From: Peristeroidobacter agariperforans
GTDB lineage: Bacteria; Pseudomonadota; Gammaproteobacteria; Steroidobacterales; Steroidobacteraceae
DNA length: 64,000 nucleotides
Assembly: GCF_004138335.1 (NCBI RefSeq)
Contig: NZ_RYFW01000001.1
Span: 558,001 to 622,000, forward strand
Direction of reading: 5' to 3'
Both the position numbers and the translations under genes were made by a program. The notes under the pieces were generated by a model. It saw only the letters and a program-made list of their open reading frames with translations, was not told the DNA's origin and did no database searches. Of the stretch, positions 1 through 64,000 are shown in pieces. The first letter of the stretch is position 1. The number at the start of each line of letters is the position of its first letter.

Positions 1-945
1 TCGATCGACGACTACCGCATCCGTCACGCGCTGTACAAGTCCGACTCCGCCTTGCAGTCGGTGCACGCGAAGTTCCCCTGGATCGTGACGTGGGACGACC
101 ACGAGCTCGAGAACAACTACGCCGGTTTCATTCCGCAAGACGAAGTCGACACGCCGATCTTTGCCGACCGACGCGCGCGCGCGTATCAGGCGTATTACGA
201 GCACATGCCGTTGCGTCGCTTCTCGTTCCCGCGTGGACCGAATTTACAGCTCTATCGCCGCTTGAGCTTCGGCAGCCTGTTGCAGGTTCATGTGCTCGAC
301 ACGCGGCAGTATCGCTCCGCCGGGGCGCCGGAAGGCTGCACGGTGGCCGAGCGGGTCGACGGCTATTGCCCGTCCGCGCTCGATGCTTCCCGCTCGATCA
401 CGGGCCAAAAGCAGCGCGACTGGCTCATCGACGGCCTCAACCGCTCACGAGCCCAATGGAATGTGCTCGCCAATCAAGTGCCATTCGCGCCGACCGATGG
501 AAATGCGAATCCCGCGATCAAGTCGTACGGCGGCGAGAAGTGGGACGGCTATCCGTTCGACCGCGCAGCGATCCTGGACTTCATTGCTGCCCAAAAGCTG
601 TACAACACCGTCGTGATCACGGGCGACGTGCACCAGAGCTACGTGCGCAACGTTCCGCCGGACTACATCAATCTCGATGCGGAGCCCGTGGCGACCGAGT
701 TCGTCGGTACCTCCATCAGCAGCGGCGGCGATCGCGCATTGACGACGACCTATGGCGGCGACGTCAACAATCCGCATCAGCTGTTCCACAACAACAACCA
801 TGGCTATGTCCGCTGCGAAATTTCTCGCGAGCAGTGGAAGACGGATTTCCGCGTCGTTCCGAGCGTCGTCGTGGAAGATGCGCCGATCAGCACGCTCGCA
901 TCGTTCGTCGTCGAGCACGGCAAGGCCGGCGCGCAGAAGGTCTGA
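1..945 (+). CDS. PhoD-like alkaline phosphatase, C-terminal part (5' end outside window)
   Basis: The reading frame is open from base 1 and ends at a TGA at 943–945, so at least the N-terminal half is missing. The visible part begins SIDDYRIRHALYKSD and carries the PhoD-family signature WDDHELENNY. Further on are a GDVHQSY motif and FVGTSISSGGD, which belong to the metallophosphatase fold that binds Fe/Ca in PhoD proteins. Members are exported (often by Tat) phosphomonoesterases or phosphodiesterases that scavenge phosphate in the periplasm or outside the cell. The export signal cannot be seen because of the truncation. A strong hairpin follows the stop codon, so this gene probably ends its transcription unit. 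Family assignment is secure; substrate is unknown. Confidence 0.9.
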   Translation, partial: SIDDYRIRHALYKSDSALQSVHAKFPWIVTWDDHELENNYAGFIPQDEVDTPIFADRRARAYQAYYEHMPLRRFSFPRGPNLQLYRRLSFGSLLQVHVLDTRQYRSAGAPEGCTVAERVDGYCPSALDASRSITGQKQRDWLIDGLNRSRAQWNVLANQVPFAPTDGNANPAIKSYGGEKWDGYPFDRAAILDFIAAQKLYNTVVITGDVHQSYVRNVPPDYINLDAEPVATEFVGTSISSGGDRALTTTYGGDVNNPHQLFHNNNHGYVRCEISREQWKTDFRVVPSVVVEDAPISTLASFVVEHGKAGAQKV

Positions 946-958
946 CAGATGGTTGATG

Positions 959-987
959 GGGCGGCGGCGCGCCGGACGCCGCCGCCC
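959..987 (+). terminator. hairpin after phoD-like gene
   Basis: An 11-bp perfect stem (GGGCGGCGGCG paired with CGCCGCCGCCC) encloses a 7-nt loop, 13 bases after the phoD stop. There is no clear U-tract, so it could be a terminator of the hairpin-only kind or an mRNA end stabiliser. Confidence 0.5.
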
Positions 988-1102
988 GGGTCGGCCTGAA
1001 GGGCAATTGACCGATCTCTCCAGGAAAACATGAGCCGAGCAGCGACCAGTTTGCGCATGACTGGTGACAGTTACGGTTCTTGGATAACGGAGAGGATTGA
1101 TC

Positions 1103-3229
1103 GTGAACACCTTTCGCATTTCACGCGGACCTGCGCCCTTGGATCCGCGTGCGCCCCGGCGCCTGATCGCCATCGGCCTCATGAGCCTGACACTTGCCGC
1201 CTGTGGCGGTGACGGCTCGGGATCGAGTGCTGGCGCACCTTCGGGCACGACTCCCACGGGTGAAAGCCCGAGTGGTGGATCGAACACTGATTCGCCGAGC
1301 GAGGCGACGGCGCTCGAATGTGTCCGTGACAACTACCCCTGCAGCTTCAGCGAGGTCTCATTGCCAGTGATCGAACGCAGCCTGGCGTTGAGCGATGAGG
1401 TTGCCGAACAGCTGGAGAGCGGCGTGACCATCGAGCAAGCCGCCGCGTTCCTTTCGTCGCAGAGTGACATCGCGGACGTGACTGTCGACGGCCCGGTGCT
1501 TGGCTTCCGCCTCGCCGGTGGCCGGCCGATGATCGTGGATGTCTCGGGTGATCAGGACATGCTCGCTGGCGCAGCTCCGGCCAGTGCCGAGAGCCCGGCG
1601 CACAAAGTTGCAACCGCGCAGAAGCTCAGAACCGTTCGGACGGCCATGAGCTCGAAAATTACCGGAGACAACAAGGCGCAGCGGCGCGCGCTGGTGCTTT
1701 CGCCGTTCCGTTACGAAGAAAATTTCGGCAACGCCGGCGAGCTGATCGCTGGCGAGATCAACACCGTGCGCGGCTACGCAGGTAACGTGACTTACCTTGC
1801 CACGACCACCGAGTCCGCCCCGCAGGTGACGGTAGACACGCTGACTCAACTGGAAAACTACGACGTCATCCATATCGACACTCACGGCGGCACGTTGTGC
1901 AAGAAGAAGGACTCCGATGCGGTGAGTTCGGACAAGAAAAAGTGCGCGGACGGCATCACCGATTTCCTCGTGCAACGATTCCACGGCACCGCTCAGGATT
2001 TGCAGAGCGTTCAACATCCGGGCGTCATTCATTACCGCGGCCGATTGCACCAGTCGATTGCGGTCACGGCCGATTTCTTCCGTCACTACTACCCGCAAGG
2101 CCTGAGCGACAAGCTGTTCATCCTCGGCGCGTGCAACACGTTCCGCACGGACATGGCCGAAGCAATCGCCGGCAACAGCGGCGTATACGTGAGCTGGGAC
2201 GGTTATACCGATGAGACTCTGGTCAGGAACACCGGCATTTCCCTGGTGGACTCGCTTCGCCTGGGTCTGACGGTCGGCGAGGCGTTCGCGCGTATGCCGA
2301 AGTTCAGCTCGGATAGTCCCGAGGCCACGGGTGTCCTGCATCGTACGCCGCGCCAGGCAGGCGGCGATCTGCGCATTCGCGACTTGATCAGCGTACGAGA
2401 CAACATCACCGGCGAACCGGTGAGCGATGCCAGCGGCATCGAAGTCATGGAGACTCCGGAAGACGGCAACAATGACAACCTGAATCTGGAGTTCACCGTC
2501 GACGGCATCACGCCGGAGCAACTCGACAACTTCTATCTCAATCTGAAGATCGAAGACCAGGTCATCGGCCACATCAATCTGGGCGAACAGGGCGTGCCGT
2601 CTGGAGATTTCAGCTATCGGGTTTCGGCGGCCATTCCGCTGGGATTCGATGCTCAGGAACTGCAAGCGCTCGAGATGGACTTCTGGATTCCGCTGCCCGA
2701 TCAGGGCGAGGATCATTTCACCGCGGCGCCGCGCGTGAACGATCGCGAAGATTCGCAAGTGGGCAGAGAGTGGGTACTGGGCAGCCGACTGACCGAATCC
2801 CACCACGACAGCTCAACGACGATCACCGCGGACGTCGAATTCGCGATCGATCCGGAGGATGATCCTGCGAGCAACTATCACTATTTCTACGTCAAGAGCG
2901 GTCGGGTTCGCGTCCAGCGCGACTATGAGGATGCATACAACTGTGCCTTCCACATCGATCACACCATCGATCTGGCGGCGAACGCGTCGAACAACTATCT
3001 GGTGTTCGACACGAGCGGCAGTTCGATAGTGGTCAGCGGCTTCGGCACCGCTCCGACTGAGTACCTCGAGGTGACTAGCAGCTGCGGCACCACTGCGACC
3101 GTGAACGTCGACTACGTTTATTTCCTGGCGGAAGACACGATCGTCTCCGGCAACTCGGCGCAGGGCGTGTACAACGACGGCGCAGTTCACCCGACCGTTG
3201 TTGAATGGACGCTAGATAGGACTTTGTGA
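1103..3229 (+). CDS. lipoprotein with caspase-like (clan CD) His/Cys domain
   Basis: I do not recognise a named family. The GTG at 1103 is chosen because GGAGAGG (1089–1095) sits 7 nt upstream; a TTG at 1097 is the alternative. The 708-residue product begins with a signal peptide ending in the lipobox LAAC, followed by a Gly/Ser/Pro-rich linker, so it should be lipid-anchored. At about residues 190–400 a Rossmann-like run of strands appears: RRALVLSPF, then YDVIHIDTHGG with His about 261, then LFILGACNTF with Cys about 344. The H-G and G-A-C pair placed after hydrophobic strands is the arrangement of clan CD peptidases (caspase, gingipain, CHAT). The remaining ~300 residues look like beta-sandwich modules. 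The catalytic role is inferred from motifs only; it could be an inactive caspase-fold binding protein. Confidence 0.72.
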   Translation: MNTFRISRGPAPLDPRAPRRLIAIGLMSLTLAACGGDGSGSSAGAPSGTTPTGESPSGGSNTDSPSEATALECVRDNYPCSFSEVSLPVIERSLALSDEVAEQLESGVTIEQAAAFLSSQSDIADVTVDGPVLGFRLAGGRPMIVDVSGDQDMLAGAAPASAESPAHKVATAQKLRTVRTAMSSKITGDNKAQRRALVLSPFRYEENFGNAGELIAGEINTVRGYAGNVTYLATTTESAPQVTVDTLTQLENYDVIHIDTHGGTLCKKKDSDAVSSDKKKCADGITDFLVQRFHGTAQDLQSVQHPGVIHYRGRLHQSIAVTADFFRHYYPQGLSDKLFILGACNTFRTDMAEAIAGNSGVYVSWDGYTDETLVRNTGISLVDSLRLGLTVGEAFARMPKFSSDSPEATGVLHRTPRQAGGDLRIRDLISVRDNITGEPVSDASGIEVMETPEDGNNDNLNLEFTVDGITPEQLDNFYLNLKIEDQVIGHINLGEQGVPSGDFSYRVSAAIPLGFDAQELQALEMDFWIPLPDQGEDHFTAAPRVNDREDSQVGREWVLGSRLTESHHDSSTTITADVEFAIDPEDDPASNYHYFYVKSGRVRVQRDYEDAYNCAFHIDHTIDLAANASNNYLVFDTSGSSIVVSGFGTAPTEYLEVTSSCGTTATVNVDYVYFLAEDTIVSGNSAQGVYNDGAVHPTVVEWTLDRTL

Positions 3230-3238
3230 GTAGAACGC

Positions 3239-3265
3239 AGAGTCCCCGCGTTGTGCGGGGACTCT
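3239..3265. terminator. bidirectional terminator hairpin
   Basis: A perfect 11-bp stem (AGAGTCCCCGC with GCGGGGACTCT) and 5-nt loop lies in the 47-bp gap between two convergent stop codons, so it can end transcription from both the lipoprotein gene and the GH28 gene. Confidence 0.75.
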
Positions 3266-3276
3266 CTTGCACTCGA

Positions 3277-4707
3277 TCAGGCGAGCGACTTGACCAACTC
3301 GCCATTCACACGCACGCCTTCGAGACGCACGCTACGGGTGTACTTCACGATGCTGGACTGCGTGACCTCGTTGAACTCGCAATCTTTCAGAGTAATGTCG
3401 TCCACCGGAGCCTTGGGCAATCCCTGGGAATCCAGCACTCGCCCGGCTTTCGCGACGCGCATCCGTTCCACCACGACATTGCGCAGCCGGGGAGTGAATG
3501 CACCGTTCGCGCCCTCTTCATAGTTGAAGTCGCAAGTGATCGCTGCGCGTCCGACTTGACCCACTTCAATGTCGCGATAGTAGAAGTTCTCCAGCAGCCC
3601 GCCGCGGAGTGCGTTGTTCTTGAACCGGATCGCATACCAAAGATCCGGACTGTCCATGTGACACTGCTCGGCAAACACCCAGCGCGCGCCGCCCGAGATC
3701 TGGCTGCCGACGACCACGCCGCCGTGCCCTGCCTTCATCCGGCAATTGCGAATCAGGATGTTCTGCGACGGCACGTTGAGACGCCGCCCGTCCGCATTGC
3801 GTCCCGAGTTCACAGCGATGCAGTCATCGCCGGTATCGAACGTACAGTCCTCGACGAGCATGTGATCGACCGATTCGGGGTCCATGCCGTCGTTGTTCGG
3901 CCCGTGCCCGAACACATCCACACCTCGCACGGTCACATTCCGGCACAGCACGGGATGAATGTTCCAGAACGGCGAGTTGCGTAACCGGACGCCTTCGATC
4001 AGCACATTCTCGCAACGATACGGTTGGATGAACGGCGGACGCAGATAGCCGCCGTCGCCGAAAACGCGTTTCTCCGGCGGCACCCCGGCCTCGGCCATAT
4101 GGAAGAGCTCGGTGCGCGCCTTGAGCTGCGTCGGCAGGCCTTTGCCTTCGACCCAGCCATGATCCACGGTGCCACCCCATCGGCCTTTCCACGGCCACCA
4201 GTTCTTGGCACTGCCTTGTCCGTCAAGCACGCCCTTGCCGGTGATGGCGATATTTTTCTGCTCGAAGGCGTAAATGAGCGGCGAATAGTTCATCAGCTCC
4301 ATGCCTTCCCAGCGCGTGAACACCAGCGGATAGCTCGCGGGGTTCGTGTCGAAGCGCAGCGTCGCGCCGTCGACGACGTGCAACTCGACGTTGCTCTTGA
4401 GATGGATCGCACCGGTGAAGAAATCGCCGGCCGGCACCAGCACCCGTCCGCCGCCGGCCGCAGCGCAGGCTGCTATCGCCTTCGCAATCGCGGCTGTGTT
4501 CAGGGTCGTGCCATCGGCCACTGCGCCGAACCTGGTGATATCGAAGATGCGATCGGGAAAGGTCGGCGGCCGGATGTTTCGAGCAATGTCGGCCGCTCGT
4601 TCCCAGGCTTCTTCTGAGCGCGTCGCCGCCGGCACTTTGCCCGAGGCCACCAGGGCCGCGGCGCCCGTTCCCGCGACGAAGCTCCGTCTATTCATCGATG
4701 TGCGCAT
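3277..4707 (-). CDS. glycoside hydrolase family 28 (polygalacturonase-like), Tat-exported
   Basis: The 476-residue product is a parallel beta-helix pectinase of GH28, which hydrolyses alpha-1,4 bonds of polygalacturonate or rhamnogalacturonan. The N-terminus MNRRSFVAG followed by an Ala-rich stretch is a twin-arginine signal. Family landmarks are in order: NND (Asp273, where most members have NTD), GDD (Asp294/Asp295), GHG (His328) and RFK (Arg361/Lys363, the usual RIK). All catalytic acids are present. The ATG at 4707 has GGAAAGG 5 nt upstream; ATG 4695 would remove four residues. It is divergent from the GH27 gene across a short region containing a palindrome, suggesting joint control. The NTD to NND change is common in rhamnogalacturonan- or xylogalacturonan-type relatives, so the exact substrate is open. 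Confidence 0.9.
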   Translation of the reverse strand: MRTSMNRRSFVAGTGAAALVASGKVPAATRSEEAWERAADIARNIRPPTFPDRIFDITRFGAVADGTTLNTAAIAKAIAACAAAGGGRVLVPAGDFFTGAIHLKSNVELHVVDGATLRFDTNPASYPLVFTRWEGMELMNYSPLIYAFEQKNIAITGKGVLDGQGSAKNWWPWKGRWGGTVDHGWVEGKGLPTQLKARTELFHMAEAGVPPEKRVFGDGGYLRPPFIQPYRCENVLIEGVRLRNSPFWNIHPVLCRNVTVRGVDVFGHGPNNDGMDPESVDHMLVEDCTFDTGDDCIAVNSGRNADGRRLNVPSQNILIRNCRMKAGHGGVVVGSQISGGARWVFAEQCHMDSPDLWYAIRFKNNALRGGLLENFYYRDIEVGQVGRAAITCDFNYEEGANGAFTPRLRNVVVERMRVAKAGRVLDSQGLPKAPVDDITLKDCEFNEVTQSSIVKYTRSVRLEGVRVNGELVKSLA

Positions 4708-4796
4708 TCGTACCTTTCCGAGATGAATGTCGGGCTATCTTCACACACTGCGCGGCTGCCCGGCGCATGTCCTGTGACTTGCGGGCGCGGCCTGAT

Positions 4797-4811
4797 GGTA
4801 TACGATATACC
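4797..4811. promoter_or_regulatory. perfect palindrome, candidate operator between GH28 and GH27 genes
   Basis: GGTATA-CGA-TATACC is a perfect 6-bp inverted repeat with a 3-bp spacer. It lies 3 bp before the GH27 start codon and 90 bp before the divergent GH28 start. Its position over the start region suggests a repressor site. The half-sites recall GntR/FCD-type hexuronate operators (TGGTnnACCA type), but that resemblance is only suggestive. Confidence 0.5.
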
Positions 4812-4814
4812 GCC

Positions 4815-6770
4815 ATGAAAGTCATCGCCATCGCCTCGCTCGCCGCCCTGCTCTTATCTTCTGACTTGCTCGCGGCGGACGTCGCCGGCGACAGCAGCAC
4901 TTTCTGGCTCGACCAGGTTGATCTCAAAGCCCTGAAACAGCGCCGCGGCGTACCGCTCGCGAACCTTGCGGTCGGCGGCGGCAAGCTGATCATGGACGGC
5001 AAGAATTACGAACGGGGCATCGGCACCCGCTCGATCAGCGAGCTGGTGCTCGATCTGCACGGCGAAGCCAAACGATTCAGCGCAGTGGTCGGCCTCGATG
5101 ACAGCGCCAACGATCGCAAACGCGAAGGCACGGTCCGCTTCGAAGTCTGGGTGGATGACAAACAGGCCGCGGACACCGGCATTCTCAAAGTCGGCGATGC
5201 GCCCAAAACATTCGATGTGAATCTCACCGGCGCGCGCACCATTACGCTGCTATTGGACGACGGCGGTGACACGAGCAATGGCGATCTCGCGAACTGGGCG
5301 AACGCACGAATCGATCTGCTATCGAGCACCTCACGCCGGCCGACTCCCTATGTCGCTCCGGCCGCGCCAATGCCGAAGATTGCTTCGACGACATCATCGA
5401 AACCTGCGATTCATGGCCCGCTCGTTTATGGCGCGACACCGGGCCGTCCGTTCCTGTACCGGATTCCCGCAACGGGTGCTGGCACGCTGCGCTTCGATGC
5501 TGAGAACTTGCCGGCTGGCCTGCTGCTCGATCCCGCGACGGGCATCATCACGGGACAACTCGCGAAGGAAGGCACGACCGACCTGCAGCTGAAAGTGACG
5601 ACCGCCGAGGGCAACGCTACTCGCCGCTTCCGCATCGTCGCAGGCAACAACAAACTCGCGCTCACGCCGCCGATGGGCTGGAATTCTTGGAATGTGTGGG
5701 GCACCGCTGTCGATGACGCGAAGGTTCGCGCCGCAGCCGATTGGCTCGTGCGCTCGGGACTGGCTTCGTATGGCTACAACCACATCGTGATCGACGATGC
5801 GTGGACCAGCGGTCGCAATGAAAAGGGCGAGCTGAAGCCGAACGAGAAATTTCCGGACATGAAAGCGCTCGCCGATTACATCCATTCGAAAGGACTCAAG
5901 TTCGGCATCTATTCTTCGCCCGGCCCGAAAACCTGCGGCGACTTCCAGGGCAGTTATCAGCACGAAGCGCAGGACGCCGCGACCTTCGCCCGCTGGGGCG
6001 TCGACTTCCTCAAATATGACTGGTGCTCATACGACGACGTGGCGAAGGATCGCTCGCTCGCCGAACTGAAGAAGCCCTATCAAATCATGGGCGATGCGCT
6101 CGCCGCACAGAATCGCGACATCGTCTTCAACCTGTGCCAGTACGGCTATGGCGATGTTTGGAAATGGGGCGGAGAAGTCGGCGGGCACATGTGGCGTACG
6201 ACTGGCGACCTGCTCGACATGTGGGCCAATCTGGACAGCGTCGGCTTTCGTCAGGCCGGGCGGGAAAAATATGTAAGCCCCGGCCGTTGGAACGACACCG
6301 ACATGCTGGTGGTCGGGCCCGTCGGTTGGGGCCCGGATCTGCATCCGACCCGCTTAACGCCCGACGAGCAGGTGTTGCACATCACGCTGTGGGCGATGCA
6401 AGCCGCGCCCTTGTTCATCGGCGCCGATCTGTCGAAGCTCGATCCGTTCACGATCGCGCTACTGACCAATGACGAGGTTCTGGACGTCAATCTGGACGTG
6501 CTGGCGAAAGCTGGCGGTCGAACGTGGGCGAAGGACCGCACGGAGATTTGGTCGCGACCGCTGGCCGACGGCACTGTCGCGGTGGCGCTGTTCAATCGCG
6601 GGCTCGAAACTCACCGCATCGAAGCCCGCTGGTCCGATCTCGGACTCGAGGGCTCGCAACCGGTTCGCAATCTCTGGGAACGACGCGATCTCGGTAATTT
6701 CGACGGCAGCTATGCGGTCGAAGTACCGAGTCATGGAGCAGTCATGCTGAAGATCGGGCGGGCGAAGTAA
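4815..6770 (+). CDS. NPCBM–GH27 alpha-galactosidase
   Basis: The 651-residue product starts at ATG 4815, giving a clean signal peptide (MKVIAIASLAALLLSS…LAA). Residues ~30–175 match an NPCBM carbohydrate-binding domain (WLDQVDL, YERGIGTRS, RFSAVVGLDD). Residues ~190–275 form a putative-Ig linker domain (GTLRFDAENLPAGL). From ~285 the GH27 catalytic barrel follows: LTPPMGWNSWN, IDDAW, FLKYDWCSYDD with the nucleophile Asp about residue 402, and WRTTGDLLDMW supplying the acid/base Asp. It should release terminal alpha-galactose from galactomannan or pectin side chains in the periplasm. Its stop overlaps the next start (TAATG), so translation is coupled to the S9 peptidase. An alpha-galactosidase is the best call; alpha-N-acetylgalactosaminidase is less likely. 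Confidence 0.9.
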   Translation: MKVIAIASLAALLLSSDLLAADVAGDSSTFWLDQVDLKALKQRRGVPLANLAVGGGKLIMDGKNYERGIGTRSISELVLDLHGEAKRFSAVVGLDDSANDRKREGTVRFEVWVDDKQAADTGILKVGDAPKTFDVNLTGARTITLLLDDGGDTSNGDLANWANARIDLLSSTSRRPTPYVAPAAPMPKIASTTSSKPAIHGPLVYGATPGRPFLYRIPATGAGTLRFDAENLPAGLLLDPATGIITGQLAKEGTTDLQLKVTTAEGNATRRFRIVAGNNKLALTPPMGWNSWNVWGTAVDDAKVRAAADWLVRSGLASYGYNHIVIDDAWTSGRNEKGELKPNEKFPDMKALADYIHSKGLKFGIYSSPGPKTCGDFQGSYQHEAQDAATFARWGVDFLKYDWCSYDDVAKDRSLAELKKPYQIMGDALAAQNRDIVFNLCQYGYGDVWKWGGEVGGHMWRTTGDLLDMWANLDSVGFRQAGREKYVSPGRWNDTDMLVVGPVGWGPDLHPTRLTPDEQVLHITLWAMQAAPLFIGADLSKLDPFTIALLTNDEVLDVNLDVLAKAGGRTWAKDRTEIWSRPLADGTVAVALFNRGLETHRIEARWSDLGLEGSQPVRNLWERRDLGNFDGSYAVEVPSHGAVMLKIGRAK

Positions 6771-9064
6771 TGCGCAGCTCACGAATGTTCGTGTCGGTGG
6801 TGTTGGCCTCGACGCTGGCGGCGCCCGTCATCGCCGCACCAGATGCGGCAGCCATTCGCCGCTCCGTTACGCTCCGCGACGATTGGATGTATCTCACTCG
6901 TGATGTTGCCGAGCCCGCCCAATGGAGCCATGAAGGCAAGCGGCTGCACTATCGCAAAACCGTCGAGGGCGGCTTCGCCTTTGTTGAAATCGATGCACGC
7001 ACGCTGAAGCGGCGCGCGCCGTTCGACGCGGGAAAGCTGGCTGTCGCACTGGGCGACGCAACCAAGCAGAGCTATCAACCGCTGCGCCTGCCATTCGAGA
7101 CATTCGAATATGCCGATGAGAACCGCGCGATCACTGTGACGCTGGGAGAGGAACGTTGGACGTGTCGCATCGTGAACTACGCGTGCCACAAAGCCGAACC
7201 TACAGATACGAACCGCCCACGCGCTTTCGGCGTGGTCCGCGATCTGGAAGTACCGGCAGACAATCAGCCACGCAAGTCGCCGGACGAAAAGTGGGAGGCG
7301 TTCGTCGAAGATGACAACGTCGTCGTCCGCGCCGTTGGATCGAAGGATGTGATCGCGCTCAGCACCGATGGAACACCTGGCAACTTCTACGACCCCGAGA
7401 CGCTGGCCTGGTCGCCCGACTCGACTCGGCTCGTGGCCTATCGTGTGCGGCCGGGCTTTCGGCGGATCGTTACTCGGGTCGAAGCAGCTCCTTCGAATCA
7501 GCTCCAGCCCGCACTACGCGAGCAGCTCTATCCCAAGCCCGGCGATGCGGTCGATATCGAGCAGCCCGTTTTGTTTCATGTTGCCGAACGTCGCAGGGCC
7601 GACATCGACAACGCGCTCTTTCCGAATCCTTATGAGATGTCGCAGCCCGAGTGGCGCAAGGATGGCCGCACGTTTGTCTTCGACTATGAGCGCCGGGGGC
7701 ATGGTCAGGCGCGAGTGATCGAGGTCGATGGTCAAACGGGCACACCGAAGGCCGTAATCACCGAAGATGCCAAGACCTTTGTGTACGCCGATCGTCGCTA
7801 TCGACACGATGTCGGCGACGACGCGCGAGAGATCGTTTGGATCTCCGAGCGCGATGGCTGGCGGCACTTATATCTCTCGGACGCTGCCACAGGTGCGCTG
7901 AAGCAGATCACCCGTGGCCCTTGGGTTGTGCGCGACGTGCTCAAAGTGGATGACGCGCAGCGACGCATCTGGTTCTCGGCGAGCGGCATGGATGCCGGCA
8001 AGGATCCGTACTTCAAACATGTGTTTCGGGTCGACTTCGATGGCGCGAATCTCACCCGACTGACGACCGCCGACGCCACACACGAAGTTCGGTTTGCACC
8101 CGACATGTCCGCCTATGTCGATACCTATTCGCGCGTGGATCTGCCCACCGTGTCTGAGCTTCACCGGGCAGACGGCACGCTGATCGCGACACTCGAACGC
8201 GGCGATATCTCGCGCTTGACTGCGGCTGGCTGGACACCGCCCGAGCCCTTCGTGGCCAAGGGACGCGATGGAGCGACTGATATTTGGGGCCTGATCGTAC
8301 GTCCACGCGACTACGATCCTTCAAAGAAGTATCCGGTGCTCGAAAACATCTACGCCGGCCCACACGACAGCTTCGTGCCGAAGACCTTCTGGCCGTTCGG
8401 TTTCCATTCCGGCGGCGACAAAGCGATCGGCATGCAGGCACAGGCCGATCTCGGCTTCATCGTCGTGCAAATCGACGGCATGGGCACCGCGAACCGCTCC
8501 AAAGCCTTTCACGACGTCGCATGGAAGAACCTCGCGGACTCCGGATTCCCCGACCGCATTCTCTGGCACAAGGCCCTCGCCGCTCGCGATCCTTCCTATG
8601 ACATCAGCCGCGTCGGCATCTACGGCGCCTCCGCGGGCGGCCAGAGCGCACTCAATGCGCTGCTGTTTCATCCTGAGTTCTACAAGGCCGCAGTGGCGTA
8701 CGCAGGCTGCTACGACAACCGCATGGACAAGATCAGCTGGAATGAGCAATGGCTCGGCTGGCCCGTCGACGCAAGCTACGCCGCCGCCTCCGGCGTCGAC
8801 CACGCCGCGAAGCTGCAAGGTCAGCTCTTGCTGATCGTCGGCGAGCAGGACTCAAACGTGGATCCCGCTTCGACGATGCAGGTGGTCGATGCGTTGATCA
8901 AGGCGGACAAGGATTTCGAGCTGTTGGTGGTGCCTGGTGGCGAGCACAGTGTCGGACGGTCGACGGGACCGATTCCGTATGTGCAGCGGCGGCAGTTTGA
9001 GTTTTTTGTGCGGGCGTTGCAGGACGTTCGTGAGCTCGAAGTAGTCAGTGAGCTGAGCCCTTAG
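6770..9064 (+). CDS. exported S9 family prolyl oligopeptidase/dipeptidyl peptidase
   Basis: The 764-residue protein begins with a signal peptide (MRSSRMFVSVVLASTLAAPVIAA), followed by a beta-propeller region with N-terminal DPP IV-type repeats. The C-terminal alpha/beta-hydrolase domain has GASAGG with Ser about 621, the acid in GEQDSNVD and the His in GGEHSVG, so the serine protease triad is complete. It would cleave dipeptides or oligopeptides, often after Pro or Ala, in the periplasm. Its ATG shares one base with the stop codon of the alpha-galactosidase, so the two form an operon. A peptidase paired with a glycosidase suggests degradation of plant glycoproteins, which is inference. A hairpin follows the gene. 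Confidence 0.9.
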   Translation: MRSSRMFVSVVLASTLAAPVIAAPDAAAIRRSVTLRDDWMYLTRDVAEPAQWSHEGKRLHYRKTVEGGFAFVEIDARTLKRRAPFDAGKLAVALGDATKQSYQPLRLPFETFEYADENRAITVTLGEERWTCRIVNYACHKAEPTDTNRPRAFGVVRDLEVPADNQPRKSPDEKWEAFVEDDNVVVRAVGSKDVIALSTDGTPGNFYDPETLAWSPDSTRLVAYRVRPGFRRIVTRVEAAPSNQLQPALREQLYPKPGDAVDIEQPVLFHVAERRRADIDNALFPNPYEMSQPEWRKDGRTFVFDYERRGHGQARVIEVDGQTGTPKAVITEDAKTFVYADRRYRHDVGDDAREIVWISERDGWRHLYLSDAATGALKQITRGPWVVRDVLKVDDAQRRIWFSASGMDAGKDPYFKHVFRVDFDGANLTRLTTADATHEVRFAPDMSAYVDTYSRVDLPTVSELHRADGTLIATLERGDISRLTAAGWTPPEPFVAKGRDGATDIWGLIVRPRDYDPSKKYPVLENIYAGPHDSFVPKTFWPFGFHSGGDKAIGMQAQADLGFIVVQIDGMGTANRSKAFHDVAWKNLADSGFPDRILWHKALAARDPSYDISRVGIYGASAGGQSALNALLFHPEFYKAAVAYAGCYDNRMDKISWNEQWLGWPVDASYAAASGVDHAAKLQGQLLLIVGEQDSNVDPASTMQVVDALIKADKDFELLVVPGGEHSVGRSTGPIPYVQRRQFEFFVRALQDVRELEVVSELSP

Positions 9065-9092
9065 GTTGAACGGTGATCGAGGTTGGGAACCG

Positions 9093-9114
9093 ACGACGCA
9101 CGGAGCTGCGTCGT
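9093..9114. terminator. hairpin between convergent genes
   Basis: An 8-bp perfect stem (ACGACGCA with TGCGTCGT) and 6-nt loop lies in the 67-bp gap between the S9 peptidase stop and the convergent membrane-protein gene. No T-run follows, so it is a probable rather than sure terminator. Confidence 0.5.
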
Positions 9115-9131
9115 ACGCGACAGAAACCCTC

Positions 9132-10067
9132 TCACTTGATTTCCACCCGCGGACACGTACCACCCCGCATACTGCGCGGCGGTTGGGCATGAGTGCACGC
9201 CCCCTCCGCGATCTCGATGCCGCAGGTGGTCTCAGGCATTGCACCGTCACATTGGACGTTCAGCGTCCACTGCCCCTCAGGCGTGGCGCCCGGGCGCCAC
9301 TTCGCACATTGTTCCGTGCGAAAGTCCCGCTGCCGCACGAGATCGTCCGCGGACTCGCTCAGAATCCCGAATAGGCTTTGGCATTCCGCAGTGCTCGAAC
9401 ACTTGCGTTCTTCGACGAGCTGACCAACCAAGCTCTCACGATCGTACTTGCGCTGCGCACAGAGCTCGACCGCGCATTCGAGCGCTCGCTCGCCCTCGAA
9501 CGTCATGTCCCGCTCGATGCGCTCGAACTGGGCTCCGGACGCAGTCAGTCGATACGTTCCTGGTGGCACCTCAACGGTGTCTCCGGCGTTGCTCGTCGAG
9601 AAGGGCGCTTGATCAGACGCCCGACGCAGCTCGAATCTCACTTGCGGGTCCGGACTCGTGAAGCGGACGGATACCGGTGTCGGCTGCGCTGGCGGTACGG
9701 CATCACTCTCGGGCACAACTTCGGAAGCGCTCTGCGCTGTCGCTTCCGGCGTCGCGGCATCCTCCGGTTCCGCTGGAAATTCCGGCGCGGGAACAGGCAC
9801 CGCTCGCGCCGGCTGCTCAATAGGCGTTCCGGGATCGCGTGCCGGAGGTACGACTGGCGCTGCGGGCTCCTGTTGTACGCTCGTCTCTCTTTCGTCACTC
9901 GAGGGTCGATCCGTCCACCACCAGGCAAGCAGAGCGACCAAGGCGCACACTGCGACGATCGTGAGCGCCGTACGCCAAAGCGGTGACACTTCCTCATACC
10001 GTGGATCGCGAGGTCGCCGCCGGGGTGCAACTATTGGTTCGTAGTCGTCGTCATGCCTGTCGTGCAT
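9132..10067 (-). CDS. single-pass membrane protein, Pro/Glu-rich stalk, PEGA-like periplasmic domain; function unknown
   Basis: I do not recognise the family. The 311-residue product has a charged N-terminus (about 30 residues, rich in Asp and Arg), one membrane segment (TALTIVAVCALVALLAWWW), then a Pro/Ala/Glu-rich stalk of ~80 residues. Next is a short beta domain (VRFTSPDPQVRFELRR … VEVPPGTYRLTASG) that resembles PEGA repeats. The C-terminus contains eight cysteines, probably in disulfides, which fits a periplasmic location. The start ATG at 10067 has GGAAGA upstream. It stands alone between a convergent peptidase gene and a tRNA gene on the same strand. Confidence 0.75.
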   Translation of the reverse strand: MHDRHDDDYEPIVAPRRRPRDPRYEEVSPLWRTALTIVAVCALVALLAWWWTDRPSSDERETSVQQEPAAPVVPPARDPGTPIEQPARAVPVPAPEFPAEPEDAATPEATAQSASEVVPESDAVPPAQPTPVSVRFTSPDPQVRFELRRASDQAPFSTSNAGDTVEVPPGTYRLTASGAQFERIERDMTFEGERALECAVELCAQRKYDRESLVGQLVEERKCSSTAECQSLFGILSESADDLVRQRDFRTEQCAKWRPGATPEGQWTLNVQCDGAMPETTCGIEIAEGACTHAQPPRSMRGGTCPRVEIK

Positions 10068-10200
10068 GGCTAATCTTCCCTCATCCGCACCTGACGAGCT
10101 TGATGTTACGAAGTCGGACCAATGCGAACAGAAGACCCGCGAAACCCGCTGGGAGACGGATCGCCAACACTCCGTATCGTCGCAAGTGATTGAACAGGAA

Positions 10201-10276
<76 letters not shown>

Positions 10277-10646
10277 ATGCTGGGGCGGCCCGGACCGAGG
10301 GTCGGGGCCTGGAGGTGGCTTCGGCGGCATGCGCCGGAGCGGGCGCGTATTAGAGCGGGGGTCTGGCGGGGCGTCAAGAAAAACGAGTGGCCGAGAGGCA
10401 AATCGGCCCCCACCCGACACCCGGATGGCGACCGCACCTGCTCCCGGGCCACAAATGCGCACGGAAATGCCGGCGCAGGCTGTCAGGTTTGAGGTTCTAT
10501 ACTCTCCGGCTCGCGCATCGCGGCTAACCCCGCGGTTTACTTGGGTTTGCAACTTTTCGGTGCGATCGGGCGTTGTTGAGGGCGACTCCTTGGACGAGGA
10601 TGCGCACCCGGCAGACCTCCAGGTCCCATATATAAGGAGTCCCTTC
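10277..10646. other. intergenic region between tRNA-Phe and egtB
   Basis: This 370-bp stretch separates divergent units. It holds the tRNA promoter (10349–10377) on the minus strand. Near the right end is the egtB ribosome-binding site AAGGAG (10634–10639). Reading frames through it are GC-rich shadows; I see no convincing gene, and no clear promoter for egtB, although TATACT near 10498–10503 could be a −10. Confidence 0.5.
10349..10377 (-). promoter_or_regulatory. sigma70 promoter of tRNA-Phe
   Basis: On the minus strand TTGACG (10377–10372) and TCTAAT (10354–10349) are separated by exactly 17 bp. Each hexamer differs from consensus at one position. Transcription would begin near 10342, about 65 nt before the mature tRNA 5' end, leaving a leader for RNase P to remove. 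Confidence 0.7.
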
Positions 10647-11930
10647 ATGGCAGCGGTCTATCCGGCAGCCACTCCCGTCATCGATCGCTCCCACGAACCC
10701 CTGGCCTGCCGCTATTCCCGCATCCGCGAGGAATCAGTGGGCATTTGCAGCCCGCTGGAGATCGAGGATTACGTGGTGCAGAGCATGCCGGACGCGAGCC
10801 CGGCGAAGTGGCACCTGGCGCACACCAGCTGGTTCTTCGAGCAGTTCCTGTTACGCCCGCTGTTGTCCGGCTATCAGCCCTTTCAAGCCGGGTTCGAAGT
10901 CCTGTTCAACTCGTACTACCAGACCGTCGGCCCTATGCACCTGCGACCGGAGCGCGGGTTGCTCACTCGGCCCACCGTCAAAGAAGTGCTCGCGTACCGC
11001 CAGCATGTCGACGAGCACATGCTGAAGCTGCTCGACTCTCGCAGTGACGATGATGACCAGTTCGAGCCGCTGGTGACCCTGGGCATGAACCACGAGCAGC
11101 AGCACCAGGAGTTGATGTTCACGGACATCAAGCACCTGTTGTCGAAGAACCCGATGCTGCCCGCTTACACGCGTAAGCCACAACCGGCGACCGAGGTGCG
11201 CTCAGCCCAGCCGCTGCAGTTCCTGACGTTCGAAGGCGGCATTCGAGAGATCGGTGCGACCGGCAAGCACTTTTGTTTCGACAACGAGACCCCACGTCAC
11301 CGAACTCTGGTGGAGCCGTACGCGCTCGGCGATCGTCTGGTGACCAATGGCGAGTACCTGGAATTCATTCGCGATGGTGGCTATCGACGCGCTGAGTTCT
11401 GGTTGTCTGACGGCTGGGGTACGGTGAATCAGGAAAGCTGGACGCGTCCGTTCTACTGGACGCCGTCGCTCGACGCGGAATTCACATTGCGAGGCTTGCA
11501 GCCGTTGGACACGCACGCGCCAGTGTGCCACTTGAGCTACTACGAAGCCGACGCGTTCGCTCGCTGGGCGAATGCGCGTCTGCCGACTGAAGCCGAGTGG
11601 GAGCTTGCCGCCGAATCGTTGCCGGTCCGTGGAAACTTATTGAAGAGCGACATGCTCAAACCGCTGCCTGCCGGAGATCAGGCCGGGCTGAAACAAATGT
11701 TTGGCGATGTGTGGGAGTGGACCGCGTCCCCTTATGTCGCGTATCCCGGCTATCGGGCCGTGAAGGGCGCGCTCGGCGAGTACAACGGCAAGTTCATGTG
11801 CAGTCAGCTCGTTCTGCGCGGCGGCTCGTGTGTGACACCGGCCGATCACGTGCGCGCGACGTATCGAAATTTCTTTTATCCCCAGGCTCGTTGGCAGTTC
11901 ATGGGCGTACGCCTGGCGCGCGACCTGTAA
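10647..11930 (+). CDS. egtB: EgtB, ergothioneine biosynthesis sulfoxide synthase
   Basis: The 427-residue protein uses non-haem iron and O2 to join a sulfur donor (gamma-Glu-Cys or Cys) to hercynine. Residues ~15–180 form a DinB-like domain with iron ligands in WHLAHTSWFFEQF and NHEQQHQEL (the H-x3-H-x-E pattern). The C-terminal half is a formylglycine-generating-enzyme (FGE-sulfatase) fold: LTNGEYLEFI-type core, RLPTEAEWE, FGDVWEWTAS and RGGSC. ATG 10647 is chosen because AAGGAG lies 7 nt upstream; a longer in-frame start has no such site and adds unrelated residues. egtD follows after 14 bp, so the pair is an operon. No egtC or egtE lies nearby. Confidence 0.95.
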   Translation: MAAVYPAATPVIDRSHEPLACRYSRIREESVGICSPLEIEDYVVQSMPDASPAKWHLAHTSWFFEQFLLRPLLSGYQPFQAGFEVLFNSYYQTVGPMHLRPERGLLTRPTVKEVLAYRQHVDEHMLKLLDSRSDDDDQFEPLVTLGMNHEQQHQELMFTDIKHLLSKNPMLPAYTRKPQPATEVRSAQPLQFLTFEGGIREIGATGKHFCFDNETPRHRTLVEPYALGDRLVTNGEYLEFIRDGGYRRAEFWLSDGWGTVNQESWTRPFYWTPSLDAEFTLRGLQPLDTHAPVCHLSYYEADAFARWANARLPTEAEWELAAESLPVRGNLLKSDMLKPLPAGDQAGLKQMFGDVWEWTASPYVAYPGYRAVKGALGEYNGKFMCSQLVLRGGSCVTPADHVRATYRNFFYPQARWQFMGVRLARDL

Positions 11931-11944
11931 TCGAAGGAAGAACA

Positions 11945-12916
11945 ATGGCAAAGCATCCGAGCACCGTTCCGGCCAAATCCACTCAGGACGCACTGACCAA
12001 CGACGTACTGGACGGTCTGAAAAAAGAGCCGAAGGAGCTGTCGCCCGTCTGGTTCTACGACGAGCTGGGCTCGTTCCTGTTCGACAACATCTGCGAGCTG
12101 CCCGAGTACTACATCACTCGCACCGAGCTGCAGATCATGCACGGCCATGCGGCCGAGATGGCGCAGCACATCGGCCCGGATGCGGCATTGATCGAGTTTG
12201 GCAGCGGCACCAGTTTGAAAACGCGTTTGCTGCTGGATCGGCTGGAGCAGCCGCTGGCCTATGTGCCGGTCGATATTTCACGCGAACATTTGTTCCAGGC
12301 CGCCGGCGCACTCGCGAAGGATTATCCGCATCTGCACATCGTGCCGGTCTGCGCCGATTTCACGCAGAACTTCGAGCTGCCGCAGTTCGTCCGCAGTGCG
12401 CAGCGTCGCATCGTTTATTTCCCTGGCTCGACGCTGGGGAATTTCGATCGTCCACAGGCGCGCGAATTGCTCGCTCGCATGCGAGACCTGGTTGGTAAGA
12501 ATGGCGCGGTCCTGATCGGCATCGATCTGCGCAAGGACCCTCGCATTCTCGAGCGGGCCTATGACGACGCGGCCGGCGTCACCGCGGAGTTCAACATCAA
12601 TGCTCTGCGTCATGTGAATCGCGAGCTCGGTGCGGACTTCGATCTCGACGCCTTCGATCATCTCGCCGTGTGGGTGGAGAACGAGAGCCGCATCGAGATG
12701 CACCTGGTCAGCAAGAAGGATCAGACCGTGCACCTCGGTGGCGAAAAAGTGCGCATCGGTCGCGGCGAGCATCTGCGCACTGAGTATTGCCACAAATACA
12801 CGCTCGACTCCTTCAGCGAGCTGGCCGCGACCGCCGGTCTGGCAGTCAAGCGCGTGTGGATGGATTCCAACAAGCTGTTCAGCGTGCAGTTGCTGGAGCC
12901 GGCACGCCTGCAATAG
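11945..12916 (+). CDS. egtD: EgtD, L-histidine N-alpha-methyltransferase
   Basis: The 323-residue SAM-dependent enzyme trimethylates histidine to hercynine, the substrate of EgtB. It shows family landmarks: SPVWFYDELGS, FDNICELPEYYITRTE, the SAM loop LIEFGSGTSLKT, YVPVDIS, and the IVYFPGSTLGNF segment. The length matches the family. The ATG at 11945 is preceded by GAAGGAAG. It completes the two-gene hercynine/ergothioneine core with egtB immediately upstream; the lyase that removes the cysteine remnant must be elsewhere or supplied by another PLP enzyme. Confidence 0.95.
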   Translation: MAKHPSTVPAKSTQDALTNDVLDGLKKEPKELSPVWFYDELGSFLFDNICELPEYYITRTELQIMHGHAAEMAQHIGPDAALIEFGSGTSLKTRLLLDRLEQPLAYVPVDISREHLFQAAGALAKDYPHLHIVPVCADFTQNFELPQFVRSAQRRIVYFPGSTLGNFDRPQARELLARMRDLVGKNGAVLIGIDLRKDPRILERAYDDAAGVTAEFNINALRHVNRELGADFDLDAFDHLAVWVENESRIEMHLVSKKDQTVHLGGEKVRIGRGEHLRTEYCHKYTLDSFSELAATAGLAVKRVWMDSNKLFSVQLLEPARLQ

Positions 12917-12975
12917 AACCGCCGACCGACCTGCGGAGTTGAGCCGGAAGGTAAACCCACGTATGGTCCACGGCC

Positions 12976-13731
12976 ATGTCGGAATCCGCTCCTAATACGC
13001 AGGGGTGGGCGCTGTTTCTCGATGTCGATGGCACGCTGCTCGAGCTCGCCGAGACACCGCAGGGAGTGCACGTGCCCACCAACCTCAAACATTTGCTCGA
13101 AGATGTCCGCTGGCGTCTCGATGGGGCGCTGGCGCTGGTCAGCGGCCGCAGCCTCGCGAATCTCGATGGCCTGTTCTCGCCGCTGAAGTTCATCGCCTCA
13201 GGCGTGCACGGCTGCGAGCGACGCACCGCCGATGGGCATGTGTTGCGTCCGGAAGTGGACGCAGCGACGATCGCACGCGTGCGCGGCCAGCTCGCTGAAT
13301 TCGTGCGAAGCCACGAAGGGCTGCTCCTGGAAGACAAACACTACGCCGTCGCCGTGCATTTCCGCCGTGCGCCTGAAATGCAGGACGAGGTCTATCGCAT
13401 CATGAACGAGGTCCTGGTACACCTCGGCCCGACGTTCGCGTTGCAAGCGGGCAAGAGCGTGCTGGAGTTGCGGCCCGGCGCGTGGACCAAGGGGAGTTCG
13501 ATCAGTTCTTTCATGCAGGAAGCGCCGTTCGCCGGGCGCATCCCCGTGTTCATCGGCGACGACGTCACTGACGAAGATGCGTTCGAAGTCGTGAACGAGA
13601 TGAAAGGTGTATCGATTCGTGTCGGCCAGGCAGCTGCGACTCGCGCGAATCATCGGTTGGGCAGCGTTAGTGAAGTGTTGCGTTGGTTGCAAACGGTTCC
13701 ACCGGTCGTTCCCCCTCACTCAGCTCAGTAG
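12976..13731 (+). CDS. otsB: trehalose-6-phosphate phosphatase
   Basis: The 251-residue product is a HAD-superfamily phosphatase. It has the nucleophile motif DVDGTLLELA at residues ~17–26, VSGRS, the TPP cap segment GVHGCERR and the metal-binding motif FIGDDVTDEDAF. It converts trehalose-6-phosphate to trehalose, an osmoprotectant, in the cytosol. The usual partner otsA (synthase) is not in the window. It follows egtD by 59 bp and precedes the ligase gene by only 3 bp, so it probably shares a transcript with the ligase and perhaps with egtBD. Confidence 0.93.
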   Translation: MSESAPNTQGWALFLDVDGTLLELAETPQGVHVPTNLKHLLEDVRWRLDGALALVSGRSLANLDGLFSPLKFIASGVHGCERRTADGHVLRPEVDAATIARVRGQLAEFVRSHEGLLLEDKHYAVAVHFRRAPEMQDEVYRIMNEVLVHLGPTFALQAGKSVLELRPGAWTKGSSISSFMQEAPFAGRIPVFIGDDVTDEDAFEVVNEMKGVSIRVGQAAATRANHRLGSVSEVLRWLQTVPPVVPPHSAQ

Positions 13732-13734
13732 CCC

Positions 13735-14859
13735 ATGGCCTTCGACTTCTCATTCGGCATCGAGGAAGAGTTCTTCCTCGTCGATGCTCAGACGGGATTG
13801 CTGGGCACGCCGTCACTCGATCAGTTGATGAGTGACGCCCAGGCGCGGCTTGGCGATATCGTCACCTCAGAGTTGTTGCAGTCACAGATCGAGATTGCGT
13901 CGCCCATCCTGCGCAGTCACGCGGAGGCGAGCGACGTGATGTCGCGCACTCGGCGCGTGTTGAGCGAGGTCGTGGCCGAGCATGCGCTGACTGTTGTCGC
14001 GGCGAGCACGTATCCGCTCGGGGTCTGGCACGAGCAGCTCGTTACCGAGAAGCGGCGCTACGACAAATTGATTGCCGACTTCCGCATCGTCAGTCAACGC
14101 AATCTGGTTTGCGGTCTGCACATTCACGTGGCCATTCCCGAGACTGTCGACCGCGTCGACGTGATGAATCGGGCGATGCACTGGTTGCCGGTATTTCTGG
14201 CGCTGAGCACGTCGTCGCCGTTCTGGAATCACCGGGTTACAGGCTTGCTGAGTTACAGGCAGGCGCTGTACGACGAGTGGCCACGCAGTGGCATCCCGGA
14301 TTTCTTCCGAGATGAGGCCGACTATCAGGCATTCACGGATCGCCTGCAGGCGGCGGGGGCGATTAGCGACTCGACGCAGCTGTGGTGGGCGATTCGGCCG
14401 GCGAACAAGTATCCGACACTGGAGATGCGCATCTCGGATATGTGTACGCGGCTGGAGGATGCGTTGGCGATTGCAGCGTTATATCGCGCTCTGGTTGCAA
14501 CGCTGGTCGCTAATCCGGAGATGGGAAAGGTGCGCAGCACACACACCCGCCGGCTCATTGATGAGAATCGCTGGCGAGCCAAGCGGGATGGCGTCAAGGC
14601 AGAGTTCATCTTCGAGACCTCGAACGAAGTCGTGCCGGTGGCGCAGGTCACGAGCGATTTGATTGCCGCGTGCGGCGAACAGATCGATCGGCTCGATTGT
14701 GCGGAGGCGCTGAAGCCGATTGAACGCATTCTCAGCGAAGGAACCAGCGCGCACCAGCAGCTGAAGATTTATAACGACAGTCGTGCCGCAGGGGATGAGA
14801 GTTTGGATGCGCTGATGAAAGTCATCGAGTGGCTCAAGGCCACGACTCTGGCCTACTGA
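13735..14859 (+). CDS. GCS2 (YbdK-type) carboxylate–amine ligase
   Basis: The 374-residue protein belongs to the glutamate–cysteine ligase type 2 family. It has FGIEEEFFLVD at the N-terminus, LQSQIEIASP, a CGLHIHVAI metal/substrate motif, and RPANKYPTLEMRISD. Family members condense glutamate with an amine; some make gamma-glutamylcysteine weakly. Three bases separate it from otsB. Lying two genes after egtBD, it may supply gamma-Glu-Cys to EgtB, the role of EgtA in actinobacteria; this is inference. Its last 7 bases overlap the end of the convergent ackA gene. Confidence 0.9.
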   Translation: MAFDFSFGIEEEFFLVDAQTGLLGTPSLDQLMSDAQARLGDIVTSELLQSQIEIASPILRSHAEASDVMSRTRRVLSEVVAEHALTVVAASTYPLGVWHEQLVTEKRRYDKLIADFRIVSQRNLVCGLHIHVAIPETVDRVDVMNRAMHWLPVFLALSTSSPFWNHRVTGLLSYRQALYDEWPRSGIPDFFRDEADYQAFTDRLQAAGAISDSTQLWWAIRPANKYPTLEMRISDMCTRLEDALAIAALYRALVATLVANPEMGKVRSTHTRRLIDENRWRAKRDGVKAEFIFETSNEVVPVAQVTSDLIAACGEQIDRLDCAEALKPIERILSEGTSAHQQLKIYNDSRAAGDESLDALMKVIEWLKATTLAY

Positions 14860-15980
14860 CCCAGCGCGGCGGCGGTGGCGCGAGCCATGGAGAGCTCTTC
14901 GTCGGCGCGGACGGCGAGCAGCTGCACTCTCGAACCCTTGACGTTGAAGCTGGCGATCGGCTCTGCGCCCGTGAGTTTCAAAGCGTCATTGCTCCACACA
15001 TCGAGCACGGCGCCCATGAATTCCAACCGCTCAGTGCAGCGACGCCGAATCAGAGCATTGTGCTCTCCGACGCCGGCCGTGAACGCGATGGCATCCGCTC
15101 CACCCATCCCTGCCGCATACGCGCCGATGTACTTCCGAATTCGGTGCACGTACATCGCGATAGCGAGCACACAATCCGTGTCGCCCGCGTTCGCGCGGCG
15201 CTCGATCTCTCGCATGTCGTTCGTCCCGGCGAGCCCTTTCAAGCCGGAACGTTTGTTGAGCAAATCATCGAGCTGATCCGCGTCGAGATGACCTTCACGG
15301 CGCAGTTGTAACAGCACACCCGGATCGACATCGCCTGCCCTGGTTCCCATGACCAATCCTTCGAGCGGCGTCATGCCCATGCTCGTGTCGACACTGCGTC
15401 CGCCTTCGATGGCCGTCACGCTCGCGCCGTTGCCCAGGTGGCACGAAATGATTCGCAGCTCTTTCACATCAGTCTGCAGATAAGCGGCGACGCTGTGAGC
15501 CACGTGCTCGTGATTGATCCCATGAAAGCCGAAACGGCGAATGCCGAATCGCTGCCGGACATCGAGCGGCAGGGCGTACTCGCGGGCATGATCAGGCAGC
15601 GTCGAGTGAAACGCCGTATCGAACACAGCGAAGTGAGGAACGCCCGGCAACGCAGCCATGACGCGACGAATGGCCGCGAGCGCCGGTGGGTTGTGCAATG
15701 GCGCGAGGTGATTCAGCTGCTCGATCTCGCCGAGCACGGCATCGTCCAAGCGCGTTGGATCGCGAAACTTCTCGCCGCCGTGAACCACACGGTGCACGAC
15801 CGCCTCCGGCGACATGGACGCATTGAGCCCCCGATACCGCGCCAGCAATTCATCGACTGCGGCCGATACATCCGAGCCGACGTTCTCGCTGTGGATTTCT
15901 TGCAGGCGCCGATCGTGCGCCGTATCGATCAGGGCGCTTTTGACCGAAGAGCTGCCGCAATTCAGAGCAAGGATGCGCAT
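14853..15980 (-). CDS. ackA: acetate kinase
   Basis: The 375-residue enzyme interconverts acetate plus ATP and acetyl phosphate plus ADP. It carries LALNCGSSSVK at the N-terminus, VVHRVVHGG, FDTAFH, FGFHGINHEHV, the phosphate-2 loop HLGNGASV, GTRAGDVDPG and FTAGVGEH. The start is ATG 15980, because residues upstream of MRILALNCGSSS do not belong to the family. No phosphotransacetylase or phosphoketolase gene is adjacent in the window. The gene converges on, and overlaps by 7 bp, the GCS2 ligase gene. Upstream it is divergent from the M20 amidohydrolase across 65 bp. Confidence 0.95.
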   Translation of the reverse strand: MRILALNCGSSSVKSALIDTAHDRRLQEIHSENVGSDVSAAVDELLARYRGLNASMSPEAVVHRVVHGGEKFRDPTRLDDAVLGEIEQLNHLAPLHNPPALAAIRRVMAALPGVPHFAVFDTAFHSTLPDHAREYALPLDVRQRFGIRRFGFHGINHEHVAHSVAAYLQTDVKELRIISCHLGNGASVTAIEGGRSVDTSMGMTPLEGLVMGTRAGDVDPGVLLQLRREGHLDADQLDDLLNKRSGLKGLAGTNDMREIERRANAGDTDCVLAIAMYVHRIRKYIGAYAAGMGGADAIAFTAGVGEHNALIRRRCTERLEFMGAVLDVWSNDALKLTGAEPIASFNVKGSRVQLLAVRADEELSMARATAAALGQ

Positions 15981-16045
15981 GACGGAAAAATACCACCCCC
16001 CAGGCCGGGCTTGTACACTGCCCTTGAAGATCAACGGAGACCCGC

Positions 16046-17356
16046 ATGCATCGTTCCGTAAAAATCAAAAGCATTCTCGCCGGCGGCGCACTGGCTCTCG
16101 CAATTCCCATGGTCGGCAGCGCCGATGTGGCGCCGCTGGATGTAGCGGCAAAAGCGGTCGAGCCGCGCGTAATCGAATGGCGGCGCCACTTGCACGCCAA
16201 TCCCGAGCTGAGCAATCGGGAGGTGAAGACCGCGGATTTCATTGCGAAGCGTCTGAAGGCGATGGGCCTGGAAGTGAAGACTGGCATCGCTCACACCGGC
16301 GTGGCCGCACTGTTGAAGGGCGGCAAGCCGGGGAAGACCATCGCGTTGCGCGCCGACATGGATGCGCTGCCCGTCACCGAGCAAAACGATCTGCCGTTCC
16401 GCTCCAAGGTGACGACCGAATTCCGGGGCGAGAAAGTCGGCGTGATGCACGCCTGCGGTCACGACGGGCACGTCGCCATCCTGCTCGGCGTCGCCGAGGC
16501 GCTGGTCAAGATGAAGGACTCGCTGCCCGGCCAGGTGTTGTTCGTCTTCCAGCCGGCCGAGGAAGGTCCGCCCGAGGGCGAGCGGGGCGGCGCGAAGCTC
16601 ATGATGGAAGAAGGGTTGTTCGGCATCGCCAAGCCCGACGCAATGATCGGCCTGCACCTGATGGCCTCGCTCAACACGGGCGTGATCGGCTACAAGGCGG
16701 GCCCGCTCATGGCGGGCTCGGACTATTTCACGATCATGGTGACGGGCGCGCAGACTCACGGCTCGCGGCCGTGGGGCGGCATCGATCCCATCACGGTGTC
16801 GGGTCAGATCATCACGGGCCTGCAGACCATCGTGTCTCGTCAGATCGACATCACCCAGGTGCCGGCGGTGATCACGGTCGGCGCGATCAAGGGCGGCATC
16901 CGTTTCAACATCATCCCCGACTCGGTGGAAATGGTCGGCACGGTTCGCAACTTCGATCGCGCCATGCGCGATGACATCGTCAAGCGCATGCAGACCACCG
17001 CCAGCAACATCGCCGAAGCCAGCGGCGCGAAGGCTGAAGTGAAGTTCCGTGCCGATGTCTCGCTGCCGCCGGTCGTCAACGACCTGGAGCTGACCCAGCG
17101 GGCGGTGCCTTTGTTCGAGCAGCTGATCGGCAAGGACAATGTGACCCAGATCAGCCTGCAGACCACGGCCGACGATTTCTCGTTCTTCGGCACCGAAGTG
17201 CCGTCGATCTACTTCTGGGTAGGCGTCACACCGCGCGACAAGGATGCGGCCAAGGTGCCGTTCAACCACTCGCCGCTGTTCTACCTCGATGAGGCCGGAC
17301 TGATCACCGGCGTACGGGCGATGCTGACGCTGACTACGGATTTCCTGGCCCGCTAG
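16046..17356 (+). CDS. exported M20 family amidohydrolase/peptidase
   Basis: The 436-residue product has a signal peptide (ILAGGALALAIPMVGSADV). It is followed by an M20D-type metallohydrolase domain: WRRHLHANPELS, LRADMDALPV, the metal-binding HACGHDGHVA and PAEEGP, and the dimerisation lid region with TGAQTHGSRPW. Relatives cleave N-acyl amino acids, indole-auxin conjugates or hippurate; the substrate cannot be read from sequence. The signal peptide puts it in the periplasm, which is unusual for most M20D enzymes but known. Start ATG 16046 has GGAGA 5 nt upstream. A short hairpin overlaps its stop codon. Confidence 0.88.
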   Translation: MHRSVKIKSILAGGALALAIPMVGSADVAPLDVAAKAVEPRVIEWRRHLHANPELSNREVKTADFIAKRLKAMGLEVKTGIAHTGVAALLKGGKPGKTIALRADMDALPVTEQNDLPFRSKVTTEFRGEKVGVMHACGHDGHVAILLGVAEALVKMKDSLPGQVLFVFQPAEEGPPEGERGGAKLMMEEGLFGIAKPDAMIGLHLMASLNTGVIGYKAGPLMAGSDYFTIMVTGAQTHGSRPWGGIDPITVSGQIITGLQTIVSRQIDITQVPAVITVGAIKGGIRFNIIPDSVEMVGTVRNFDRAMRDDIVKRMQTTASNIAEASGAKAEVKFRADVSLPPVVNDLELTQRAVPLFEQLIGKDNVTQISLQTTADDFSFFGTEVPSIYFWVGVTPRDKDAAKVPFNHSPLFYLDEAGLITGVRAMLTLTTDFLAR

Positions 17357-17364
17357 CTCGGGCC
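17347..17364 (+). terminator. short GC hairpin over the M20 stop codon
   Basis: GGCCCG and CGGGCC form a 6-bp stem with the stop TAG in the 6-nt loop. It is a weak terminator candidate with no U-tract. Confidence 0.3.
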
Positions 17365-17496
17365 GAATGCGAGTCGCGTCACAAATCCACACGAACCCGG
17401 TGGCTATCGGTCATAACGCGACATTCGTACTTGCCGCAAACTCCCCTACTGACTGTACTGCGCGCCTCGGGAGGAAACGCATCGCTGGGAGTGGCG

Positions 17497-20400
17497 GTGA
17501 AACAATCAAGAAACCTGCTCGCAGTCATCGCCGGACAGAGCTCGGTGGTCGCGATTCTGGTGCTGGTATTGGTACTGGCCGTCGCGGGCGCACCGTTGCT
17601 GCAACAAAAGAAGGTGGTGGCGGAGAACATCGGCACGGAAGTCGCCATTACCAAGGCCTATGCGCTCAGCGAGGCCTTGTTGTCCCATGCTGTCCCGGGA
17701 CAATCGCTGGACACTTTCAATCAAGCCTTTACGGCGCGCCACTTTGCCGGCGCGCTGAGTGACGGCCACGCTGGACCGAAGGACGAGATAGCGTCGCAGG
17801 CGGTCGCGGCGCTTCGTAACAACGCCAGTCAGCCGTTTGTTCATTTCAAAGACCTGGCTGGAACGCCGCATTTGTTCTATGCCGTGCCGGACCGGGCCGG
17901 GGGCGTGCTGCTGATCGACCTGACGCTGACACGCGAGCAGGCGACCATCTATCGATTCTTCGGCCAGTCGTATCTGTCTTCCAGCGCACTGGGCTACATC
18001 CTCGTCGGACTGCTGCTGCTCGGTGTGTTCGGCTTGCGTTACTACCTGCGATCGTTGATCCAGCTGCCCGAGGGTGAACGCCGTCGGGTCATCAGCGAGG
18101 GCCTGGACGGCGCGCCCCGCAACCGTCGCAATCTGCTGCCGTGGTTGTTCGGCATTTGCGCACTGGTGTTCGCGGCCGACCTGGTCAACGTCCAGGATTC
18201 GATCATCGGCATCGGCTACGTCCTGGCGGTGATCCTGGCGCTCTCCTCGAATCGTCATTGGCACGTCGGCGTGATCGGTTTCGTGAGCGCCGTGTGTCTG
18301 CTGGTCTCGCCCATCCTCTCGTCGTATCACGGTGGCTGGTGGGCCTATCTCGAAAGCCACGCGGTCGCGGTGTTTGCAATTTTTGTTACCGCGTTCTTCG
18401 GCTCCGCCAACATGCGCAAGACGCGGGCGGAAACCTTGGCGTTGGCCGAAGCGATGCGCTCTCGCAACGAGACCGCCGAACTGCGCGCCGCGCTGGAACG
18501 CGCCGAGGCCGCCGAAAGTAACAATCGCCGCATGGTCGAGCGCATGCGCATGGCGAACGAGTCCGCCGGCCTGTCCGTCTGGGAGTGGGATGTCGCCAAC
18601 GACTGGCTGGTGATCGACGAAGGCTGCCCGATGCTCAAGCGCTGCGGCGGCATGCGCGAATTCAAGGGCACGGAATATACGAGCAAGTTCGTGCACCCCG
18701 ACGAACAGGCTGCATGGAACGAAATGTTTCGTCAGGCAGTGCGCAGCAATACCACGGTCATTGCCCAGCGCTATCGCATGATCGACGCCGCCGGCAAGAT
18801 GCGCCACATTCAGACTCACGCCAGCATTCTACGCGACGCCCGAGGCCGGGCGGTCAGCGTGCTCGGCATCGATTGGGATGTCACCAAGGAAGAGCGGGCG
18901 AAGGAAGAAATCTCCCGCCAGGCGACCGAGATCAAGGAAGCGCAGGAACGTTTCCAGCGTGCCGTCTCCGGTACGCAGGACGCGCTGTTCGAGTTCAATC
19001 TGCAGACCGGCGAGATCTGGCACTCACCGCAGTTCCGCAAGATGCTGGGCTATGACGGCAGCGAGCGCAACGACGAAGGCCGCCCCGAAGCGTTCGTGCA
19101 CCCCGATGACGGCGCCATTGTCGGCAGGGCGATGAGCGATCATCTGCAACGTCGCGTTCCGTACGACATCGAATATCGTCTGCGCAAGAAAGACGGCAAT
19201 TGGTTGTGGGTGCGCTCGCGCGCCACGGCCGAGCGCGATGAAGACGATCGGCCGCTGTGGCTTGCCGGCTCGATTCACGACATCTCGCACGAACGCGCTG
19301 CTCGCGTCGCGATGGAGCGCGCCGCGGAGGAAGCCGAAGAAGCCAGCCGCGCCAAGAGCTCGTTCCTGGCCACGATGAGCCACGAGATCCGCACGCCGAT
19401 GAACGGCATCATCGGCATGACCGGTTTGTTGCTGGACACTGGCCTGGATCGCGTGCAGCGTGACTACGCCGAAACCATCCGCGCGAGCGCCGACTCGCTG
19501 CTGACCATCCTCAACGACATCCTGGATTTCTCGAAGATCGAAGCCGGCAAGCTCGATATCGAGAGCATCGAGCTCGACCTGCGCTCCAACGTCGATGATG
19601 TCGGCTCCATCATGGCATTCCAGGCCGCCGCCAAGAGCCTGGAGCTGGTTGTCAACGTCCGCCCGGAAGTGCCGGAGCGAGTGCTCGGCGATCCGCAGCG
19701 CATCCGCCAGTGTTTGCTCAACCTGGTCGGCAATGCGATCAAGTTCACCCAGAGCGGCGAAGTCGTGCTGGAAGTCTGCTTGCTCGGCCGTCAGAACGGT
19801 CGCCCGCTGCTGCACTTCGAAGTGCGCGACACCGGCATCGGCATCCCACGCGAGTCGCTGGATAAATTGTTCCAGCCGTTCATTCAGGCGGACTCTTCCA
19901 CGACCCGTCGCTTCGGCGGCACGGGCCTCGGCCTGTCGATCGTTCGCAAGCTGGTCGAGATGATGGGCGGCCAGACCGGCGCGCAGAGCGAAGTCGGCAA
20001 GGGCTCGACGTTCTGGTTCACGCTGCCGGTCGAAGAGCCGGCGGGGATGGGCGATTACGTGCCCGAGCACGCCGCGATTCACCGAGGCCGTCGCATCCTG
20101 CTCGTCGACGACAACGAAACCAATCGTCGCGTACTGTCGAGCCAGATGGTTCACGCCGGCTACGAAGTCGTGTCGGCCTCGCATGCTCACGAAGCACTCG
20201 CCATCCTTCGTTCCGGTCGCGGCGCATTCGATGCAGTCGTGCTCGATTATCAAATGCCCGACATGGATGGCTCCATGCTCGGCGAGCAGATCATGAACGC
20301 GCGCGACATTCCGCCGACGCGTCTGGTGTTGCTCACGTCGCTGGATCGCTCCGGTGATATGCAGCGCTTCGCAGATATCGGGTTCTCGGCTTATCTCACC

Positions 20401-21309
20401 AAGCCGGTGCGCACCCGCGAGCTGCTGGATTGTTTGAATCGTGCGCTGTCCCGCGGCCCCGAGGACTGGCACATGCGCAGCCAGCCCATCATCACTCGCG
20501 GCACCCTGGTCGCGAACGAAGTCAAACGGATCTATTCGGGCCGCGTACTGCTGGTCGAGGACAACGCCATCAACCAACGCGTCGCGCGCCGCTTCCTGGA
20601 ACGGTTGGGCTGCGAAGTGCACGTCGTCGGCGACGGCAAGCAAGCCGTCGAGGCGTTCGAGGGCAACAGCTACGGCTTCATCCTCATGGACATGCAGATG
20701 CCGGTGATGGACGGCCTGGAAGCCACGCAGCGCATCCGCCAGATCGAAGGCGAAGAGCGTCGCACCCCGATCGTCGCACTCACGGCGAACGCGATGATGG
20801 GCACGCTGGAGCGCTGTCTCGAAGCCGGCATGGACGATTACCTCACCAAGCCGCTCGACATCTCACGTCTGCAGGACGTGCTCGATCGATTCATGGGCGC
20901 GGCCTCGTCGGACCTGGAGCCGACAGTCATCGCGTCGATGAGCCGCAACCTCGATGAATCGCTCAAGGTGCGCCTGCAGGAAGTCGCGGGCGACGATGAG
21001 GAGTTTGCGGCCGAGCTGGTCAGCGCCTTCATCATGAGCGGCGAGGAAGCCATTCTGGAGCTGCGCGCGGCCGCGCATCGGCAGGATCTCGATCAGTTAG
21101 CCCGTGCAGCTCACAAGCTCAAGGGCGCAGCAAACAACCTGCACGTGTCGCGGCTGGGATTGCTCACTGCGGACGTGGAAACCCGAGCCCGCGGCGGCGG
21201 CCGCAACGATTGGAGCGAAGAGCTGAAGATGATCTCGGCAGAGTTCGAGCGCGTCTCGGAACAGCTACGCGCGTTGCTCGACAAGCAGTGGCAAAGAAAG
21301 GCGGGCTAG
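17497..21309 (+). CDS. tripartite hybrid sensor kinase: multi-TM sensor–PAS–PAS–HisKA–HATPase–REC–REC–HPt
   Basis: The GTG at 17497 has GGGAG 5 nt upstream; starts at 17491 (GTG) or 17431 (TTG) are possible. The 1270-residue protein has an N-terminal membrane segment, a periplasmic region (~residues 40–170), then about five more membrane spans up to ~residue 325. Two PAS folds follow. The kinase core has [10 protein letters not shown] with phospho-His629, a HATPase domain with [11 protein letters not shown]1 with Asp917 ([10 protein letters not shown]), REC2 with Asp1065 ([10 protein letters not shown]) and HPt with AHKLKGAA (His1206). This is a complete ArcB/BarA-like phosphorelay in one chain. 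No dedicated DNA-binding regulator is adjacent, so the HPt probably hands phosphate to a regulator elsewhere. It is closely similar to the kinase at 26521. Confidence 0.92.
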
Positions 21310-21315
21310 GGCCTG

Positions 21316-21588
21316 TTACTCGCCTTCGGGTTTGAATTCCGCAGGCTTGTCCGAACCGCCGCCGAAAAAGAACTTCTCCATCTCCTCGACCAGGAACTTG
21401 CGGGCCTTCGGCTCGATGGGCGTGAGGCGATATTCGTTGAGCAGCATGGTCTGGTGCTTGAGCCAGCGCTGCCACGCCTGCTTGGAAACGTTCTCGTAAA
21501 TGCGCTGCCCGAGCTCGCCCGGATAGGGCGCGTAGTCGAGCCCTTCGGCTTCGGCTCCCAGCAACACACACTTCACCATTCTGGCCAT
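21316..21588 (-). CDS. yggX: YggX, Fe(2+)-trafficking/oxidative damage protection protein
   Basis: The 90-residue product matches YggX along its length: [35 protein letters not shown], and [13 protein letters not shown]. YggX protects Fe–S proteins such as MutY from oxidation and is typically encoded next to mutY in gammaproteobacteria. AGGTGG lies 7 nt before ATG 21588. Here one extra gene (DUF2306) separates it from mutY, and all three are transcribed together. Only 6 bp separate its stop from the convergent kinase gene. Confidence 0.95.
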
Positions 21589-21600
21589 AGCGATTCCACC

Positions 21601-22221
21601 TTACTGCCGGCGCAGCCACATTTCGGCGGCCAGCCAGTTCAACACCCAGCTGCTCCACGCCACGATGGGGAATGCGACATCGAAGTTCAACCCGCTGACC
21701 TGCAGCAAGCCGAGCTCGAGGCGCAGAGTCACCGCGGCGAATGTGAGCGAATAATTGCGGATCATCCAGCGTCGATGCGCCACGAAATCGCGCCGGCGAG
21801 CGGACACATAGGCCTGCGCTCCGGTGTACAACCAAAACACCGCCAGAATGCCGAAGCCGATGACACCGGGGTTGCCGCCAACACTCGTCGGGGCAAAGTA
21901 TAGCCCGCCCAGCGCACCGCTCAGCACCGCAACCAGATACACCCGCCCCGTCCAAACGTGGACACGCGGCCAGCGGACTCGTACGCGGCTCAAGAACTGC
22001 CACGGCCCGAGCACGACGGCAATCGCTCCGCCGAGCGTGTGCATCCAGCCAGCAATCTCAGTCGCAATGAAACGCGACTTGATGCCCGGGTGACCGTAAG
22101 CATCGATGTTCATGAACAGGATTGCATTGGCCGCGGCGAGCATCGCGCCGAGCAGCATGAATACCCAGCCCACCTGCAGCCATCGCGAGCGACTCACATC
22201 CTGTGGGGCAATCACGCTCAT
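21601..22221 (-). CDS. DUF2306 multi-pass membrane protein
   Basis: The 206-residue product has about five to six membrane segments (VGWVFMLLGAMLAAANAILF, WMHTLGGAIAVVLGPWQF, VYLVAVLSGALGGLYF, GVIGFGILAVFWLYTGAQAYV). It also has HRRWMIRNYSLTFAAVTLR, typical of DUF2306 proteins. Conserved His residues (HTLGG, HVWTG, HRRWM) suggest haem or metal binding, but the function is unknown. Its ATG overlaps the mutY stop (ATGA), and yggX follows after 12 bp, so it is inserted inside the classic mutY–yggX unit. Confidence 0.85.
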   Translation of the reverse strand: MSVIAPQDVSRSRWLQVGWVFMLLGAMLAAANAILFMNIDAYGHPGIKSRFIATEIAGWMHTLGGAIAVVLGPWQFLSRVRVRWPRVHVWTGRVYLVAVLSGALGGLYFAPTSVGGNPGVIGFGILAVFWLYTGAQAYVSARRRDFVAHRRWMIRNYSLTFAAVTLRLELGLLQVSGLNFDVAFPIVAWSSWVLNWLAAEMWLRRQ

Positions 22222-23363
22222 GGTTGACTCTGTTCTGCGAGGCCGCGAATCAAATCGACTGCGGGCTTGGCCAGGCCGATCTTCGCGGGCTGTTTTACGT
22301 CGTACCAGCAATAACGCTCGCCGTCGGCAATAGCAGGCTGTTCGCGCGCACCACGCACCAGCAGAGGCTGCAATGTGAGATCGAAGTGAGTGAATGAATG
22401 TGAGTAGGCCGGCAGCGACTGGGTTAGCAGCGACGAGTCGCCGGTGTGTCGTTCCATCCACGTGCCGGCATCTTCTCGCGTGTCGAATTGAGGAAACGTC
22501 CACAGCCCGCCCCAGATGCCCGTCGGCGGTCGACGCTCCAATAACACGGCGCCGTCGGCTCGTTGCAGAATCGCAGCATATGCCGCGCGTTCGGGGCGTT
22601 CCTTGCGGGGCTTGGGCGTCGGCAGGATGGCCTGCATCCCTTCGCGCCGAGCGACACAGAACTCGTGCATGGGACAGACCACGCACGCCGGTCGTGAGCG
22701 GACGCAAACCGTCGCGCCCAGATCCATGATGGCTTGCGTGTAGTGAGCCACTCGTTGTGCCGGCGTGCAGTCATCGGCGATCGACCATAGCTCACGTTCC
22801 ACCGCAGTCTCGCCCGGAAAGCCTTCGATGCCGAAGCAGCGAGTGAGCACGCGTTTGACGTTGCCGTCGAGAATGGGGTGCCGTTGGGATCTGGATATCG
22901 CCAGGATGGCGCCGGCGGTCGAGCGGCCGATGCCCGGCAAGGATTGAACCGCGTCGAGCGTCTGCGGGAACTCACCGCCATGCTCAGCGACGATGGTTCT
23001 CGCGGCCTTGAGCAAATTGCGCGCTCTGGCGTAGTAACCCAGGCCCGTCCACAGATGCAGCACTTCATCGTCAGCGGCGGCGGCAAGCGCCCGCACATCC
23101 GGGAAGCGTTGCATGAAACGCTCGTAGTAAGGAATGACGGTGGCCACCTGAGTCTGTTGCAACATGATCTCGGAGACCCAGACGCGATAGGGCGTAATCT
23201 GCTGCTGCCAAGGCAGATGCTTGCGACCGTGAACGTCGAACCAAGCCAGCAAAGTGCTGGCGAATTTTTCGCCAGCGGGGCGAGCCGCGGCGGCTCGGCC
23301 ACGCTCGGTGGCGTCCGACAGGGTCAACTGATTGGCGATGGCGGGCTTGGCGGCAGCTGGCAT
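22218..23363 (-). CDS. mutY: A/G-specific adenine glycosylase
   Basis: The 381-residue enzyme removes A mispaired with 8-oxoG. It has RKHLPWQQQITPYRVWVSEIMLQQTQ-type family sequence near the N-terminus. The helix-hairpin-helix is SLPGIGRSTAGAILA with the catalytic Asp in HPILDGNVKR. The 4Fe–4S cysteines are spaced C-x6-C-x2-C-x5-C (CVRSRPACVVCPMHEFC), and a NUDIX-like C-terminal domain recognises 8-oxoG. ATG 23363 is preferred over ATG 23417, because the latter lies in the loop of a 12-bp hairpin ending the upstream gene. It is co-transcribed with the DUF2306 gene and yggX. Confidence 0.94.
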   Translation of the reverse strand: MPAAAKPAIANQLTLSDATERGRAAAARPAGEKFASTLLAWFDVHGRKHLPWQQQITPYRVWVSEIMLQQTQVATVIPYYERFMQRFPDVRALAAAADDEVLHLWTGLGYYARARNLLKAARTIVAEHGGEFPQTLDAVQSLPGIGRSTAGAILAISRSQRHPILDGNVKRVLTRCFGIEGFPGETAVERELWSIADDCTPAQRVAHYTQAIMDLGATVCVRSRPACVVCPMHEFCVARREGMQAILPTPKPRKERPERAAYAAILQRADGAVLLERRPPTGIWGGLWTFPQFDTREDAGTWMERHTGDSSLLTQSLPAYSHSFTHFDLTLQPLLVRGAREQPAIADGERYCWYDVKQPAKIGLAKPAVDLIRGLAEQSQP

Positions 23364-23402
23364 GTCGGAATGATGCCATGACGGCGCGGCACACGGAGCA
23401 CG

Positions 23403-23429
23403 TGTCGTGGCCTCCATGAGGCCACGACA
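23403..23429 (-). terminator. 12-bp hairpin between SRPBCC gene and mutY
   Basis: TGTCGTGGCCTC and GAGGCCACGACA form a perfect 12-bp stem with a 3-nt loop, 13 bp after the SRPBCC stop codon. It probably ends or attenuates the upstream transcript before mutY; no U-tract follows. Confidence 0.6.
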
Positions 23430-23442
23430 AGCCGCCAGCGGA

Positions 23443-24036
23443 TCAAGGCGTCGTAACCGCCGGGTCTTTGGCTTTTTGCTCGACGCTCATGAACAGATCC
23501 CGGGTCTCGTTCTCCAGCGTCCGCAGCAGCATGCGCCGCCCGCCGAGGGGCGGCACCCAGAAGCCGGGAACGACGCTAGTCACATACTTCACTCGGGTCG
23601 CCCCGTGGTGTCCGGTGGAAAGCTCGCTGCGCGTCTCGCTGAATCTCACGTCGCTGCGCGCAGGGTCGGCGACTGCCAGCAGGGTGTACTTGGACTCCTG
23701 CACGCGCTCGACGCGAGTGACATTCCGGCAGAACCAGCCGAAACAAACTTCGACTGTCGTTTCCAGGGTGACGCTATCCGGCGCGGGCCGCTCCAGGATC
23801 TTGGCCTCGAGAATGCGATGGTTGAGGGAGGGATAGTCGGCGTAGTTCCGCAATACCTCATCGACGCGATCGATGGGCGCGTCCAGCGTAACGACCAGCT
23901 CGTACCTGAAGTGCTTGTCGACGTAGCGAGCTTCGCTGCGCTCGATGTTGAAGGCGCTCGCAGCGGGCGCTGACAACAGCAGCGCCGCGGCGAACAGAGC
24001 ATGACGATGCGACCAACGTGACTGCGAAGCTGCCAT
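23443..24036 (-). CDS. exported SRPBCC (START-like) domain protein
   Basis: The product (197 residues from ATG 24036) has a signal peptide HALFAAALLLSAPAASA. The rest looks like an SRPBCC/START-type hydrophobic-pocket fold: FRYELVVTLDAPIDRVDEVLRNYADYPSLN, then beta strands VTLETTVEVC, YTLLAVADP and TRVKYVTSVVPGF, and a C-terminal helix MLLRTLENETRDL. Such domains bind lipids or small hydrophobic ligands. The pair of cysteines CFGWFC could form a disulfide in the periplasm. Starts at 24054 and 24069 are possible but give a less typical signal peptide. It lies between asmA and mutY on the same strand. Role unknown. Confidence 0.75.
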   Translation of the reverse strand: MAASQSRWSHRHALFAAALLLSAPAASAFNIERSEARYVDKHFRYELVVTLDAPIDRVDEVLRNYADYPSLNHRILEAKILERPAPDSVTLETTVEVCFGWFCRNVTRVERVQESKYTLLAVADPARSDVRFSETRSELSTGHHGATRVKYVTSVVPGFWVPPLGGRRMLLRTLENETRDLFMSVEQKAKDPAVTTP

Positions 24037-24100
24037 CCCGCGACTCGGAAACATGTGCGCGACACTCACAGCATAAGTCGCCCGCCATGGCGCTTTAGTT

Positions 24101-26272
24101 TCAACGCTTGAACAAATCCTTGAGCTTGTCCTTCAACTTCTCCTCGACCTTGTCCCGTTCCTTGTCGACCCGCTGCTTGAGCTCGTTCTTCAGGTAGCCC
24201 TCCAGATCGGGGCGCACCTTCGGATCGCTGAGCGAGCCGGTGATTTTCACCGGGATTTCCGCATCGACCAGGTCCTGCACTTGCGCGGCGTCGGCGCTTT
24301 CGCGCGGGATCTTCAGCACCGCCGCGATCAGCTTGTAGTCGAGCGTGCTGGCCGGAATATCGACCGTGCCCTGCCCCGTCACCTTCAGATACTGCATGGC
24401 GACGTTCAAGTCATTGTTGGACAGCACGCCGTTCTTCATCACACCGCTGCCCGTCAGCGCGGTGAATGGCGTGCGCGCCGGGCCGCTGCGTTCCGGAACC
24501 GCCTGCTGTTTCAACACGGCGCGGGCGCGGCGGATTTCATACCAAAGATCCGTGCCTTCGAGCGCGCCGTCGGCCACTTTGAAATCCACTGTGCCGCCGA
24601 GCGTCTTCATCACGTCGTCGGTGTTCTTGCCGGAGCCGGCCAGCTTGATATTCGCGGTGCCCTTGCCCGAGACGCGATCAGTCTCGAAGAAGTCCTTGAA
24701 CAAGGGTGCGAAGTCGACGCCGCTGATGTGCTCATCGAGCGTGATGCGGGCCACGTCGCTGGTCGCATCGATGCCGATGTCGCCGCTGTAATTGCCGCCG
24801 TACATCGAGGCTTGCGAGGGATTGAAGCGCACCTTGCCGTCACGCGCATTCACCCCGAGTTTCAACTTGGTGAACTTGATGCCAGCGAAAATCGCCTCGC
24901 CTACTTGCAGCTGACCGCGCGCGTTCAACGTCCGCAGCATCTCCACCGGAATCGGCGTCGGCGGCTCGTCGGCGGCGGCCTTTGTTGGCTGCTCGACCGG
25001 CGGCGGCAGGTAACGATCGGCGTCGATGCGATCCACATTCAGATCGAAGCGCAGCGCCTTGGCGTCGAAGTCGGCGACGCCGAGCATGCCCTTCGCGATC
25101 GTGTCGTCGAGTTGCAGAACGATGTCGCCCACTTCAGCGCTCGATTTGGTCAGCGACACGGCGCCGGAGAAACTCAGCTTCTCGAACACCTTCGGATCGG
25201 TGGTCGCGGGCAGCGACACTCCGAGCCTCGGCGCCCAGGTGCGCAGCGACAGTTGATCGAGCTTGAGCGGCCCGGTCAGCGCCGGCGCGTCCAGGATTTC
25301 CTTGCCGGTGAGCGAGCCGGTCAGGTGGCCGCCGGCCAGGTCCAGATCGAGGCCGGTGAGCTCGAGCGTCTGTGCGGCGAGGTTCGCGTTGAAATCTTTC
25401 GCTTGCAGGATGACGGGCACGCCGGCGCTCGGCAAGCCTTCACCCTTCCACGTCGTGTTCACAGTTAACGCCTCGAGCCGATACAACTCCTTCGCGACAT
25501 CGGCGCTCAATGCATTGGCGGTGATCTTGACCGGAATGCCTTCCTGCGGATAACCCTGCCCGGTGATCGTGACATCGATCTGCGGCTTCGCCAGCCGGTG
25601 CGCGTTGGCCTCGAGATCCGCTGTCACCGTGGTAGCAAGCTTCACCTTCGCGGACAGCGACGGTTCCTGATCGAGCACGAAGTCGGTAGTCAGATCGAAC
25701 GGCTCGCCCGATGCGAGGCGACCGGTCTTCAGGTTGAAGTCACGCACCACGCGGCGCGTTTTCTCCTGGCGATTCTCCATGGTGACCGCCGCGTCCTCGA
25801 TCTCGAGGCCGGCGATGGTCGGCACTTCCATCGATTTGTCGTCGGCAGGTGGCGGCGTGGTTTCTGCTTTCTGCTCGCCCAGGTCGGCCCAGTTGTTACG
25901 ACCCTGCTCATCGGTGATGAGCCTGATCCGCGCACCGGCCAGGCGAACGTCGCCGACTTCGATCTTGCCCTGGATCAGCGGCAGCAACCGCACGCCCACG
26001 CGCGCTTCCTGAATGGAAACGAACGGCTCGTCGCCGAAGCCGGGCGCGTCGCCCAGGCTGGCGGGACCGGCCTTGAGCGCCAGCCATGGAAATATCGACA
26101 GGTGCAGATCGCCGCTCAGAGTCAGCTGCCGGCCGGTCTTGCTCTCGACGATGCGCTCGATGTCGTCGCGATAATCGTTGGGATCGACGAACAACACCAC
26201 CGCCAGCAGCACCACGACGATCAGCGCCACGATGCTGCCGACCACGATCCCGGCGATCTTCAATGCCCGCAT
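24101..26272 (-). CDS. AsmA family protein
   Basis: The 723-residue protein has an N-terminal membrane anchor (IAGIVVGSIVALIVVVLLAVVLF). Next is the AsmA signature VDPNDYRDDIERIVESKTGRQL and LSGDLHLSIFPWLALKAG. The C-terminal AsmA_2 region carries the FKVADGALEGTDLW segment and a Lys/Glu-rich tail. AsmA-like proteins form long beta-taco structures in the periplasm and are thought to move phospholipids to the outer membrane. It is divergent from the kinase at 26521 across a 248-bp structured region. The length fits the longer gammaproteobacterial AsmA type. Confidence 0.92.
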   Translation of the reverse strand: MRALKIAGIVVGSIVALIVVVLLAVVLFVDPNDYRDDIERIVESKTGRQLTLSGDLHLSIFPWLALKAGPASLGDAPGFGDEPFVSIQEARVGVRLLPLIQGKIEVGDVRLAGARIRLITDEQGRNNWADLGEQKAETTPPPADDKSMEVPTIAGLEIEDAAVTMENRQEKTRRVVRDFNLKTGRLASGEPFDLTTDFVLDQEPSLSAKVKLATTVTADLEANAHRLAKPQIDVTITGQGYPQEGIPVKITANALSADVAKELYRLEALTVNTTWKGEGLPSAGVPVILQAKDFNANLAAQTLELTGLDLDLAGGHLTGSLTGKEILDAPALTGPLKLDQLSLRTWAPRLGVSLPATTDPKVFEKLSFSGAVSLTKSSAEVGDIVLQLDDTIAKGMLGVADFDAKALRFDLNVDRIDADRYLPPPVEQPTKAAADEPPTPIPVEMLRTLNARGQLQVGEAIFAGIKFTKLKLGVNARDGKVRFNPSQASMYGGNYSGDIGIDATSDVARITLDEHISGVDFAPLFKDFFETDRVSGKGTANIKLAGSGKNTDDVMKTLGGTVDFKVADGALEGTDLWYEIRRARAVLKQQAVPERSGPARTPFTALTGSGVMKNGVLSNNDLNVAMQYLKVTGQGTVDIPASTLDYKLIAAVLKIPRESADAAQVQDLVDAEIPVKITGSLSDPKVRPDLEGYLKNELKQRVDKERDKVEEKLKDKLKDLFKR

Positions 26273-26334
26273 GTCTGCTCCTTTGTGAGCAAGGTCACAA
26301 GCTACGGGATTCTAACAGCCGGGATGGGGGACTA

Positions 26335-26474
26335 GTTCAGCCAGAGTCGCGCCTGAAGGCTGAACGTGTCGAAAGGGCCTCGGCCACTTTCGACCCGAGA
26401 ACTACGTCACGGTGAGGGGGTTAAGGCCATCCCTGAAAATCCGATGGGACGGGCAGGCTTCCTTGTCCCCTGCC
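26335..26474 (+). other. structured 5' region with successive stem-loops before hybrid kinase
   Basis: In the 248-bp gap between divergent asmA and the kinase gene I see four inverted repeats read on the plus strand. These are GTTCAGCC/GGCTGAAC (26335–26365, 15-nt loop), GTCGAAAG/CTTTCGAC (26368–26394), CCATC/GATGG near 26428–26446, and GGCAGG/CCTGCC (26452–26474). It may be a leader RNA or small RNA of the kinase gene. No known riboswitch consensus (for example the c-di-GMP GEMM core) is visible. Confidence 0.4.
26359..26399 (+). repeat. hairpin repeat, copy 1
   Basis: GCTGAACG, then a hairpin (TGTCGAAAG … CTTTCGAC), then the tail CCGAG. The hairpin plus tail of 33 nt matches copy 2 at 37939–37982 (opposite strand) at 30 positions. 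The two differ only in the loop and at one bulged base, with the stem unchanged. Confidence 0.65.
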
Positions 26475-26520
26475 GATACAGATGGTGAGGTGGCTCCCCG
26501 GCAATCGGCTTTGCGGATCA

Positions 26521-29500
26521 ATGGCTCAGTTCGACGTTACACACCTGGCCAGCATTGCGCTCGGCGCCCTCGTGGGCGCGGCAGCGCTCTGGGCCTATTG
26601 GCGTGTCCGGGGCGGACGGCGCCCGTCTGACGGGCTCGAGGAAGACGCTCTGCGCGCCGAGCTGAAGCTCGCTACTGACATCGCCGGCATTGGCGTGTGG
26701 CGTCTGGACCTGGCCACTCGGCGGGTCCTCAGCGATCCCACTCTGCAACGCATGCTCGGTATCGGCGCGGTGCTCGAGGACGGCATGTTGCCCGTGCATC
26801 CCGACGACCGCGAGCGCACCGGCCAGGAGATCAACGCGCAGACCGACGGCCCCAACCAGGGCGGCTCGGTGCGAACTAGGATCATGCACCCGGACGGCAG
26901 GATTCGTCACATTCAAACTCACTTCCGCAAGCTGCCTCACAGCAGCCCGGCACATCCGCGCGGCGAGTTGATCGGTGTTACCCGCGACATCACGGATGAA
27001 GTGGAGCACGCCTCGCGACAGCAGATGCTCGCTGTGCGACTCAACATGGCGACCGAAGCCGCCGGCATCAGCTGCTGGGAAATCGACTCCAAAGCGCGCC
27101 GCTTCGCCTGGATCGAGAATCCGTTGTGCGGCATCTTCGGCGACACGCCCGATCTGTCGCTGGATGTATATCTGGACAAGCTGCACCCCGACGATCGCGC
27201 CGAGATCGAAGCCGTGGTGGCGCAGGCTCACGCCAGAGGTGCAGAGCGCATCTCCTATCGTTACCGCATTCGCGGCGCCGACGGCCGGCTGCTGAACATG
27301 CAAACGCACGCCCGCGTGCTCAGCACCGACGACGGCTATGTGCGTTTGCTCGGCGTCTCGTGGGACATCACCAAAGAAATCGAAGCGGCCGATCGCCTGC
27401 AACAGCAGACGCAGATGCTGCGCGATGTCGAAAAGCGCCTGGAACGCGCGTCGTTGTCCAGCTCCGAAGGGCACTGGGAAAAGGACCTGGTGCACGGGAG
27501 CACGTGGTTCTCATCGAGCTATCACGCGCTGCTGGGTTACGAGGATGGCGAGCTCGAACCCACGCCGGCGCAGGTCGAGGCGCTGGTTCACCCGGAAGAC
27601 ATCGGCCGAGGGCGAGAATCGTTGTTACATCATGTGGAACGCGGCGAGCCGTTCGACGTCTCGCTGCGCCTGCGAATGAAGAACGGCCAGTATCGCTGGT
27701 TCCGTCATCGTGGCATGGCCGAGCGCGACGAGCAGGGCCTCGCCGTGTTGGTGGCCGGCTCGATTCAAGACGCTCACGAACAAAAGCTCGCCGAAGATGC
27801 GCTGCGACTCACTCAGCAACGCCTGGAGCGCGCCATCAACGGTACGCAGGACGGCCTGTGGGAAATGGATGCAGACGGCTCCTCCTGGCATTCGCCGCGC
27901 GTCGCCGAGCTGCTGGGCTACGAAGTTTCGGAGCTGCCCACCGGCGCAAACTTCCTCAAACAATGCCTGCACCCCGATGACGCCGACGCGGTCGCGAACG
28001 CCACGCGCCTGCACTTCCAGCAGCGCCGGCCGTACGACGTCGAGATTCGGCTGCGTACTCGATGGGATGAGTATCGTTGGTATCGCGCTCGCGCGACTGC
28101 TGAACGCGATGCGCACGGCCGGCCGTTGCGACTCTCAGGCTCGCTGCAAGATGTGACCGAAGCTCGCTCGGCGCGAGAAGCACTGTTGCGCGCGACCGAA
28201 GCTGCCGAAAGCGCCAACCGCGCGAAGAGCGAATTCCTCGCGAACGTCAGTCACGAGATTCGCACGCCGATGAACGGCATCATCGGCATGACCGGCCTGT
28301 TGTTGGAAGGTCCGCTCAACCGCACTCAGCGCGACTACGCGGAGACCATCCGATCGAGCGCCGACTCGCTGCTGATCGTGATCAACGACATTCTGGATTT
28401 CTCCAAGATCGAAGCCGGCAAGCTCGACATCGAAGCGCTGGAGCTGGATCTGCGCAACACGGTGGAAGAAGCCGCGGTAATGCTGGCTTTCCAGGCCGCT
28501 GCGAAGAACCTCGAATTGATCGTGCACATTCATCCGGACGTGCCGGATCGAGTCGTCGGCGATCCGCAGCGCATCCGTCAATGTTTGCTCAACCTCATCA
28601 GCAATGCGATCAAGTTCACCCGCGAAGGCGAGATCGTCATCGAGGTGAGCAGCGTCGATTGGGGCGACGGCCGTCAGCGCGCTCGTTTCGAAGTGCGGGA
28701 CACGGGCATCGGCATCGCGGCCGGCACGCTGCAGAACTTGTTCCAGCCGTTCGTCCAGGCGGATTCCTCGACCACGCGTCACTTCGGCGGCACCGGGCTC
28801 GGATTGTCCATCGTGCGCCGTCTGGTGCAAATGATGAGCGGCGAAGTCGGCGCGCAGAGCGAGCTCAACCAAGGCTCGCGTTTCTGGTTCGCGTTGCCGC
28901 TGTCCGCAGCACAAGTCCAAGCGTTGCCGGCACCGGCGCCTGCACTGGTTCTCACCCGCGTGGGCCGACGCGTCCTCGTCGTCGACGACAACGAAACCAA
29001 TCGTCGCGTCATCGCCGGTCAGCTCATGCACGCGGGCTTCGAAGTAAGCCTCGCCGCCGGCGGCATCGAGGCGATGACCCTGTTACACACCGCGGCCGTC
29101 GATGGCCAGCCGTTCGAGGTGGTCCTTGCCGATCACCGCATGCACGACATGGACGGCGCGACGCTCGGCGAACGCATCAACGCCGATGCGCAGCTGTCGC
29201 AAGCGCGCCTCGTGATGCTCACATCGATGGACGGACACGGCGACATCCATCGCTTCGCGGCGCTCGGCTTCGCTGCCTATCTCACCAAACCGATTCGAGC
29301 CCGCGAGCTGCTCGAATGTCTCGATCGCGTGCTGGCGCACGACGCCAAGCAGTGGCACATGCAGAGCCAGCCGATCGTGACTCGTAACACGCTGGCGGCG
29401 CATATCACCGCAGCCTATCGCGGCACCGTGCTGTTGGTGGAAGACAACGCGGTCAACCAGAAAGTCGCGGTGCGTTTCCTGGAGCGCATGGGCTGCACGG

Positions 29501-30192
29501 TGCGGGTCGCAGACAACGGCGTCGAAGCCGTGCGCGCCTGCGAAGAAACAATGTTCGATCTGATACTCATGGACCTGCAGATGCCGGTGATGGATGGCCT
29601 CACCGCGACGCTGCGCATCCGCGAACGCGAAACTGGCGACGGCCGCCCGCATGCGCCCATCGTGGCGCTCACGGCGAATGCCATGGCCAGTCAGCTGGAG
29701 CGCTGCATGGAAGCGGGCATGAGTGCATTCCTCACCAAACCCCTGGAAATCCCGCGCTTGCACGAAGTATTGACCAAGTTTGGCCTGCGTATCACGGCCG
29801 AGGAGACATCTATGGCGCAAGCCGATGCCGCGGCAAACGTGCCGGTACATTTGTCACGGCTCAACGAGCTGACCGATGGCGATCCGGAATTCACCCGAGA
29901 GCTGGTGGAGACATTCATCGCCAGCGGCGAACAGGCGTTGGATGAAGCGCGCGCCGCGCTGGCGGCTCTCGATCGCAGTGGCCTGAGCCGTATCGCGCAC
30001 AAGTTGAAAGGCGCTAGCGCAAATGTGCACGCCGAGCCGTTGCGCAATCTGTCGCACACATTGGAGGCGCAAGCCTCGAGTCTGGATCAGCAGCGATTGG
30101 GCGAGCTGGTTGCGCAGCTGGCGATGGAATTGGAACGCGCGAAGGAATTCCTGACTCAGTACGCACCGGGCCCGATGGCCAAGGCGGGCTGA
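26521..30192 (+). CDS. tripartite hybrid sensor kinase: TM–PAS repeats–HisKA–HATPase–REC–REC–HPt
   Basis: From ATG 26521 (ATG 26482 is an alternative) the protein has 1223 residues. One N-terminal membrane segment (LASIALGALVGAAALWAYW) is followed by four PAS/PAC units, each ending in RDITDE-, VSWDIT-, SIQDAH- or SLQDVTEA-type linkers. The core is [10 protein letters not shown] (His578), HATPase with [11 protein letters not shown]1 Asp871 (LADHRMHDMDG), REC2 Asp1018 (MDLQMPVMDG) and HPt His1160 (AHKLKGAS). From HisKA onward it is nearly parallel to the kinase at 17497, but the sensor half differs. This one senses through cytosolic PAS domains with little periplasmic exposure. It converges tail to tail with the cyclase gene with no gap (TGATCA). 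Confidence 0.92.
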   Translation: MAQFDVTHLASIALGALVGAAALWAYWRVRGGRRPSDGLEEDALRAELKLATDIAGIGVWRLDLATRRVLSDPTLQRMLGIGAVLEDGMLPVHPDDRERTGQEINAQTDGPNQGGSVRTRIMHPDGRIRHIQTHFRKLPHSSPAHPRGELIGVTRDITDEVEHASRQQMLAVRLNMATEAAGISCWEIDSKARRFAWIENPLCGIFGDTPDLSLDVYLDKLHPDDRAEIEAVVAQAHARGAERISYRYRIRGADGRLLNMQTHARVLSTDDGYVRLLGVSWDITKEIEAADRLQQQTQMLRDVEKRLERASLSSSEGHWEKDLVHGSTWFSSSYHALLGYEDGELEPTPAQVEALVHPEDIGRGRESLLHHVERGEPFDVSLRLRMKNGQYRWFRHRGMAERDEQGLAVLVAGSIQDAHEQKLAEDALRLTQQRLERAINGTQDGLWEMDADGSSWHSPRVAELLGYEVSELPTGANFLKQCLHPDDADAVANATRLHFQQRRPYDVEIRLRTRWDEYRWYRARATAERDAHGRPLRLSGSLQDVTEARSAREALLRATEAAESANRAKSEFLANVSHEIRTPMNGIIGMTGLLLEGPLNRTQRDYAETIRSSADSLLIVINDILDFSKIEAGKLDIEALELDLRNTVEEAAVMLAFQAAAKNLELIVHIHPDVPDRVVGDPQRIRQCLLNLISNAIKFTREGEIVIEVSSVDWGDGRQRARFEVRDTGIGIAAGTLQNLFQPFVQADSSTTRHFGGTGLGLSIVRRLVQMMSGEVGAQSELNQGSRFWFALPLSAAQVQALPAPAPALVLTRVGRRVLVVDDNETNRRVIAGQLMHAGFEVSLAAGGIEAMTLLHTAAVDGQPFEVVLADHRMHDMDGATLGERINADAQLSQARLVMLTSMDGHGDIHRFAALGFAAYLTKPIRARELLECLDRVLAHDAKQWHMQSQPIVTRNTLAAHITAAYRGTVLLVEDNAVNQKVAVRFLERMGCTVRVADNGVEAVRACEETMFDLILMDLQMPVMDGLTATLRIRERETGDGRPHAPIVALTANAMASQLERCMEAGMSAFLTKPLEIPRLHEVLTKFGLRITAEETSMAQADAAANVPVHLSRLNELTDGDPEFTRELVETFIASGEQALDEARAALAALDRSGLSRIAHKLKGASANVHAEPLRNLSHTLEAQASSLDQQRLGELVAQLAMELERAKEFLTQYAPGPMAKAG

Positions 30193-31146
30193 TCAGTCCT
30201 GGAATTCGGTGGTGATGCGATTCCGGCCAGCAGCCTTGCTGGCATAAACACCGGCGTCACAGCGCGCCATCAGGCTGTCGAGGGTTGCACCCTGCGGCAC
30301 TTTATCCCGCCAACCGGACACGCCAAAGCTGGCGGACACCGTGAATTCCTGACCGGGCGCTTTGAACGGCTGTTCGGCGATATGTTTACGCAGATGCTCG
30401 GCCGCGTTGGCGGCGTTCGCGACATTGGTCTCCGGCAGCACGATGACGAATTCCTCGCCGCCGTAGCGGGCGATCCAGTCGCTGGAGCGCACGCCGGACT
30501 TGAGTGCGCTGCCGAACCACTTCAGCACTTCGTCGCCGGTCAGGTGGCCGTAGGTGTCGTTGATCTTCTTGAAGAAGTCGACGTCGCACATGATGGCGGC
30601 GAGCTGGCGGCCATAGCGGGCCGCGCGATCGATCTCTCGCGGCAGTTGTTCCATCAAATAACGACGGTTGTATACGCCCGTCAGCGGGTCCGTGATCGAC
30701 AGCCGCCGATTCTCTTCATTCGCAGCGCGCAGCGAACGTTCCAGCGTGACGATGCGGCGGCCGGTATTGAGCCGGGCGATCAGCTCCGGCTCGACCACGG
30801 GCTTGATCAGATAATCGTCGGCGCCCGATTGCAGGCCCGCGACCAGGTGCTCGATGGCATCGCGCGAGGTGAGCAGAATGATGTAAGTGTAGCCGCGCTC
30901 CTTGGAGCGCAAGGCCCGGCACAGCGCCACGCCGTCCATTTCCGGCATTTCCCAGTCGGTGATCATCAACGGGAAATCGCCCTGTTCCAGCTTGGCGAGC
31001 GCCTCGCGGCCGTTGGCCGCCATCTCGACCTCATAACCGCCGCGCTTGAGCAGCCGCGCCATGATCAGGCGCTGCGTCGGCTCGTCATCGACGAGCAGAA
31101 TCCGCCAGGCCGGTTGTGCGGAGGTGTCGGAGGGGGTTGCAGACAT
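30193..31146 (-). CDS. REC–GGDEF diguanylate cyclase
   Basis: The 317-residue protein, from ATG 31146, has a receiver domain (ILLVDDEPTQRL, phospho-Asp in MITDWEMPEMDG, Lys in YLIKPV), a coiled linker (ERSLRAANEENRRL) and a GGDEF domain. The domain has ITDPLTGVYNRRYL, the active loop GGEEF and the inhibitory I-site RSSD placed five residues before it. It should make c-di-GMP from GTP when phosphorylated and be feedback-inhibited by product, like PleD/WspR relatives. An upstream in-frame ATG at 31203 would add 19 residues without family similarity. Its activator is probably one of the neighbouring kinases. It opposes the two EAL proteins in the same island. Confidence 0.93.
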   Translation of the reverse strand: MSATPSDTSAQPAWRILLVDDEPTQRLIMARLLKRGGYEVEMAANGREALAKLEQGDFPLMITDWEMPEMDGVALCRALRSKERGYTYIILLTSRDAIEHLVAGLQSGADDYLIKPVVEPELIARLNTGRRIVTLERSLRAANEENRRLSITDPLTGVYNRRYLMEQLPREIDRAARYGRQLAAIMCDVDFFKKINDTYGHLTGDEVLKWFGSALKSGVRSSDWIARYGGEEFVIVLPETNVANAANAAEHLRKHIAEQPFKAPGQEFTVSASFGVSGWRDKVPQGATLDSLMARCDAGVYASKAAGRNRITTEFQD

Positions 31147-31337
31147 CGCCGGGGATCGTACCCGGTGACGGCTTCTGCCGCAAAGCGCAGCTGCGGCACT
31201 CAATCACATTTGCGGCCATCCCCAAGGCGGGTTACGGCGCGGCCCTTATCCCAAGTTAGCATACGACCTGCGACCGCGTCCGCCGTTGCCGAATCATCGC
31301 GCGGTGGGTGCGAACGAGGTCACATTCCCTTGCCCGT

Positions 31338-32237
31338 CTAACGCTTACAGATCATCACACCGCCGTTGAGCGTTTTGACCCGCACGCGGCCGTCGCCCTT
31401 GCCTTCCGTGAAGCGCAGCTCGTTGCCGGGACCGTATTCCCGGCTGCGGCTCGGCTTGGGCCCGAAGCAGTTGTCGATATCGCCATTGAACGTTTCAATA
31501 TCGAACTCGGCGTTGACCTGACCGCGCAAATTGAAATGCAGGTCGCCGTTGATCGCTTCGGCATCGATGCGCACATCGTCGCCCAGCGCGGCGGTCAGAT
31601 TCAGATCGCCGTTGGTCGTCTTGATCCGGCCGCGATCGAGGCGGTCGAGCGCTACCGTCATATCGCCGGATACGGTATTCAGATCCAGCTCCGGGCCGCC
31701 CTTGTTGATTTGCAGATCGCCGCTGACCGTGGTGGCTCGCACCAGGCCTTTGCCCTCGCCTTGCGCCCGGATGTCGCCGCTGACGGTCTTCACTTCCAGA
31801 TCGCCCGGACCGAAATCGGTCTCGATGCGGCCGCTGACCGACTGCAGGCGCTGCGATCCACGCACGCTCTTGATCATCTGATCGGCGCTGACTGTGTTGA
31901 TGATCAAGCCGCTGCCCTGAGGCACTCGGATTCGCAGATCGCTCGAGCCGGACGAGCTGCTGCCCCGGGGCAGCACGACCTTGATCAAGGTGCGCTGGCC
32001 GTCGCTGCGGAAATCCAGCCGCTCGACGCTGCTGCCGAGCTCGCCGTCGACTTTCACTTCGGCGCGATCCCAGCCGGTGACTTCGACCGTGCCCGCGACA
32101 TTGACGATTTCCACTTCGCCGCGCGCATCGGCCGGCAGAGTTTTGGAAATTTCTTCGGCACCGGCGTGCGATGCCGCCGCCGTCAGCATGGCGATGGCCA
32201 AGGCAGCTCGCAGCGCTGCTGACATGGGGGCGTTCAT
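31338..32237 (-). CDS. DUF4097-type beta-repeat exported protein
   Basis: The 299-residue product has a signal peptide (LRAALAIAMLTAAASHAGA). A right-handed beta repeat follows, in which short strands recur: VEIVNVAGTVEV, LQSVSGRIETD, LEVKTVSGDIRA, LDLNTVSGDMTV, IKTTNGDLNL, DAEAINGDLHF and IETFNGDIDN. This is the DUF4097 pattern. Such proteins are often third genes of ECF sigma operons. Its start overlaps the anti-sigma stop (ATGA), so it belongs to that operon. A single cysteine pair (NCFG…MICK) could form a disulfide. The biochemical function is unknown; envelope-stress sensing or adhesion are guesses. Confidence 0.85.
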   Translation of the reverse strand: MNAPMSAALRAALAIAMLTAAASHAGAEEISKTLPADARGEVEIVNVAGTVEVTGWDRAEVKVDGELGSSVERLDFRSDGQRTLIKVVLPRGSSSSGSSDLRIRVPQGSGLIINTVSADQMIKSVRGSQRLQSVSGRIETDFGPGDLEVKTVSGDIRAQGEGKGLVRATTVSGDLQINKGGPELDLNTVSGDMTVALDRLDRGRIKTTNGDLNLTAALGDDVRIDAEAINGDLHFNLRGQVNAEFDIETFNGDIDNCFGPKPSRSREYGPGNELRFTEGKGDGRVRVKTLNGGVMICKR

Positions 32238-32845
32238 AGATCGGTCCTCACGGGATGGGAAACGGGCACTTCGCTAACGTCGGCGAGCAGTTGCAGCTCG
32301 CGCTGATAGGTGGACATCAACAGATCCTGCAACAGCGGATCGGATGGATTCTCGGCCAGCGTCGCGGAGATCTCGTTGGCCGCGTGCCGCAGATCGGCGA
32401 GGTTGCGTTCCAGCTTGGCGCGAGTCGATGGCGGCAGCGTCTTCATGCGTGCCTCGAAGCGCTGATCCAGCTCGGAGCGGGCCTTCATATAATCGGCGCC
32501 CAGCGCCTCGGTGCCGAAGCTCACCGGCATTGCATTCAGCGGTGCAGTGGCCGTCGGCACGGGCTGCTGTTGAGCGACCTGCACGGCGGCGTCCTTCTCC
32601 ATGGAATTGCGCGTAACGACAAACGTAGTGAGGGACGTGGCGAGCACAAGAAGCACCCCCGCGGCCATCTGAAACCAGCGCGTCGATGAGAAATGCACGA
32701 CCGGCGCGCTGTCGGTGACGATGGGCGTCTTGCCGATCTCGGCTTGAATGCCCTGCCACAGATCGCGCTCGGGCTGCACGTCCTTCGGCAGGGCCGCCAG
32801 CATCTGGCTCAACGGATCGTCAGGCTTGTTGGATTGATTACTCAT
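32234..32845 (-). CDS. putative anti-sigma factor, single-pass membrane protein
   Basis: The 203-residue protein has a cytosolic N-terminal part of ~55 residues (DDPLSQMLAALPKDVQPERDLWQGIQAEI). One membrane span follows (WFQMAAGVLLVLATSLTTFVV), then a periplasmic helical region rich in Arg/Glu (YMKARSELDQRFEARMKTL, LERNLADLRHAANEI). That layout and the 8-bp overlap with the ECF sigma gene identify it as the likely anti-sigma factor, though no zinc-binding HxxxCxxC motif is present. The periplasmic helices resemble heavy-metal-sensor (CnrX-like) anti-sigma proteins. Its stop overlaps the DUF4097 start, giving a three-gene operon. Confidence 0.8.
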   Translation of the reverse strand: MSNQSNKPDDPLSQMLAALPKDVQPERDLWQGIQAEIGKTPIVTDSAPVVHFSSTRWFQMAAGVLLVLATSLTTFVVTRNSMEKDAAVQVAQQQPVPTATAPLNAMPVSFGTEALGADYMKARSELDQRFEARMKTLPPSTRAKLERNLADLRHAANEISATLAENPSDPLLQDLLMSTYQRELQLLADVSEVPVSHPVRTDL

Positions 32846-33452
32846 CGTCCGCCTCCGCCGCCAGGCTCATGCGCTCGCGTAACAACTTTCGTCCGCGGTG
32901 CAGTTGCGCCTTGCAAGTGCCGACTGCGATGCCAAGCATGTCGGCGCATTCTTCGTGGCTGTAACCGTACACAGCCTGCAATACCACCACGTGACGCGCG
33001 CCCTCGGGCAAGGTGGCGAGTGCGCGCTCCAGATCCATCACTTCGCCGGCGTCGTGCTCTCTGGCGCCGTCGCCCGGCTCTGCGGTGGCATTCTCGATCG
33101 CATCTTCGTTGGATTCGGAGCGCGTGCCGTGATTCCGGCCATGGCTCAGCACCTCGTTCACCGCGATCCGGTGCAGCCAGGTGCCGAAGGAGCTGCGGCC
33201 TTCGAAGGCCTGCAGGCTCCGCCACGCTCTGATGAATGTCTGTTGCACACAATCCTCCGCCACGTCCCGCCGCCGCGTCATCCGCAGGCACAGGCCCATT
33301 ACCTTGCCGCTATGGGTGCGATACAGGCGCTCGAAGGCGCGCGTATCGCCACCCCGGGCAGCCGTAACCAGGCTCGCGTCGGAGAGCAGGGGGTCCGCTA
33401 CTGGGACCGATTCATTGGCGCCAGCGCCGTATTGCAAGTTCGCCCTCTCCAC
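32838..33452 (-). CDS. ECF-type RNA polymerase sigma factor
   Basis: The 204-residue product has sigma region 2 (FERLYRTHSGKVMGLCLRMTRRRDVAEDCVQQTFIRAW, with FGTWLHRIAVNEVLS). After an acidic linker it has region 4 with a helix-turn-helix (LATLPEGARHVVVLQAVYGYSHEECADMLGIAVGTCKAQLHRGRKLL). It lacks sigma regions 1 and 3, as in RpoE-like ECF factors. It is the first gene of an operon with the anti-sigma and DUF4097 genes, all overlapping. The upstream 150 bp contain an inverted repeat but no ECF −35/−10 pair that I could fix with confidence, so autoregulation is only a guess. Confidence 0.93.
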   Translation of the reverse strand: MERANLQYGAGANESVPVADPLLSDASLVTAARGGDTRAFERLYRTHSGKVMGLCLRMTRRRDVAEDCVQQTFIRAWRSLQAFEGRSSFGTWLHRIAVNEVLSHGRNHGTRSESNEDAIENATAEPGDGAREHDAGEVMDLERALATLPEGARHVVVLQAVYGYSHEECADMLGIAVGTCKAQLHRGRKLLRERMSLAAEADDE

Positions 33453-33513
33453 TCCGTTCGCGTGTTACGTCCGCCTTTGTTGAGTTCGATGCGGCGCGTA
33501 CCCGGAAGGTTTA

Positions 33514-33543
33514 ACTCAGGGGTAGTCGGTTGATTACCTGAGT
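33514..33543. promoter_or_regulatory. inverted repeat upstream of ECF sigma operon
   Basis: ACTCAGG and CCTGAGT form a 7-bp inverted repeat with a 16-bp spacer, about 60 bp before the sigma gene start. It could be an operator or a weak hairpin. Confidence 0.3.
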
Positions 33544-33576
33544 AAGAGCTTAACAGTAATGGGTTTTGTCAGAATC

Positions 33577-33599
33577 CGCCGGCATGGAGGCTGCCGGCG
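33577..33599 (-). terminator. hairpin after REC–EAL gene
   Basis: CGCCGGCA and TGCCGGCG form a perfect 8-bp stem with a 7-nt loop, 4 bp after the stop codon of the EAL gene. It likely terminates the unit before the sigma operon promoter. Confidence 0.5.
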
Positions 33600-33603
33600 C
33601 GGG

Positions 33604-34800
33604 TCATTTCTGCTTGCTGTTCCACTCGCGGACGGCGATTTCCAGGGCCGTGCCGGCCATGGGACGGCCGATGAAGTAGCCCTGGGCGCGGTCGCAGCCG
33701 ACCGAGTCGAGGAAGTCGAGGACTTCCTGGGATTCGACACCCTCGGCGCAGGCCGTCAAGCGCAGCTTGTGAGCGAGCAGCACCATGGTCTCGACCATCG
33801 TCCTCGCGTCTTCGTGAGCAAACACGTCCCGGACGAAGGAGGTGTCGATTTTCAGCTCGCTGAACGGCATCAGATACAGCTGTTTCAGGGACGAATAGCC
33901 CGTGCCGAAGTCATCGATGGACAGGCCGAAGTTCTTCACGCGCATGCGGGTGAGCACGTCCATGGTCGTGCCCGGATCGAACATGGCTGCGCTCTCGGTC
34001 ACTTCGAAAATAATGCGTCGTGCATCGGCGCCGACCTGCGTCGCCATGCGGGCGACCTGATCGGGGAACGCGAGGTCGTTCAACAGCTGTGGGGAGAGAT
34101 TGATCGCCACCGATAACTGCAGGCCAACGGCATCCCAGGCCCGGCATTGCGACAGCGCCGTTTCCAGCACCTGCTCGGTGAGCCGGCGGATCAGGCCGTT
34201 CTTCTCGGCCAGAGGAATGAAACGCACCGGCGACACGAAGCCCAGCGACGGATGATTCCAGCGCGCCAGCGCTTCGACGCCTTCGACGATCCAGCGATTG
34301 GGCGCGAGACGCGTCGCCTTGGGCTGGTAGTGAACGATGATTTCGCGCTTATCGAGCGCGGCGGTCAGCGCCGCGGCGCTGATCGGCGTATCGCTGCTCA
34401 AACATTGGCGCAGCGTCGCTTCGAGATCCGCGAGCAGGATCGGCTTTTGAAGCGCGCCCAACATCTGCAGGCCATGGGCCTTGCCGATCTGTTGAGCCGT
34501 CTGCAGCACGCGCTGATCCATGCCGCTGGCGACCAGAATCTGCGCCTTGCTGCCGCGCTCGCCCAGATAACGCAACAGCTCGATGCCATCGGCGCCGGGC
34601 ATCTGCAGATCGAGCACTACGACCGAGGGCTGGAACTCCTGCACGGCGCGTCGGAACGCTTCCGGATCGGTGACACCCTTGGATTCGAAGCCAAGACCGG
34701 CCGCAGCCTCCGAGATGAACTCGCAGAGGTCGGGCTGATCGTCGATGACCAGCAGTTTGTTGGATTGATCAGGCGACACGAGCCTCCCTATCGAGGACAT
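33604..34800 (-). CDS. REC–EAL c-di-GMP phosphodiesterase, copy A
   Basis: The 398-residue protein has a receiver domain (LLVIDDQPDLCEF, Asp in VVLDLQMPGADG). It is followed by an EAL domain with all metal and catalytic positions: EGVEALARW, NLSPQLL, EVTESA, IDDFGTGYSSL, LKIDTSF and CAEGVES. It should hydrolyse c-di-GMP to pGpG under control of phosphorylation. The first 32 bases overlap the end of the upstream hybrid kinase gene, implying translational coupling and a direct partnership. A GTG at 34779 with GGGAGG just upstream is an alternative start. The paralogue at 42128 sits in the same arrangement with another kinase. Confidence 0.92.
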   Translation of the reverse strand: MSSIGRLVSPDQSNKLLVIDDQPDLCEFISEAAAGLGFESKGVTDPEAFRRAVQEFQPSVVVLDLQMPGADGIELLRYLGERGSKAQILVASGMDQRVLQTAQQIGKAHGLQMLGALQKPILLADLEATLRQCLSSDTPISAAALTAALDKREIIVHYQPKATRLAPNRWIVEGVEALARWNHPSLGFVSPVRFIPLAEKNGLIRRLTEQVLETALSQCRAWDAVGLQLSVAINLSPQLLNDLAFPDQVARMATQVGADARRIIFEVTESAAMFDPGTTMDVLTRMRVKNFGLSIDDFGTGYSSLKQLYLMPFSELKIDTSFVRDVFAHEDARTMVETMVLLAHKLRLTACAEGVESQEVLDFLDSVGCDRAQGYFIGRPMAGTALEIAVREWNSKQK

Positions 34801-37168
34801 GGCGAATCCGCATAGCCAGATCTTCGTTGCGATAGGGTTTATGGATTACATCCGACGACGTGAGCCCCGCAGTCCCCGCGAGCACGGCGTTGTCGGCATA
34901 GCCAGTAGTAAAGAGCACATCGATGTCCGGGCGCAATTCACGCGCGCGCTTGGCCAGCGCCGGCCCGAGCATGCCGCCGGGCATCATCACATCGGTGAAC
35001 AACAGATCGATGCGTTCCGGTCCGGAAAGAATGCGCACGGCCGCCGCGCCATTGGCAGCAGCGAGCGCGCGATAACCAAGCTGAGTCAGTGCGGTCACGA
35101 CGGTGTCGCGCAGGTCGGCGTCGTCCTCGACCACCAGAATGGTCTCGGTGCCGCCCGGCGCAGCCCGCGTGACGATCGTGTCTTCGCGAGCCGATTGTTC
35201 CTCCTGCGAGCGCGGCAGGAAGATGGACACCGTCGTGCCGATGCCCACCGTGCTTTCGATGGTGGCGATGCCGCCGGCCTGCTCGGCGAAGCTGTGGACC
35301 ATCGCCAGGCCCAGGCCGCTGCCCTTGCCCGATTCCTTGGTCGTGAAGAACGGCTCGAACACGCGCTTGAGCACTTCCGCTTCCATGCCGACGCCGTTGT
35401 CGTTGACGCTGATGGCGACGAAGTCGCCCGGCTCGATCGACGGATACTCGGCGCAGAATTTGGCGTCCAGCGTGACGTTCTGAGTGCGCACCGTGAGGCG
35501 GCCGCCCTGAGGCATGGCGTCGCGCGCATTGATGGCAAGATTCAAGATCGCGTTCTCGAACTGGCCCGGATCGGCGCTGGTGTGCCACAGATCATGAGCC
35601 TGAATCATACGCACTTCGATGGATTCGCCAATGGTGCGCTGGACCAGCTCGCTCAAGCCCGACAGCTGACGATTCAAATCGAGCACCGCCGGCTCGAGGA
35701 TCTGCCGACGCGCGAAGGCGAGCAAACGACGCGTGAGATCGGCGCCACGCGCAGCGGCACGCATGGCTGTGTGAACTTTTCTCGCCAGGGTCGGCGTCTC
35801 GGCGACGCTGCGATCGAGCAACTGCAAGTTGCCGATGACCACGCCGAGCAGATTGTTGAAGTCGTGCGCGATGCCGCCGGTGAGCTGGCCGATCGCTTCC
35901 ATCTTCTGCGCCTGCATGAGGCGCCCTTCGAGACGCTTCTGCTCGGTGAGGTCGTGGACGATGGAGAAGAAGCCGAGCACTTCGCCGTTCGGGCCGGTCT
36001 GCGGCACGAAATGGTTCTGCCATTCGCGATGGCGGCCGTTGCGCACGCCACTCTGCGTGACGCGGACGAATTCGCCGGCCATGACTTTCTTGATCAGCGG
36101 ATCGACTTCGGCGAACTGCTCGTCGCTGATGCTGTCGCGTAACGGCCGGCCGAGCACCGCATCGGCGGGCTGTGCGACCCATTCTTCGAGCGCCTTGTTG
36201 ACGTACGTGACGATCATGCTCGAGTTGACGTAGGTCACCGGCGTCGGCACGGCGTTCAAGGTGAGCTCGAAGAAATCGCGCGTCTCGCGCAGCTTGCGCT
36301 CGGCGCTGACCAGGTCGGTTACGTCCTGGATCGTGCCGTGCAGACGCACTGTGTTGCCGCCGCGACGCTCGGCTTTGACGATGCTTCTCACCCACAGCTG
36401 GCGGCCGCGCGCGCTGGTCATTCGTAACAGCAGATCGGACGGCAGGCCGGCATCGATGGCCATGCGCTCGGCGCTCTGCATCTTCAAGCGGTCTTCGGGA
36501 TGAAAGAAGGCACGGTGCGCTTCGACATCGATCAGGTGCCCGACCGGCAGGTCGTGGATGGCGTACAGCGCCTCGGTCCAGTGCAATTGTTTGCTGGTGA
36601 CGTCGTATTCCCAGCCGCCGATCTTGGCGGTGGCCTGCATGTCCTTGAGCAGGTTGTCGAGCCGTACGCGCTCGCCGATGTCACGAAACACCAGCACGGT
36701 GCCGACCGACGCGCCTTCTTCGGTCACCGGCAGGATTTTGTATTCGACCGGACGGAAGGTGCCGTTTTTCCGGCGCAACAACGCGCCGACGCCGCGCATG
36801 ATGTCGGTCGTGTAACGCACGCGACGGACCGGATCCGTGCGCGAATCGCCGTCCTCTTGAGTATTGATGAGCACGCGATAGTCGAGGCCGGTCAGCTCCT
36901 CGGTCTCGTAACCGAGCATCTTCGCCGCCGCCGGATTGGCGTAACGGACGTGACCGACGTTATCGAGCTCGAGCACACCCTCGCCCGAGCCCTCGACGAT
37001 CGATTGATTGCGTCGATTGGCGGCAGTGAGTTGGGCGTGGCGGCGGCGCAGCCGGCTGCGGAGCTTGCCCAGCAACGCGAGGGAAATAATCGCCGGCACC
37101 AGGCCGAGGGCGACGCCCACGGCCAGGCTGACGAGATTCCCGCCGAGCAGTCCTTGCAATGAGTTCAT
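34769..37168 (-). CDS. PAS-containing hybrid histidine kinase with C-terminal REC, copy A
   Basis: The 799-residue protein starts with one membrane segment (LVSLAVGVALGLVPAIISLALL). Three PAS domains follow (IVEGSGEGVLELDN; DMQATAKIGGWEYD; FFELTLNAVPTPVTYV). The kinase core is of the HDFNN type (MEAIGQLTGGIAHDFNNLLGVV), with HATPase (GKGSGLGLAMVHSFA) and a receiver (LLFTDVMMPGGMLGP). Kinases of this class often pass phosphate to a separate receiver. Here the overlapping downstream gene encodes a REC–EAL protein, the probable target. A strongly similar kinase/EAL pair lies at 42128–46067. Confidence 0.92.
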   Translation of the reverse strand: MNSLQGLLGGNLVSLAVGVALGLVPAIISLALLGKLRSRLRRRHAQLTAANRRNQSIVEGSGEGVLELDNVGHVRYANPAAAKMLGYETEELTGLDYRVLINTQEDGDSRTDPVRRVRYTTDIMRGVGALLRRKNGTFRPVEYKILPVTEEGASVGTVLVFRDIGERVRLDNLLKDMQATAKIGGWEYDVTSKQLHWTEALYAIHDLPVGHLIDVEAHRAFFHPEDRLKMQSAERMAIDAGLPSDLLLRMTSARGRQLWVRSIVKAERRGGNTVRLHGTIQDVTDLVSAERKLRETRDFFELTLNAVPTPVTYVNSSMIVTYVNKALEEWVAQPADAVLGRPLRDSISDEQFAEVDPLIKKVMAGEFVRVTQSGVRNGRHREWQNHFVPQTGPNGEVLGFFSIVHDLTEQKRLEGRLMQAQKMEAIGQLTGGIAHDFNNLLGVVIGNLQLLDRSVAETPTLARKVHTAMRAAARGADLTRRLLAFARRQILEPAVLDLNRQLSGLSELVQRTIGESIEVRMIQAHDLWHTSADPGQFENAILNLAINARDAMPQGGRLTVRTQNVTLDAKFCAEYPSIEPGDFVAISVNDNGVGMEAEVLKRVFEPFFTTKESGKGSGLGLAMVHSFAEQAGGIATIESTVGIGTTVSIFLPRSQEEQSAREDTIVTRAAPGGTETILVVEDDADLRDTVVTALTQLGYRALAAANGAAAVRILSGPERIDLLFTDVMMPGGMLGPALAKRARELRPDIDVLFTTGYADNAVLAGTAGLTSSDVIHKPYRNEDLAMRIRHVLDREARVA

Positions 37169-37192
37169 TATTGCGCGGTCGTGCGCGAGCTC

Positions 37193-37924
37193 TTAAGGCT
37201 TCGCGCCCGGCTCCCTCCCGGCATACCAGTTGACCGCGTATTGCATCAGTTGGGCCGAAGTGCGCAACGAGAGCTTGCGCTTGATGCGTTGACGATGCGA
37301 CTCCACGGTCTTCACGCTGAGATTCAAGGCTTCTGCGGTCTGTCGGGTCGACAGGCCCTTGCCGATCATGTGCAGCACCTGCAACTCACGATTGGTCAGG
37401 CTGTCGACCGGATTCGACGAGATGTACGCCCCACCCGAGGCGAACTTCTCGATCATGCTGTTGCCGACGGCTTCGCTCACATAGATGCCGCCATCGAGCA
37501 CGCGCCGGAGCGCGATCAGGAACTGGTCCGAGGCCGCCTGTTTCATGATGTAACCATTCGCGCCCGCCGACAGCATGCGCTCCGCATAGATCGCTTCGTC
37601 GTGCATGGACAACACCAGCAGAGGCAGCGCCGGATAATGAGCGCGCGCGTCCTTCACCAATTCCAGGCCGTCGCCCTGCTTGAGCGACACGTCCACGATC
37701 ACGGCATCCGGCTCCTGCTCGCGAATCATCGACTTTGCTTCGCGGGCCGTCTCGGCCTCACCGCACACTTCCAGATCCGCCTCCGCCTCGATCAATCGCC
37801 GCAGTCCCTGACGCACGATGGGATGGTCGTCGACGATCAGCACGCGGCGCTTCTGGTCCTTGGACACACCGGGGGGCTTATGTGCCGGTTTGAACAGAGA
37901 AGGCCCAACGCTCATTGCACTCAC
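37193..37924 (-). CDS. NarL/LuxR-type response regulator, copy A
   Basis: The 243-residue regulator has a receiver domain (VLIVDDHPIVRQGLRRLIE, phospho-Asp in DAVIVDVSLKQGDG, Lys in GYIMKQA). Its C-terminal LuxR helix-turn-helix is LTNRELQVLHMIGKGLSTRQTAEALNLSVKTVESHRQRIKRKL. It should bind DNA as a dimer after phosphorylation by the NarX-like kinase encoded 53 bp upstream on the same strand. The hairpin repeat copy 2 lies in that gap. It is closely related to the regulator at 39751. Confidence 0.93.
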   Translation of the reverse strand: MSAMSVGPSLFKPAHKPPGVSKDQKRRVLIVDDHPIVRQGLRRLIEAEADLEVCGEAETAREAKSMIREQEPDAVIVDVSLKQGDGLELVKDARAHYPALPLLVLSMHDEAIYAERMLSAGANGYIMKQAASDQFLIALRRVLDGGIYVSEAVGNSMIEKFASGGAYISSNPVDSLTNRELQVLHMIGKGLSTRQTAEALNLSVKTVESHRQRIKRKLSLRTSAQLMQYAVNWYAGREPGAKP

Positions 37925-37938
37925 TCCTAGAAAATTTC

Positions 37939-37982
37939 CTCGGGTCGAAAGCGGCCAAGCCCTTTCGACAACCTCGTTCAGC
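37939..37982 (-). repeat. hairpin repeat, copy 2
   Basis: Read on the minus strand it runs from the kinase stop codon region (GCTGAACG) through TGTCGAAAG, a 3-nt inner loop, CTTTCGAC and CCGAG. The core hairpin plus tail is 32 nt and matches copy 1 (26367–26399) at 30 of 33 aligned positions. Here it lies between the NarX-like kinase gene and its response-regulator gene, so it may act as an intra-operon attenuator or mRNA processing site. Confidence 0.65.
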
Positions 37983-39459
37983 TGGCGCGCTTACGGGGAC
38001 GACGCGCCTTGGCGGCATCGGCGGCGGGCTCGAGCGGACATTCGCAAACGATGCGTGTGCCGGGCCGGCTCTGTTCGGAAGAACTATCCGGCGCGCCCCG
38101 CTCGAAACGAACTTCGCCGCCCAGGATCCGTGCGCGGTAACGCATGATCTTCAGGCCCATGCCTGCTGCGTCCACCGCGTCGGCCGGCATGCCAATGCCG
38201 TCGTCAGTTACCGTCAGCCGAACCTTAGCGCGGGCCCCGTGTAAATGCAGTCGTATAGACCGCGCCTGACCGTGGCGGACCGCGTTGCGAACCGCTTCCT
38301 GCGCAATTCGATACAGATGATTGGCCAATTCAGTGCTCAGCGGGCGAATCGTCTTCACACGATGAGTACAAGTGACGTCGACCCCATAAAGCTCCTGCGC
38401 GTGCATCGCCAGGCCTTCGAGCGCGTCGGACAGACCGCCGCGTTCCAGATTGACCGGCGACAGACCACGCGCCAGCGCGCGGGTGCTCTCGATGGAGCTG
38501 TTCACCAGCCGGGTAATGCCTTCGATTTCCGGCAGAATCGACGGGTATTCCGTGGTCAGTCGGCCGGCCAGGCCGCGCAACATCAGCGCAATGCCGGTCA
38601 ACTCCTGACCCAGGCCATCGTGTAGATCATTACCAATGCGATATTGCTCGCGACTCACCGCTTGCAGGATCGCGCGCTCCAGCTGCTTGCGCTCACTGAC
38701 ATCCTGAAGCACCAGCAGGCTGTGATTGCGGCCCGCGACTTCGAAGCGCGACAGCACGCCGAGCGCAGCGAAGTGCGTGTCGTCGGCACGACGACCGTCG
38801 AACTCGACCTGCATGGAACGGCCCTGTTTCGCTGACAGCGGTTGCCAACGCTCCGGCTGCTCGAACGGCCAGCCGGCGAGCTGCGCCATATTGCGGCCGA
38901 TGAGCTCGCCACGACGATAGCTGAACAACATGTCGAAGGCCGGATTGGTGATCTCGATGACGCCCTGCTCGTTGATCACGGCGACGCCTTCGAGCATCGA
39001 TTCGATCATGCGAGCCTGAGTCGCAATAGCGCGCTCGGCCCGCACTTGCTCGGTGGTTTCGGTGGTCACGACCGCCAGCGCGACGATTTTCTGCTCGTCG
39101 CGAATCGGGCTCACGCGCACGTCGAAATGGCGTGACTGCCCATCGTTGCCCTCGATCTCGGCGACGTAGCCATCGACCTGACCGTTGGCGAGCACTCGGT
39201 GCAGCGTCGACAAGGCGCGCGCGTGCAGGCTCTGTGGGAACAAATCGGTAACGAGCGCGCCTTCGAGCTGCTTGGCCGAACGCTCGCCGATGCCGCGATT
39301 GGCGACGATGACGCGCAGGGCTCGATCGACCACGAACACGAATTCGGCAACCGCGCCGACGAGCTGCCGCATCGTGTCCGTTTGCAGCGTCGTACGCAGC
39401 CCGGTCTCGACCGGCGAGGCGCCGGCGAGCGGAAGATCGTATGTTTTCGCAGTATTCAA
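37978..39459 (-). CDS. NarX-type PAS sensor kinase (HisKA_3), copy A
   Basis: From a TTG at 39459 (AGGGAA about 9 nt upstream) the protein has 493 residues; an ATG at 39372 is the main alternative. There is no clear membrane segment. Two PAS domains (AVAEFVFVVDRALRVIVANRG; MIESMLEGVAVINEQGVIEITN) precede the HisKA_3 dimerisation helix with phospho-His in NDLHDGLGQELTG. The HATPase carries YRIAQEAVRNAVRHG and DDGIGMP. It ends with a basic tail (AKARRPRKRAS). This class phosphorylates NarL-type regulators, and one follows directly. Kinase helices are very similar to those of the kinase at 40604 (SRALARGLSPVNLERGG-like segment). Confidence 0.88.
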   Translation of the reverse strand: MNTAKTYDLPLAGASPVETGLRTTLQTDTMRQLVGAVAEFVFVVDRALRVIVANRGIGERSAKQLEGALVTDLFPQSLHARALSTLHRVLANGQVDGYVAEIEGNDGQSRHFDVRVSPIRDEQKIVALAVVTTETTEQVRAERAIATQARMIESMLEGVAVINEQGVIEITNPAFDMLFSYRRGELIGRNMAQLAGWPFEQPERWQPLSAKQGRSMQVEFDGRRADDTHFAALGVLSRFEVAGRNHSLLVLQDVSERKQLERAILQAVSREQYRIGNDLHDGLGQELTGIALMLRGLAGRLTTEYPSILPEIEGITRLVNSSIESTRALARGLSPVNLERGGLSDALEGLAMHAQELYGVDVTCTHRVKTIRPLSTELANHLYRIAQEAVRNAVRHGQARSIRLHLHGARAKVRLTVTDDGIGMPADAVDAAGMGLKIMRYRARILGGEVRFERGAPDSSSEQSRPGTRIVCECPLEPAADAAKARRPRKRAS

Positions 39460-39554
39460 GCCGTGCTGTTCCCTGCGGGGCGACAATGGCAGAACGCATC
39501 GCTGGCAGGAGTGGCTGCCGCGGATATGGGCAGCATGGTGTTGTAGAGGCGTTG

Positions 39555-39578
39555 TAGGGGATATCAGCCACTCCCCTA
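39555..39578. promoter_or_regulatory. TAGGGG–N12–CCCCTA inverted repeat upstream of NarX-like kinase
   Basis: A 6-bp perfect inverted repeat with a 12-bp spacer lies about 100 bp before the kinase start. It sits in the 291-bp region 39460–39750, which otherwise holds the hairpin at 39700–39729 and no gene. It could be a regulator binding site. Confidence 0.3.
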
Positions 39579-39699
39579 ATGTCGCACGCGGTGTGAGCGT
39601 CTTTACCGGGACTGTGGCGTGTTTCTCGCTTGGTAGATAAATCCAAGCTAGGCAATTACTTATATGTCGCGCCGCGTACACCGTACGCTTTAGGGAACA

Positions 39700-39729
39700 C
39701 AGCGAGTGTGACGCGTGTCACACTCGCTG
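39700..39729 (-). terminator. 13-bp hairpin after NarL-like regulator gene
   Basis: CAGCGAGTGTGAC and GTCACACTCGCTG form a perfect 13-bp stem with a GCGT loop, 22 bp past the stop codon of the regulator at 39751. It is a strong hairpin likely to end that transcript. Confidence 0.7.
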
Positions 39730-39750
39730 GACGGTCGTTAGTAGTTTTAC

Positions 39751-40446
39751 TCAGTGGGTTCCACTAGGGGCTGCGTCGGTAGCACCGCCTCGATCCGACA
39801 CCCATTGCGTGGCGTAGCGGATCAGCTCGCTGGTGGAGCGCAGATTCAACTTCTCGCGCATGTGACGACGGTGCGCGTCGACCGTCTTCATCGACAGATC
39901 GAGCCGTTGCGAAATTTCACGGGTGCTGATGCCTTCACCGATCAGGCGAAACACTTCCAGCTCACGATCGGTTAATGCTGAGACCGGATCTTCATCGGCC
40001 GCGGGCGAGCGACCGCGCGCGACCTGGCTGAGCAAGCGCTCGCCCATGGCAGAACTGACATGCCGCTGGCCACGTGCAACCTTGCGTAAGGCGCCGAGGA
40101 AATCCGTGCCGGCGACGTTCTTCATTACATAACCACTGACGCCGAGGCGGAGCAGGCGCTCGGCGTAGAGCGCTTCGTCCTGCATCGACAGCACCAGCAC
40201 ACGGACATTGGGATGATCACTGCGAATCCAGCGCACCAGTTCGATGCCGTCGTCCGGGCCCAGCGCCAGATCGACTACCGCCACGTCGGGTTCTTCGCCG
40301 GCGATGGCGGTTTGCGCGGCCTGCACCGAGGCAGCTTCTCCCTGCAAGACGAATTCGCTCTGCCCTGCCAGCAGTTGCTTCAACCCCTCGCGCACAAATG
40401 GATGGTCATCAACGATCAGGATCCTTGTTGGATCGGCCATGGTCAT
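39751..40446 (-). CDS. NarL/LuxR-type response regulator, copy B
   Basis: The 231-residue regulator has a receiver domain (ILIVDDHPFVREGLKQLL, Asp in DVAVVDLALGPDDG, Lys in GYVMKNV). Its LuxR helix-turn-helix is LTDRELEVFRLIGEGISTREISQRLDLSMKTVDAHRRHMREKLNL. It is paralogous to the regulator at 37193. Unlike that copy it is divergent from its probable kinase at 40604, with ~157 bp between the start codons. It is followed by a strong terminator and so is likely monocistronic. Confidence 0.93.
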   Translation of the reverse strand: MTMADPTRILIVDDHPFVREGLKQLLAGQSEFVLQGEAASVQAAQTAIAGEEPDVAVVDLALGPDDGIELVRWIRSDHPNVRVLVLSMQDEALYAERLLRLGVSGYVMKNVAGTDFLGALRKVARGQRHVSSAMGERLLSQVARGRSPAADEDPVSALTDRELEVFRLIGEGISTREISQRLDLSMKTVDAHRRHMREKLNLRSTSELIRYATQWVSDRGGATDAAPSGTH

Positions 40447-40603
40447 TCCTCTTTAATCTCGCGATGGCCCAAGCGGGGCGCGCGTATCCTCTACCTTCAA
40501 TCTTGGGGTTGGACAAGGCCGCAGCAATCCCCATTTTCCACAGTGCCCTCAGGGTGATACGTTCACTCCCGGCGCGCCCGTGTACAAATTGGGCACCACC
40601 GAT

Positions 40604-42067
40604 ATGAAAAAGGCCTCAACAGAACCGCTGCACTTCGTCCTGCTGGAGGACGATCCCAACGATGCCGAGCTGATTCAATTGCAGCTAGCGAGGAACGATC
40701 TCGACATTACGTGGCGTCACGTGGTGTCGGAAAGCGATTTTCGCGCGGCGCTCGCAGGCACGCCACCCGATTTGGTGCTGGCCGACTACACGCTGCCCGG
40801 CTTCGACGGTCTCGCGGCCCTGCGCATCGTGCTGGAGCGATCGGCCGACATTCCCTTTATTTTCGTGTCCGGCTCGCTCGGCGAAGAGCGCGCGATCGAA
40901 GCGCTCAAGAGTGGCGCCACTGACTACGTACTGAAGGATCGACTGCAGCGCCTGCCGATGGTCGTAAATCGTGCACTGTCCGAAGCGCGCGTTCGTCGCG
41001 AGCGGCGGCTGGCGCAGACCGCGCTGGAGGAGCAACGCGTCCTGCTCAGCACGCTCATCGATAGCCTGCCCGAAATCATTTATGCGGTGGACACCGAGAA
41101 TCGGGTGACCGTCGTCAATCGCGCGCTGCTCGAATCGTTGAACAAGAAGCGCGAGGAAGTCCTCGGTCGTCGCCTGTCGGAGTTGTGGACCGAGGAAAGT
41201 GTGGTCGACATCGAAGGGCAAGCCGCAACGACCATGCGCACCGGGCGCCCGCTGACCGATCAGGAGCGCGCGTGGATCGGGCTCGACGGCTCGGTCCGCT
41301 GGTTCACGATCACGCACGTCCCGTTGCGAGATCATGGCACTGTCTCCGGCCTCGTCTGCACCGTGCAGGAAGTTACTCAACGCAAAGAGCTGGAGCAGGA
41401 GATCCTGGAAATCTCCAATCGCGAGCAGCGCCGTCTCGGCAGCGATCTGCACGACGGCCTGGGCCAGGAGCTCACCGGCCTGTCGCTGCTGATGAAAGGC
41501 CTCGAGATGCAGATGACGCGAGAGTCGCCGCAGTACTCGGCGCAGGTCACGAAGATCACCGATCTGCTGGCGCGAGCGATTCAAAGCACGCGCTCACTGG
41601 CGCGCGGCCTGGCGCCGGTCAATCTCGAACGCGGCGGCTTGCCCGAGGCGCTCAAGCATCTCGTGGCTCGCTGCACGGACATGTACAGCATGGAGTGCAC
41701 CTTCACGACGGGCGGGCAGAAGCTGCCCGATCTCGAAGAAGGCGCCGCGACTCATCTGTATCGAATCGCGCAGGAAGCGTCGACGAATGCAGCCCGCTAC
41801 GCGCGCGCCACGTCGATCAACATCGATCTGCGCTCGACCGGCCGCAAGCTGCAGCTCTCCATTGCCGACAACGGCATCGGCCTGAGCGCCGGCCTCGCGC
41901 AGGGCCGTCCCGGCATGGGCTTGAAGATCATGGAATACCGCGCGCGCATGCTCGGCGGCTCGATCAGTTTCGACGAGCCGGGCGAGGGCACGAGGATTAT
42001 GCTGACGGCGCCGTTACATCTGCTGCGGCAATCTAAGGATAAGAAGCGCCTGGCAGCCAGTGGTTAG
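40604..42067 (+). CDS. REC–PAS–HisKA_3 sensor kinase, copy B
   Basis: The 487-residue protein (ATG 40604; GTG 40580 is an alternative) has an N-terminal receiver domain (FVLLEDDPNDAELI, Asp in LVLADYTLPGFDG, Lys in DYVLKDR). One PAS domain (LIDSLPEIIYAVDTENRVTVVN) precedes a NarX-type kinase: SDLHDGLGQELTGL with the phospho-His, YRIAQEASTNAARYA and DNGIGLS. There is no membrane segment, so it acts in the cytosol. The N-terminal receiver means its activity can be set by another kinase, placing it mid-cascade. Likely partner: the divergent regulator at 39751. Confidence 0.9.
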   Translation: MKKASTEPLHFVLLEDDPNDAELIQLQLARNDLDITWRHVVSESDFRAALAGTPPDLVLADYTLPGFDGLAALRIVLERSADIPFIFVSGSLGEERAIEALKSGATDYVLKDRLQRLPMVVNRALSEARVRRERRLAQTALEEQRVLLSTLIDSLPEIIYAVDTENRVTVVNRALLESLNKKREEVLGRRLSELWTEESVVDIEGQAATTMRTGRPLTDQERAWIGLDGSVRWFTITHVPLRDHGTVSGLVCTVQEVTQRKELEQEILEISNREQRRLGSDLHDGLGQELTGLSLLMKGLEMQMTRESPQYSAQVTKITDLLARAIQSTRSLARGLAPVNLERGGLPEALKHLVARCTDMYSMECTFTTGGQKLPDLEEGAATHLYRIAQEASTNAARYARATSINIDLRSTGRKLQLSIADNGIGLSAGLAQGRPGMGLKIMEYRARMLGGSISFDEPGEGTRIMLTAPLHLLRQSKDKKRLAASG

Positions 42068-42080
42068 GTTGGTGGTGGAC

Positions 42081-42108
42081 GGTTAGCCAGAGAGCTCTCT
42101 GACCAACC
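42081..42108. terminator. imperfect 28-nt palindrome between convergent genes
   Basis: The palindrome is centred on AGAGAGCTCTCT, flanked by GGTTAGCC and GACCAACC, with 12 of 14 positions paired. It lies in the 60-bp gap between the kinase stop at 42067 and the convergent EAL gene stop, so it probably terminates both. Confidence 0.6.
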
Positions 42109-42127
42109 TCCAACTCCTAACGGCTAA

Positions 42128-43345
42128 CTACTTCCGGACGACCGGCACGAGCGTATGGTCCGCGCCGTTCCACACGTCGATGAACGATTCGATCTCCGAC
42201 GCCGGCATCGAGGGCGCGATGAAGTCGCCCTGCAGAGCGTCGCAGCCACACTGCTCCAGGAACTCGAACGACGGCGAGTTCTCGATCCCTTCGGCGCACG
42301 CCGTGAGTGACAGGTTGTGCGCCAGCTCGACGATGGCGCGCACGACCGTGGCAGCGGCCTTGCTCTGCGCGATCTCGGAGATCAACAGGCCGTCGATCTT
42401 CACTTCGCTGAACGGCATCTTGTAGAGCAACGTCAGCGATGACGTGCCGATGCCGAAGTCATCGAGCGACAAACCGACGCCCTTCACACGCAGCCGCGTG
42501 AAGATGTCCATCACCAGTTCCGGATCGTCGACCGACGCGGCTTCCGTCACTTCCAACGTGAGCTGTTCGGGGCGCACCTCGAACTCCCGCAGCACGCGCG
42601 ACAAACGCTCCGGGAACTCCAGATCCTGCACCAGTCGCGGCGACAGGTTCACGGCCGCGCCGAGATCCAGGCCGCGCGTGCCCCAGTGGCCGATCTGACG
42701 AATCGCATCGGTGAGCACGAAATCGGTGAGATCGACGATCAGCCCGGACTGTTCCGCCAGCGGCAGGAATTCGCCCGGATATAACAATCCCAACCGCGGA
42801 TGACGCCAGCGCACCAGCGCCTCGGCGCTGCGCACGTGCCAATCGTTGGCCGAGCGCACGACCTTCGGCTGGTAGTGGACGATGAGCTCGTGCTCGTCGA
42901 TTGCCGTCCGCAGCTCTTCGACCGAAATGCGCGAGCTGGGCTCGAGATGTTTGGCCAGCAGCGTCTCGATGTCTTCCAGCATCGCCGGCTTCTGCAGCGT
43001 GCCAAGCATCTTCAATCCCAGCGACTCGCCGAGCTGCCGCGCACTCGCGAGCACTCGCTGATCCATGCCGCTCGCCAGCAGGATTCCGGAAGTCACATTC
43101 TGGCGCGCCAGGTAGCGCAGCGCCTCGATGCCGTCCATGCCCGGCATTTGCAGATCGAGCAGGATCAAAGCGGGCTGCCGCTGAGACAATTGCTCGCGGA
43201 AGCTGGCCGCGCTGTCGGCCGTGATGACAGTGCAGCCGACACCCTTGCCGATCTGCTCGATCAGCTCCAGGAAGTCCGCTTCGTCATCGACCGCCAGTAA
43301 CAAATTCCTCTCACGCCGGAACACGCTTGTTCTCCTCTTTGCCAT
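42128..43345 (-). CDS. REC–EAL c-di-GMP phosphodiesterase, copy B
   Basis: The 405-residue protein has a receiver domain (LLLAVDDEADFLELI, Asp in LILLDLQMPGMDG). Its complete EAL domain has SAEALVRW, NLSPRLVQ, EVTEAAS, LDDFGIGTSSL, VKIDGLL and CAEGIEN. It should degrade c-di-GMP. Its first 35 bases overlap the upstream hybrid kinase gene, just as in copy A at 33604. The two EAL proteins share domain order, length and context, indicating duplication. A convergent terminator follows. Confidence 0.92.
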   Translation of the reverse strand: MAKRRTSVFRRERNLLLAVDDEADFLELIEQIGKGVGCTVITADSAASFREQLSQRQPALILLDLQMPGMDGIEALRYLARQNVTSGILLASGMDQRVLASARQLGESLGLKMLGTLQKPAMLEDIETLLAKHLEPSSRISVEELRTAIDEHELIVHYQPKVVRSANDWHVRSAEALVRWRHPRLGLLYPGEFLPLAEQSGLIVDLTDFVLTDAIRQIGHWGTRGLDLGAAVNLSPRLVQDLEFPERLSRVLREFEVRPEQLTLEVTEAASVDDPELVMDIFTRLRVKGVGLSLDDFGIGTSSLTLLYKMPFSEVKIDGLLISEIAQSKAAATVVRAIVELAHNLSLTACAEGIENSPSFEFLEQCGCDALQGDFIAPSMPASEIESFIDVWNGADHTLVPVVRK

Positions 43346-46067
43346 CCAGCAGGGCGCGCACGCGGCGCGCCAGCTCTTCTAATTGATACGGCTTGGGCAG
43401 CAGTTCGACCGAGCCGTCGAGCAGACTTCGGTGCATCAGGCTGCTGTCGCTGAAGCCCGAGGTCAGCAGCACTTTCAATTCGGCGCGCCGCTCGGTGAGC
43501 TTTTCCACCAGCTGCGGGCCGAGCAGGCCGCCAGGCAACATGATGTCCGTGAACACCAGCGCGATATCCGGATGTCGCATGAATCGCTCCAGAGCCTGAT
43601 GCCCGTTAGCAGCCTCGTGCACTCGATAGCCGAGGCTGGTAAGAATTTCAACCGTAGTCCCCCGCACCTCGGCATTGTCCTCCACTACGAGGATTGTTTC
43701 ATGGCCGCGCGGCAGGTCGGCTTGCTCGGTGCCTTCGGCCTGGGTCTCATCGGCACCCGCTTGCGACCGTGGAAAATACAACCGTACGGTCGTGCCCTGT
43801 TGCAGAACGCTGGTGATGTGCACGTGACCGCCGGACTGCTTCACGAAGCCATATACCATCGACAGGCCCAGGCCGCTGCCCTTCCCCACTTCTTTGGTCG
43901 TGAAGAACGGCTCGAAGACCCGCTTCAGCGTCTCGGCGGACATGCCCGCTCCGGTGTCGGCGACTTCGACCAGCGCGTACTCTCCGGGCGTCAGACCATC
44001 TTCACGGGGTTGTCGGTCCGCGCCGATAATCACATTTCGAGTCGCGATGGTAATTGCTCCGCCGCTGGGCATCGCATCGCGAGCATTGATCACCAGGTTG
44101 AGCACTGCATTCTCCAGCTGCCCGGGATCGGCTCGCGTGAACCACGTATCCGCGCCCAGCTGAATGTGGATCTCGATATCGCCTGTCAGCGAGCGACGCA
44201 GCAATTCGTACATCCCGCCGATCAACACATTCAGATCGACGGTCCTCGGCTCCAGCACCTGTTGGCGCGCGAACGCCAGCAATCGTTTGATCAACTCGCC
44301 GCCGCGCACCGCTGCGTTCAGCGCAGTCTCCGCTTGTCGCAACAAACGCGGTGTCTGCTGCAACGAGCGCGTCAGCAACTGCATATTGCCGACGATGACC
44401 GAGAGCAAATTGTTGAAGTCGTGCGCAATGCCGCCGGTGAGGCGGCCCACCGCTTCCATCTTCTGACTCTGCCGCAGCTCGGCTTCGAGCAAACGTTTCT
44501 CGGTGATGTCACGGGCGGCGACGAAACAACCTTGCAGCTCGCCGTTGTCGTCGTAGTGAGGAATGAACGCGGCTTCCAGATCGACCTGCTTGCCGCTCGC
44601 ATCTCGATAACGCCCCTGACCTTCGAGCGTCTTGCCTTGCAGAGCTTCGCGCACGTAGGGGCCGATCGCGCCATAGCGCCGATCGCCGATCACGTCTTTG
44701 ATGACACGTCCGCGAGAGTCGGCCAGCGGGGTCGCGAAGAACTGCTGGAAGATACGATTGGCGTAGACGATACGCTCGTCGCGATCCGCATACGCAACGA
44801 ACAACGGCAGCGAGTCCAACACGGTGCCGTAGAAATCCTGGCTGCGACTCAGCGCCTTTTCCGCATCGATCTGCGCGCTGATGTCACTGAGCGAGCCTGC
44901 GAGCCGCGTCGGCCGGCCGGAGGCATCACGCTCCGCTTCGCCTCTCAAGCGACACCAGACAATATTTCCTTTGCGAGTGACGACGCGGCAGCGGGTATCG
45001 AGCCTGCTTTGATTTTCCAGATGCGCGCGGATCTTACTAAGAACGCCGACTCGATCTTCCGCGTGCAAGACGTTCTGGAATGCCTGAAAGGTGTTGGCGA
45101 AGTTCACGTCCGCGCAGCCGATGATGTCGCGGAAGCGGCTCGCGTACCAGACGTGGCCCGTTAGCAGATCCCATTCATAGAGTCCGTCCAACGTGCCGCG
45201 GATTGCGCGTTCCCAGCGCTGCTCGACTTCATGCGCCGTGCGTTGATCTTGTTTGCTACGCGAGATGTCTCGAAGAACACCGATAACTCGCAGCGCCTTG
45301 CCGGCCGCATCACGGCGCACAACTTTGGCGTGCCCGAGGAACCATTTCTGCGTGCCGTCGTGGGCAGTCAGTCGATATTCGGCTTGGAAGTAAGGCGCGC
45401 CGCCATGGAAGTGGCGCTCGAACTTCTCGAGCACGCTGTGATCGTCGGCCGGCAGCATCAAGCGGTCGCTCAATTCCTCGCGTTTCAACAACTCGCCCGG
45501 ATCGACGCCGAGCGAAATGCGCCACTGATCGTTGTAGGAAACCTGGTTCTGCTCGACATTCCAGTCCCACATCGACAACTCGCTCGCCTCCATCGCCAAC
45601 TCGAGCCGCGCTTCGCTGGCACGCAAGGATTCGCGAGCGCGCTTGTAGTCGGTGATGTCTTCGAGCGTGATGACGACTTGTTTGGAATCGGCGGCGCGTG
45701 TGCTCACGCGAGTCCATGACATCCGCTCACCTTCTGACCGGATCAGCCATTCAGCGGTGAAGTCCTCGCCGGCGACGATCGCCTCACGCAGTTGCTGATA
45801 AACCGGCGAGTCGCCGGTTCGATCGGCGAGCAGCTGCAGGCCGCCCTGCAGGAGCTCGTCGCGCTCATAACCGGTCAGCCGGCAGAACGCCGCGTTGACC
45901 TGCGTCAGCCCGACCTGCCCGCCATTCCGGGTCGCAACAGCGATCCCGTGAACGACGGCATCGAGCGCGACGGACGCGTCGATGACTGAGCTGCGGTCGG
46001 CGACAGGCATGAAGTGAAGGTTTCGGTCCGCTTGCGAGTTCGGATGAGTGACATAAGCGGCCCACAT
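43311..46067 (-). CDS. multi-PAS hybrid histidine kinase with C-terminal REC, copy B
   Basis: The 918-residue protein has no membrane segment. It contains about four PAS domains (LDAVVHGIAVATRNGG; LELAMEASELSMWDWN; RWERAIRGTLDGLYEWD; FYGTVLDSLPLFVAYAD). An HDFNN-type kinase core follows (MEAVGRLTGGIAHDFNNLLSVI), then HATPase (GKGSGLGLSMVYGF) and a receiver (LVFTDIMLPGGLLGP). It is the counterpart of the kinase at 34769, with one more PAS and without its membrane anchor. It overlaps the downstream REC–EAL gene. An internal ATG at 46010 is another possible start. Confidence 0.92.
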   Translation of the reverse strand: MWAAYVTHPNSQADRNLHFMPVADRSSVIDASVALDAVVHGIAVATRNGGQVGLTQVNAAFCRLTGYERDELLQGGLQLLADRTGDSPVYQQLREAIVAGEDFTAEWLIRSEGERMSWTRVSTRAADSKQVVITLEDITDYKRARESLRASEARLELAMEASELSMWDWNVEQNQVSYNDQWRISLGVDPGELLKREELSDRLMLPADDHSVLEKFERHFHGGAPYFQAEYRLTAHDGTQKWFLGHAKVVRRDAAGKALRVIGVLRDISRSKQDQRTAHEVEQRWERAIRGTLDGLYEWDLLTGHVWYASRFRDIIGCADVNFANTFQAFQNVLHAEDRVGVLSKIRAHLENQSRLDTRCRVVTRKGNIVWCRLRGEAERDASGRPTRLAGSLSDISAQIDAEKALSRSQDFYGTVLDSLPLFVAYADRDERIVYANRIFQQFFATPLADSRGRVIKDVIGDRRYGAIGPYVREALQGKTLEGQGRYRDASGKQVDLEAAFIPHYDDNGELQGCFVAARDITEKRLLEAELRQSQKMEAVGRLTGGIAHDFNNLLSVIVGNMQLLTRSLQQTPRLLRQAETALNAAVRGGELIKRLLAFARQQVLEPRTVDLNVLIGGMYELLRRSLTGDIEIHIQLGADTWFTRADPGQLENAVLNLVINARDAMPSGGAITIATRNVIIGADRQPREDGLTPGEYALVEVADTGAGMSAETLKRVFEPFFTTKEVGKGSGLGLSMVYGFVKQSGGHVHITSVLQQGTTVRLYFPRSQAGADETQAEGTEQADLPRGHETILVVEDNAEVRGTTVEILTSLGYRVHEAANGHQALERFMRHPDIALVFTDIMLPGGLLGPQLVEKLTERRAELKVLLTSGFSDSSLMHRSLLDGSVELLPKPYQLEELARRVRALLDGKEENKRVPA

Positions 46068-46403
46068 CCAGCCGCAAGTGCGGAAGTCTGAAGAAATCCG
46101 CGCAGGGAAAGTGTGTTGTGGCGCGCGTCAATGCCCGGTTAAGGGTTTCCCCTAACGCCGAGGGGCGGTGGGTTGCGGAGAAGAGGGGTCGGTGGCTCGC
46201 GGAGGGTTAGCGGCTGGCGGAGGACAGGGTGGGGTAGCTCCTCCGGGCAGCTTAGAGAAGCATGGACCGTTCGGAGCAGCGCTACAGGGACGTACAAGCA
46301 GGGCGCCCGCGATAGCGGGAGCGAAGCGTGCGCAGGCGGGTGCGCGGTGCCCGGAGGAGCTACCCCGCCCTGGCCTCCGCGAACCACTGAGCCTCTTCAA
46401 ACC
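46068..46403. other. intergenic region between signalling island and pectin locus
   Basis: This 336-bp gap lies between the hybrid-kinase start and the kduD stop. Most of it is a terminal-inverted-repeat element at 46217–46380. Nearer the kinase is a CCCC/GGGG dyad around 46155–46171. No coding region is convincing. Confidence 0.5.
46217..46380. repeat. 164-bp element with 33-bp terminal inverted repeats (MITE-like)
   Basis: The left arm 46217–46249 (GCGGAGG…TCCGGGCA) and right arm 46348–46380 are inverted copies of 33 bp with two mismatches. The 98-bp interior is non-coding and has no transposase. No target-site duplication is obvious. It could be a small non-autonomous mobile element, a relic, or a very long bidirectional terminator after kduD. 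Confidence 0.6.
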
Positions 46404-47168
46404 TTAGCGCGCGAGCCACCCACCGTCGACCGGAAGAATCGTCCCGTGCACGTAATCAGACGCAGCCGAGGAAAGAAACACCGCCGCGCCTCCCAAGTCC
46501 GATGGCTTCCCCCAGCGGCCAGCAGGAATGCGATTCAGGATGTCTTTATTCCGTTGCTCATCCGCCCGAAGCGCCGTCGTGTTGTTTGTTTCGAAGTAAC
46601 CCGGCGCGATGGCATTCACGTTGATGCCATACCCGGCCCACTCATTCGCCAACAAGCGGGTCACGCCTGCGATACCACTCTTGCTCGCCGTGTAGGACGC
46701 CGTGCGGATGCCGCCTTGGAAAGACAGCATCGATGCGATGTTGATGATCTTGCCGCCCCGCCCCGCATTCACCATGGATTGCGCCACGGCCTGCGCCAGG
46801 AAGAACGGCGTCTTCAAATTCACATTGAGCGCCGCGTCCCAATCCTGTTCCGTGAACACCAGCGCGTCGTTGCGACGGATGATGCCGGCGTTGTTGATCA
46901 GGATGTCGACCCGACCGGCCGCGTCGATGGCGCGGGCCACGACTTGATGCGCTTCATGGCTGCGCTCCAGATCGGCGTATAGCGAATGAAATTTGCGGCC
47001 GGCGGCAACGACGCCTCTTTCGGTATCGACCGTGCTGGAGCGGGCGATGCCGACGATGTCGGCGCCGGCTTGCGCCAGCGCGACGGCGATGCCCTGTCCC
47101 AGGCCGGTGTTGGCGCCGGTGACCAGCGCCACTTTGCCAGCGAGAGAAAACGAAACGGGTTGGCTCAT
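46404..47168 (-). CDS. kduD: 2-dehydro-3-deoxy-D-gluconate 5-dehydrogenase (KduD)
   Basis: The 254-residue short-chain dehydrogenase reduces 2,5-diketo-3-deoxygluconate to 2-keto-3-deoxygluconate with NAD(P)H. It has the cofactor loop TGANTGLGQG, NNAGIIRR, the catalytic Ser in NIASM, YTASKSG (Tyr/Lys) and the KduD-type ending INVNAIAPGYFETNNTTALRADEQRN with RIPAGRWG. It is the last gene of uxaC–kduI–kduD, one base after kduI. It completes conversion of unsaturated uronates released by pectate lyases. Confidence 0.95.
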   Translation of the reverse strand: MSQPVSFSLAGKVALVTGANTGLGQGIAVALAQAGADIVGIARSSTVDTERGVVAAGRKFHSLYADLERSHEAHQVVARAIDAAGRVDILINNAGIIRRNDALVFTEQDWDAALNVNLKTPFFLAQAVAQSMVNAGRGGKIINIASMLSFQGGIRTASYTASKSGIAGVTRLLANEWAGYGINVNAIAPGYFETNNTTALRADEQRNKDILNRIPAGRWGKPSDLGGAAVFLSSAASDYVHGTILPVDGGWLAR

Positions 47169-47169
47169 G

Positions 47170-48021
47170 TTATTGCAGCTGGCAGATGTCGAGAACGTTC
47201 ATGTCGGTGTAGTCCAGGTTCTCGCCGCCCATGGCCCAGATGAAGCTGTAGTTGCGAGTGCCCGCGCCCATGTGGATGGACCATGGCGGCGACATCACGG
47301 CCTCTTCGTTGCCGATCACGAGACTGCGCATCTCGTCCGGCTCGCCCATGAAGTGCATGACGCGCTGCTGATCGCCTTCCAGGTCGAAATAGAAATAAAT
47401 TTCCGAACGACGATCGTGCAGATGCGGCGGCATGGTGTTCCACACGCTGCCGGTCTTCAGCAGCGTCATGCCCAGCAGCAGCTGCGAGGACTTGCAGGTG
47501 GCCGGCACGATGTATTGATAGATCGTGCGCTCGTTCGATGTTTCCAGCGCGCCGCGCTCCAGCGGCACTGCCTTGTCGATCGAGATGTGCACGGCTTCGA
47601 AGCGTGCGTGCGCCGGCGTGGAAGCCAGGTAGAACTTGGCAGTCTCGCCGGCCTTGGCCGCTTCGAACACCACGTCCTTCGTGCCCATCGGCACATACAA
47701 ACCGTCCTTGGGCGCGAGGTTATAAACGGTGCCGTCGAGCGTCACCTTGCCGGCAGTCTTGCCGATGTTGACGACGCCCAGCTCGCGACGCTCCAGGAAC
47801 GGTTTGCCCTTTGCGGACGCCGGTTCTGTCTGCTCCGGCAGCTTCAACGCCTGGCCGGCGGCCATCGCGCCGCCAATGACGAAGCGCTCGTAGTGCGTGT
47901 AGTTCAACGTGATCTGGTTCTCTTTGAACAGATCCTGCACCAGGTAGCGCTCGCGCAGCTGCTCGGTGGTGGCCCCGGCCATCATGTCCGGGTGCGTGGC
48001 GTGATACGTTTTCTTGAACAC
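47170..48021 (-). CDS. kduI: 5-dehydro-4-deoxy-D-glucuronate isomerase (KduI)
   Basis: The 283-residue cupin isomerase converts 5-keto-4-deoxyuronate to 2,5-diketo-3-deoxygluconate. Family features: [23 protein letters not shown] at the N-terminus, the metal-site run [15 protein letters not shown] (His, His, Glu), and [24 protein letters not shown]. Length is typical. It lies 29 bp after uxaC and one base before kduD, so the three form an operon that takes both saturated and unsaturated galacturonides. Confidence 0.96.
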
Positions 48022-48050
48022 GTGAGTTCCTCTGCAATAGAGCGGCGCCG

Positions 48051-49463
48051 TCAGAGCTTGTAAGCCTGCTTCGGCAGCCGATAGGCGAGATCGCGAGCGA
48101 CTTGGGCCGCCCCGTCTTCATCGATGCGATGTTCCGCGACCAGGCGCGACAGATAGACACAATCGATACGACGCGCCAGATCGTGGCGAGCCGGAATCGA
48201 CAGGAATGCGCGCGTGTCGTCGTTGAAACCGACGGTGTTGTAAAAACCCGCGGTCTCGGTGGTGTACTCACGGAAGCGCAACATGCCTTCCGGACTATCG
48301 TGGAACCACCACGACGGGCCGAGCTTCAGCGCCGGATAATGACCGGCGAGCGGCGCGAGCTCGCGGCTGTACACCGTCTCATCCAGCGTGAACAGAATGA
48401 TGCTGAGCGACTTGCTGTTGCCGAAGCGATCCAGCAACGGGCGCAGCGCCTGCACGTACTCGGTCTTCTCCGGAATGTCCGCGCCCTTGTCGCGGCCGAA
48501 GGTCTCGAACAACCAGCGGTTGTGATTGCGGAACGCACCCGGGTGGATCTGCATCACCAGGCCGTCTTCCTCGCTCATCTTCGCCATCTCGACCAGCATG
48601 GCCGCGCGGAACAGCTCGGCATCGGCAGGCGTGAACTTGCCGGACGTGATTTTCTCGAACAGACGCTGCGCCTCGACCGGGCTCAGGTCCGCAGTGGCGG
48701 CAGTCGGATGACCGTGGTCGGTCGAAGTCGCACCGGCCTTGGCGAAATCGGCGCGGCGCTTGCGATGCGCGCTGAGATAACCTTTCCACGAGTAAACATC
48801 TTCACCCGTAATCTCGGCGAAGCGCTTCAGTGCATCCTTGAACTGCTCGTGCTCGGGATCGATCACGGCATCCGGCCGATACGCCGTGATGACGCGACCT
48901 TTCCAGCCGCTGCTCTGAATCTTGTGATGATGGTCGAGCGTATCGACCGGCGATTCGGTGGTCGCGAGCACTTCGATGTTGAAACGCTCGAACAGGGCGC
49001 GCGGACGGAATGCATCCGTTGCGAGTTTTTCGCCGATGACATCGAAGTAATGATCGGCGGTCGAAGGCTCCAGCCGCACCTTGATATCGAACACTTTGGC
49101 GAACACATAGTTCAGCCACAGCCACGACGGCGTGCCGTTGAACAGATAAAAATGCGCCGCGAACTTGCGCCACGCTTCACGTGGATTGGCATTCGACGGC
49201 CCGCGTCGGGACGCGACGCCCAGCTCGTTCAGGTCGACGCCCTGGCTGTACAACATACGAAACAAATAGTGATCCGGCGCCAGCAGCAGCTCGGTAGCGT
49301 TGCCGAACGGAGCATTGCCGGCGAACCACTGCGGATCGGTGTGGCCGTGCGGGCTCAGGATGGGCAGGTCGCGGACTTCCGCGTACAGACGGCGCGCAAT
49401 CTGTCGGACAGCCGGGTCAGCGGGGAACAGTCGGTCTTCGTGCAGATTTAACGGTGTGCTCAT
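48051..49463 (-). CDS. uxaC: glucuronate/galacturonate isomerase (UxaC)
   Basis: The 470-residue enzyme isomerises D-galacturonate to tagaturonate (and glucuronate to fructuronate). Landmarks: [21 protein letters not shown] with metal-binding His, [26 protein letters not shown], and [22 protein letters not shown] 49463 is chosen over a TTG two codons upstream. A 14-bp operator lies 43 bp before the start. It is the first gene of an operon with kduI and kduD, and its own substrate leads on to UxaA and the reductase encoded at 50865–53860. Confidence 0.96.
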
Positions 49464-49506
49464 GGGCAATGCCGGTTCACTTTTGGGGAGCGGCAGAGTA
49501 GCAAAT

Positions 49507-49520
49507 GGTAACCGGTGTCA
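49507..49520 (-). promoter_or_regulatory. LacI-type operator upstream of uxaC
   Basis: On the minus strand it reads TGACACCGGTTACC. It differs at one base from the identical sites at 50828–50841 and 54796–54809. The CG-centred ACCGGT core is typical of LacI-family operators. Confidence 0.75.
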
Positions 49521-49587
49521 TGTTCCGCCGCCAGCAATCTATTCCTCGGGAAACCTGAACCGTGCGCAAAATTCGCGCGCGACCCGC

Positions 49588-50736
49588 CTAATTGGCCGGA
49601 CGGCCGGACGACTCGCGCACCACCAGATGCGGAAAAACCGTGGTGGCGGCGACCGATGGTCCTTCGGTGCGCGAAATCTTCGAGATCAGCTTCTCTGCCG
49701 CCAACCGTCCCATGTCGCGGATCGGTTGTCTCATGGTGGTCAGGGAGGGACAAAGCCGGGAGGCCAGTGGACTGTCGTCGAAGCCAATGATGGTGAGGTC
49801 GTGCGGAATGCGCAGGCCTCGCAGATAGGCCGTGCGATAGACACCGGCCGCAGTCTCGTCATTGCCGGCGAAGATCGCGGTGGGCCGCGGCGAGCGCGAT
49901 AACAGCATTTCGGCGCAAGCTGCGCCGGATTCGAAGGTGTACGCGCCCTCTGCGATGTAATCGGGAGACAGCGTCAGGCCACGATCGGCGAGCGCGTTCG
50001 AGAAACCCTCGAGACGCTCTTGCGAAGAACGATAATTCGTCGGGCCGATGATCATGGCGATGCGCGTGTGTCCCAGCTTCGCCAGATGCTCGGCAACTTC
50101 GGCGGCGGACTGGCGATCCATGGACTGCACCAGGTTCTGCGGCTCATCGAGCGCGGCCGACAAGATGCGAATGTAGGGACAACCGATCTCGCGCAGCATG
50201 TCAGCCAGCGCATTGTTCTCCGACACCGGCGGCAGGATCAGCATGCCGTCGAGCTTCTGGCGGCCAACCAGCTGGCGAATATCGCTCAGGAATTCCGGGC
50301 TGTTGCGATCGCAGGGATGTACCACCAGCTCGTAGCCCACGCGTCGGAGCGCGCCGAGCGCGCCTTCCTGCACATTGATCACATACGGCGCGTTCGGGTT
50401 GTCATAAACCAAACCGATCAGATACGAACGGCGAAACGCGAGGCCGCGAGCCTGTGGATCCGGCGTAAAGCCCGTACTCCGAATGATCTCGGCAATGCGC
50501 GTTCGCGTTTCTTCACGCACGAACGGCGACTCGTTGATGACGCGCGAGACAGTCTTCTTCGAGACATTCGCCAGCCGGGCAATGTCGTTGATGGTGTGTT
50601 TCTTGTCGGGATTCCGGCGCACCACGGCCGGAGCCGCTTCGGGAACGGGGACGGGCCGCGTTTCGGCGACCGCGCGCACGGCAGCGGCCGGAGGAGTCGG
50701 CTGACGAGTCGCTTTTTTGGCCGATTTTTTCGCCAT
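49588..50736 (-). CDS. LacI family transcriptional regulator of hexuronate/pectin genes
   Basis: The 382-residue regulator has a LacI helix-turn-helix (TINDIARLANVSKKTVSRVINESPFV) but only from residue ~48. It is preceded by an unusual Lys/Ala/Pro-rich extension. The periplasmic-binding-protein-like effector domain follows: LIGLVYDNPNAPYV, LVGRQKLDGMLILPP, GHTRIAMIIGP, AIFAGNDETAAGVYR and IIGFDDSPLASR. It sits between uxaC and uxaA, with candidate operators on both sides, and is probably autoregulated from the shared site at 50828. The inducer is most likely a uronate or KDG, by context only. Confidence 0.93.
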   Translation of the reverse strand: MAKKSAKKATRQPTPPAAAVRAVAETRPVPVPEAAPAVVRRNPDKKHTINDIARLANVSKKTVSRVINESPFVREETRTRIAEIIRSTGFTPDPQARGLAFRRSYLIGLVYDNPNAPYVINVQEGALGALRRVGYELVVHPCDRNSPEFLSDIRQLVGRQKLDGMLILPPVSENNALADMLREIGCPYIRILSAALDEPQNLVQSMDRQSAAEVAEHLAKLGHTRIAMIIGPTNYRSSQERLEGFSNALADRGLTLSPDYIAEGAYTFESGAACAEMLLSRSPRPTAIFAGNDETAAGVYRTAYLRGLRIPHDLTIIGFDDSPLASRLCPSLTTMRQPIRDMGRLAAEKLISKISRTEGPSVAATTVFPHLVVRESSGRPAN

Positions 50737-50827
50737 CGACGAGATAACCTGCTTTAAGGTCGGGCCGCGTCAGAATACCCTGCGCGTAGGCTCGAGCGCA
50801 GTAACGGTAGCAGAACCTGGCGCCAGC

Positions 50828-50841
50828 TGACACCGGTTTCC
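50828..50841 (+). promoter_or_regulatory. LacI-type operator between lacI-like gene and uxaA
   Basis: TGACACCGGTTTCC lies 23 bp before uxaA and 91 bp before the divergent regulator gene. It is identical, base for base, to the site before the pectate lyase (54796–54809, other strand). Confidence 0.8.
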
Positions 50842-50864
50842 CGATCTGCCCCATCAGTGCCATC

Positions 50865-52394
50865 ATGCAGACCATGAACGCGCCCGCTTCTGTCAATTCT
50901 GTGCCCCCGGCCGTCTATCGAGTCTCGACCGAAGACGACGTTGCCGTAGCCTTGCGAGACCTCGCTGCGCAGGAAACCATTGCGATCGGCGACCGATCGG
51001 TGCTGGTCACCGCCGCGATCCCCCGTGGACATAAGCTGGCCATTCGCCCCGTGTCCGCGGGACAAGTCGTCCGCAAGTACGGCTGGCCGATCGGTCGAGC
51101 AACGGCCGACATTGCCGTCGGCTCGCACGTTCACTCCCATAATCTGGAAACGCTGTTGAGCGGCGCCGATGCATACGAGTTTGGCGGCTCGAGCGCAGCG
51201 ACGGCCGGCAAACCGGCAGGCAAAGGAGGTTCATTCCTGGGCTATCGTCGCGCCAATGGCAAGGTCGGCACGCGCAACGAGATCTGGATTCTGTGCACCG
51301 TCGGGTGTGTGGGCCGCACGGCCGAACGCATCGCGCGGCTCGCCGCCCAGAAATATGCCGGCCGCGTCGATAACGTCGTCGCCTTCCCTCATCAGTTCGG
51401 TTGCTCGCAGCTCGGCGGCGATCTCGATCGCACGCGCCGGTTGATTGCCGGCCTGGCGCGTCATCCGAATGCGGGTGGCGTGTTGATCCTCGGACTGGGG
51501 TGCGAATCGAATCAGCTGTCCAAGCTGCTGAGTGAGATCCCCGAGTCAGAGAAAGCGCGCATTCGTTACTTCGCCGCGCAAGCGACAGAGGACGAAACCG
51601 AAGCGGGCTTGCAGGCGGTTGAAGAGCTCGTGCAACTCGCCGAAAAGGATCAGCGAGTAGCGTGCGGCCTGGATGATCTGGTTGTCGGTTTGAAATGCGG
51701 CGGCTCCGATGGATTCAGCGGCATCACGGCGAATCCGCTGGTCGGCCGCATCGCCGATCGGGTTACTGAAGCCGGTGGCACGGCGGTGCTCACCGAGATT
51801 CCAGAGATCTTCGGAGCCGAACAGCTGTTGATGGAGCGCGCAGCGAGTCGCGAGGTATTCGATGGCATCGTGACCATCGTGAATGACTTCAAGGAATACT
51901 TCCTGCGCAACAACCAGCCGGTGCACGAGAATCCCTCGCCGGGCAACAAGGCCGGCGGCATCACGACGCTGGAAGAGAAATCCCTCGGCGCCGTGCAGAA
52001 AGGCGGCCACGCCACGGTCACCCAGGTGCTTCGCTATGGTGAGCGCACGACCAAGCCTGGACTGACGCTGCTCGAAGCGCCCGGCAACGATGGCGTTTCG
52101 TCGACGGCGCTGGTGGCAGCGGGCGCGACGATTCTGTTGTTCACCACCGGCCGCGGCACGCCGCTGGGCTTTCCGGTGCCGACACTGAAGATCAGCTCGA
52201 ACTCCGTGCTCGCCCAGCACAAATCGCACTGGATCGATTTCGACGCCGGCAAGGCGCTGACCGCCGCCGATCCCGAAGCCGTGACCGACGAGTTCCTGCA
52301 GCTGATCGTCGCCACCGCGTCCGGCCAGCCCGCACGCAACGAGCTGAACGAGCAGCGTGAAATTGCAATCTGGAAAGATGGTGTGACTCTGTGA
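50865..52394 (+). CDS. uxaA: altronate dehydratase (UxaA)
   Basis: The 509-residue enzyme dehydrates D-altronate to 2-keto-3-deoxygluconate. It has the N-terminal SAF domain (TIAIGDRSVLVTAAIPRGHKLAI … GSHVHSHNLET) and the long C-terminal domain (GYRRANGKVGTRNEIWILCTVGCVG, CSQLGGDL, GLGCESNQ, LKCGGSDGFSGITANP, LFTTGRGTPLGFPVPTLKISSN). Cysteines in CTVGCVG and GCESNQ are likely iron ligands. A second ATG nine bases downstream is possible. Its stop overlaps the GTG of the reductase gene (GTGA), so the two are translated together. This is the galacturonate branch after UxaC. Confidence 0.95.
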   Translation: MQTMNAPASVNSVPPAVYRVSTEDDVAVALRDLAAQETIAIGDRSVLVTAAIPRGHKLAIRPVSAGQVVRKYGWPIGRATADIAVGSHVHSHNLETLLSGADAYEFGGSSAATAGKPAGKGGSFLGYRRANGKVGTRNEIWILCTVGCVGRTAERIARLAAQKYAGRVDNVVAFPHQFGCSQLGGDLDRTRRLIAGLARHPNAGGVLILGLGCESNQLSKLLSEIPESEKARIRYFAAQATEDETEAGLQAVEELVQLAEKDQRVACGLDDLVVGLKCGGSDGFSGITANPLVGRIADRVTEAGGTAVLTEIPEIFGAEQLLMERAASREVFDGIVTIVNDFKEYFLRNNQPVHENPSPGNKAGGITTLEEKSLGAVQKGGHATVTQVLRYGERTTKPGLTLLEAPGNDGVSSTALVAAGATILLFTTGRGTPLGFPVPTLKISSNSVLAQHKSHWIDFDAGKALTAADPEAVTDEFLQLIVATASGQPARNELNEQREIAIWKDGVTL

Positions 52395-53860
52395 CTTTAT
52401 CGCTCGCCTCCGTCGCGGTTCTAGGCAGCCGCAACCTGAAGATTCCCGCGTACGATCGCAAAGCCGTCAGCATCGGCGTCGTGCACTTCGGGCCTGGCGC
52501 GTTCCATCGCGTGCACCAGGCTTGTTACCTCGACGATGTGCTGCACACGGATCCGCGCTGGGGCGTTTGCGAGGTCTCTTTGCACAGCACCGGCGTGCGT
52601 GACGCGCTCATGCCGCAGGATGGCCTGTACACCATCGCGATTCTCGACGCGGAATCCTCGTTCCGAGTCATCGGCTCGGTCAAGGAAGTGCTGGTGGCGC
52701 CGGAGTCGCCGGCCGCGGTGCTCGATCGCATGGTGGCCCCGACGACTTACATCGTCAGCGCGACCATCACTGAGAAGGGTTACTGCCTGAACAAGGAAGG
52801 CGGCCTCGACTTCTCTCATCCGGACATCGCTTACGACTTGAAACACCCCGAAACGCCGAAGACGTTTGTCGGATTCCTCGCGCGTGCCTTGCGCCTGCGC
52901 CATGACCGGGGCCATGAGCCGTTCAACGTCATCAGCTGCGATAACCTCGCGGATAACGGCCATCGACTGCGGCGCGCCGTGCTCGAGTTCGTCCGCTCGA
53001 GCGATCCCGGTCTCGCGGATTGGGTCGAGAAAGAAGTGACCTTCCCCTGCACGATGGTGGACAGCATCACGCCGGCGACTGACGACGCACTTCGTGCGCG
53101 AGTGAAAGATGCACTGGGCGTGGAAGATCTCTGGCCGGTGCAGCGTGAGTTCTTCTGTCAGTGGGTGATCGAAAACAAACTGCGCGGGCCGCAGCCGGAC
53201 TGGGCGTCGGTTGGCGTGACGGTGACCGATGACGTAGCTGGCTTCGAGCGTGCCAAGCTGCGTTTATTGAACGGTGCGCACTCGACGCTGGCCTACACGG
53301 GCAGCCTCGCTGGCTACGAGACGGTTTCTGCGGCGATGGGCGACACCGCGCTCGCGACGTTCGTCCGTCGCATGATGATCGAGAACATCCGTTCGGGGCT
53401 GGCGGCGCCGCAAGGATTGGATCTGGATCAATACATCGAAGCGGTGCTACGCCGATTCCGCAATCCAACGATCCGTCATTTGCTGGCGCAGATCGCGTGG
53501 GATGGCTCGCAGAAGCTGCCGTTCCGTATTCTGCCAACCATCATGGAGAACCTGGCCGCCGGTCGTTCGATTGGGCGACTGTGCGTGCCGCTCGCGGCTT
53601 GGTTTCATTTCATTCGTCGCATGACGCACGCTGAGCGTCAGATTATGGATCCGCTGGCAGCTCAGCTGAGCGAACTTGCCAAGCGATGCACCGGCGCGGC
53701 GTCAGATGTGTCGGTCTTCCTCAGCCTGGAGAAGGTGTTCAACACCGATCTGGCGCGGAATGTGACATTCCGTGCGGCGCTCGAGAATGCTTATGCGCGA
53801 CTGTCTGCGGTCGAGAGCCCCGCCCAACTCGGCGAGGCCCTGAACGGCATCGAGGCTTGA
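52391..53860 (+). CDS. mannitol dehydrogenase family uronate reductase (UxuB/UxaB role)
   Basis: The 489-residue enzyme belongs to the polyol-specific long-chain dehydrogenases. It has the NAD-binding IGVVHFGPGAFHRVHQACYLDD, SCDNLADNGHRL, FPCTMVDSITPAT, and the catalytic Lys region AKLRLLNGAHS. By sequence it is closer to mannitol dehydrogenase/fructuronate reductase (UxuB) than to classic E. coli-type tagaturonate reductase. Since it is coupled to altronate dehydratase and the isomerase is nearby, tagaturonate to altronate is the expected reaction here. It starts at GTG 52391 overlapping the uxaA stop. Specificity is therefore unsettled between the two ketouronates. Confidence 0.88.
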   Translation: MTLSLASVAVLGSRNLKIPAYDRKAVSIGVVHFGPGAFHRVHQACYLDDVLHTDPRWGVCEVSLHSTGVRDALMPQDGLYTIAILDAESSFRVIGSVKEVLVAPESPAAVLDRMVAPTTYIVSATITEKGYCLNKEGGLDFSHPDIAYDLKHPETPKTFVGFLARALRLRHDRGHEPFNVISCDNLADNGHRLRRAVLEFVRSSDPGLADWVEKEVTFPCTMVDSITPATDDALRARVKDALGVEDLWPVQREFFCQWVIENKLRGPQPDWASVGVTVTDDVAGFERAKLRLLNGAHSTLAYTGSLAGYETVSAAMGDTALATFVRRMMIENIRSGLAAPQGLDLDQYIEAVLRRFRNPTIRHLLAQIAWDGSQKLPFRILPTIMENLAAGRSIGRLCVPLAAWFHFIRRMTHAERQIMDPLAAQLSELAKRCTGAASDVSVFLSLEKVFNTDLARNVTFRAALENAYARLSAVESPAQLGEALNGIEA

Positions 53861-53876
53861 GGATCAGCCCTGAGGA

Positions 53877-54713
53877 TTAACGTGGCGCGCCGGCCAAATA
53901 CGGACCGGCGCGAACCGCGCGGCATTCGACTTCGCCACAACCTTCGAACACCAGTCGCGACTGCTGGCCGCTGCGAATGTCGTGCACGCCGGTGATAGCG
54001 CCAGTAGAAATGTAATCGCCAGCACGCAGCGGACGACCCCGCTCTGCGCATTTGCTCAGCGCGAACGCCAAAGCGCCCAGCGCGCCCTGGCGGATGAATG
54101 CAGTGCCACGGCCCACGAAGCCGTCATCGATGAACGTCAGCGCGACGATCTCCTCGATGGAGCGCCATTCGCCAATGCTCGCGCCCACGATCACGCCCCA
54201 GTTGTTGCCAAAATCGGAGATCACGGCGCCCGGCCCGAGCTCGTTCAGCGTTGCGAGCGGGCTGACTGCGGTTTCAACACCTAAGTGGAAGCTGCGGACC
54301 AACTCCGCGGCTTCATCGATGCTCCAGACCTTCTTATCGGCCGGCGCATCCTCATTCACACGCAGCACGATCTCCGCTTCCACCGCACCGAAGCCGCCTT
54401 CGATGACGGGAAAATCCACGACCTGACCGACCCGAGCGGTGTGCAGATTCCGCGAGAACACCGGCCCGACCAAACGCTCTTCGGGAAAGCGTTGAGCGAA
54501 TGCCGCGCCGATGCGCGCGACTTTCCAACCGACGATCTGGTCGGGAAAGCGATCGATCGCCAGCTCCTGGCAACGATATGCATCGGCCAAGGTCGTAGGC
54601 ACGATGCCCGGATACTGCATTAACGATTGTCCGGCCAGACGCGCCCGGACAAACTGCTCAGCAATCATTTCGGCGCCGTCGGCCGGCAACCCGTGCAACA
54701 CCGCGCTACTCAT
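53877..54713 (-). CDS. 2-keto-4-pentenoate hydratase/decarboxylase-like protein
   Basis: The 278-residue product belongs to the MhpD/DmpE/DmpH fold: TLADAYRCQELAIDRF, IVGWKVA, the metal-binding Glu pattern GFGAVEAEIVLRV, SFHLGVETAVSP, and a GDYISTGAITGVHDIRSGQ end. Members add water to, or decarboxylate, 2-keto-4-enoates. ATG 54713 has GAGGAA 9 nt upstream; a TTG start seven codons earlier is less likely. It is divergent from the pectate lyase, whose operator lies between them. Its substrate in this uronate context is unknown; a dehydration step on a 2-keto-3-deoxy acid is one possibility. Confidence 0.85.
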   Translation of the reverse strand: MSSAVLHGLPADGAEMIAEQFVRARLAGQSLMQYPGIVPTTLADAYRCQELAIDRFPDQIVGWKVARIGAAFAQRFPEERLVGPVFSRNLHTARVGQVVDFPVIEGGFGAVEAEIVLRVNEDAPADKKVWSIDEAAELVRSFHLGVETAVSPLATLNELGPGAVISDFGNNWGVIVGASIGEWRSIEEIVALTFIDDGFVGRGTAFIRQGALGALAFALSKCAERGRPLRAGDYISTGAITGVHDIRSGQQSRLVFEGCGEVECRAVRAGPYLAGAPR

Positions 54714-54795
54714 GTCGCAGTATTCCTCTTGCAAACATTAAATTCACGATAGCGGCGGCCGCAAAGACCCCGCGAGATGCTAAAAACTGTATATA

Positions 54796-54809
54796 GGAAA
54801 CCGGTGTCA
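54796..54809 (-). promoter_or_regulatory. LacI-type operator before pectate lyase
   Basis: On the minus strand TGACACCGGTTTCC, identical to the uxaA site. It lies 45 bp before the lyase ATG, immediately after a possible −10 (TATATA, 54790–54795 region), and 82 bp before the divergent hydratase gene. Confidence 0.8.
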
Positions 54810-54854
54810 TTTACAATCCACGGCGCTCACACCAAGTCCATCTCAGGGGGTCCG

Positions 54855-56162
54855 ATGCTCGTCAAGCCGTTGTCGCTGCGATCTAAATTAGCCTCGCTGC
54901 TCTTATTGTTAACCGCAGTCACGTCGCTCGCGGCGGCCGACAATCTGCTGGCGTTCCCCGGCGCCTTGGGAGCCGCGGCGCAAACTCCGGGCGGCCGGGG
55001 CGGCAAGATCATCCGTGTCACCACGCTCGATGCCACCGGTCCAGGCTCGCTGCTCGAAGCGCTGGAAACCAAAGGTCCGCGCATCGTCGTGTTCGAAGTC
55101 GGCGGCGTGATCGACATGCAGAAACATGAGATCAAGATCAAGGAGCCGTTCCTCACGGTCGCGGGACAAACCGCGCCCTCCCCGGGCATCACGATCATTC
55201 GCACCGGCATCGACGTACTCACTCACGACGTGATCCTCCAGCACATTCGCGTGCGCACCGGGTCCGCCGGCGCCGAGCCGCGCAAAGGCTGGGAGCCCGA
55301 CGCGTTCTCCACGATCGGGGCTTACAACGTCATCGTTGACCACTGCTCCATGACCTGGGCCGTCGACGAAAATCTCTCGGCGTCGGGCCCGCGCTTCACG
55401 GGCAAGACGGTCGAAGAATGGCGTAAGGGCACGTCCCACGCCATCACGTTCAGCAACAACATCATTGCCGAAGGACTGCGTCACTCGACCCATTCCAAGG
55501 GCGAGCATTCCAAAGGCTCGCTGATTCACGACAACGCCAGCGACATTCTGATCATCAACAACCTGTACGCGCACAACCACGAGCGCAACCCGCTGTTCAA
55601 AGGCGGCGTGCACGGCATGGTGATCAACAATCTGATCTACAACCCAGGGCCGCGAGCGGTTCACTACAACTTGATCGCCGAAGAATGGCGCGGCCAGCAA
55701 TACCAGAACGGCAAGCTGGCACTGATCGGCAATGTGCTGCGCGGCGGCCCGTCGACGCCGGCGCATCTGCCGCTGTTGATGCTGGGTGGCTCGGGCGATC
55801 TGGAATATTACGAAGCCGACAACATCGCCGTGGACTGGACCGGCCAGGAGTTGCCCAAGTTCGGCCGGTACACGAACTCATCGGCAAAGCTCATCCCGAT
55901 GGCAAAGCCGGCGCTGCCGTTTGGCGTTCAGCCGCTCGCTGCAGGCGAAGTTCAGGATGCTGTGATTCGTGATGCTGGCGCGCGCCCGTGGGATCGCGAT
56001 CCAGTCGATGCACGCATCGTCGCGGACACCATCGAAGGCCGCGGCGAAATCATCGACAGCGAAAATGATGTCGGCGGCTATCCCGCGTACAAAGAGACTC
56101 GCCAGAAGTTCGATGAGAAGAATTGGGACCTGCGGTATATGACGCCGCGGGACAAGAAATAG
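54855..56162 (+). CDS. exported pectate lyase-like polysaccharide lyase
   Basis: ATG 54855 gives a signal peptide (LASLLLLLTAVTSLAAA) and has AGGGGG 4 nt upstream; longer frames upstream run through the operator. The 435-residue mature enzyme is a parallel beta-helix of the pectate-lyase superfamily: FPGALGAAAQTPGGRGGKI, VFEVGGVIDM, FLTVAGQTAPSPGITI, ILQHIRVRTG, and a VDHCSMTWAVDEN turn that supplies Ca-binding acids. Asn ladders occur in ITFSNNIIAEGL and ILIINNLYAHN. It should beta-eliminate polygalacturonate, giving unsaturated oligomers for KduI/KduD. It converges on the esterase operon. Confidence 0.9.
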   Translation: MLVKPLSLRSKLASLLLLLTAVTSLAAADNLLAFPGALGAAAQTPGGRGGKIIRVTTLDATGPGSLLEALETKGPRIVVFEVGGVIDMQKHEIKIKEPFLTVAGQTAPSPGITIIRTGIDVLTHDVILQHIRVRTGSAGAEPRKGWEPDAFSTIGAYNVIVDHCSMTWAVDENLSASGPRFTGKTVEEWRKGTSHAITFSNNIIAEGLRHSTHSKGEHSKGSLIHDNASDILIINNLYAHNHERNPLFKGGVHGMVINNLIYNPGPRAVHYNLIAEEWRGQQYQNGKLALIGNVLRGGPSTPAHLPLLMLGGSGDLEYYEADNIAVDWTGQELPKFGRYTNSSAKLIPMAKPALPFGVQPLAAGEVQDAVIRDAGARPWDRDPVDARIVADTIEGRGEIIDSENDVGGYPAYKETRQKFDEKNWDLRYMTPRDKK

Positions 56163-56168
56163 AACAGT

Positions 56169-56202
56169 CCGCCGCCGGCTCGGAGTTCAGGGCCGGCGGC
56201 GG
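56169..56202. terminator. bidirectional hairpin between pectate lyase and esterase genes
   Basis: An 11-bp perfect GC stem (CCGCCGCCGGC with GCCGGCGGCGG) and 12-nt loop fills the 46-bp gap between convergent stop codons. Confidence 0.7.
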
Positions 56203-56208
56203 GCTTCC

Positions 56209-57786
56209 TCAGTACGTGCCGCGCTGAATATAGGGCACCTGCGCAAACAGCTTCCGCTCCTCGCCTCGAGGATCGTTGACCAGCTGGGACTTCACGTCGA
56301 ACACCATGGTCGCGCGCGACGGCAGCTCATACGGCTTCCACTCGGGAATGCCGGCGTGCGCCGGGTTGCCAGTGCGAGCAAAGGCGATGAAAGCTTCACT
56401 CATCTGATCCGCCGTCTGCTGCGCATCCGCACCTTGGCCCGATAGCGAGCCTGGCTGAGCGATGTTGTCGAACACCAGTGGAATATCCATCGTGTGCATC
56501 GCGCCGTATCGGCCATTCTCGAGCGGTGACCGATAGTTCAGCTGATACGCATACGCCGGCGAGCCTTGCGCCGCTCGCAACTCCGCTTCGATCACCGCGC
56601 CACGCCACGATCGTCCTGCCGTCGTCGCGGCAAAGAACACTTCCGTCGCGGAATATTTCGGATACAGCTTGCGGTACTCGGCGATGACGTACTCGGGCTG
56701 GATGTCCACGTGCAATTGCGGCAGCAGGCGCTCAGGCAGCTCTTCCCACGTCAGATCTTCCACGCCCGGCTCGTTGCCGAGAAACGCACGCGTCTCGTCG
56801 AGCGTATTGCCGATGATCATCGGAATGCTTGCAGCCAGCGGCGGTGCATCCGGATAGAACGGATGGCGCGGCAGCGCCGAATGATCGAGCACTGGACCGA
56901 AATAGATATTGCGCCCGACCATTGAGGGATCGTTCGCGCGAGTCGCGGCGACCAGGTCGGCGGTCGGCACATCGTTGAGCTTCGCGGCGTCGGACGGCGC
57001 AATCTTCAATGTTTCCAAGATCGTCCGCGCACGCTGAGTTGCCCCGCGAGGGCCGGCAGCGGTGATCTGCTGTCCGCTCATCGTCGCGGCTCGGTGGAAG
57101 GAGCTTTTCGCAGCGGGCATCGCCATCAATGTCGCGATCTTTGCGCCCCCGCCCGACTGGCCGAACACCATGATGCGCTGTGGATCGCCGCCAATCGCTT
57201 CGGCGTGATCGCGCACCCAGGCAAGCGCTTGCACCAGATCGAGAATGCCGACGTTGCCCGACGACGCGTACTTCGGCCCGGCGAGCCGCGCAAGATACAA
57301 ATGACCGAATGCGTTCAGGCGATGATTGACAGTGATCACCACGACATCGCCGCGTTGACACAGCCGTGTGCCGTCGTACAGCGCACTCGATCCCGAGCCA
57401 CTGCTGAACTCACCGCCGTGGAAATAAACCATCACGGGCCGCTTGCCGCCGTCTTTCAACGCCGGCGTCCATACGTTGAGAACCAGGCAGTCCTCGCTCA
57501 TCTGCTCGCGCGAGCCAGGCTGTGGACAAGACGGGCCGTAGTGCAACGCGTCTCGCGTCTGCTTCCAGGCGACCGGAAGCTGCGGTGGCAGGAAACGTGT
57601 AGCGCGAGTATCGGCACCGTAAGGAATGCCCTTGAAGACGTGCACGCCCTGCGCTTTGACGCCCGCGACTTTGCCTGCCCGTGTTGGCAGGATGCTGCTC
57701 TTGCCAACAGCCGCGTGAACAACAGCTGCCAGACCGAACCCGCCAGCCGCCAACAGCGAGCTACTCAGCAACTCGCGTCGGTTCAC
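56209..57786 (-). CDS. type-B carboxylesterase, Tat-exported
   Basis: The 525-residue enzyme starts at GTG 57786, which overlaps the stop of the upstream hydrolase (GTGA). The N-terminus [22 protein letters not shown] is a twin-arginine signal. Catalytic features: [11 protein letters not shown], oxyanion [11 protein letters not shown], the nucleophile elbow [10 protein letters not shown], and His in [11 protein letters not shown]. It probably removes acetyl, methyl or feruloyl esters from pectin in the periplasm or outside. It is the last gene of the TonB receptor/lyase operon. The same RRELLSS export motif occurs in the GH43 protein of this operon. Confidence 0.92.
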
Positions 57787-58712
57787 GAGATCCAGCCCTG
57801 ACTCTGCAGCCATTGCCGGCAACGATCGATCCAGCGATCGCCGGTCGTGGCATTGTTCAGGCCATAACCATGACCGCCGGCCGGATAAATCATGAGCTCC
57901 GCAGGAATCTTGTGGGCCTGCAATGCCTGGAAGAAAACAATGCTGTTTGCGACCGGCACCGTCTGGTCATCTGCCGCGTGGACCAGGAATGTCGGCGGTG
58001 TCTCGCTCGTCACAGACAACTCCGCCGAGAAGCGCTTCATATCGTCCTTTGATGGCGTGGTTCCCAACAGCTGCTGCCGCGAACCCCAGTGCACGGTCGA
58101 TTCGGTGAATGTGATGACGGGATAGATCAGCATCAGAAAATCGGGACGCACATCGGCGCTCTTCCACTGAGACAGCACCGGACTGTTGAACAACGTGCCC
58201 GTCGTGGCAGCGAGATGGCCGCCGGCAGAGAACCCGATGACTCCAATGCGCTTCGGATCGATCTGCCATTTCTCCGCATCACGCCGCACGGTCGCAACGG
58301 CCTGCTGAGCATCCTGCAATGGGCCGGTGCGCTTGTCCTTCATGTGCTTGTCGCTGGGCGTTCGATACTTCACGACGAACGCCGTGACGCCCATGTCGTT
58401 GAAGGCGCGCGCCACGTCGTAACCTTCCTTCAGGATCGACGTGCCGCGATAACCACCTCCCGGCAGGATGACAACCGCGGCTCGCTTCGGATCCTGCTTT
58501 GCCGGGCGATATGCCGTGATCGTGGGACGAGAGGTGTTCTGGAGGAACGGCCACGGCTCCTTTGGATCGCGCAGCGACTCCTCGTCGGGAGCCGCGATCG
58601 CGCCGGGAATATCGCCCGAGTACAACGGCTGCGCGGGCGGCTCGGCCGCGTCGACTGATGTGATCAGAGCCAGCCATCCGAACCAACCCAGCACGCTCTT
58701 GTTGGAAATCAT
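57783..58712 (-). CDS. exported alpha/beta-hydrolase, acetyl-esterase-like
   Basis: The 309-residue product has a signal peptide ([16 protein letters not shown]). Its esterase/lipase fold is common in pectin and xylan loci: [21 protein letters not shown] with the oxyanion [12 protein letters not shown], nucleophile [10 protein letters not shown], the Asp in [11 protein letters not shown] and His in GGHGYGL. It probably deacetylates pectin or xylan. The ATG overlaps the GH43 stop (ATGA) and its stop overlaps the carboxylesterase GTG, so the three are tightly coupled. Confidence 0.9.
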
Positions 58713-60340
58713 GACTTCGCGGAATCCTCCAGCGCCTCATAGCGCATATCACGAAACACTGCCGCGCCCTGCCCCGCCACATACAGAGCCGGCCGCAGGC
58801 TGAGGAAGTCGCCGGCCACGTTGTGGTGATAGCCCGAGACTTCCATCTGCACGTCGTACTTCTTCCACTGCTTGCCGTCGAGGCTGTGGCGAATCGTGAC
58901 GATGTGTCGATCGTTTTCGATCTGCAGGTGCAGCCGACGCTCCACGCCCGGCGGCATCTTGCCACGACGCTCCAGGCCGTACCGGTGCATGGTCAAGCCG
59001 CGGGCGTCGAAGCCCAGGCCACAATACAGACGCTTGCTGTAGAACAACAGCAGCCCGGCCTGCGCGTCGCCTTCGAGCTCGATATCGACCGTCACTCGAT
59101 AGGCGGTGTCCGGCGTAATGAAAGACATCGGCGAGCAGTCATTCGGCTGCGAGCCCTTGCCGGTCACACGTAGCGCCTTGGCCTGGTACTGCACGCGGGA
59201 CATTTCATTCGGGCCCGGATTGTAGAAGCCCCACAGCACGCCGAAACGATTGCTGGAGAAATCATCCGACAACGGCATGCCGTTGGGGGACGGCTTGCCC
59301 TGCGCCGGCTTCGCGATGGGTTGAGACAGATCGCCGCCTTTCGCACCGAACCAGCCGTCCTTGGTCCATTCCACCGGATCGAGCAGCGTCTGGCGTCCCA
59401 GCGTCCAGAAGCCGTTCTCGTAGCCGTGATAAACCATCCACCAATCGCCGGCCGGCCCTTCGACCAGCGTGGCATGTCCGCGCGACCACCATTTTTCTTT
59501 GGCTGAATGCGTGCGAACGATGGGATTCGCAGGATCGTTCTCCCACGGACCGTGAATGGATCTGGAGCGGGCGACGATCACCATGTGCCCGGTCGGCGGC
59601 CCGGCGGTGCCACCGACGGCGGTGATCATGTAGAAGTACTGGCCATGCCGCATGACCTTCGGGCCTTCGGGCGCGAAGCCTTCGACCACCCAGTCTTCGG
59701 GATAGCGCCACGGATCGTACACGTGCTCGACCGGCCCATCGGTCTTCAGACCGTCGTCGGTCAGTCGCACGCGATCGCCGCCGCTTAGAAACAAATAGCG
59801 CTTGCCATCCTCGCCGACCACATGACCGGGATCGATGTGACCCGGCAGATCCAGATCGATGGGATCGCTCCACGGTCCGCGGATGTTATCGGCGTGAATC
59901 ACATACGTCGACTTGCGATCCGGCCAGCGCGCCGGAATGTAGATGTAGTAGCGGCCCTTATGCTTGATGAGCTCGCACGCCCACACTGAGCCGATCGGTT
60001 TGGTGAGCGCCGCCACGACCGGCTGCCAGTTCACCAGGTCGCGCGAATGCCAGATCACGACGCCCGGATAGGCGTCGAACGACGAGAACGTCATGTAGTA
60101 ATCGTCGCCGTCCTTGAGAATCGTCGGATCGGCGTGATCGCCCGCCACAATGGGATTGAGGAACGTGCCATCGCCCAGATCGGCCTGCCGTTGTCCCTCG
60201 ATGCCTCGTCGCCACGTCTTCGACGGCGTCTTCTCGTCGTTCGCACAGGGGGCCGCACCTTGTGCAGCGACGGGAATCGTTCCCGCTGCCGCGCCCAGAA
60301 TTGCTGAGCTCAACAGCTCGCGTCGACTGATTTCTGTCAT
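58709..60340 (-). CDS. glycoside hydrolase family 43, Tat-exported
   Basis: ATG 60340 has GAGGGG upstream and gives MTEISRRELLSSAIL, a twin-arginine signal. The 543-residue enzyme has a five-blade propeller: IVAGDHADPTI with the catalytic base Asp, SSFDAYPGVVIWHS, VWACELIKHKGRYYIY and EGPKVMRHGQYFYMITA with the acid Glu. After ~residue 340 a beta-sandwich domain (DDFSSNRFGVLWGFYNPG) follows. GH43 members are arabinofuranosidases, arabinanases or xylosidases; side-chain removal from pectic arabinan is the likely use here. It lies between the PL1 lyase and the two esterases. Confidence 0.9.
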   Translation of the reverse strand: MTEISRRELLSSAILGAAAGTIPVAAQGAAPCANDEKTPSKTWRRGIEGQRQADLGDGTFLNPIVAGDHADPTILKDGDDYYMTFSSFDAYPGVVIWHSRDLVNWQPVVAALTKPIGSVWACELIKHKGRYYIYIPARWPDRKSTYVIHADNIRGPWSDPIDLDLPGHIDPGHVVGEDGKRYLFLSGGDRVRLTDDGLKTDGPVEHVYDPWRYPEDWVVEGFAPEGPKVMRHGQYFYMITAVGGTAGPPTGHMVIVARSRSIHGPWENDPANPIVRTHSAKEKWWSRGHATLVEGPAGDWWMVYHGYENGFWTLGRQTLLDPVEWTKDGWFGAKGGDLSQPIAKPAQGKPSPNGMPLSDDFSSNRFGVLWGFYNPGPNEMSRVQYQAKALRVTGKGSQPNDCSPMSFITPDTAYRVTVDIELEGDAQAGLLLFYSKRLYCGLGFDARGLTMHRYGLERRGKMPPGVERRLHLQIENDRHIVTIRHSLDGKQWKKYDVQMEVSGYHHNVAGDFLSLRPALYVAGQGAAVFRDMRYEALEDSAKS

Positions 60341-60429
60341 GTCCCCTCGATCGATAGGTGATATCGGTAACAATCCGATCCGAACGCAGGCGCCCGCGAG
60401 CGAGCGCTTGCATCAACGAGTAGCTGGCC

Positions 60430-61776
60430 TCACCAGAACATCGGTCCCGCGAACAGCAGCACCGTCAGCGCCGTGGTCCACACCGGCGACAACTGATAAT
60501 TCAACTCGGGCACCCAGCCCGCATCCGCGCCCAGGTCGGGATCGTTGCTGTCATTCCAGGCAGCGATGACGTCGACCGGATTGCGCACGGGCGGCCCGAC
60601 GAGCAGCGTGCCCGACGCGGACAATGCCGTGCCGTTGAAGCGGTCCAGAATCTGGTCCGGCGTAAAACTGCGCGGCGCGAGAAAGAAATTTTCTTCCGCA
60701 TAGATCGCCGACTCGATACCCACGCCCCAACTGTACTGGTAGTTGGGCGTGTTACGCACATCGTAGAAGTTGTTATAAACGTGGACCTGCCCGAAGCGTA
60801 CGCGCGGCACACGCTGGCCGACCCGCTCGAACAGGTTGTGGTGCAACGTGACTCGCAACTTACCGCGATCGGCGGCGGCACTGTCGGAAGAGCCGATCAG
60901 CATCACCTTGTCGTGATTGCGGAAGCGGTTCCAGGAGACGGTGACCAGATCCGAGGCGTTGGTGATATCCAGCGCGCCGTCGTGCTGTTGGAACAGCACG
61001 CCGAAGTAGTTCGGCGCCTTGCTGTCGGCGGTGGTCTTGTCCTCGAACGTATTGTGATCGATCCAGACGTTGTTCGAGTCGCGCAACGAAATCGAATCGT
61101 ACAGCGCGTTCCAGGCGCCGAGCGAGCCATCGGTCGGCGACCACTGCGGGAAGCAGTCGTAGGTGTCCTGGAATGTGATGTTGCGAATGATGATGTTGGT
61201 GCGGCTGTTGGCGACACCTGCCGTGCCGCGGACATCGATCCAAGCGCCGCGGATCGTTGCTTTGTTCCCAACACCAACGATGGTTGTATTCGAACCGACG
61301 CGAATTCGAACGCGCAACTGCTGCGCGGCCGCCGAAGCTGCGCGCGCCGACTCGAGCGGACCCGAAGGATTCACTCGGCCCCACACGGCTGGATCGTAAG
61401 TGGCAAGAAAAGCTTCCGGCGTGTAGCCGCTACTGTAGTAGTCGCTGCAACTCAGCGGCTGATTGGCATCGTCGACGTTGGCGTCGATGACCCCTTTGAC
61501 GTAGATGATCTTCGGTTCGTTGGACGGATTGGTTGGCGAGGTCGCGGACTCCACGCCGTTGTTGAGAGCTGCGATCAGCTCGCTGCGATTCGTGACGGTG
61601 TACACCTGTTCAGGTACAGCTGCAGCGCCGCCTGTGACTCCGGCGCCGCTGGCAGCCCAGCCATTCTCGGCAGGCAGCGTCTCCAGACTTGAATCCCTTC
61701 GATCGTGCGCGTTGGCCGCTACGCAGCTCGCAGCTGCAAAGAGGCATCCGGCGCGCAGTATTCCCTTCGCACGCAT
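60430..61776 (-). CDS. pectate lyase, PL1 family, exported
   Basis: The 448-residue product has a signal peptide (ILRAGCLFAAASCVAANA) and a PL1 catalytic helix: NGWAASGAGVTGGA near the start, IYVKGVIDAN, TTIVGVGNKATI, IIIRNITFQDTYDCFPQW, VWIDHNTFEDKTTA (Asp/His of the Ca site), VTVSWNRFRNHDK and VTLHHNLFERVGQRVPRVRFGQVHVYNNFYD. The last segment carries the catalytic Arg. It cleaves polygalacturonate by beta-elimination. AAGGGGG lies just before the ATG. It follows the TonB receptor gene after a 95-bp gap containing a hairpin, and leads the enzyme part of the operon. A cysteine pair in the insert (CSDYY…) may add a disulfide. Confidence 0.92.
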   Translation of the reverse strand: MRAKGILRAGCLFAAASCVAANAHDRRDSSLETLPAENGWAASGAGVTGGAAAVPEQVYTVTNRSELIAALNNGVESATSPTNPSNEPKIIYVKGVIDANVDDANQPLSCSDYYSSGYTPEAFLATYDPAVWGRVNPSGPLESARAASAAAQQLRVRIRVGSNTTIVGVGNKATIRGAWIDVRGTAGVANSRTNIIIRNITFQDTYDCFPQWSPTDGSLGAWNALYDSISLRDSNNVWIDHNTFEDKTTADSKAPNYFGVLFQQHDGALDITNASDLVTVSWNRFRNHDKVMLIGSSDSAAADRGKLRVTLHHNLFERVGQRVPRVRFGQVHVYNNFYDVRNTPNYQYSWGVGIESAIYAEENFFLAPRSFTPDQILDRFNGTALSASGTLLVGPPVRNPVDVIAAWNDSNDPDLGADAGWVPELNYQLSPVWTTALTVLLFAGPMFW

Positions 61777-61796
61777 ACGTCCCCCTTCATGATGTT

Positions 61797-61822
61797 GTCC
61801 GGCGGCGTAGCCGCCGCCGGAC
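61797..61822 (-). terminator. intercistronic hairpin between TonB receptor and PL1 genes
   Basis: GTCCGGCGGC and GCCGCCGGAC form a perfect 10-bp stem with a 6-nt loop in the 95-bp gap. Without a U-tract on the minus strand it may attenuate or protect mRNA, lowering lyase expression relative to the receptor. Confidence 0.5.
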
Positions 61823-61871
61823 TTGTTTCCAAATCGATGACCCTCTTCTGTGGCTTCGTCTGGCGCGTCAG

Positions 61872-64000
61872 TTAGAACTTGTAACGCGCACCCAACAGAT
61901 ACTGGCGGCCCTGATGGTGGTAGTACGACAGGCGATCGCCGGTCGAGTCCACGTACTGGTCCTGGAACTGATCCGTGAGATTGAGCGCCTCGAGCGTGAT
62001 GGTGAGGTTGTCGTTCACCGTGAAGCTCGAAGACGCATCGATGCTCAGTGTCTCGGCCGTGCCTTCCACGTCGTTGCCGTTACGGCCCGGCACCGTCGTC
62101 AGGAACTCGTCGCGATAAGCCGCCGACACGCGCGCGCTGAACTTCTCGTCTTCCCAGTACAGCGTCGCGTTGTACGCCGACTTCGACAAGCCGGTGAGAT
62201 CTTCCTTGGCCGCGAGTGCGCCGGTCTGCGACAGGTACTCGATCTCCGACTCGACGCCGGTGTAGTTCAGGATCAAGCCGAAGTTGCTCAAGAAGCCCGG
62301 CAGGAACGAGAACGGCTGCTGATAGCTGATCTCGAAGCCCTTCAGGTCGCCGCCATCGGTATTGGTCGGCAGCGCGAACTGCCAGCCGGCCAAACACTGC
62401 GCCGGATCCGGAATGGCCGTGCCGCACGCGGCGAGCGCGACGCTGTCAGGCAAGCCGAGCGGATTGTTCCCGAAGTCGTCGGTCGCGCGGATGATCTGCA
62501 CGAAGCTGTTGATGTCCTTCATGAACAACGCCAGCGACAGCAGCGAGTCCTCGGCGAAATACCACTCGAATGACAGGTCGTACGCCTTGGCGCGATACGG
62601 ATCGAGATTCGGATTGCCGGCGGTCACGGTCTTGTTGGCGCCGTTGATGGCCACCGACGAGCCTGGAGCAAGAATTCCCAGTCCTGCCGTGCCACCACCG
62701 CCGTTCGGACGCACCATCACCTTCGCAGCCGACGCGCGAATGACGAACTGGTCCGTCACGTCGAGCGCCACGTTCAACGACGGCAACGTGTCGCTGTAGG
62801 TTCGCTCGACGGTCGTCAGCAGCGGTGCGCCGGACGTGAAGGTGAAACCGGACGACGTTTGTTTGGTCTCGACGTAGCGCACGCCGACGTTGGCGCGCAG
62901 CGGACGATCGAACAGGAACGTGTTGAAGTCGGCCTGCAGGTAACCGCCGGTGTCCTCTTCCTCGATGTTGTAGTTGTTGCCCAGCGCCGGCTCGATGCCG
63001 AGCGGAAAGCGCGAACGGTCATAGAGGCCGAACTGCGCCGCGGCGGCGTCGATGTCCGGAATGAGCCAGCTGGTCGGCGTGCCATTGGCGACGTTCAGGT
63101 TGTTGCTGATGCTCACCAACTCGCTGTATGACCCCACCGCACCGGCAGGAATACCCGGCAGCGAACCTTCCTGGTTGGAGGTCGTGCCGTTCGAGCGGAC
63201 CAGAGAAGTCGTGTCGAACTCGAACTTCTTGTACTGCGGACCGCCCTTCAACGTGATCACATCGGTCACATCCCAAGCCACGTCGAACGACACTGTCTTG
63301 AACGTGTTTTCCGAGCTTTGCGGACGCAGACGAACTTGTGACAGTCGCCACGAGGCCGGATCAGTCACGTCAATGTCGCCGTACGTGATCTGCGGCAACC
63401 GATCGTTGCCACGGAAATCGTAGGTATAACCCATGACGTCGTCGTGATCGAACAGCAGCGTGGTCTGAATCGGATTGTCGTGCTCGGCTTCCGAGTAACC
63501 GACCAGGCCCTTCAGGCGCACCCGATCGGTGAATTCGTGCGTGCCTTCGAGCGTCAGGTGCGTGAAGTCGGTCTCGAGCTCGTCATGACGCGCTTCAGAA
63601 CGAATGTCGACGTTGTCGAACACGCCGTACACGATCGTGTTGCTGGAGTCGACCACCGACTCGCGCACCGACATGGGGTCGGTGTCCCGGTTGTTGCCGC
63701 TGAATCCCGGCGCCTCGAGGAAGATCTCGTCGCGCTGGGCTTCGAACTTCGCGTGCAGAGCATCCAGGCTGATCGTGGTCCGGTCGGTCGGCGCCCACTG
63801 CAGCGAACCGGTGAGGCCGAGGCGCTCCTGGTCGTGCTTGTAGATGTCGTAGCGAGGAATGCGCGGAACGAATGCCCCGGTGGGGCCCGCCTGCCAACGC
63901 ACCGTGCTCGAGCCTTCGTCGAGCAGCTTGCGCTCGCTGTAGGCCACCGAGAACAACGCGCCGAAGCGGCCGTCTGCAAACGTGTTGCTGATGAGGAACG
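61872..64000 (-). CDS. TonB-dependent receptor, C-terminal part (5' end outside window)
   Basis: The frame is open to base 64000, so signal peptide, TonB box and plug are outside the window. The visible ~708 residues are outer-membrane beta-barrel: strands such as LISNTFADGRFGALFSVAYSERKLLDEG, loops DTDPMSVRESVVDSS, GGYLQADFNTFLFDRPLRANVGVRYVETK, DQFVIRASAAKVMVRPNGGG and AKAYDLSFEWYFAEDSLLSLALFMKDI. The chain ends in LLGARYKF with a terminal Phe, the usual outer-membrane targeting signal. Given the operon with pectate lyase, GH43 and esterases, it likely imports oligogalacturonides. The family is certain; the substrate is inferred from neighbours. Confidence 0.94.
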   Translation of the reverse strand, partial: FLISNTFADGRFGALFSVAYSERKLLDEGSSTVRWQAGPTGAFVPRIPRYDIYKHDQERLGLTGSLQWAPTDRTTISLDALHAKFEAQRDEIFLEAPGFSGNNRDTDPMSVRESVVDSSNTIVYGVFDNVDIRSEARHDELETDFTHLTLEGTHEFTDRVRLKGLVGYSEAEHDNPIQTTLLFDHDDVMGYTYDFRGNDRLPQITYGDIDVTDPASWRLSQVRLRPQSSENTFKTVSFDVAWDVTDVITLKGGPQYKKFEFDTTSLVRSNGTTSNQEGSLPGIPAGAVGSYSELVSISNNLNVANGTPTSWLIPDIDAAAAQFGLYDRSRFPLGIEPALGNNYNIEEEDTGGYLQADFNTFLFDRPLRANVGVRYVETKQTSSGFTFTSGAPLLTTVERTYSDTLPSLNVALDVTDQFVIRASAAKVMVRPNGGGGTAGLGILAPGSSVAINGANKTVTAGNPNLDPYRAKAYDLSFEWYFAEDSLLSLALFMKDINSFVQIIRATDDFGNNPLGLPDSVALAACGTAIPDPAQCLAGWQFALPTNTDGGDLKGFEISYQQPFSFLPGFLSNFGLILNYTGVESEIEYLSQTGALAAKEDLTGLSKSAYNATLYWEDEKFSARVSAAYRDEFLTTVPGRNGNDVEGTAETLSIDASSSFTVNDNLTITLEALNLTDQFQDQYVDSTGDRLSYYHHQGRQYLLGARYKF

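Follow-up and report, generated by a model that had tools for sequence, protein, structure and literature searches.

A LacI-family regulon for pectin and hexuronate use in Peristeroidobacter agariperforans, predicted from a conserved asymmetric operator

Introduction

A gene for a LacI-type regulator lies among genes for pectin and hexuronate breakdown in Peristeroidobacter agariperforans, and a 14-bp sequence recurs at the promoters around it. The question raised by this arrangement is whether the repeated sequence is the operator through which the regulator controls the pathway and its own gene, and how far any such control extends. In enterobacteria, pectin and hexuronate genes are controlled by KdgR, an IclR-family protein released by KDG, and by UxuR and ExuR of the GntR family; the control considered here concerns the same pathway and would be exerted by a protein of another family, through a LacI helix–turn–helix (HTH). 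Analysis of the window (the whole stretch of 64,000 nucleotides, in a genome of 7.65 Mb), together with comparisons across related genomes, gives good support to a real LacI regulon for pectin and hexuronate use that appears wider and more deeply conserved than the window alone shows.

Results

The locus and its regulator

Profile searches broadly bore out the gene identities proposed in a preliminary description of this DNA (Table 1), with the uxaA-, uxuB-, hydratase- and PelZ-like genes assigned to named families below the curated cut-offs. The pectate lyase probably begins at an ATG behind an AGGGGG sequence (54855) rather than at the start of the mechanical open reading frame (ORF). The regulator carries an N-terminal LacI HTH (PF00356, 63.1 bits against a cut-off of 27, residues 48–93) with the recognition helix VSKKTVSRVIN and a C-terminal effector domain that scores over cut-off for both PF13377 and PF00532, and a phmmer search matches it to the structures of CcpA, RbsR and PurR. 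The NCBIfam profile search of this protein gave no equivalog above cut-off, and the Pfam search found only LacI and periplasmic-binding domains, with no IclR-type domain.

Table 1. Genes, operators and promoters of the locus, in window coordinates
Feature	Position	Strand	Basis or remark
kduD, 2-dehydro-3-deoxy-D-gluconate 5-dehydrogenase	46404..47168	-	NCBIfam TIGR01832 over cut-off
kduI, 5-dehydro-4-deoxy-D-glucuronate isomerase	47170..48021	-	NCBIfam NF002091 over cut-off
uxaC, glucuronate isomerase family	48051..49469, start probably 49463	-	NCBIfam NF002794 over cut-off
operator TGACACCGGTTACC	49507..49520	-	upstream of uxaC-kduI-kduD; pattern scan, 1 mismatch to TGACACCGGTTTCC
LacI-family regulator, HTH + periplasmic-binding-protein-like domain	49588..50736	-	Pfam PF00356, PF13377
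operator TGACACCGGTTTCC	50828..50841	+	between lacI (-) and uxaA (+); exact match
uxaA-like altronate/galactarate dehydratase	50865..52394	+	Pfam PF20629, PF04295, PF08666; galactarate dehydratase equivalog below cut-off
uxuB/uxaB-like hexuronate reductase, mannitol dehydrogenase family	52391..53860	+	PF01232, PF08125; best NCBIfam fructuronate reductase, below cut-off
2-keto-4-pentenoate-hydratase-like protein	53877..54734, start probably 54713	-	NCBIfam E=2.6e-5, below cut-off; Pfam none
PelZ-like pectate lyase	54777..56162, start probably 54855	+	NCBIfam NF041900 E=1.2e-121, below cut-off; PF00544 below cut-off
overlapping divergent promoters (probable)	54787..54817	.	TTGTAA/TATACA hydratase, TACAAT (-10) lyase; conserved flanks, consensus reading only
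operator TGACACCGGTTTCC	54796..54809	-	between hydratase gene (-) and pectate lyase gene (+); exact match
TonB-dependent receptor, partial, gene crosses window end	61872..63956	-	see sites at 622758/622789

Nine LacI-family genes are present in the genome, and the other eight have different recognition helices. The closest orthologues of the regulator include those of Steroidobacter agaridevorans, S. gossypii, Peristeroidobacter soli and Povalibacter uvarum, the first of them at 97%. Close orthologues (70–97% identity) occur in 10 of 13 same-genus genomes (G001, G003, G005, G006, G007, G008, G009, G011, G012 and G013), and G022 has an orthologue at 55% identity; in G002, G004 and G010 no homologue is closer than 41%.

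Three operator sites in the window

The 14-mer had been described as exact at two places and as carrying one mismatch at a third, and a rescan returned the same coordinates. After correction of the gene starts, which were read by inspection, all three copies are intergenic, in keeping with their proposed placement in promoter regions. At up to one mismatch the window holds 3 matches against 0.037 expected, and none of 300 simulated sequences held more than one. At up to three mismatches the count is not unusual (8 matches against a shuffle mean of 4.7, with 11 of 100 shuffles reaching 8). The three sites are thus genuine and far beyond chance. The CG-centred core claimed for them was found at every site; the palindromic form expected of a LacI-type operator was not, as the left half reads TGACACC and the right half GGTTTCC or GGTTACC. 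This asymmetry is conserved, and the copies found genome-wide (below) are palindromic or nearly so.

Conservation among close relatives

The uxaC/kduI promoter site recurs in 10 relatives (11 genomes with our own), with the same letters in nine and as TGACACCGGTTTCC in G022. The site in the uxaA–lacI interval is identical in 7 relatives (8 genomes with our own), and that at the orthologous hydratase promoter in 9 (10 genomes with our own). In alignments of the rows with a site, 13–14 of the 14 site positions are invariant, compared with 0–6 of 60 flanking positions. No operator was found at the lacI locus of G013, at uxaA of G007 and G012, or at the hydratase locus of G006, which has runs of N. 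The lacI–uxaA site to which the predicted autoregulation refers is thus present in 8 of the 11 same-genus genomes that carry the regulator (our own included) and missing in G007, G012 and G013.

Exact copies of TGACACCGGTTWCC follow the regulator closely. Among 15 genomes searched, the 12 that bear the regulator contain 31 copies (none of them in G013), every one at uxaC/kduI, uxaA–lacI, hydratase–lyase or kdgA, and the three genomes without a close regulator orthologue contain none. A kdgA gene of this aldolase type is present in 4 of 18 genomes searched, and all four have the operator upstream, exact in G007 and G022 and with one mismatch in G012 and G013. The regulator of G013 is 70% identical to that of the window, yet its lacI locus lacks the operator, and only the one-mismatch site before kdgA is present.

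A palindromic form and its genome-wide targets

The asymmetric 14-mer alone proved a poor genome-wide matrix. At up to two mismatches it yields 50 strand matches where the reversed control yields 26, so most of these matches are background. At up to one mismatch to TGACACCGGTTTCC, the genome beyond the window holds one more place (C10:1285815). Although a short mechanical ORF overlaps this place, it lies 59 bases before a gene for a beta-helix protein and so may be a genuine site.

The palindrome TGACACCGGTGTCA separates far better from its control, with 36 places at up to two mismatches (two of the window's asymmetric sites included) against 7 when reversed. Thirteen places lie within one mismatch. 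Four of these precede three PF03211 pectate lyase genes, and seven, three of which overlap the first bases of a mechanical ORF, precede five TonB receptor genes; the last two are an intergenic site beside a gene without a Pfam match and a site within an ORF. One pair of TGACACCGGTGACA copies (G000:C9:622758 and 622789) lies close to the 5′ end of the TonB receptor gene that crosses the window end. The two copies start 758 and 789 bases outside the window, and the one at 622758 overlaps the 5′ end of the mechanical ORF. This pair, with 31 bp between the starts, is common to the receptor and to a divergent PfkB-family KdgK-like kinase gene, which is followed by an aldehyde dehydrogenase gene. 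Among further palindrome-bearing TonB receptor genes, one adjoins a GH88-family gene and one a GDSL-family gene. Candidate sites with one mismatch to the asymmetric 14-mer, at C11:307235 and C12:326200, precede TonB receptor genes. Another such copy at C15:140123, before rimP-nusA-infB (genes named by reading), was taken as chance, although the same 14-mer is found in G001 and G003. When letters rather than positions are compared, those of C11:307235 recur in G001 and those of C12:326200 in G003.

The palindrome also goes with the regulator among relatives. At up to one mismatch, the 11 genomes with the regulator contain 47 copies against 3 for the reversed control, and the three without it contain 3 against 3. 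Of the 34 copies classified among the 47, 28 are intergenic and six overlap mechanical ORFs, in five cases no more than about 150 bases from the ORF 5′ end; both palindromic sites of regulator-less G004 are inside ORFs. Start-to-start spacings of tandem sites are 30 and 31 in our own genome, 30 in G001, G011 and G005, 32 in G008, and 21 three times in G022. Spacings of LacI-family tandem sites are described as peaking at 13, 22 and 32 bp, of which 22 and 32 are read as cooperative binding (PMC4052901). The pair C10:340975/341222, 247 bp apart, is outside helical phasing.

A genome scan for kdgK/kdgA and TonB receptor targets had been proposed as a check, and with the palindromic form it finds a KdgK-like kinase gene and TonB receptor genes; kdgA has the operator in four relatives. 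As to the exuT-like transporters also named as possible targets, the transporter gene after the hydratase gene in relatives is instead of TRAP type. The regulon originally described as local does join the secreted lyase with the catabolic genes, but it is not only local, as the palindromic sites are spread genome-wide.

Operator and regulator across families

Three order-level relatives (G044, G057 and G047) encode regulators of 50–52% identity with the same recognition helix, and the orthologue's locus in each has palindromic sites with one or two mismatches. In G044 and G057, TGACACCGGTGACA precedes hydratase-lacI-kduD-dctPQM genes, and in all three genomes one site is that of a TonB receptor gene in the locus (DctP, DctM and TonB of G057 and TonB of G047 were checked; the G044 genes and the hydratase, which has no Pfam match, were named by reading). 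Among 369 sampled genomes of the class, nine outside the window's genus match the regulator at E ≤ 1e-85. Exact asymmetric operators precede kduI or kduD in five of the nine (G423, G071, G223, G201 and G396), and the hydratase gene is preceded by an exact operator in G423 and by TGACACCGGTTTAC in G071 and G223. In G404, TGCCACCGGTGGCA precedes both kduD and uxaA. G313 and G408 show no more than near forms of TGCCACCGGTGGCA, and G331, with a K-type regulator homologue (defined below), has neither kdu genes nor a site near it. Orthologues from other families, at 48–58% identity, are accompanied by operators next to lacI, hydratase or kdu genes.

The family of G071 has matches at E ≤ 1e-80 in 86 of 198 sampled genomes. 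For 81 of these, E lies below 1e-100; in five of the 86 the match is only a weaker homologue of 42–45% identity. The best 30 of these 86 loci are all K-type, and in 26 of the 30 an exact TGACACCGGTTACC lies no more than 1.5 kb from lacI. The site stands before kduI, except in one locus, where it stands before uxaC and uxaA; it faces the gene in 25 loci and is reversed in one (L266). The remaining four K-type loci are without an exact site; two of them, L242 and L260, do have kduI but show nothing better than degenerate copies with 2–3 mismatches.

The recognition helix itself appears to vary with the operator. The window's protein and relatives with TGACACC sites have VSKKTVSR (K-type), and five genomes (G313, G408, G426, G430 and G404) have VSKRTVSR, with K61 replaced by arginine (R-type). 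All five R-type genomes have sites within one mismatch of TGCCACCGGTGGCA near lacI, as does none of the 30 K-type loci, two of which come within two mismatches; exact TGACACCGGTTACC is absent from the scanned stretch of the five R-type genomes. Residue K61 thus goes with TGACACC and R61 with TGCCACC (G396, whose HTH was missed by the extraction pattern, stands outside this comparison). The counterpart of K61 in an alignment with E. coli LacI is residue 18, a known specificity residue. Shared ancestry is a possible confounder of the covariation, since the five R-type genomes come from two families. G201, from the genus of four of them, is K-type and has TGACACCGGTTACC; its regulator may be a paralogue, as the R-type query did not find it. 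Taken together, conservation, co-occurrence and recognition-helix covariation tie the predicted operator to the regulator and support the proposal that the protein encoded at 49588 controls these sites.

Promoter geometry

In the hydratase/lyase interval the operator sits in a conserved block, TTGTAAA–operator–TATATACAG. From consensus, this block can be read as the −35 and −10 elements of the hydratase gene, with a 17-bp spacing, and on the opposite strand as a TACAAT for the lyase gene, and one bound dimer would therefore block both promoters. At the uxaC promoter, the letters TACCAT overlap the right half of the operator. In the family of G071, a −10 hexamer of at least 4/6 follows nTGACA at 16–19 bp in 23 of 26 sites (counted without the reversed site of L266), and at other offsets the hexamer averages 0.6, with a maximum of 3. 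In the window's family, a −10 at 15–19 bp is found at 2 of 11 uxaC/kduI, 2 of 8 uxaA and 0 of 3 kdgA sites, and among hydratase sites at 0 of 13 (10 from the window's family, 3 from other families). The operator as a −35 box is therefore supported in the family of G071 and unsupported in the window's own, where a −10 is rare. The operator would thus overlap core promoter elements as expected for a repressor, without one fixed geometry.

Discussion

The sites, their conservation, their target genes and their co-occurrence and covariation with the regulator were computed, and from them we infer binding, repression rather than activation, and release by a sugar acid. In our reading, which we hold at a probability of about 0.88, the regulator encoded at 49588–50736 uses the sites as its operators, at the three promoters of the window and at palindromic targets across the genome, and a pectin-derived sugar acid would release it. 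A regulator dimer would bind TGNCACC–GGTNNCN around the central CG and repress the promoters it overlaps, namely those of uxaC-kduI-kduD, of uxaA-uxuB together with its own lacI gene, and of the hydratase/pectate lyase pair, where a single operator would lie in the spacer that two divergent, overlapping promoters have in common. The palindromic copies, some of them paired with helical phasing, would place secreted pectate lyases, TonB receptors and the KdgK-like kinase under the same regulator. The releasing ligand may be a KDG-like intermediate or galacturonate, a guess from the pathway.

Control of these sites could instead be split, with this LacI protein acting on the asymmetric catabolic sites and another LacI paralogue on the palindromes at lyases and TonB receptors. 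The two forms do largely sort by target type, the nine LacI-family genes mean that another could bind some palindromes, and GGTAACCGGTTACC, which mirrors the other half, is found as a single copy in each of three genomes, upstream of another TonB receptor-like gene. However, the palindromic TGACACCGGTGACA stands before the locus of the same orthologue in two order-level relatives, and G404 has TGCCACCGGTGGCA beside its regulator orthologue. By coordinates, no LacI gene but the window's own has a palindromic site nearby (the 622 kb pair, 14 kb away), and the other palindromic sites (up to one mismatch) are over 90 kb from any LacI gene. With different recognition helices in the eight other LacI proteins and a palindrome count that drops to background in regulator-less genomes, we consider such a division unlikely.

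Much the same observations bear on whether the operator belongs to an unrelated regulator and stands beside lacI by coincidence. Binding by LacI is a prediction, and the conserved block at the hydratase promoter extends to both sides of the 14-mer; the central CG, the palindromic variant, the tight co-occurrence with lacI over several families and the K61/R61 covariation nevertheless make this very improbable. We give equally little credence to conservation of the 14-mer as a core promoter element of the −35 region rather than an operator. The well-placed −10 hexamers that would favor it come from one other family, whereas in the window's family the letters are kept though a −10 is rare; the GGTTWCC half is no general promoter element, and the palindrome is tied to the presence of the regulator. 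As for chance repeats in a G+C-rich genome, the asymmetric pattern is indeed mostly background at 2–3 mismatches, but the excess at up to one mismatch and the conservation across families refute this explanation.

The asymmetry of the catabolic sites, with GGTTTCC or GGTTACC as second half, extends over five families (f1, f28, f146, f158 and f195). Looser variants are undercounted, since the scans sought these exact letters; the degenerate copies of L242 and L260 and the TTTAC form of G071 and G223 are examples. Weak binding alone would not preserve the exact letters of the poor half; that the regulator reads both halves specifically seems likely. The reverse half was considered as a second palindrome and set aside, as GGWAACCGGTTWCC occurs once each in 3 of 15 genomes, before a TonB receptor-like gene without informative neighbors. 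We tentatively suggest an ancient non-palindromic LacI operator, TGACACC–GGTTWCC, preserved letter for letter in at least five families of the class at the promoters of kdu and hydratase genes, although the regulator seemingly also accepts the perfect palindrome. If so, both halves would be read specifically and the operator would thereby have a direction, with one half serving as the −35 box in one family. Asymmetry might then grade repression: the secreted lyases and TonB receptors would have tight, often paired palindromes, and the intracellular pathway one asymmetric site; alternatively, it might spare a mirror-image −35.

With respect to known systems, the operator stands conserved before catabolic genes and before the regulator's own gene, as in a LacI-type hexuronate/pectin regulon. 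The RegPrecise LacI-family sugar regulons (ExuR, KdgR, UxaR and UxuR; Ravcheev et al. 2014, PMC4052901) share its protein family and sugar-acid pathway, and that account places UxaR, UxuR and KdgR of this family in Bacteroides. Further points of likeness are the CG-centred even operator, the divergent and autoregulatory placement, and tandem sites near 22 and 32 bp. LacI motifs are palindromic in the text description given there, whereas the catabolic-promoter operators here are non-palindromic. UxuR2 of Algoriphagus marincola HL-49 (PMC5507952), compared by description only, is likewise a LacI-family protein, with predicted control of galacturonate and glucuronate genes and a TRAP transporter; it comes from another organism group, and that description does not extend to a TonB/pectate lyase regulon. 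In the Xanthomonas campestris CUT loci (PMC1790865), TonB receptor genes are grouped with degradative enzymes, as here; the sucrose locus has the LacI-family repressor SuxR, and some TonB genes are induced by polygalacturonate. The passages of that paper on the pectin locus name no regulator, whereas here a LacI-family regulator lies at the locus. A literature search with the literal motif gave one match, a paper on an unrelated human protein, and none of the matches listed was a publication titled on this regulator (supplementary motif tables lie outside such a search). The regulon is ordinary in kind; what is unusual about it is the preservation of a non-palindromic operator in five families.

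For pectin use in Steroidobacter relatives, these results supply a predicted regulator, an operator and a genome-wide target list, which by orthology would extend to the family of G071. For TonB receptors of unknown substrate, pectin fragments become the predicted substrate. The K61/R61 switch and the retained asymmetry, finally, would provide clean and testable cases for how LacI proteins read half-sites.

Pathway and Uptake Genes

With respect to hexuronate catabolism, the genome under study (G000) encodes a KdgK-like kinase along with kduI, kduD and uxaA. A whole-genome search for the KDG-phosphate aldolase step, using the kdgA-type aldolase of four relatives, gave no match at E ≤ 1e-20. 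In terms of uptake, a DctPQM-like TRAP-type transporter adjoins the hydratase/lacI genes in several relatives (loci L067, L071, L072 and L228–L230, also L118), and L062–L064 show gaps whose size would fit it. This transporter is absent from the corresponding place in the window. The interval at window 56209–61776, which separates the lyase gene from that of the TonB receptor, contains esterase-like, GH43-like and second-lyase-like genes (named by reading), at which the asymmetric 14-mer has no match at ≤3 mismatches.

Operator-like Sites

Operator-like and palindromic sites in the window and G000
Site	Position	Adjacent gene
Operator, two mismatches	window 9669–9682	
Operator, two mismatches	window 38833–38846	
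Asymmetric operator, one mismatch	C12:326200	TonB receptor (downstream)
Asymmetric operator, one mismatch	C11:307235	TonB receptor (downstream)
Asymmetric operator, one mismatch	C10:1285815	beta-helix protein (downstream)
Perfect palindrome GGTAACCGGTTACC	C14:247419 (L215, L217)	TonB receptor-like (immediately 3′)
LacI-like palindrome TGACAACGTTGTCA	C9:1399076	
LacI-like palindrome TGACAACGTTGTCA	C9:2241021	
LacI-like palindrome TGATACCGGTATCA	C9:1820929	

The genes behind the three one-mismatch sites are possible further regulon targets. One of the two TonB receptor genes is followed by a tryptophan-halogenase-family gene, and the other is divergent from a PQQ dehydrogenase. The perfect palindrome GGTAACCGGTTACC also occurs upstream of similar genes in two relatives (G001 and G003). 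LacI paralogues lie ~2.7 kb from the palindrome at C9:1399076 and, in the case of a different paralogue, ~11 kb from that at C9:1820929. Palindromes TGACAACGTTGTCA and TGATACCGGTATCA likely represent separate regulons.
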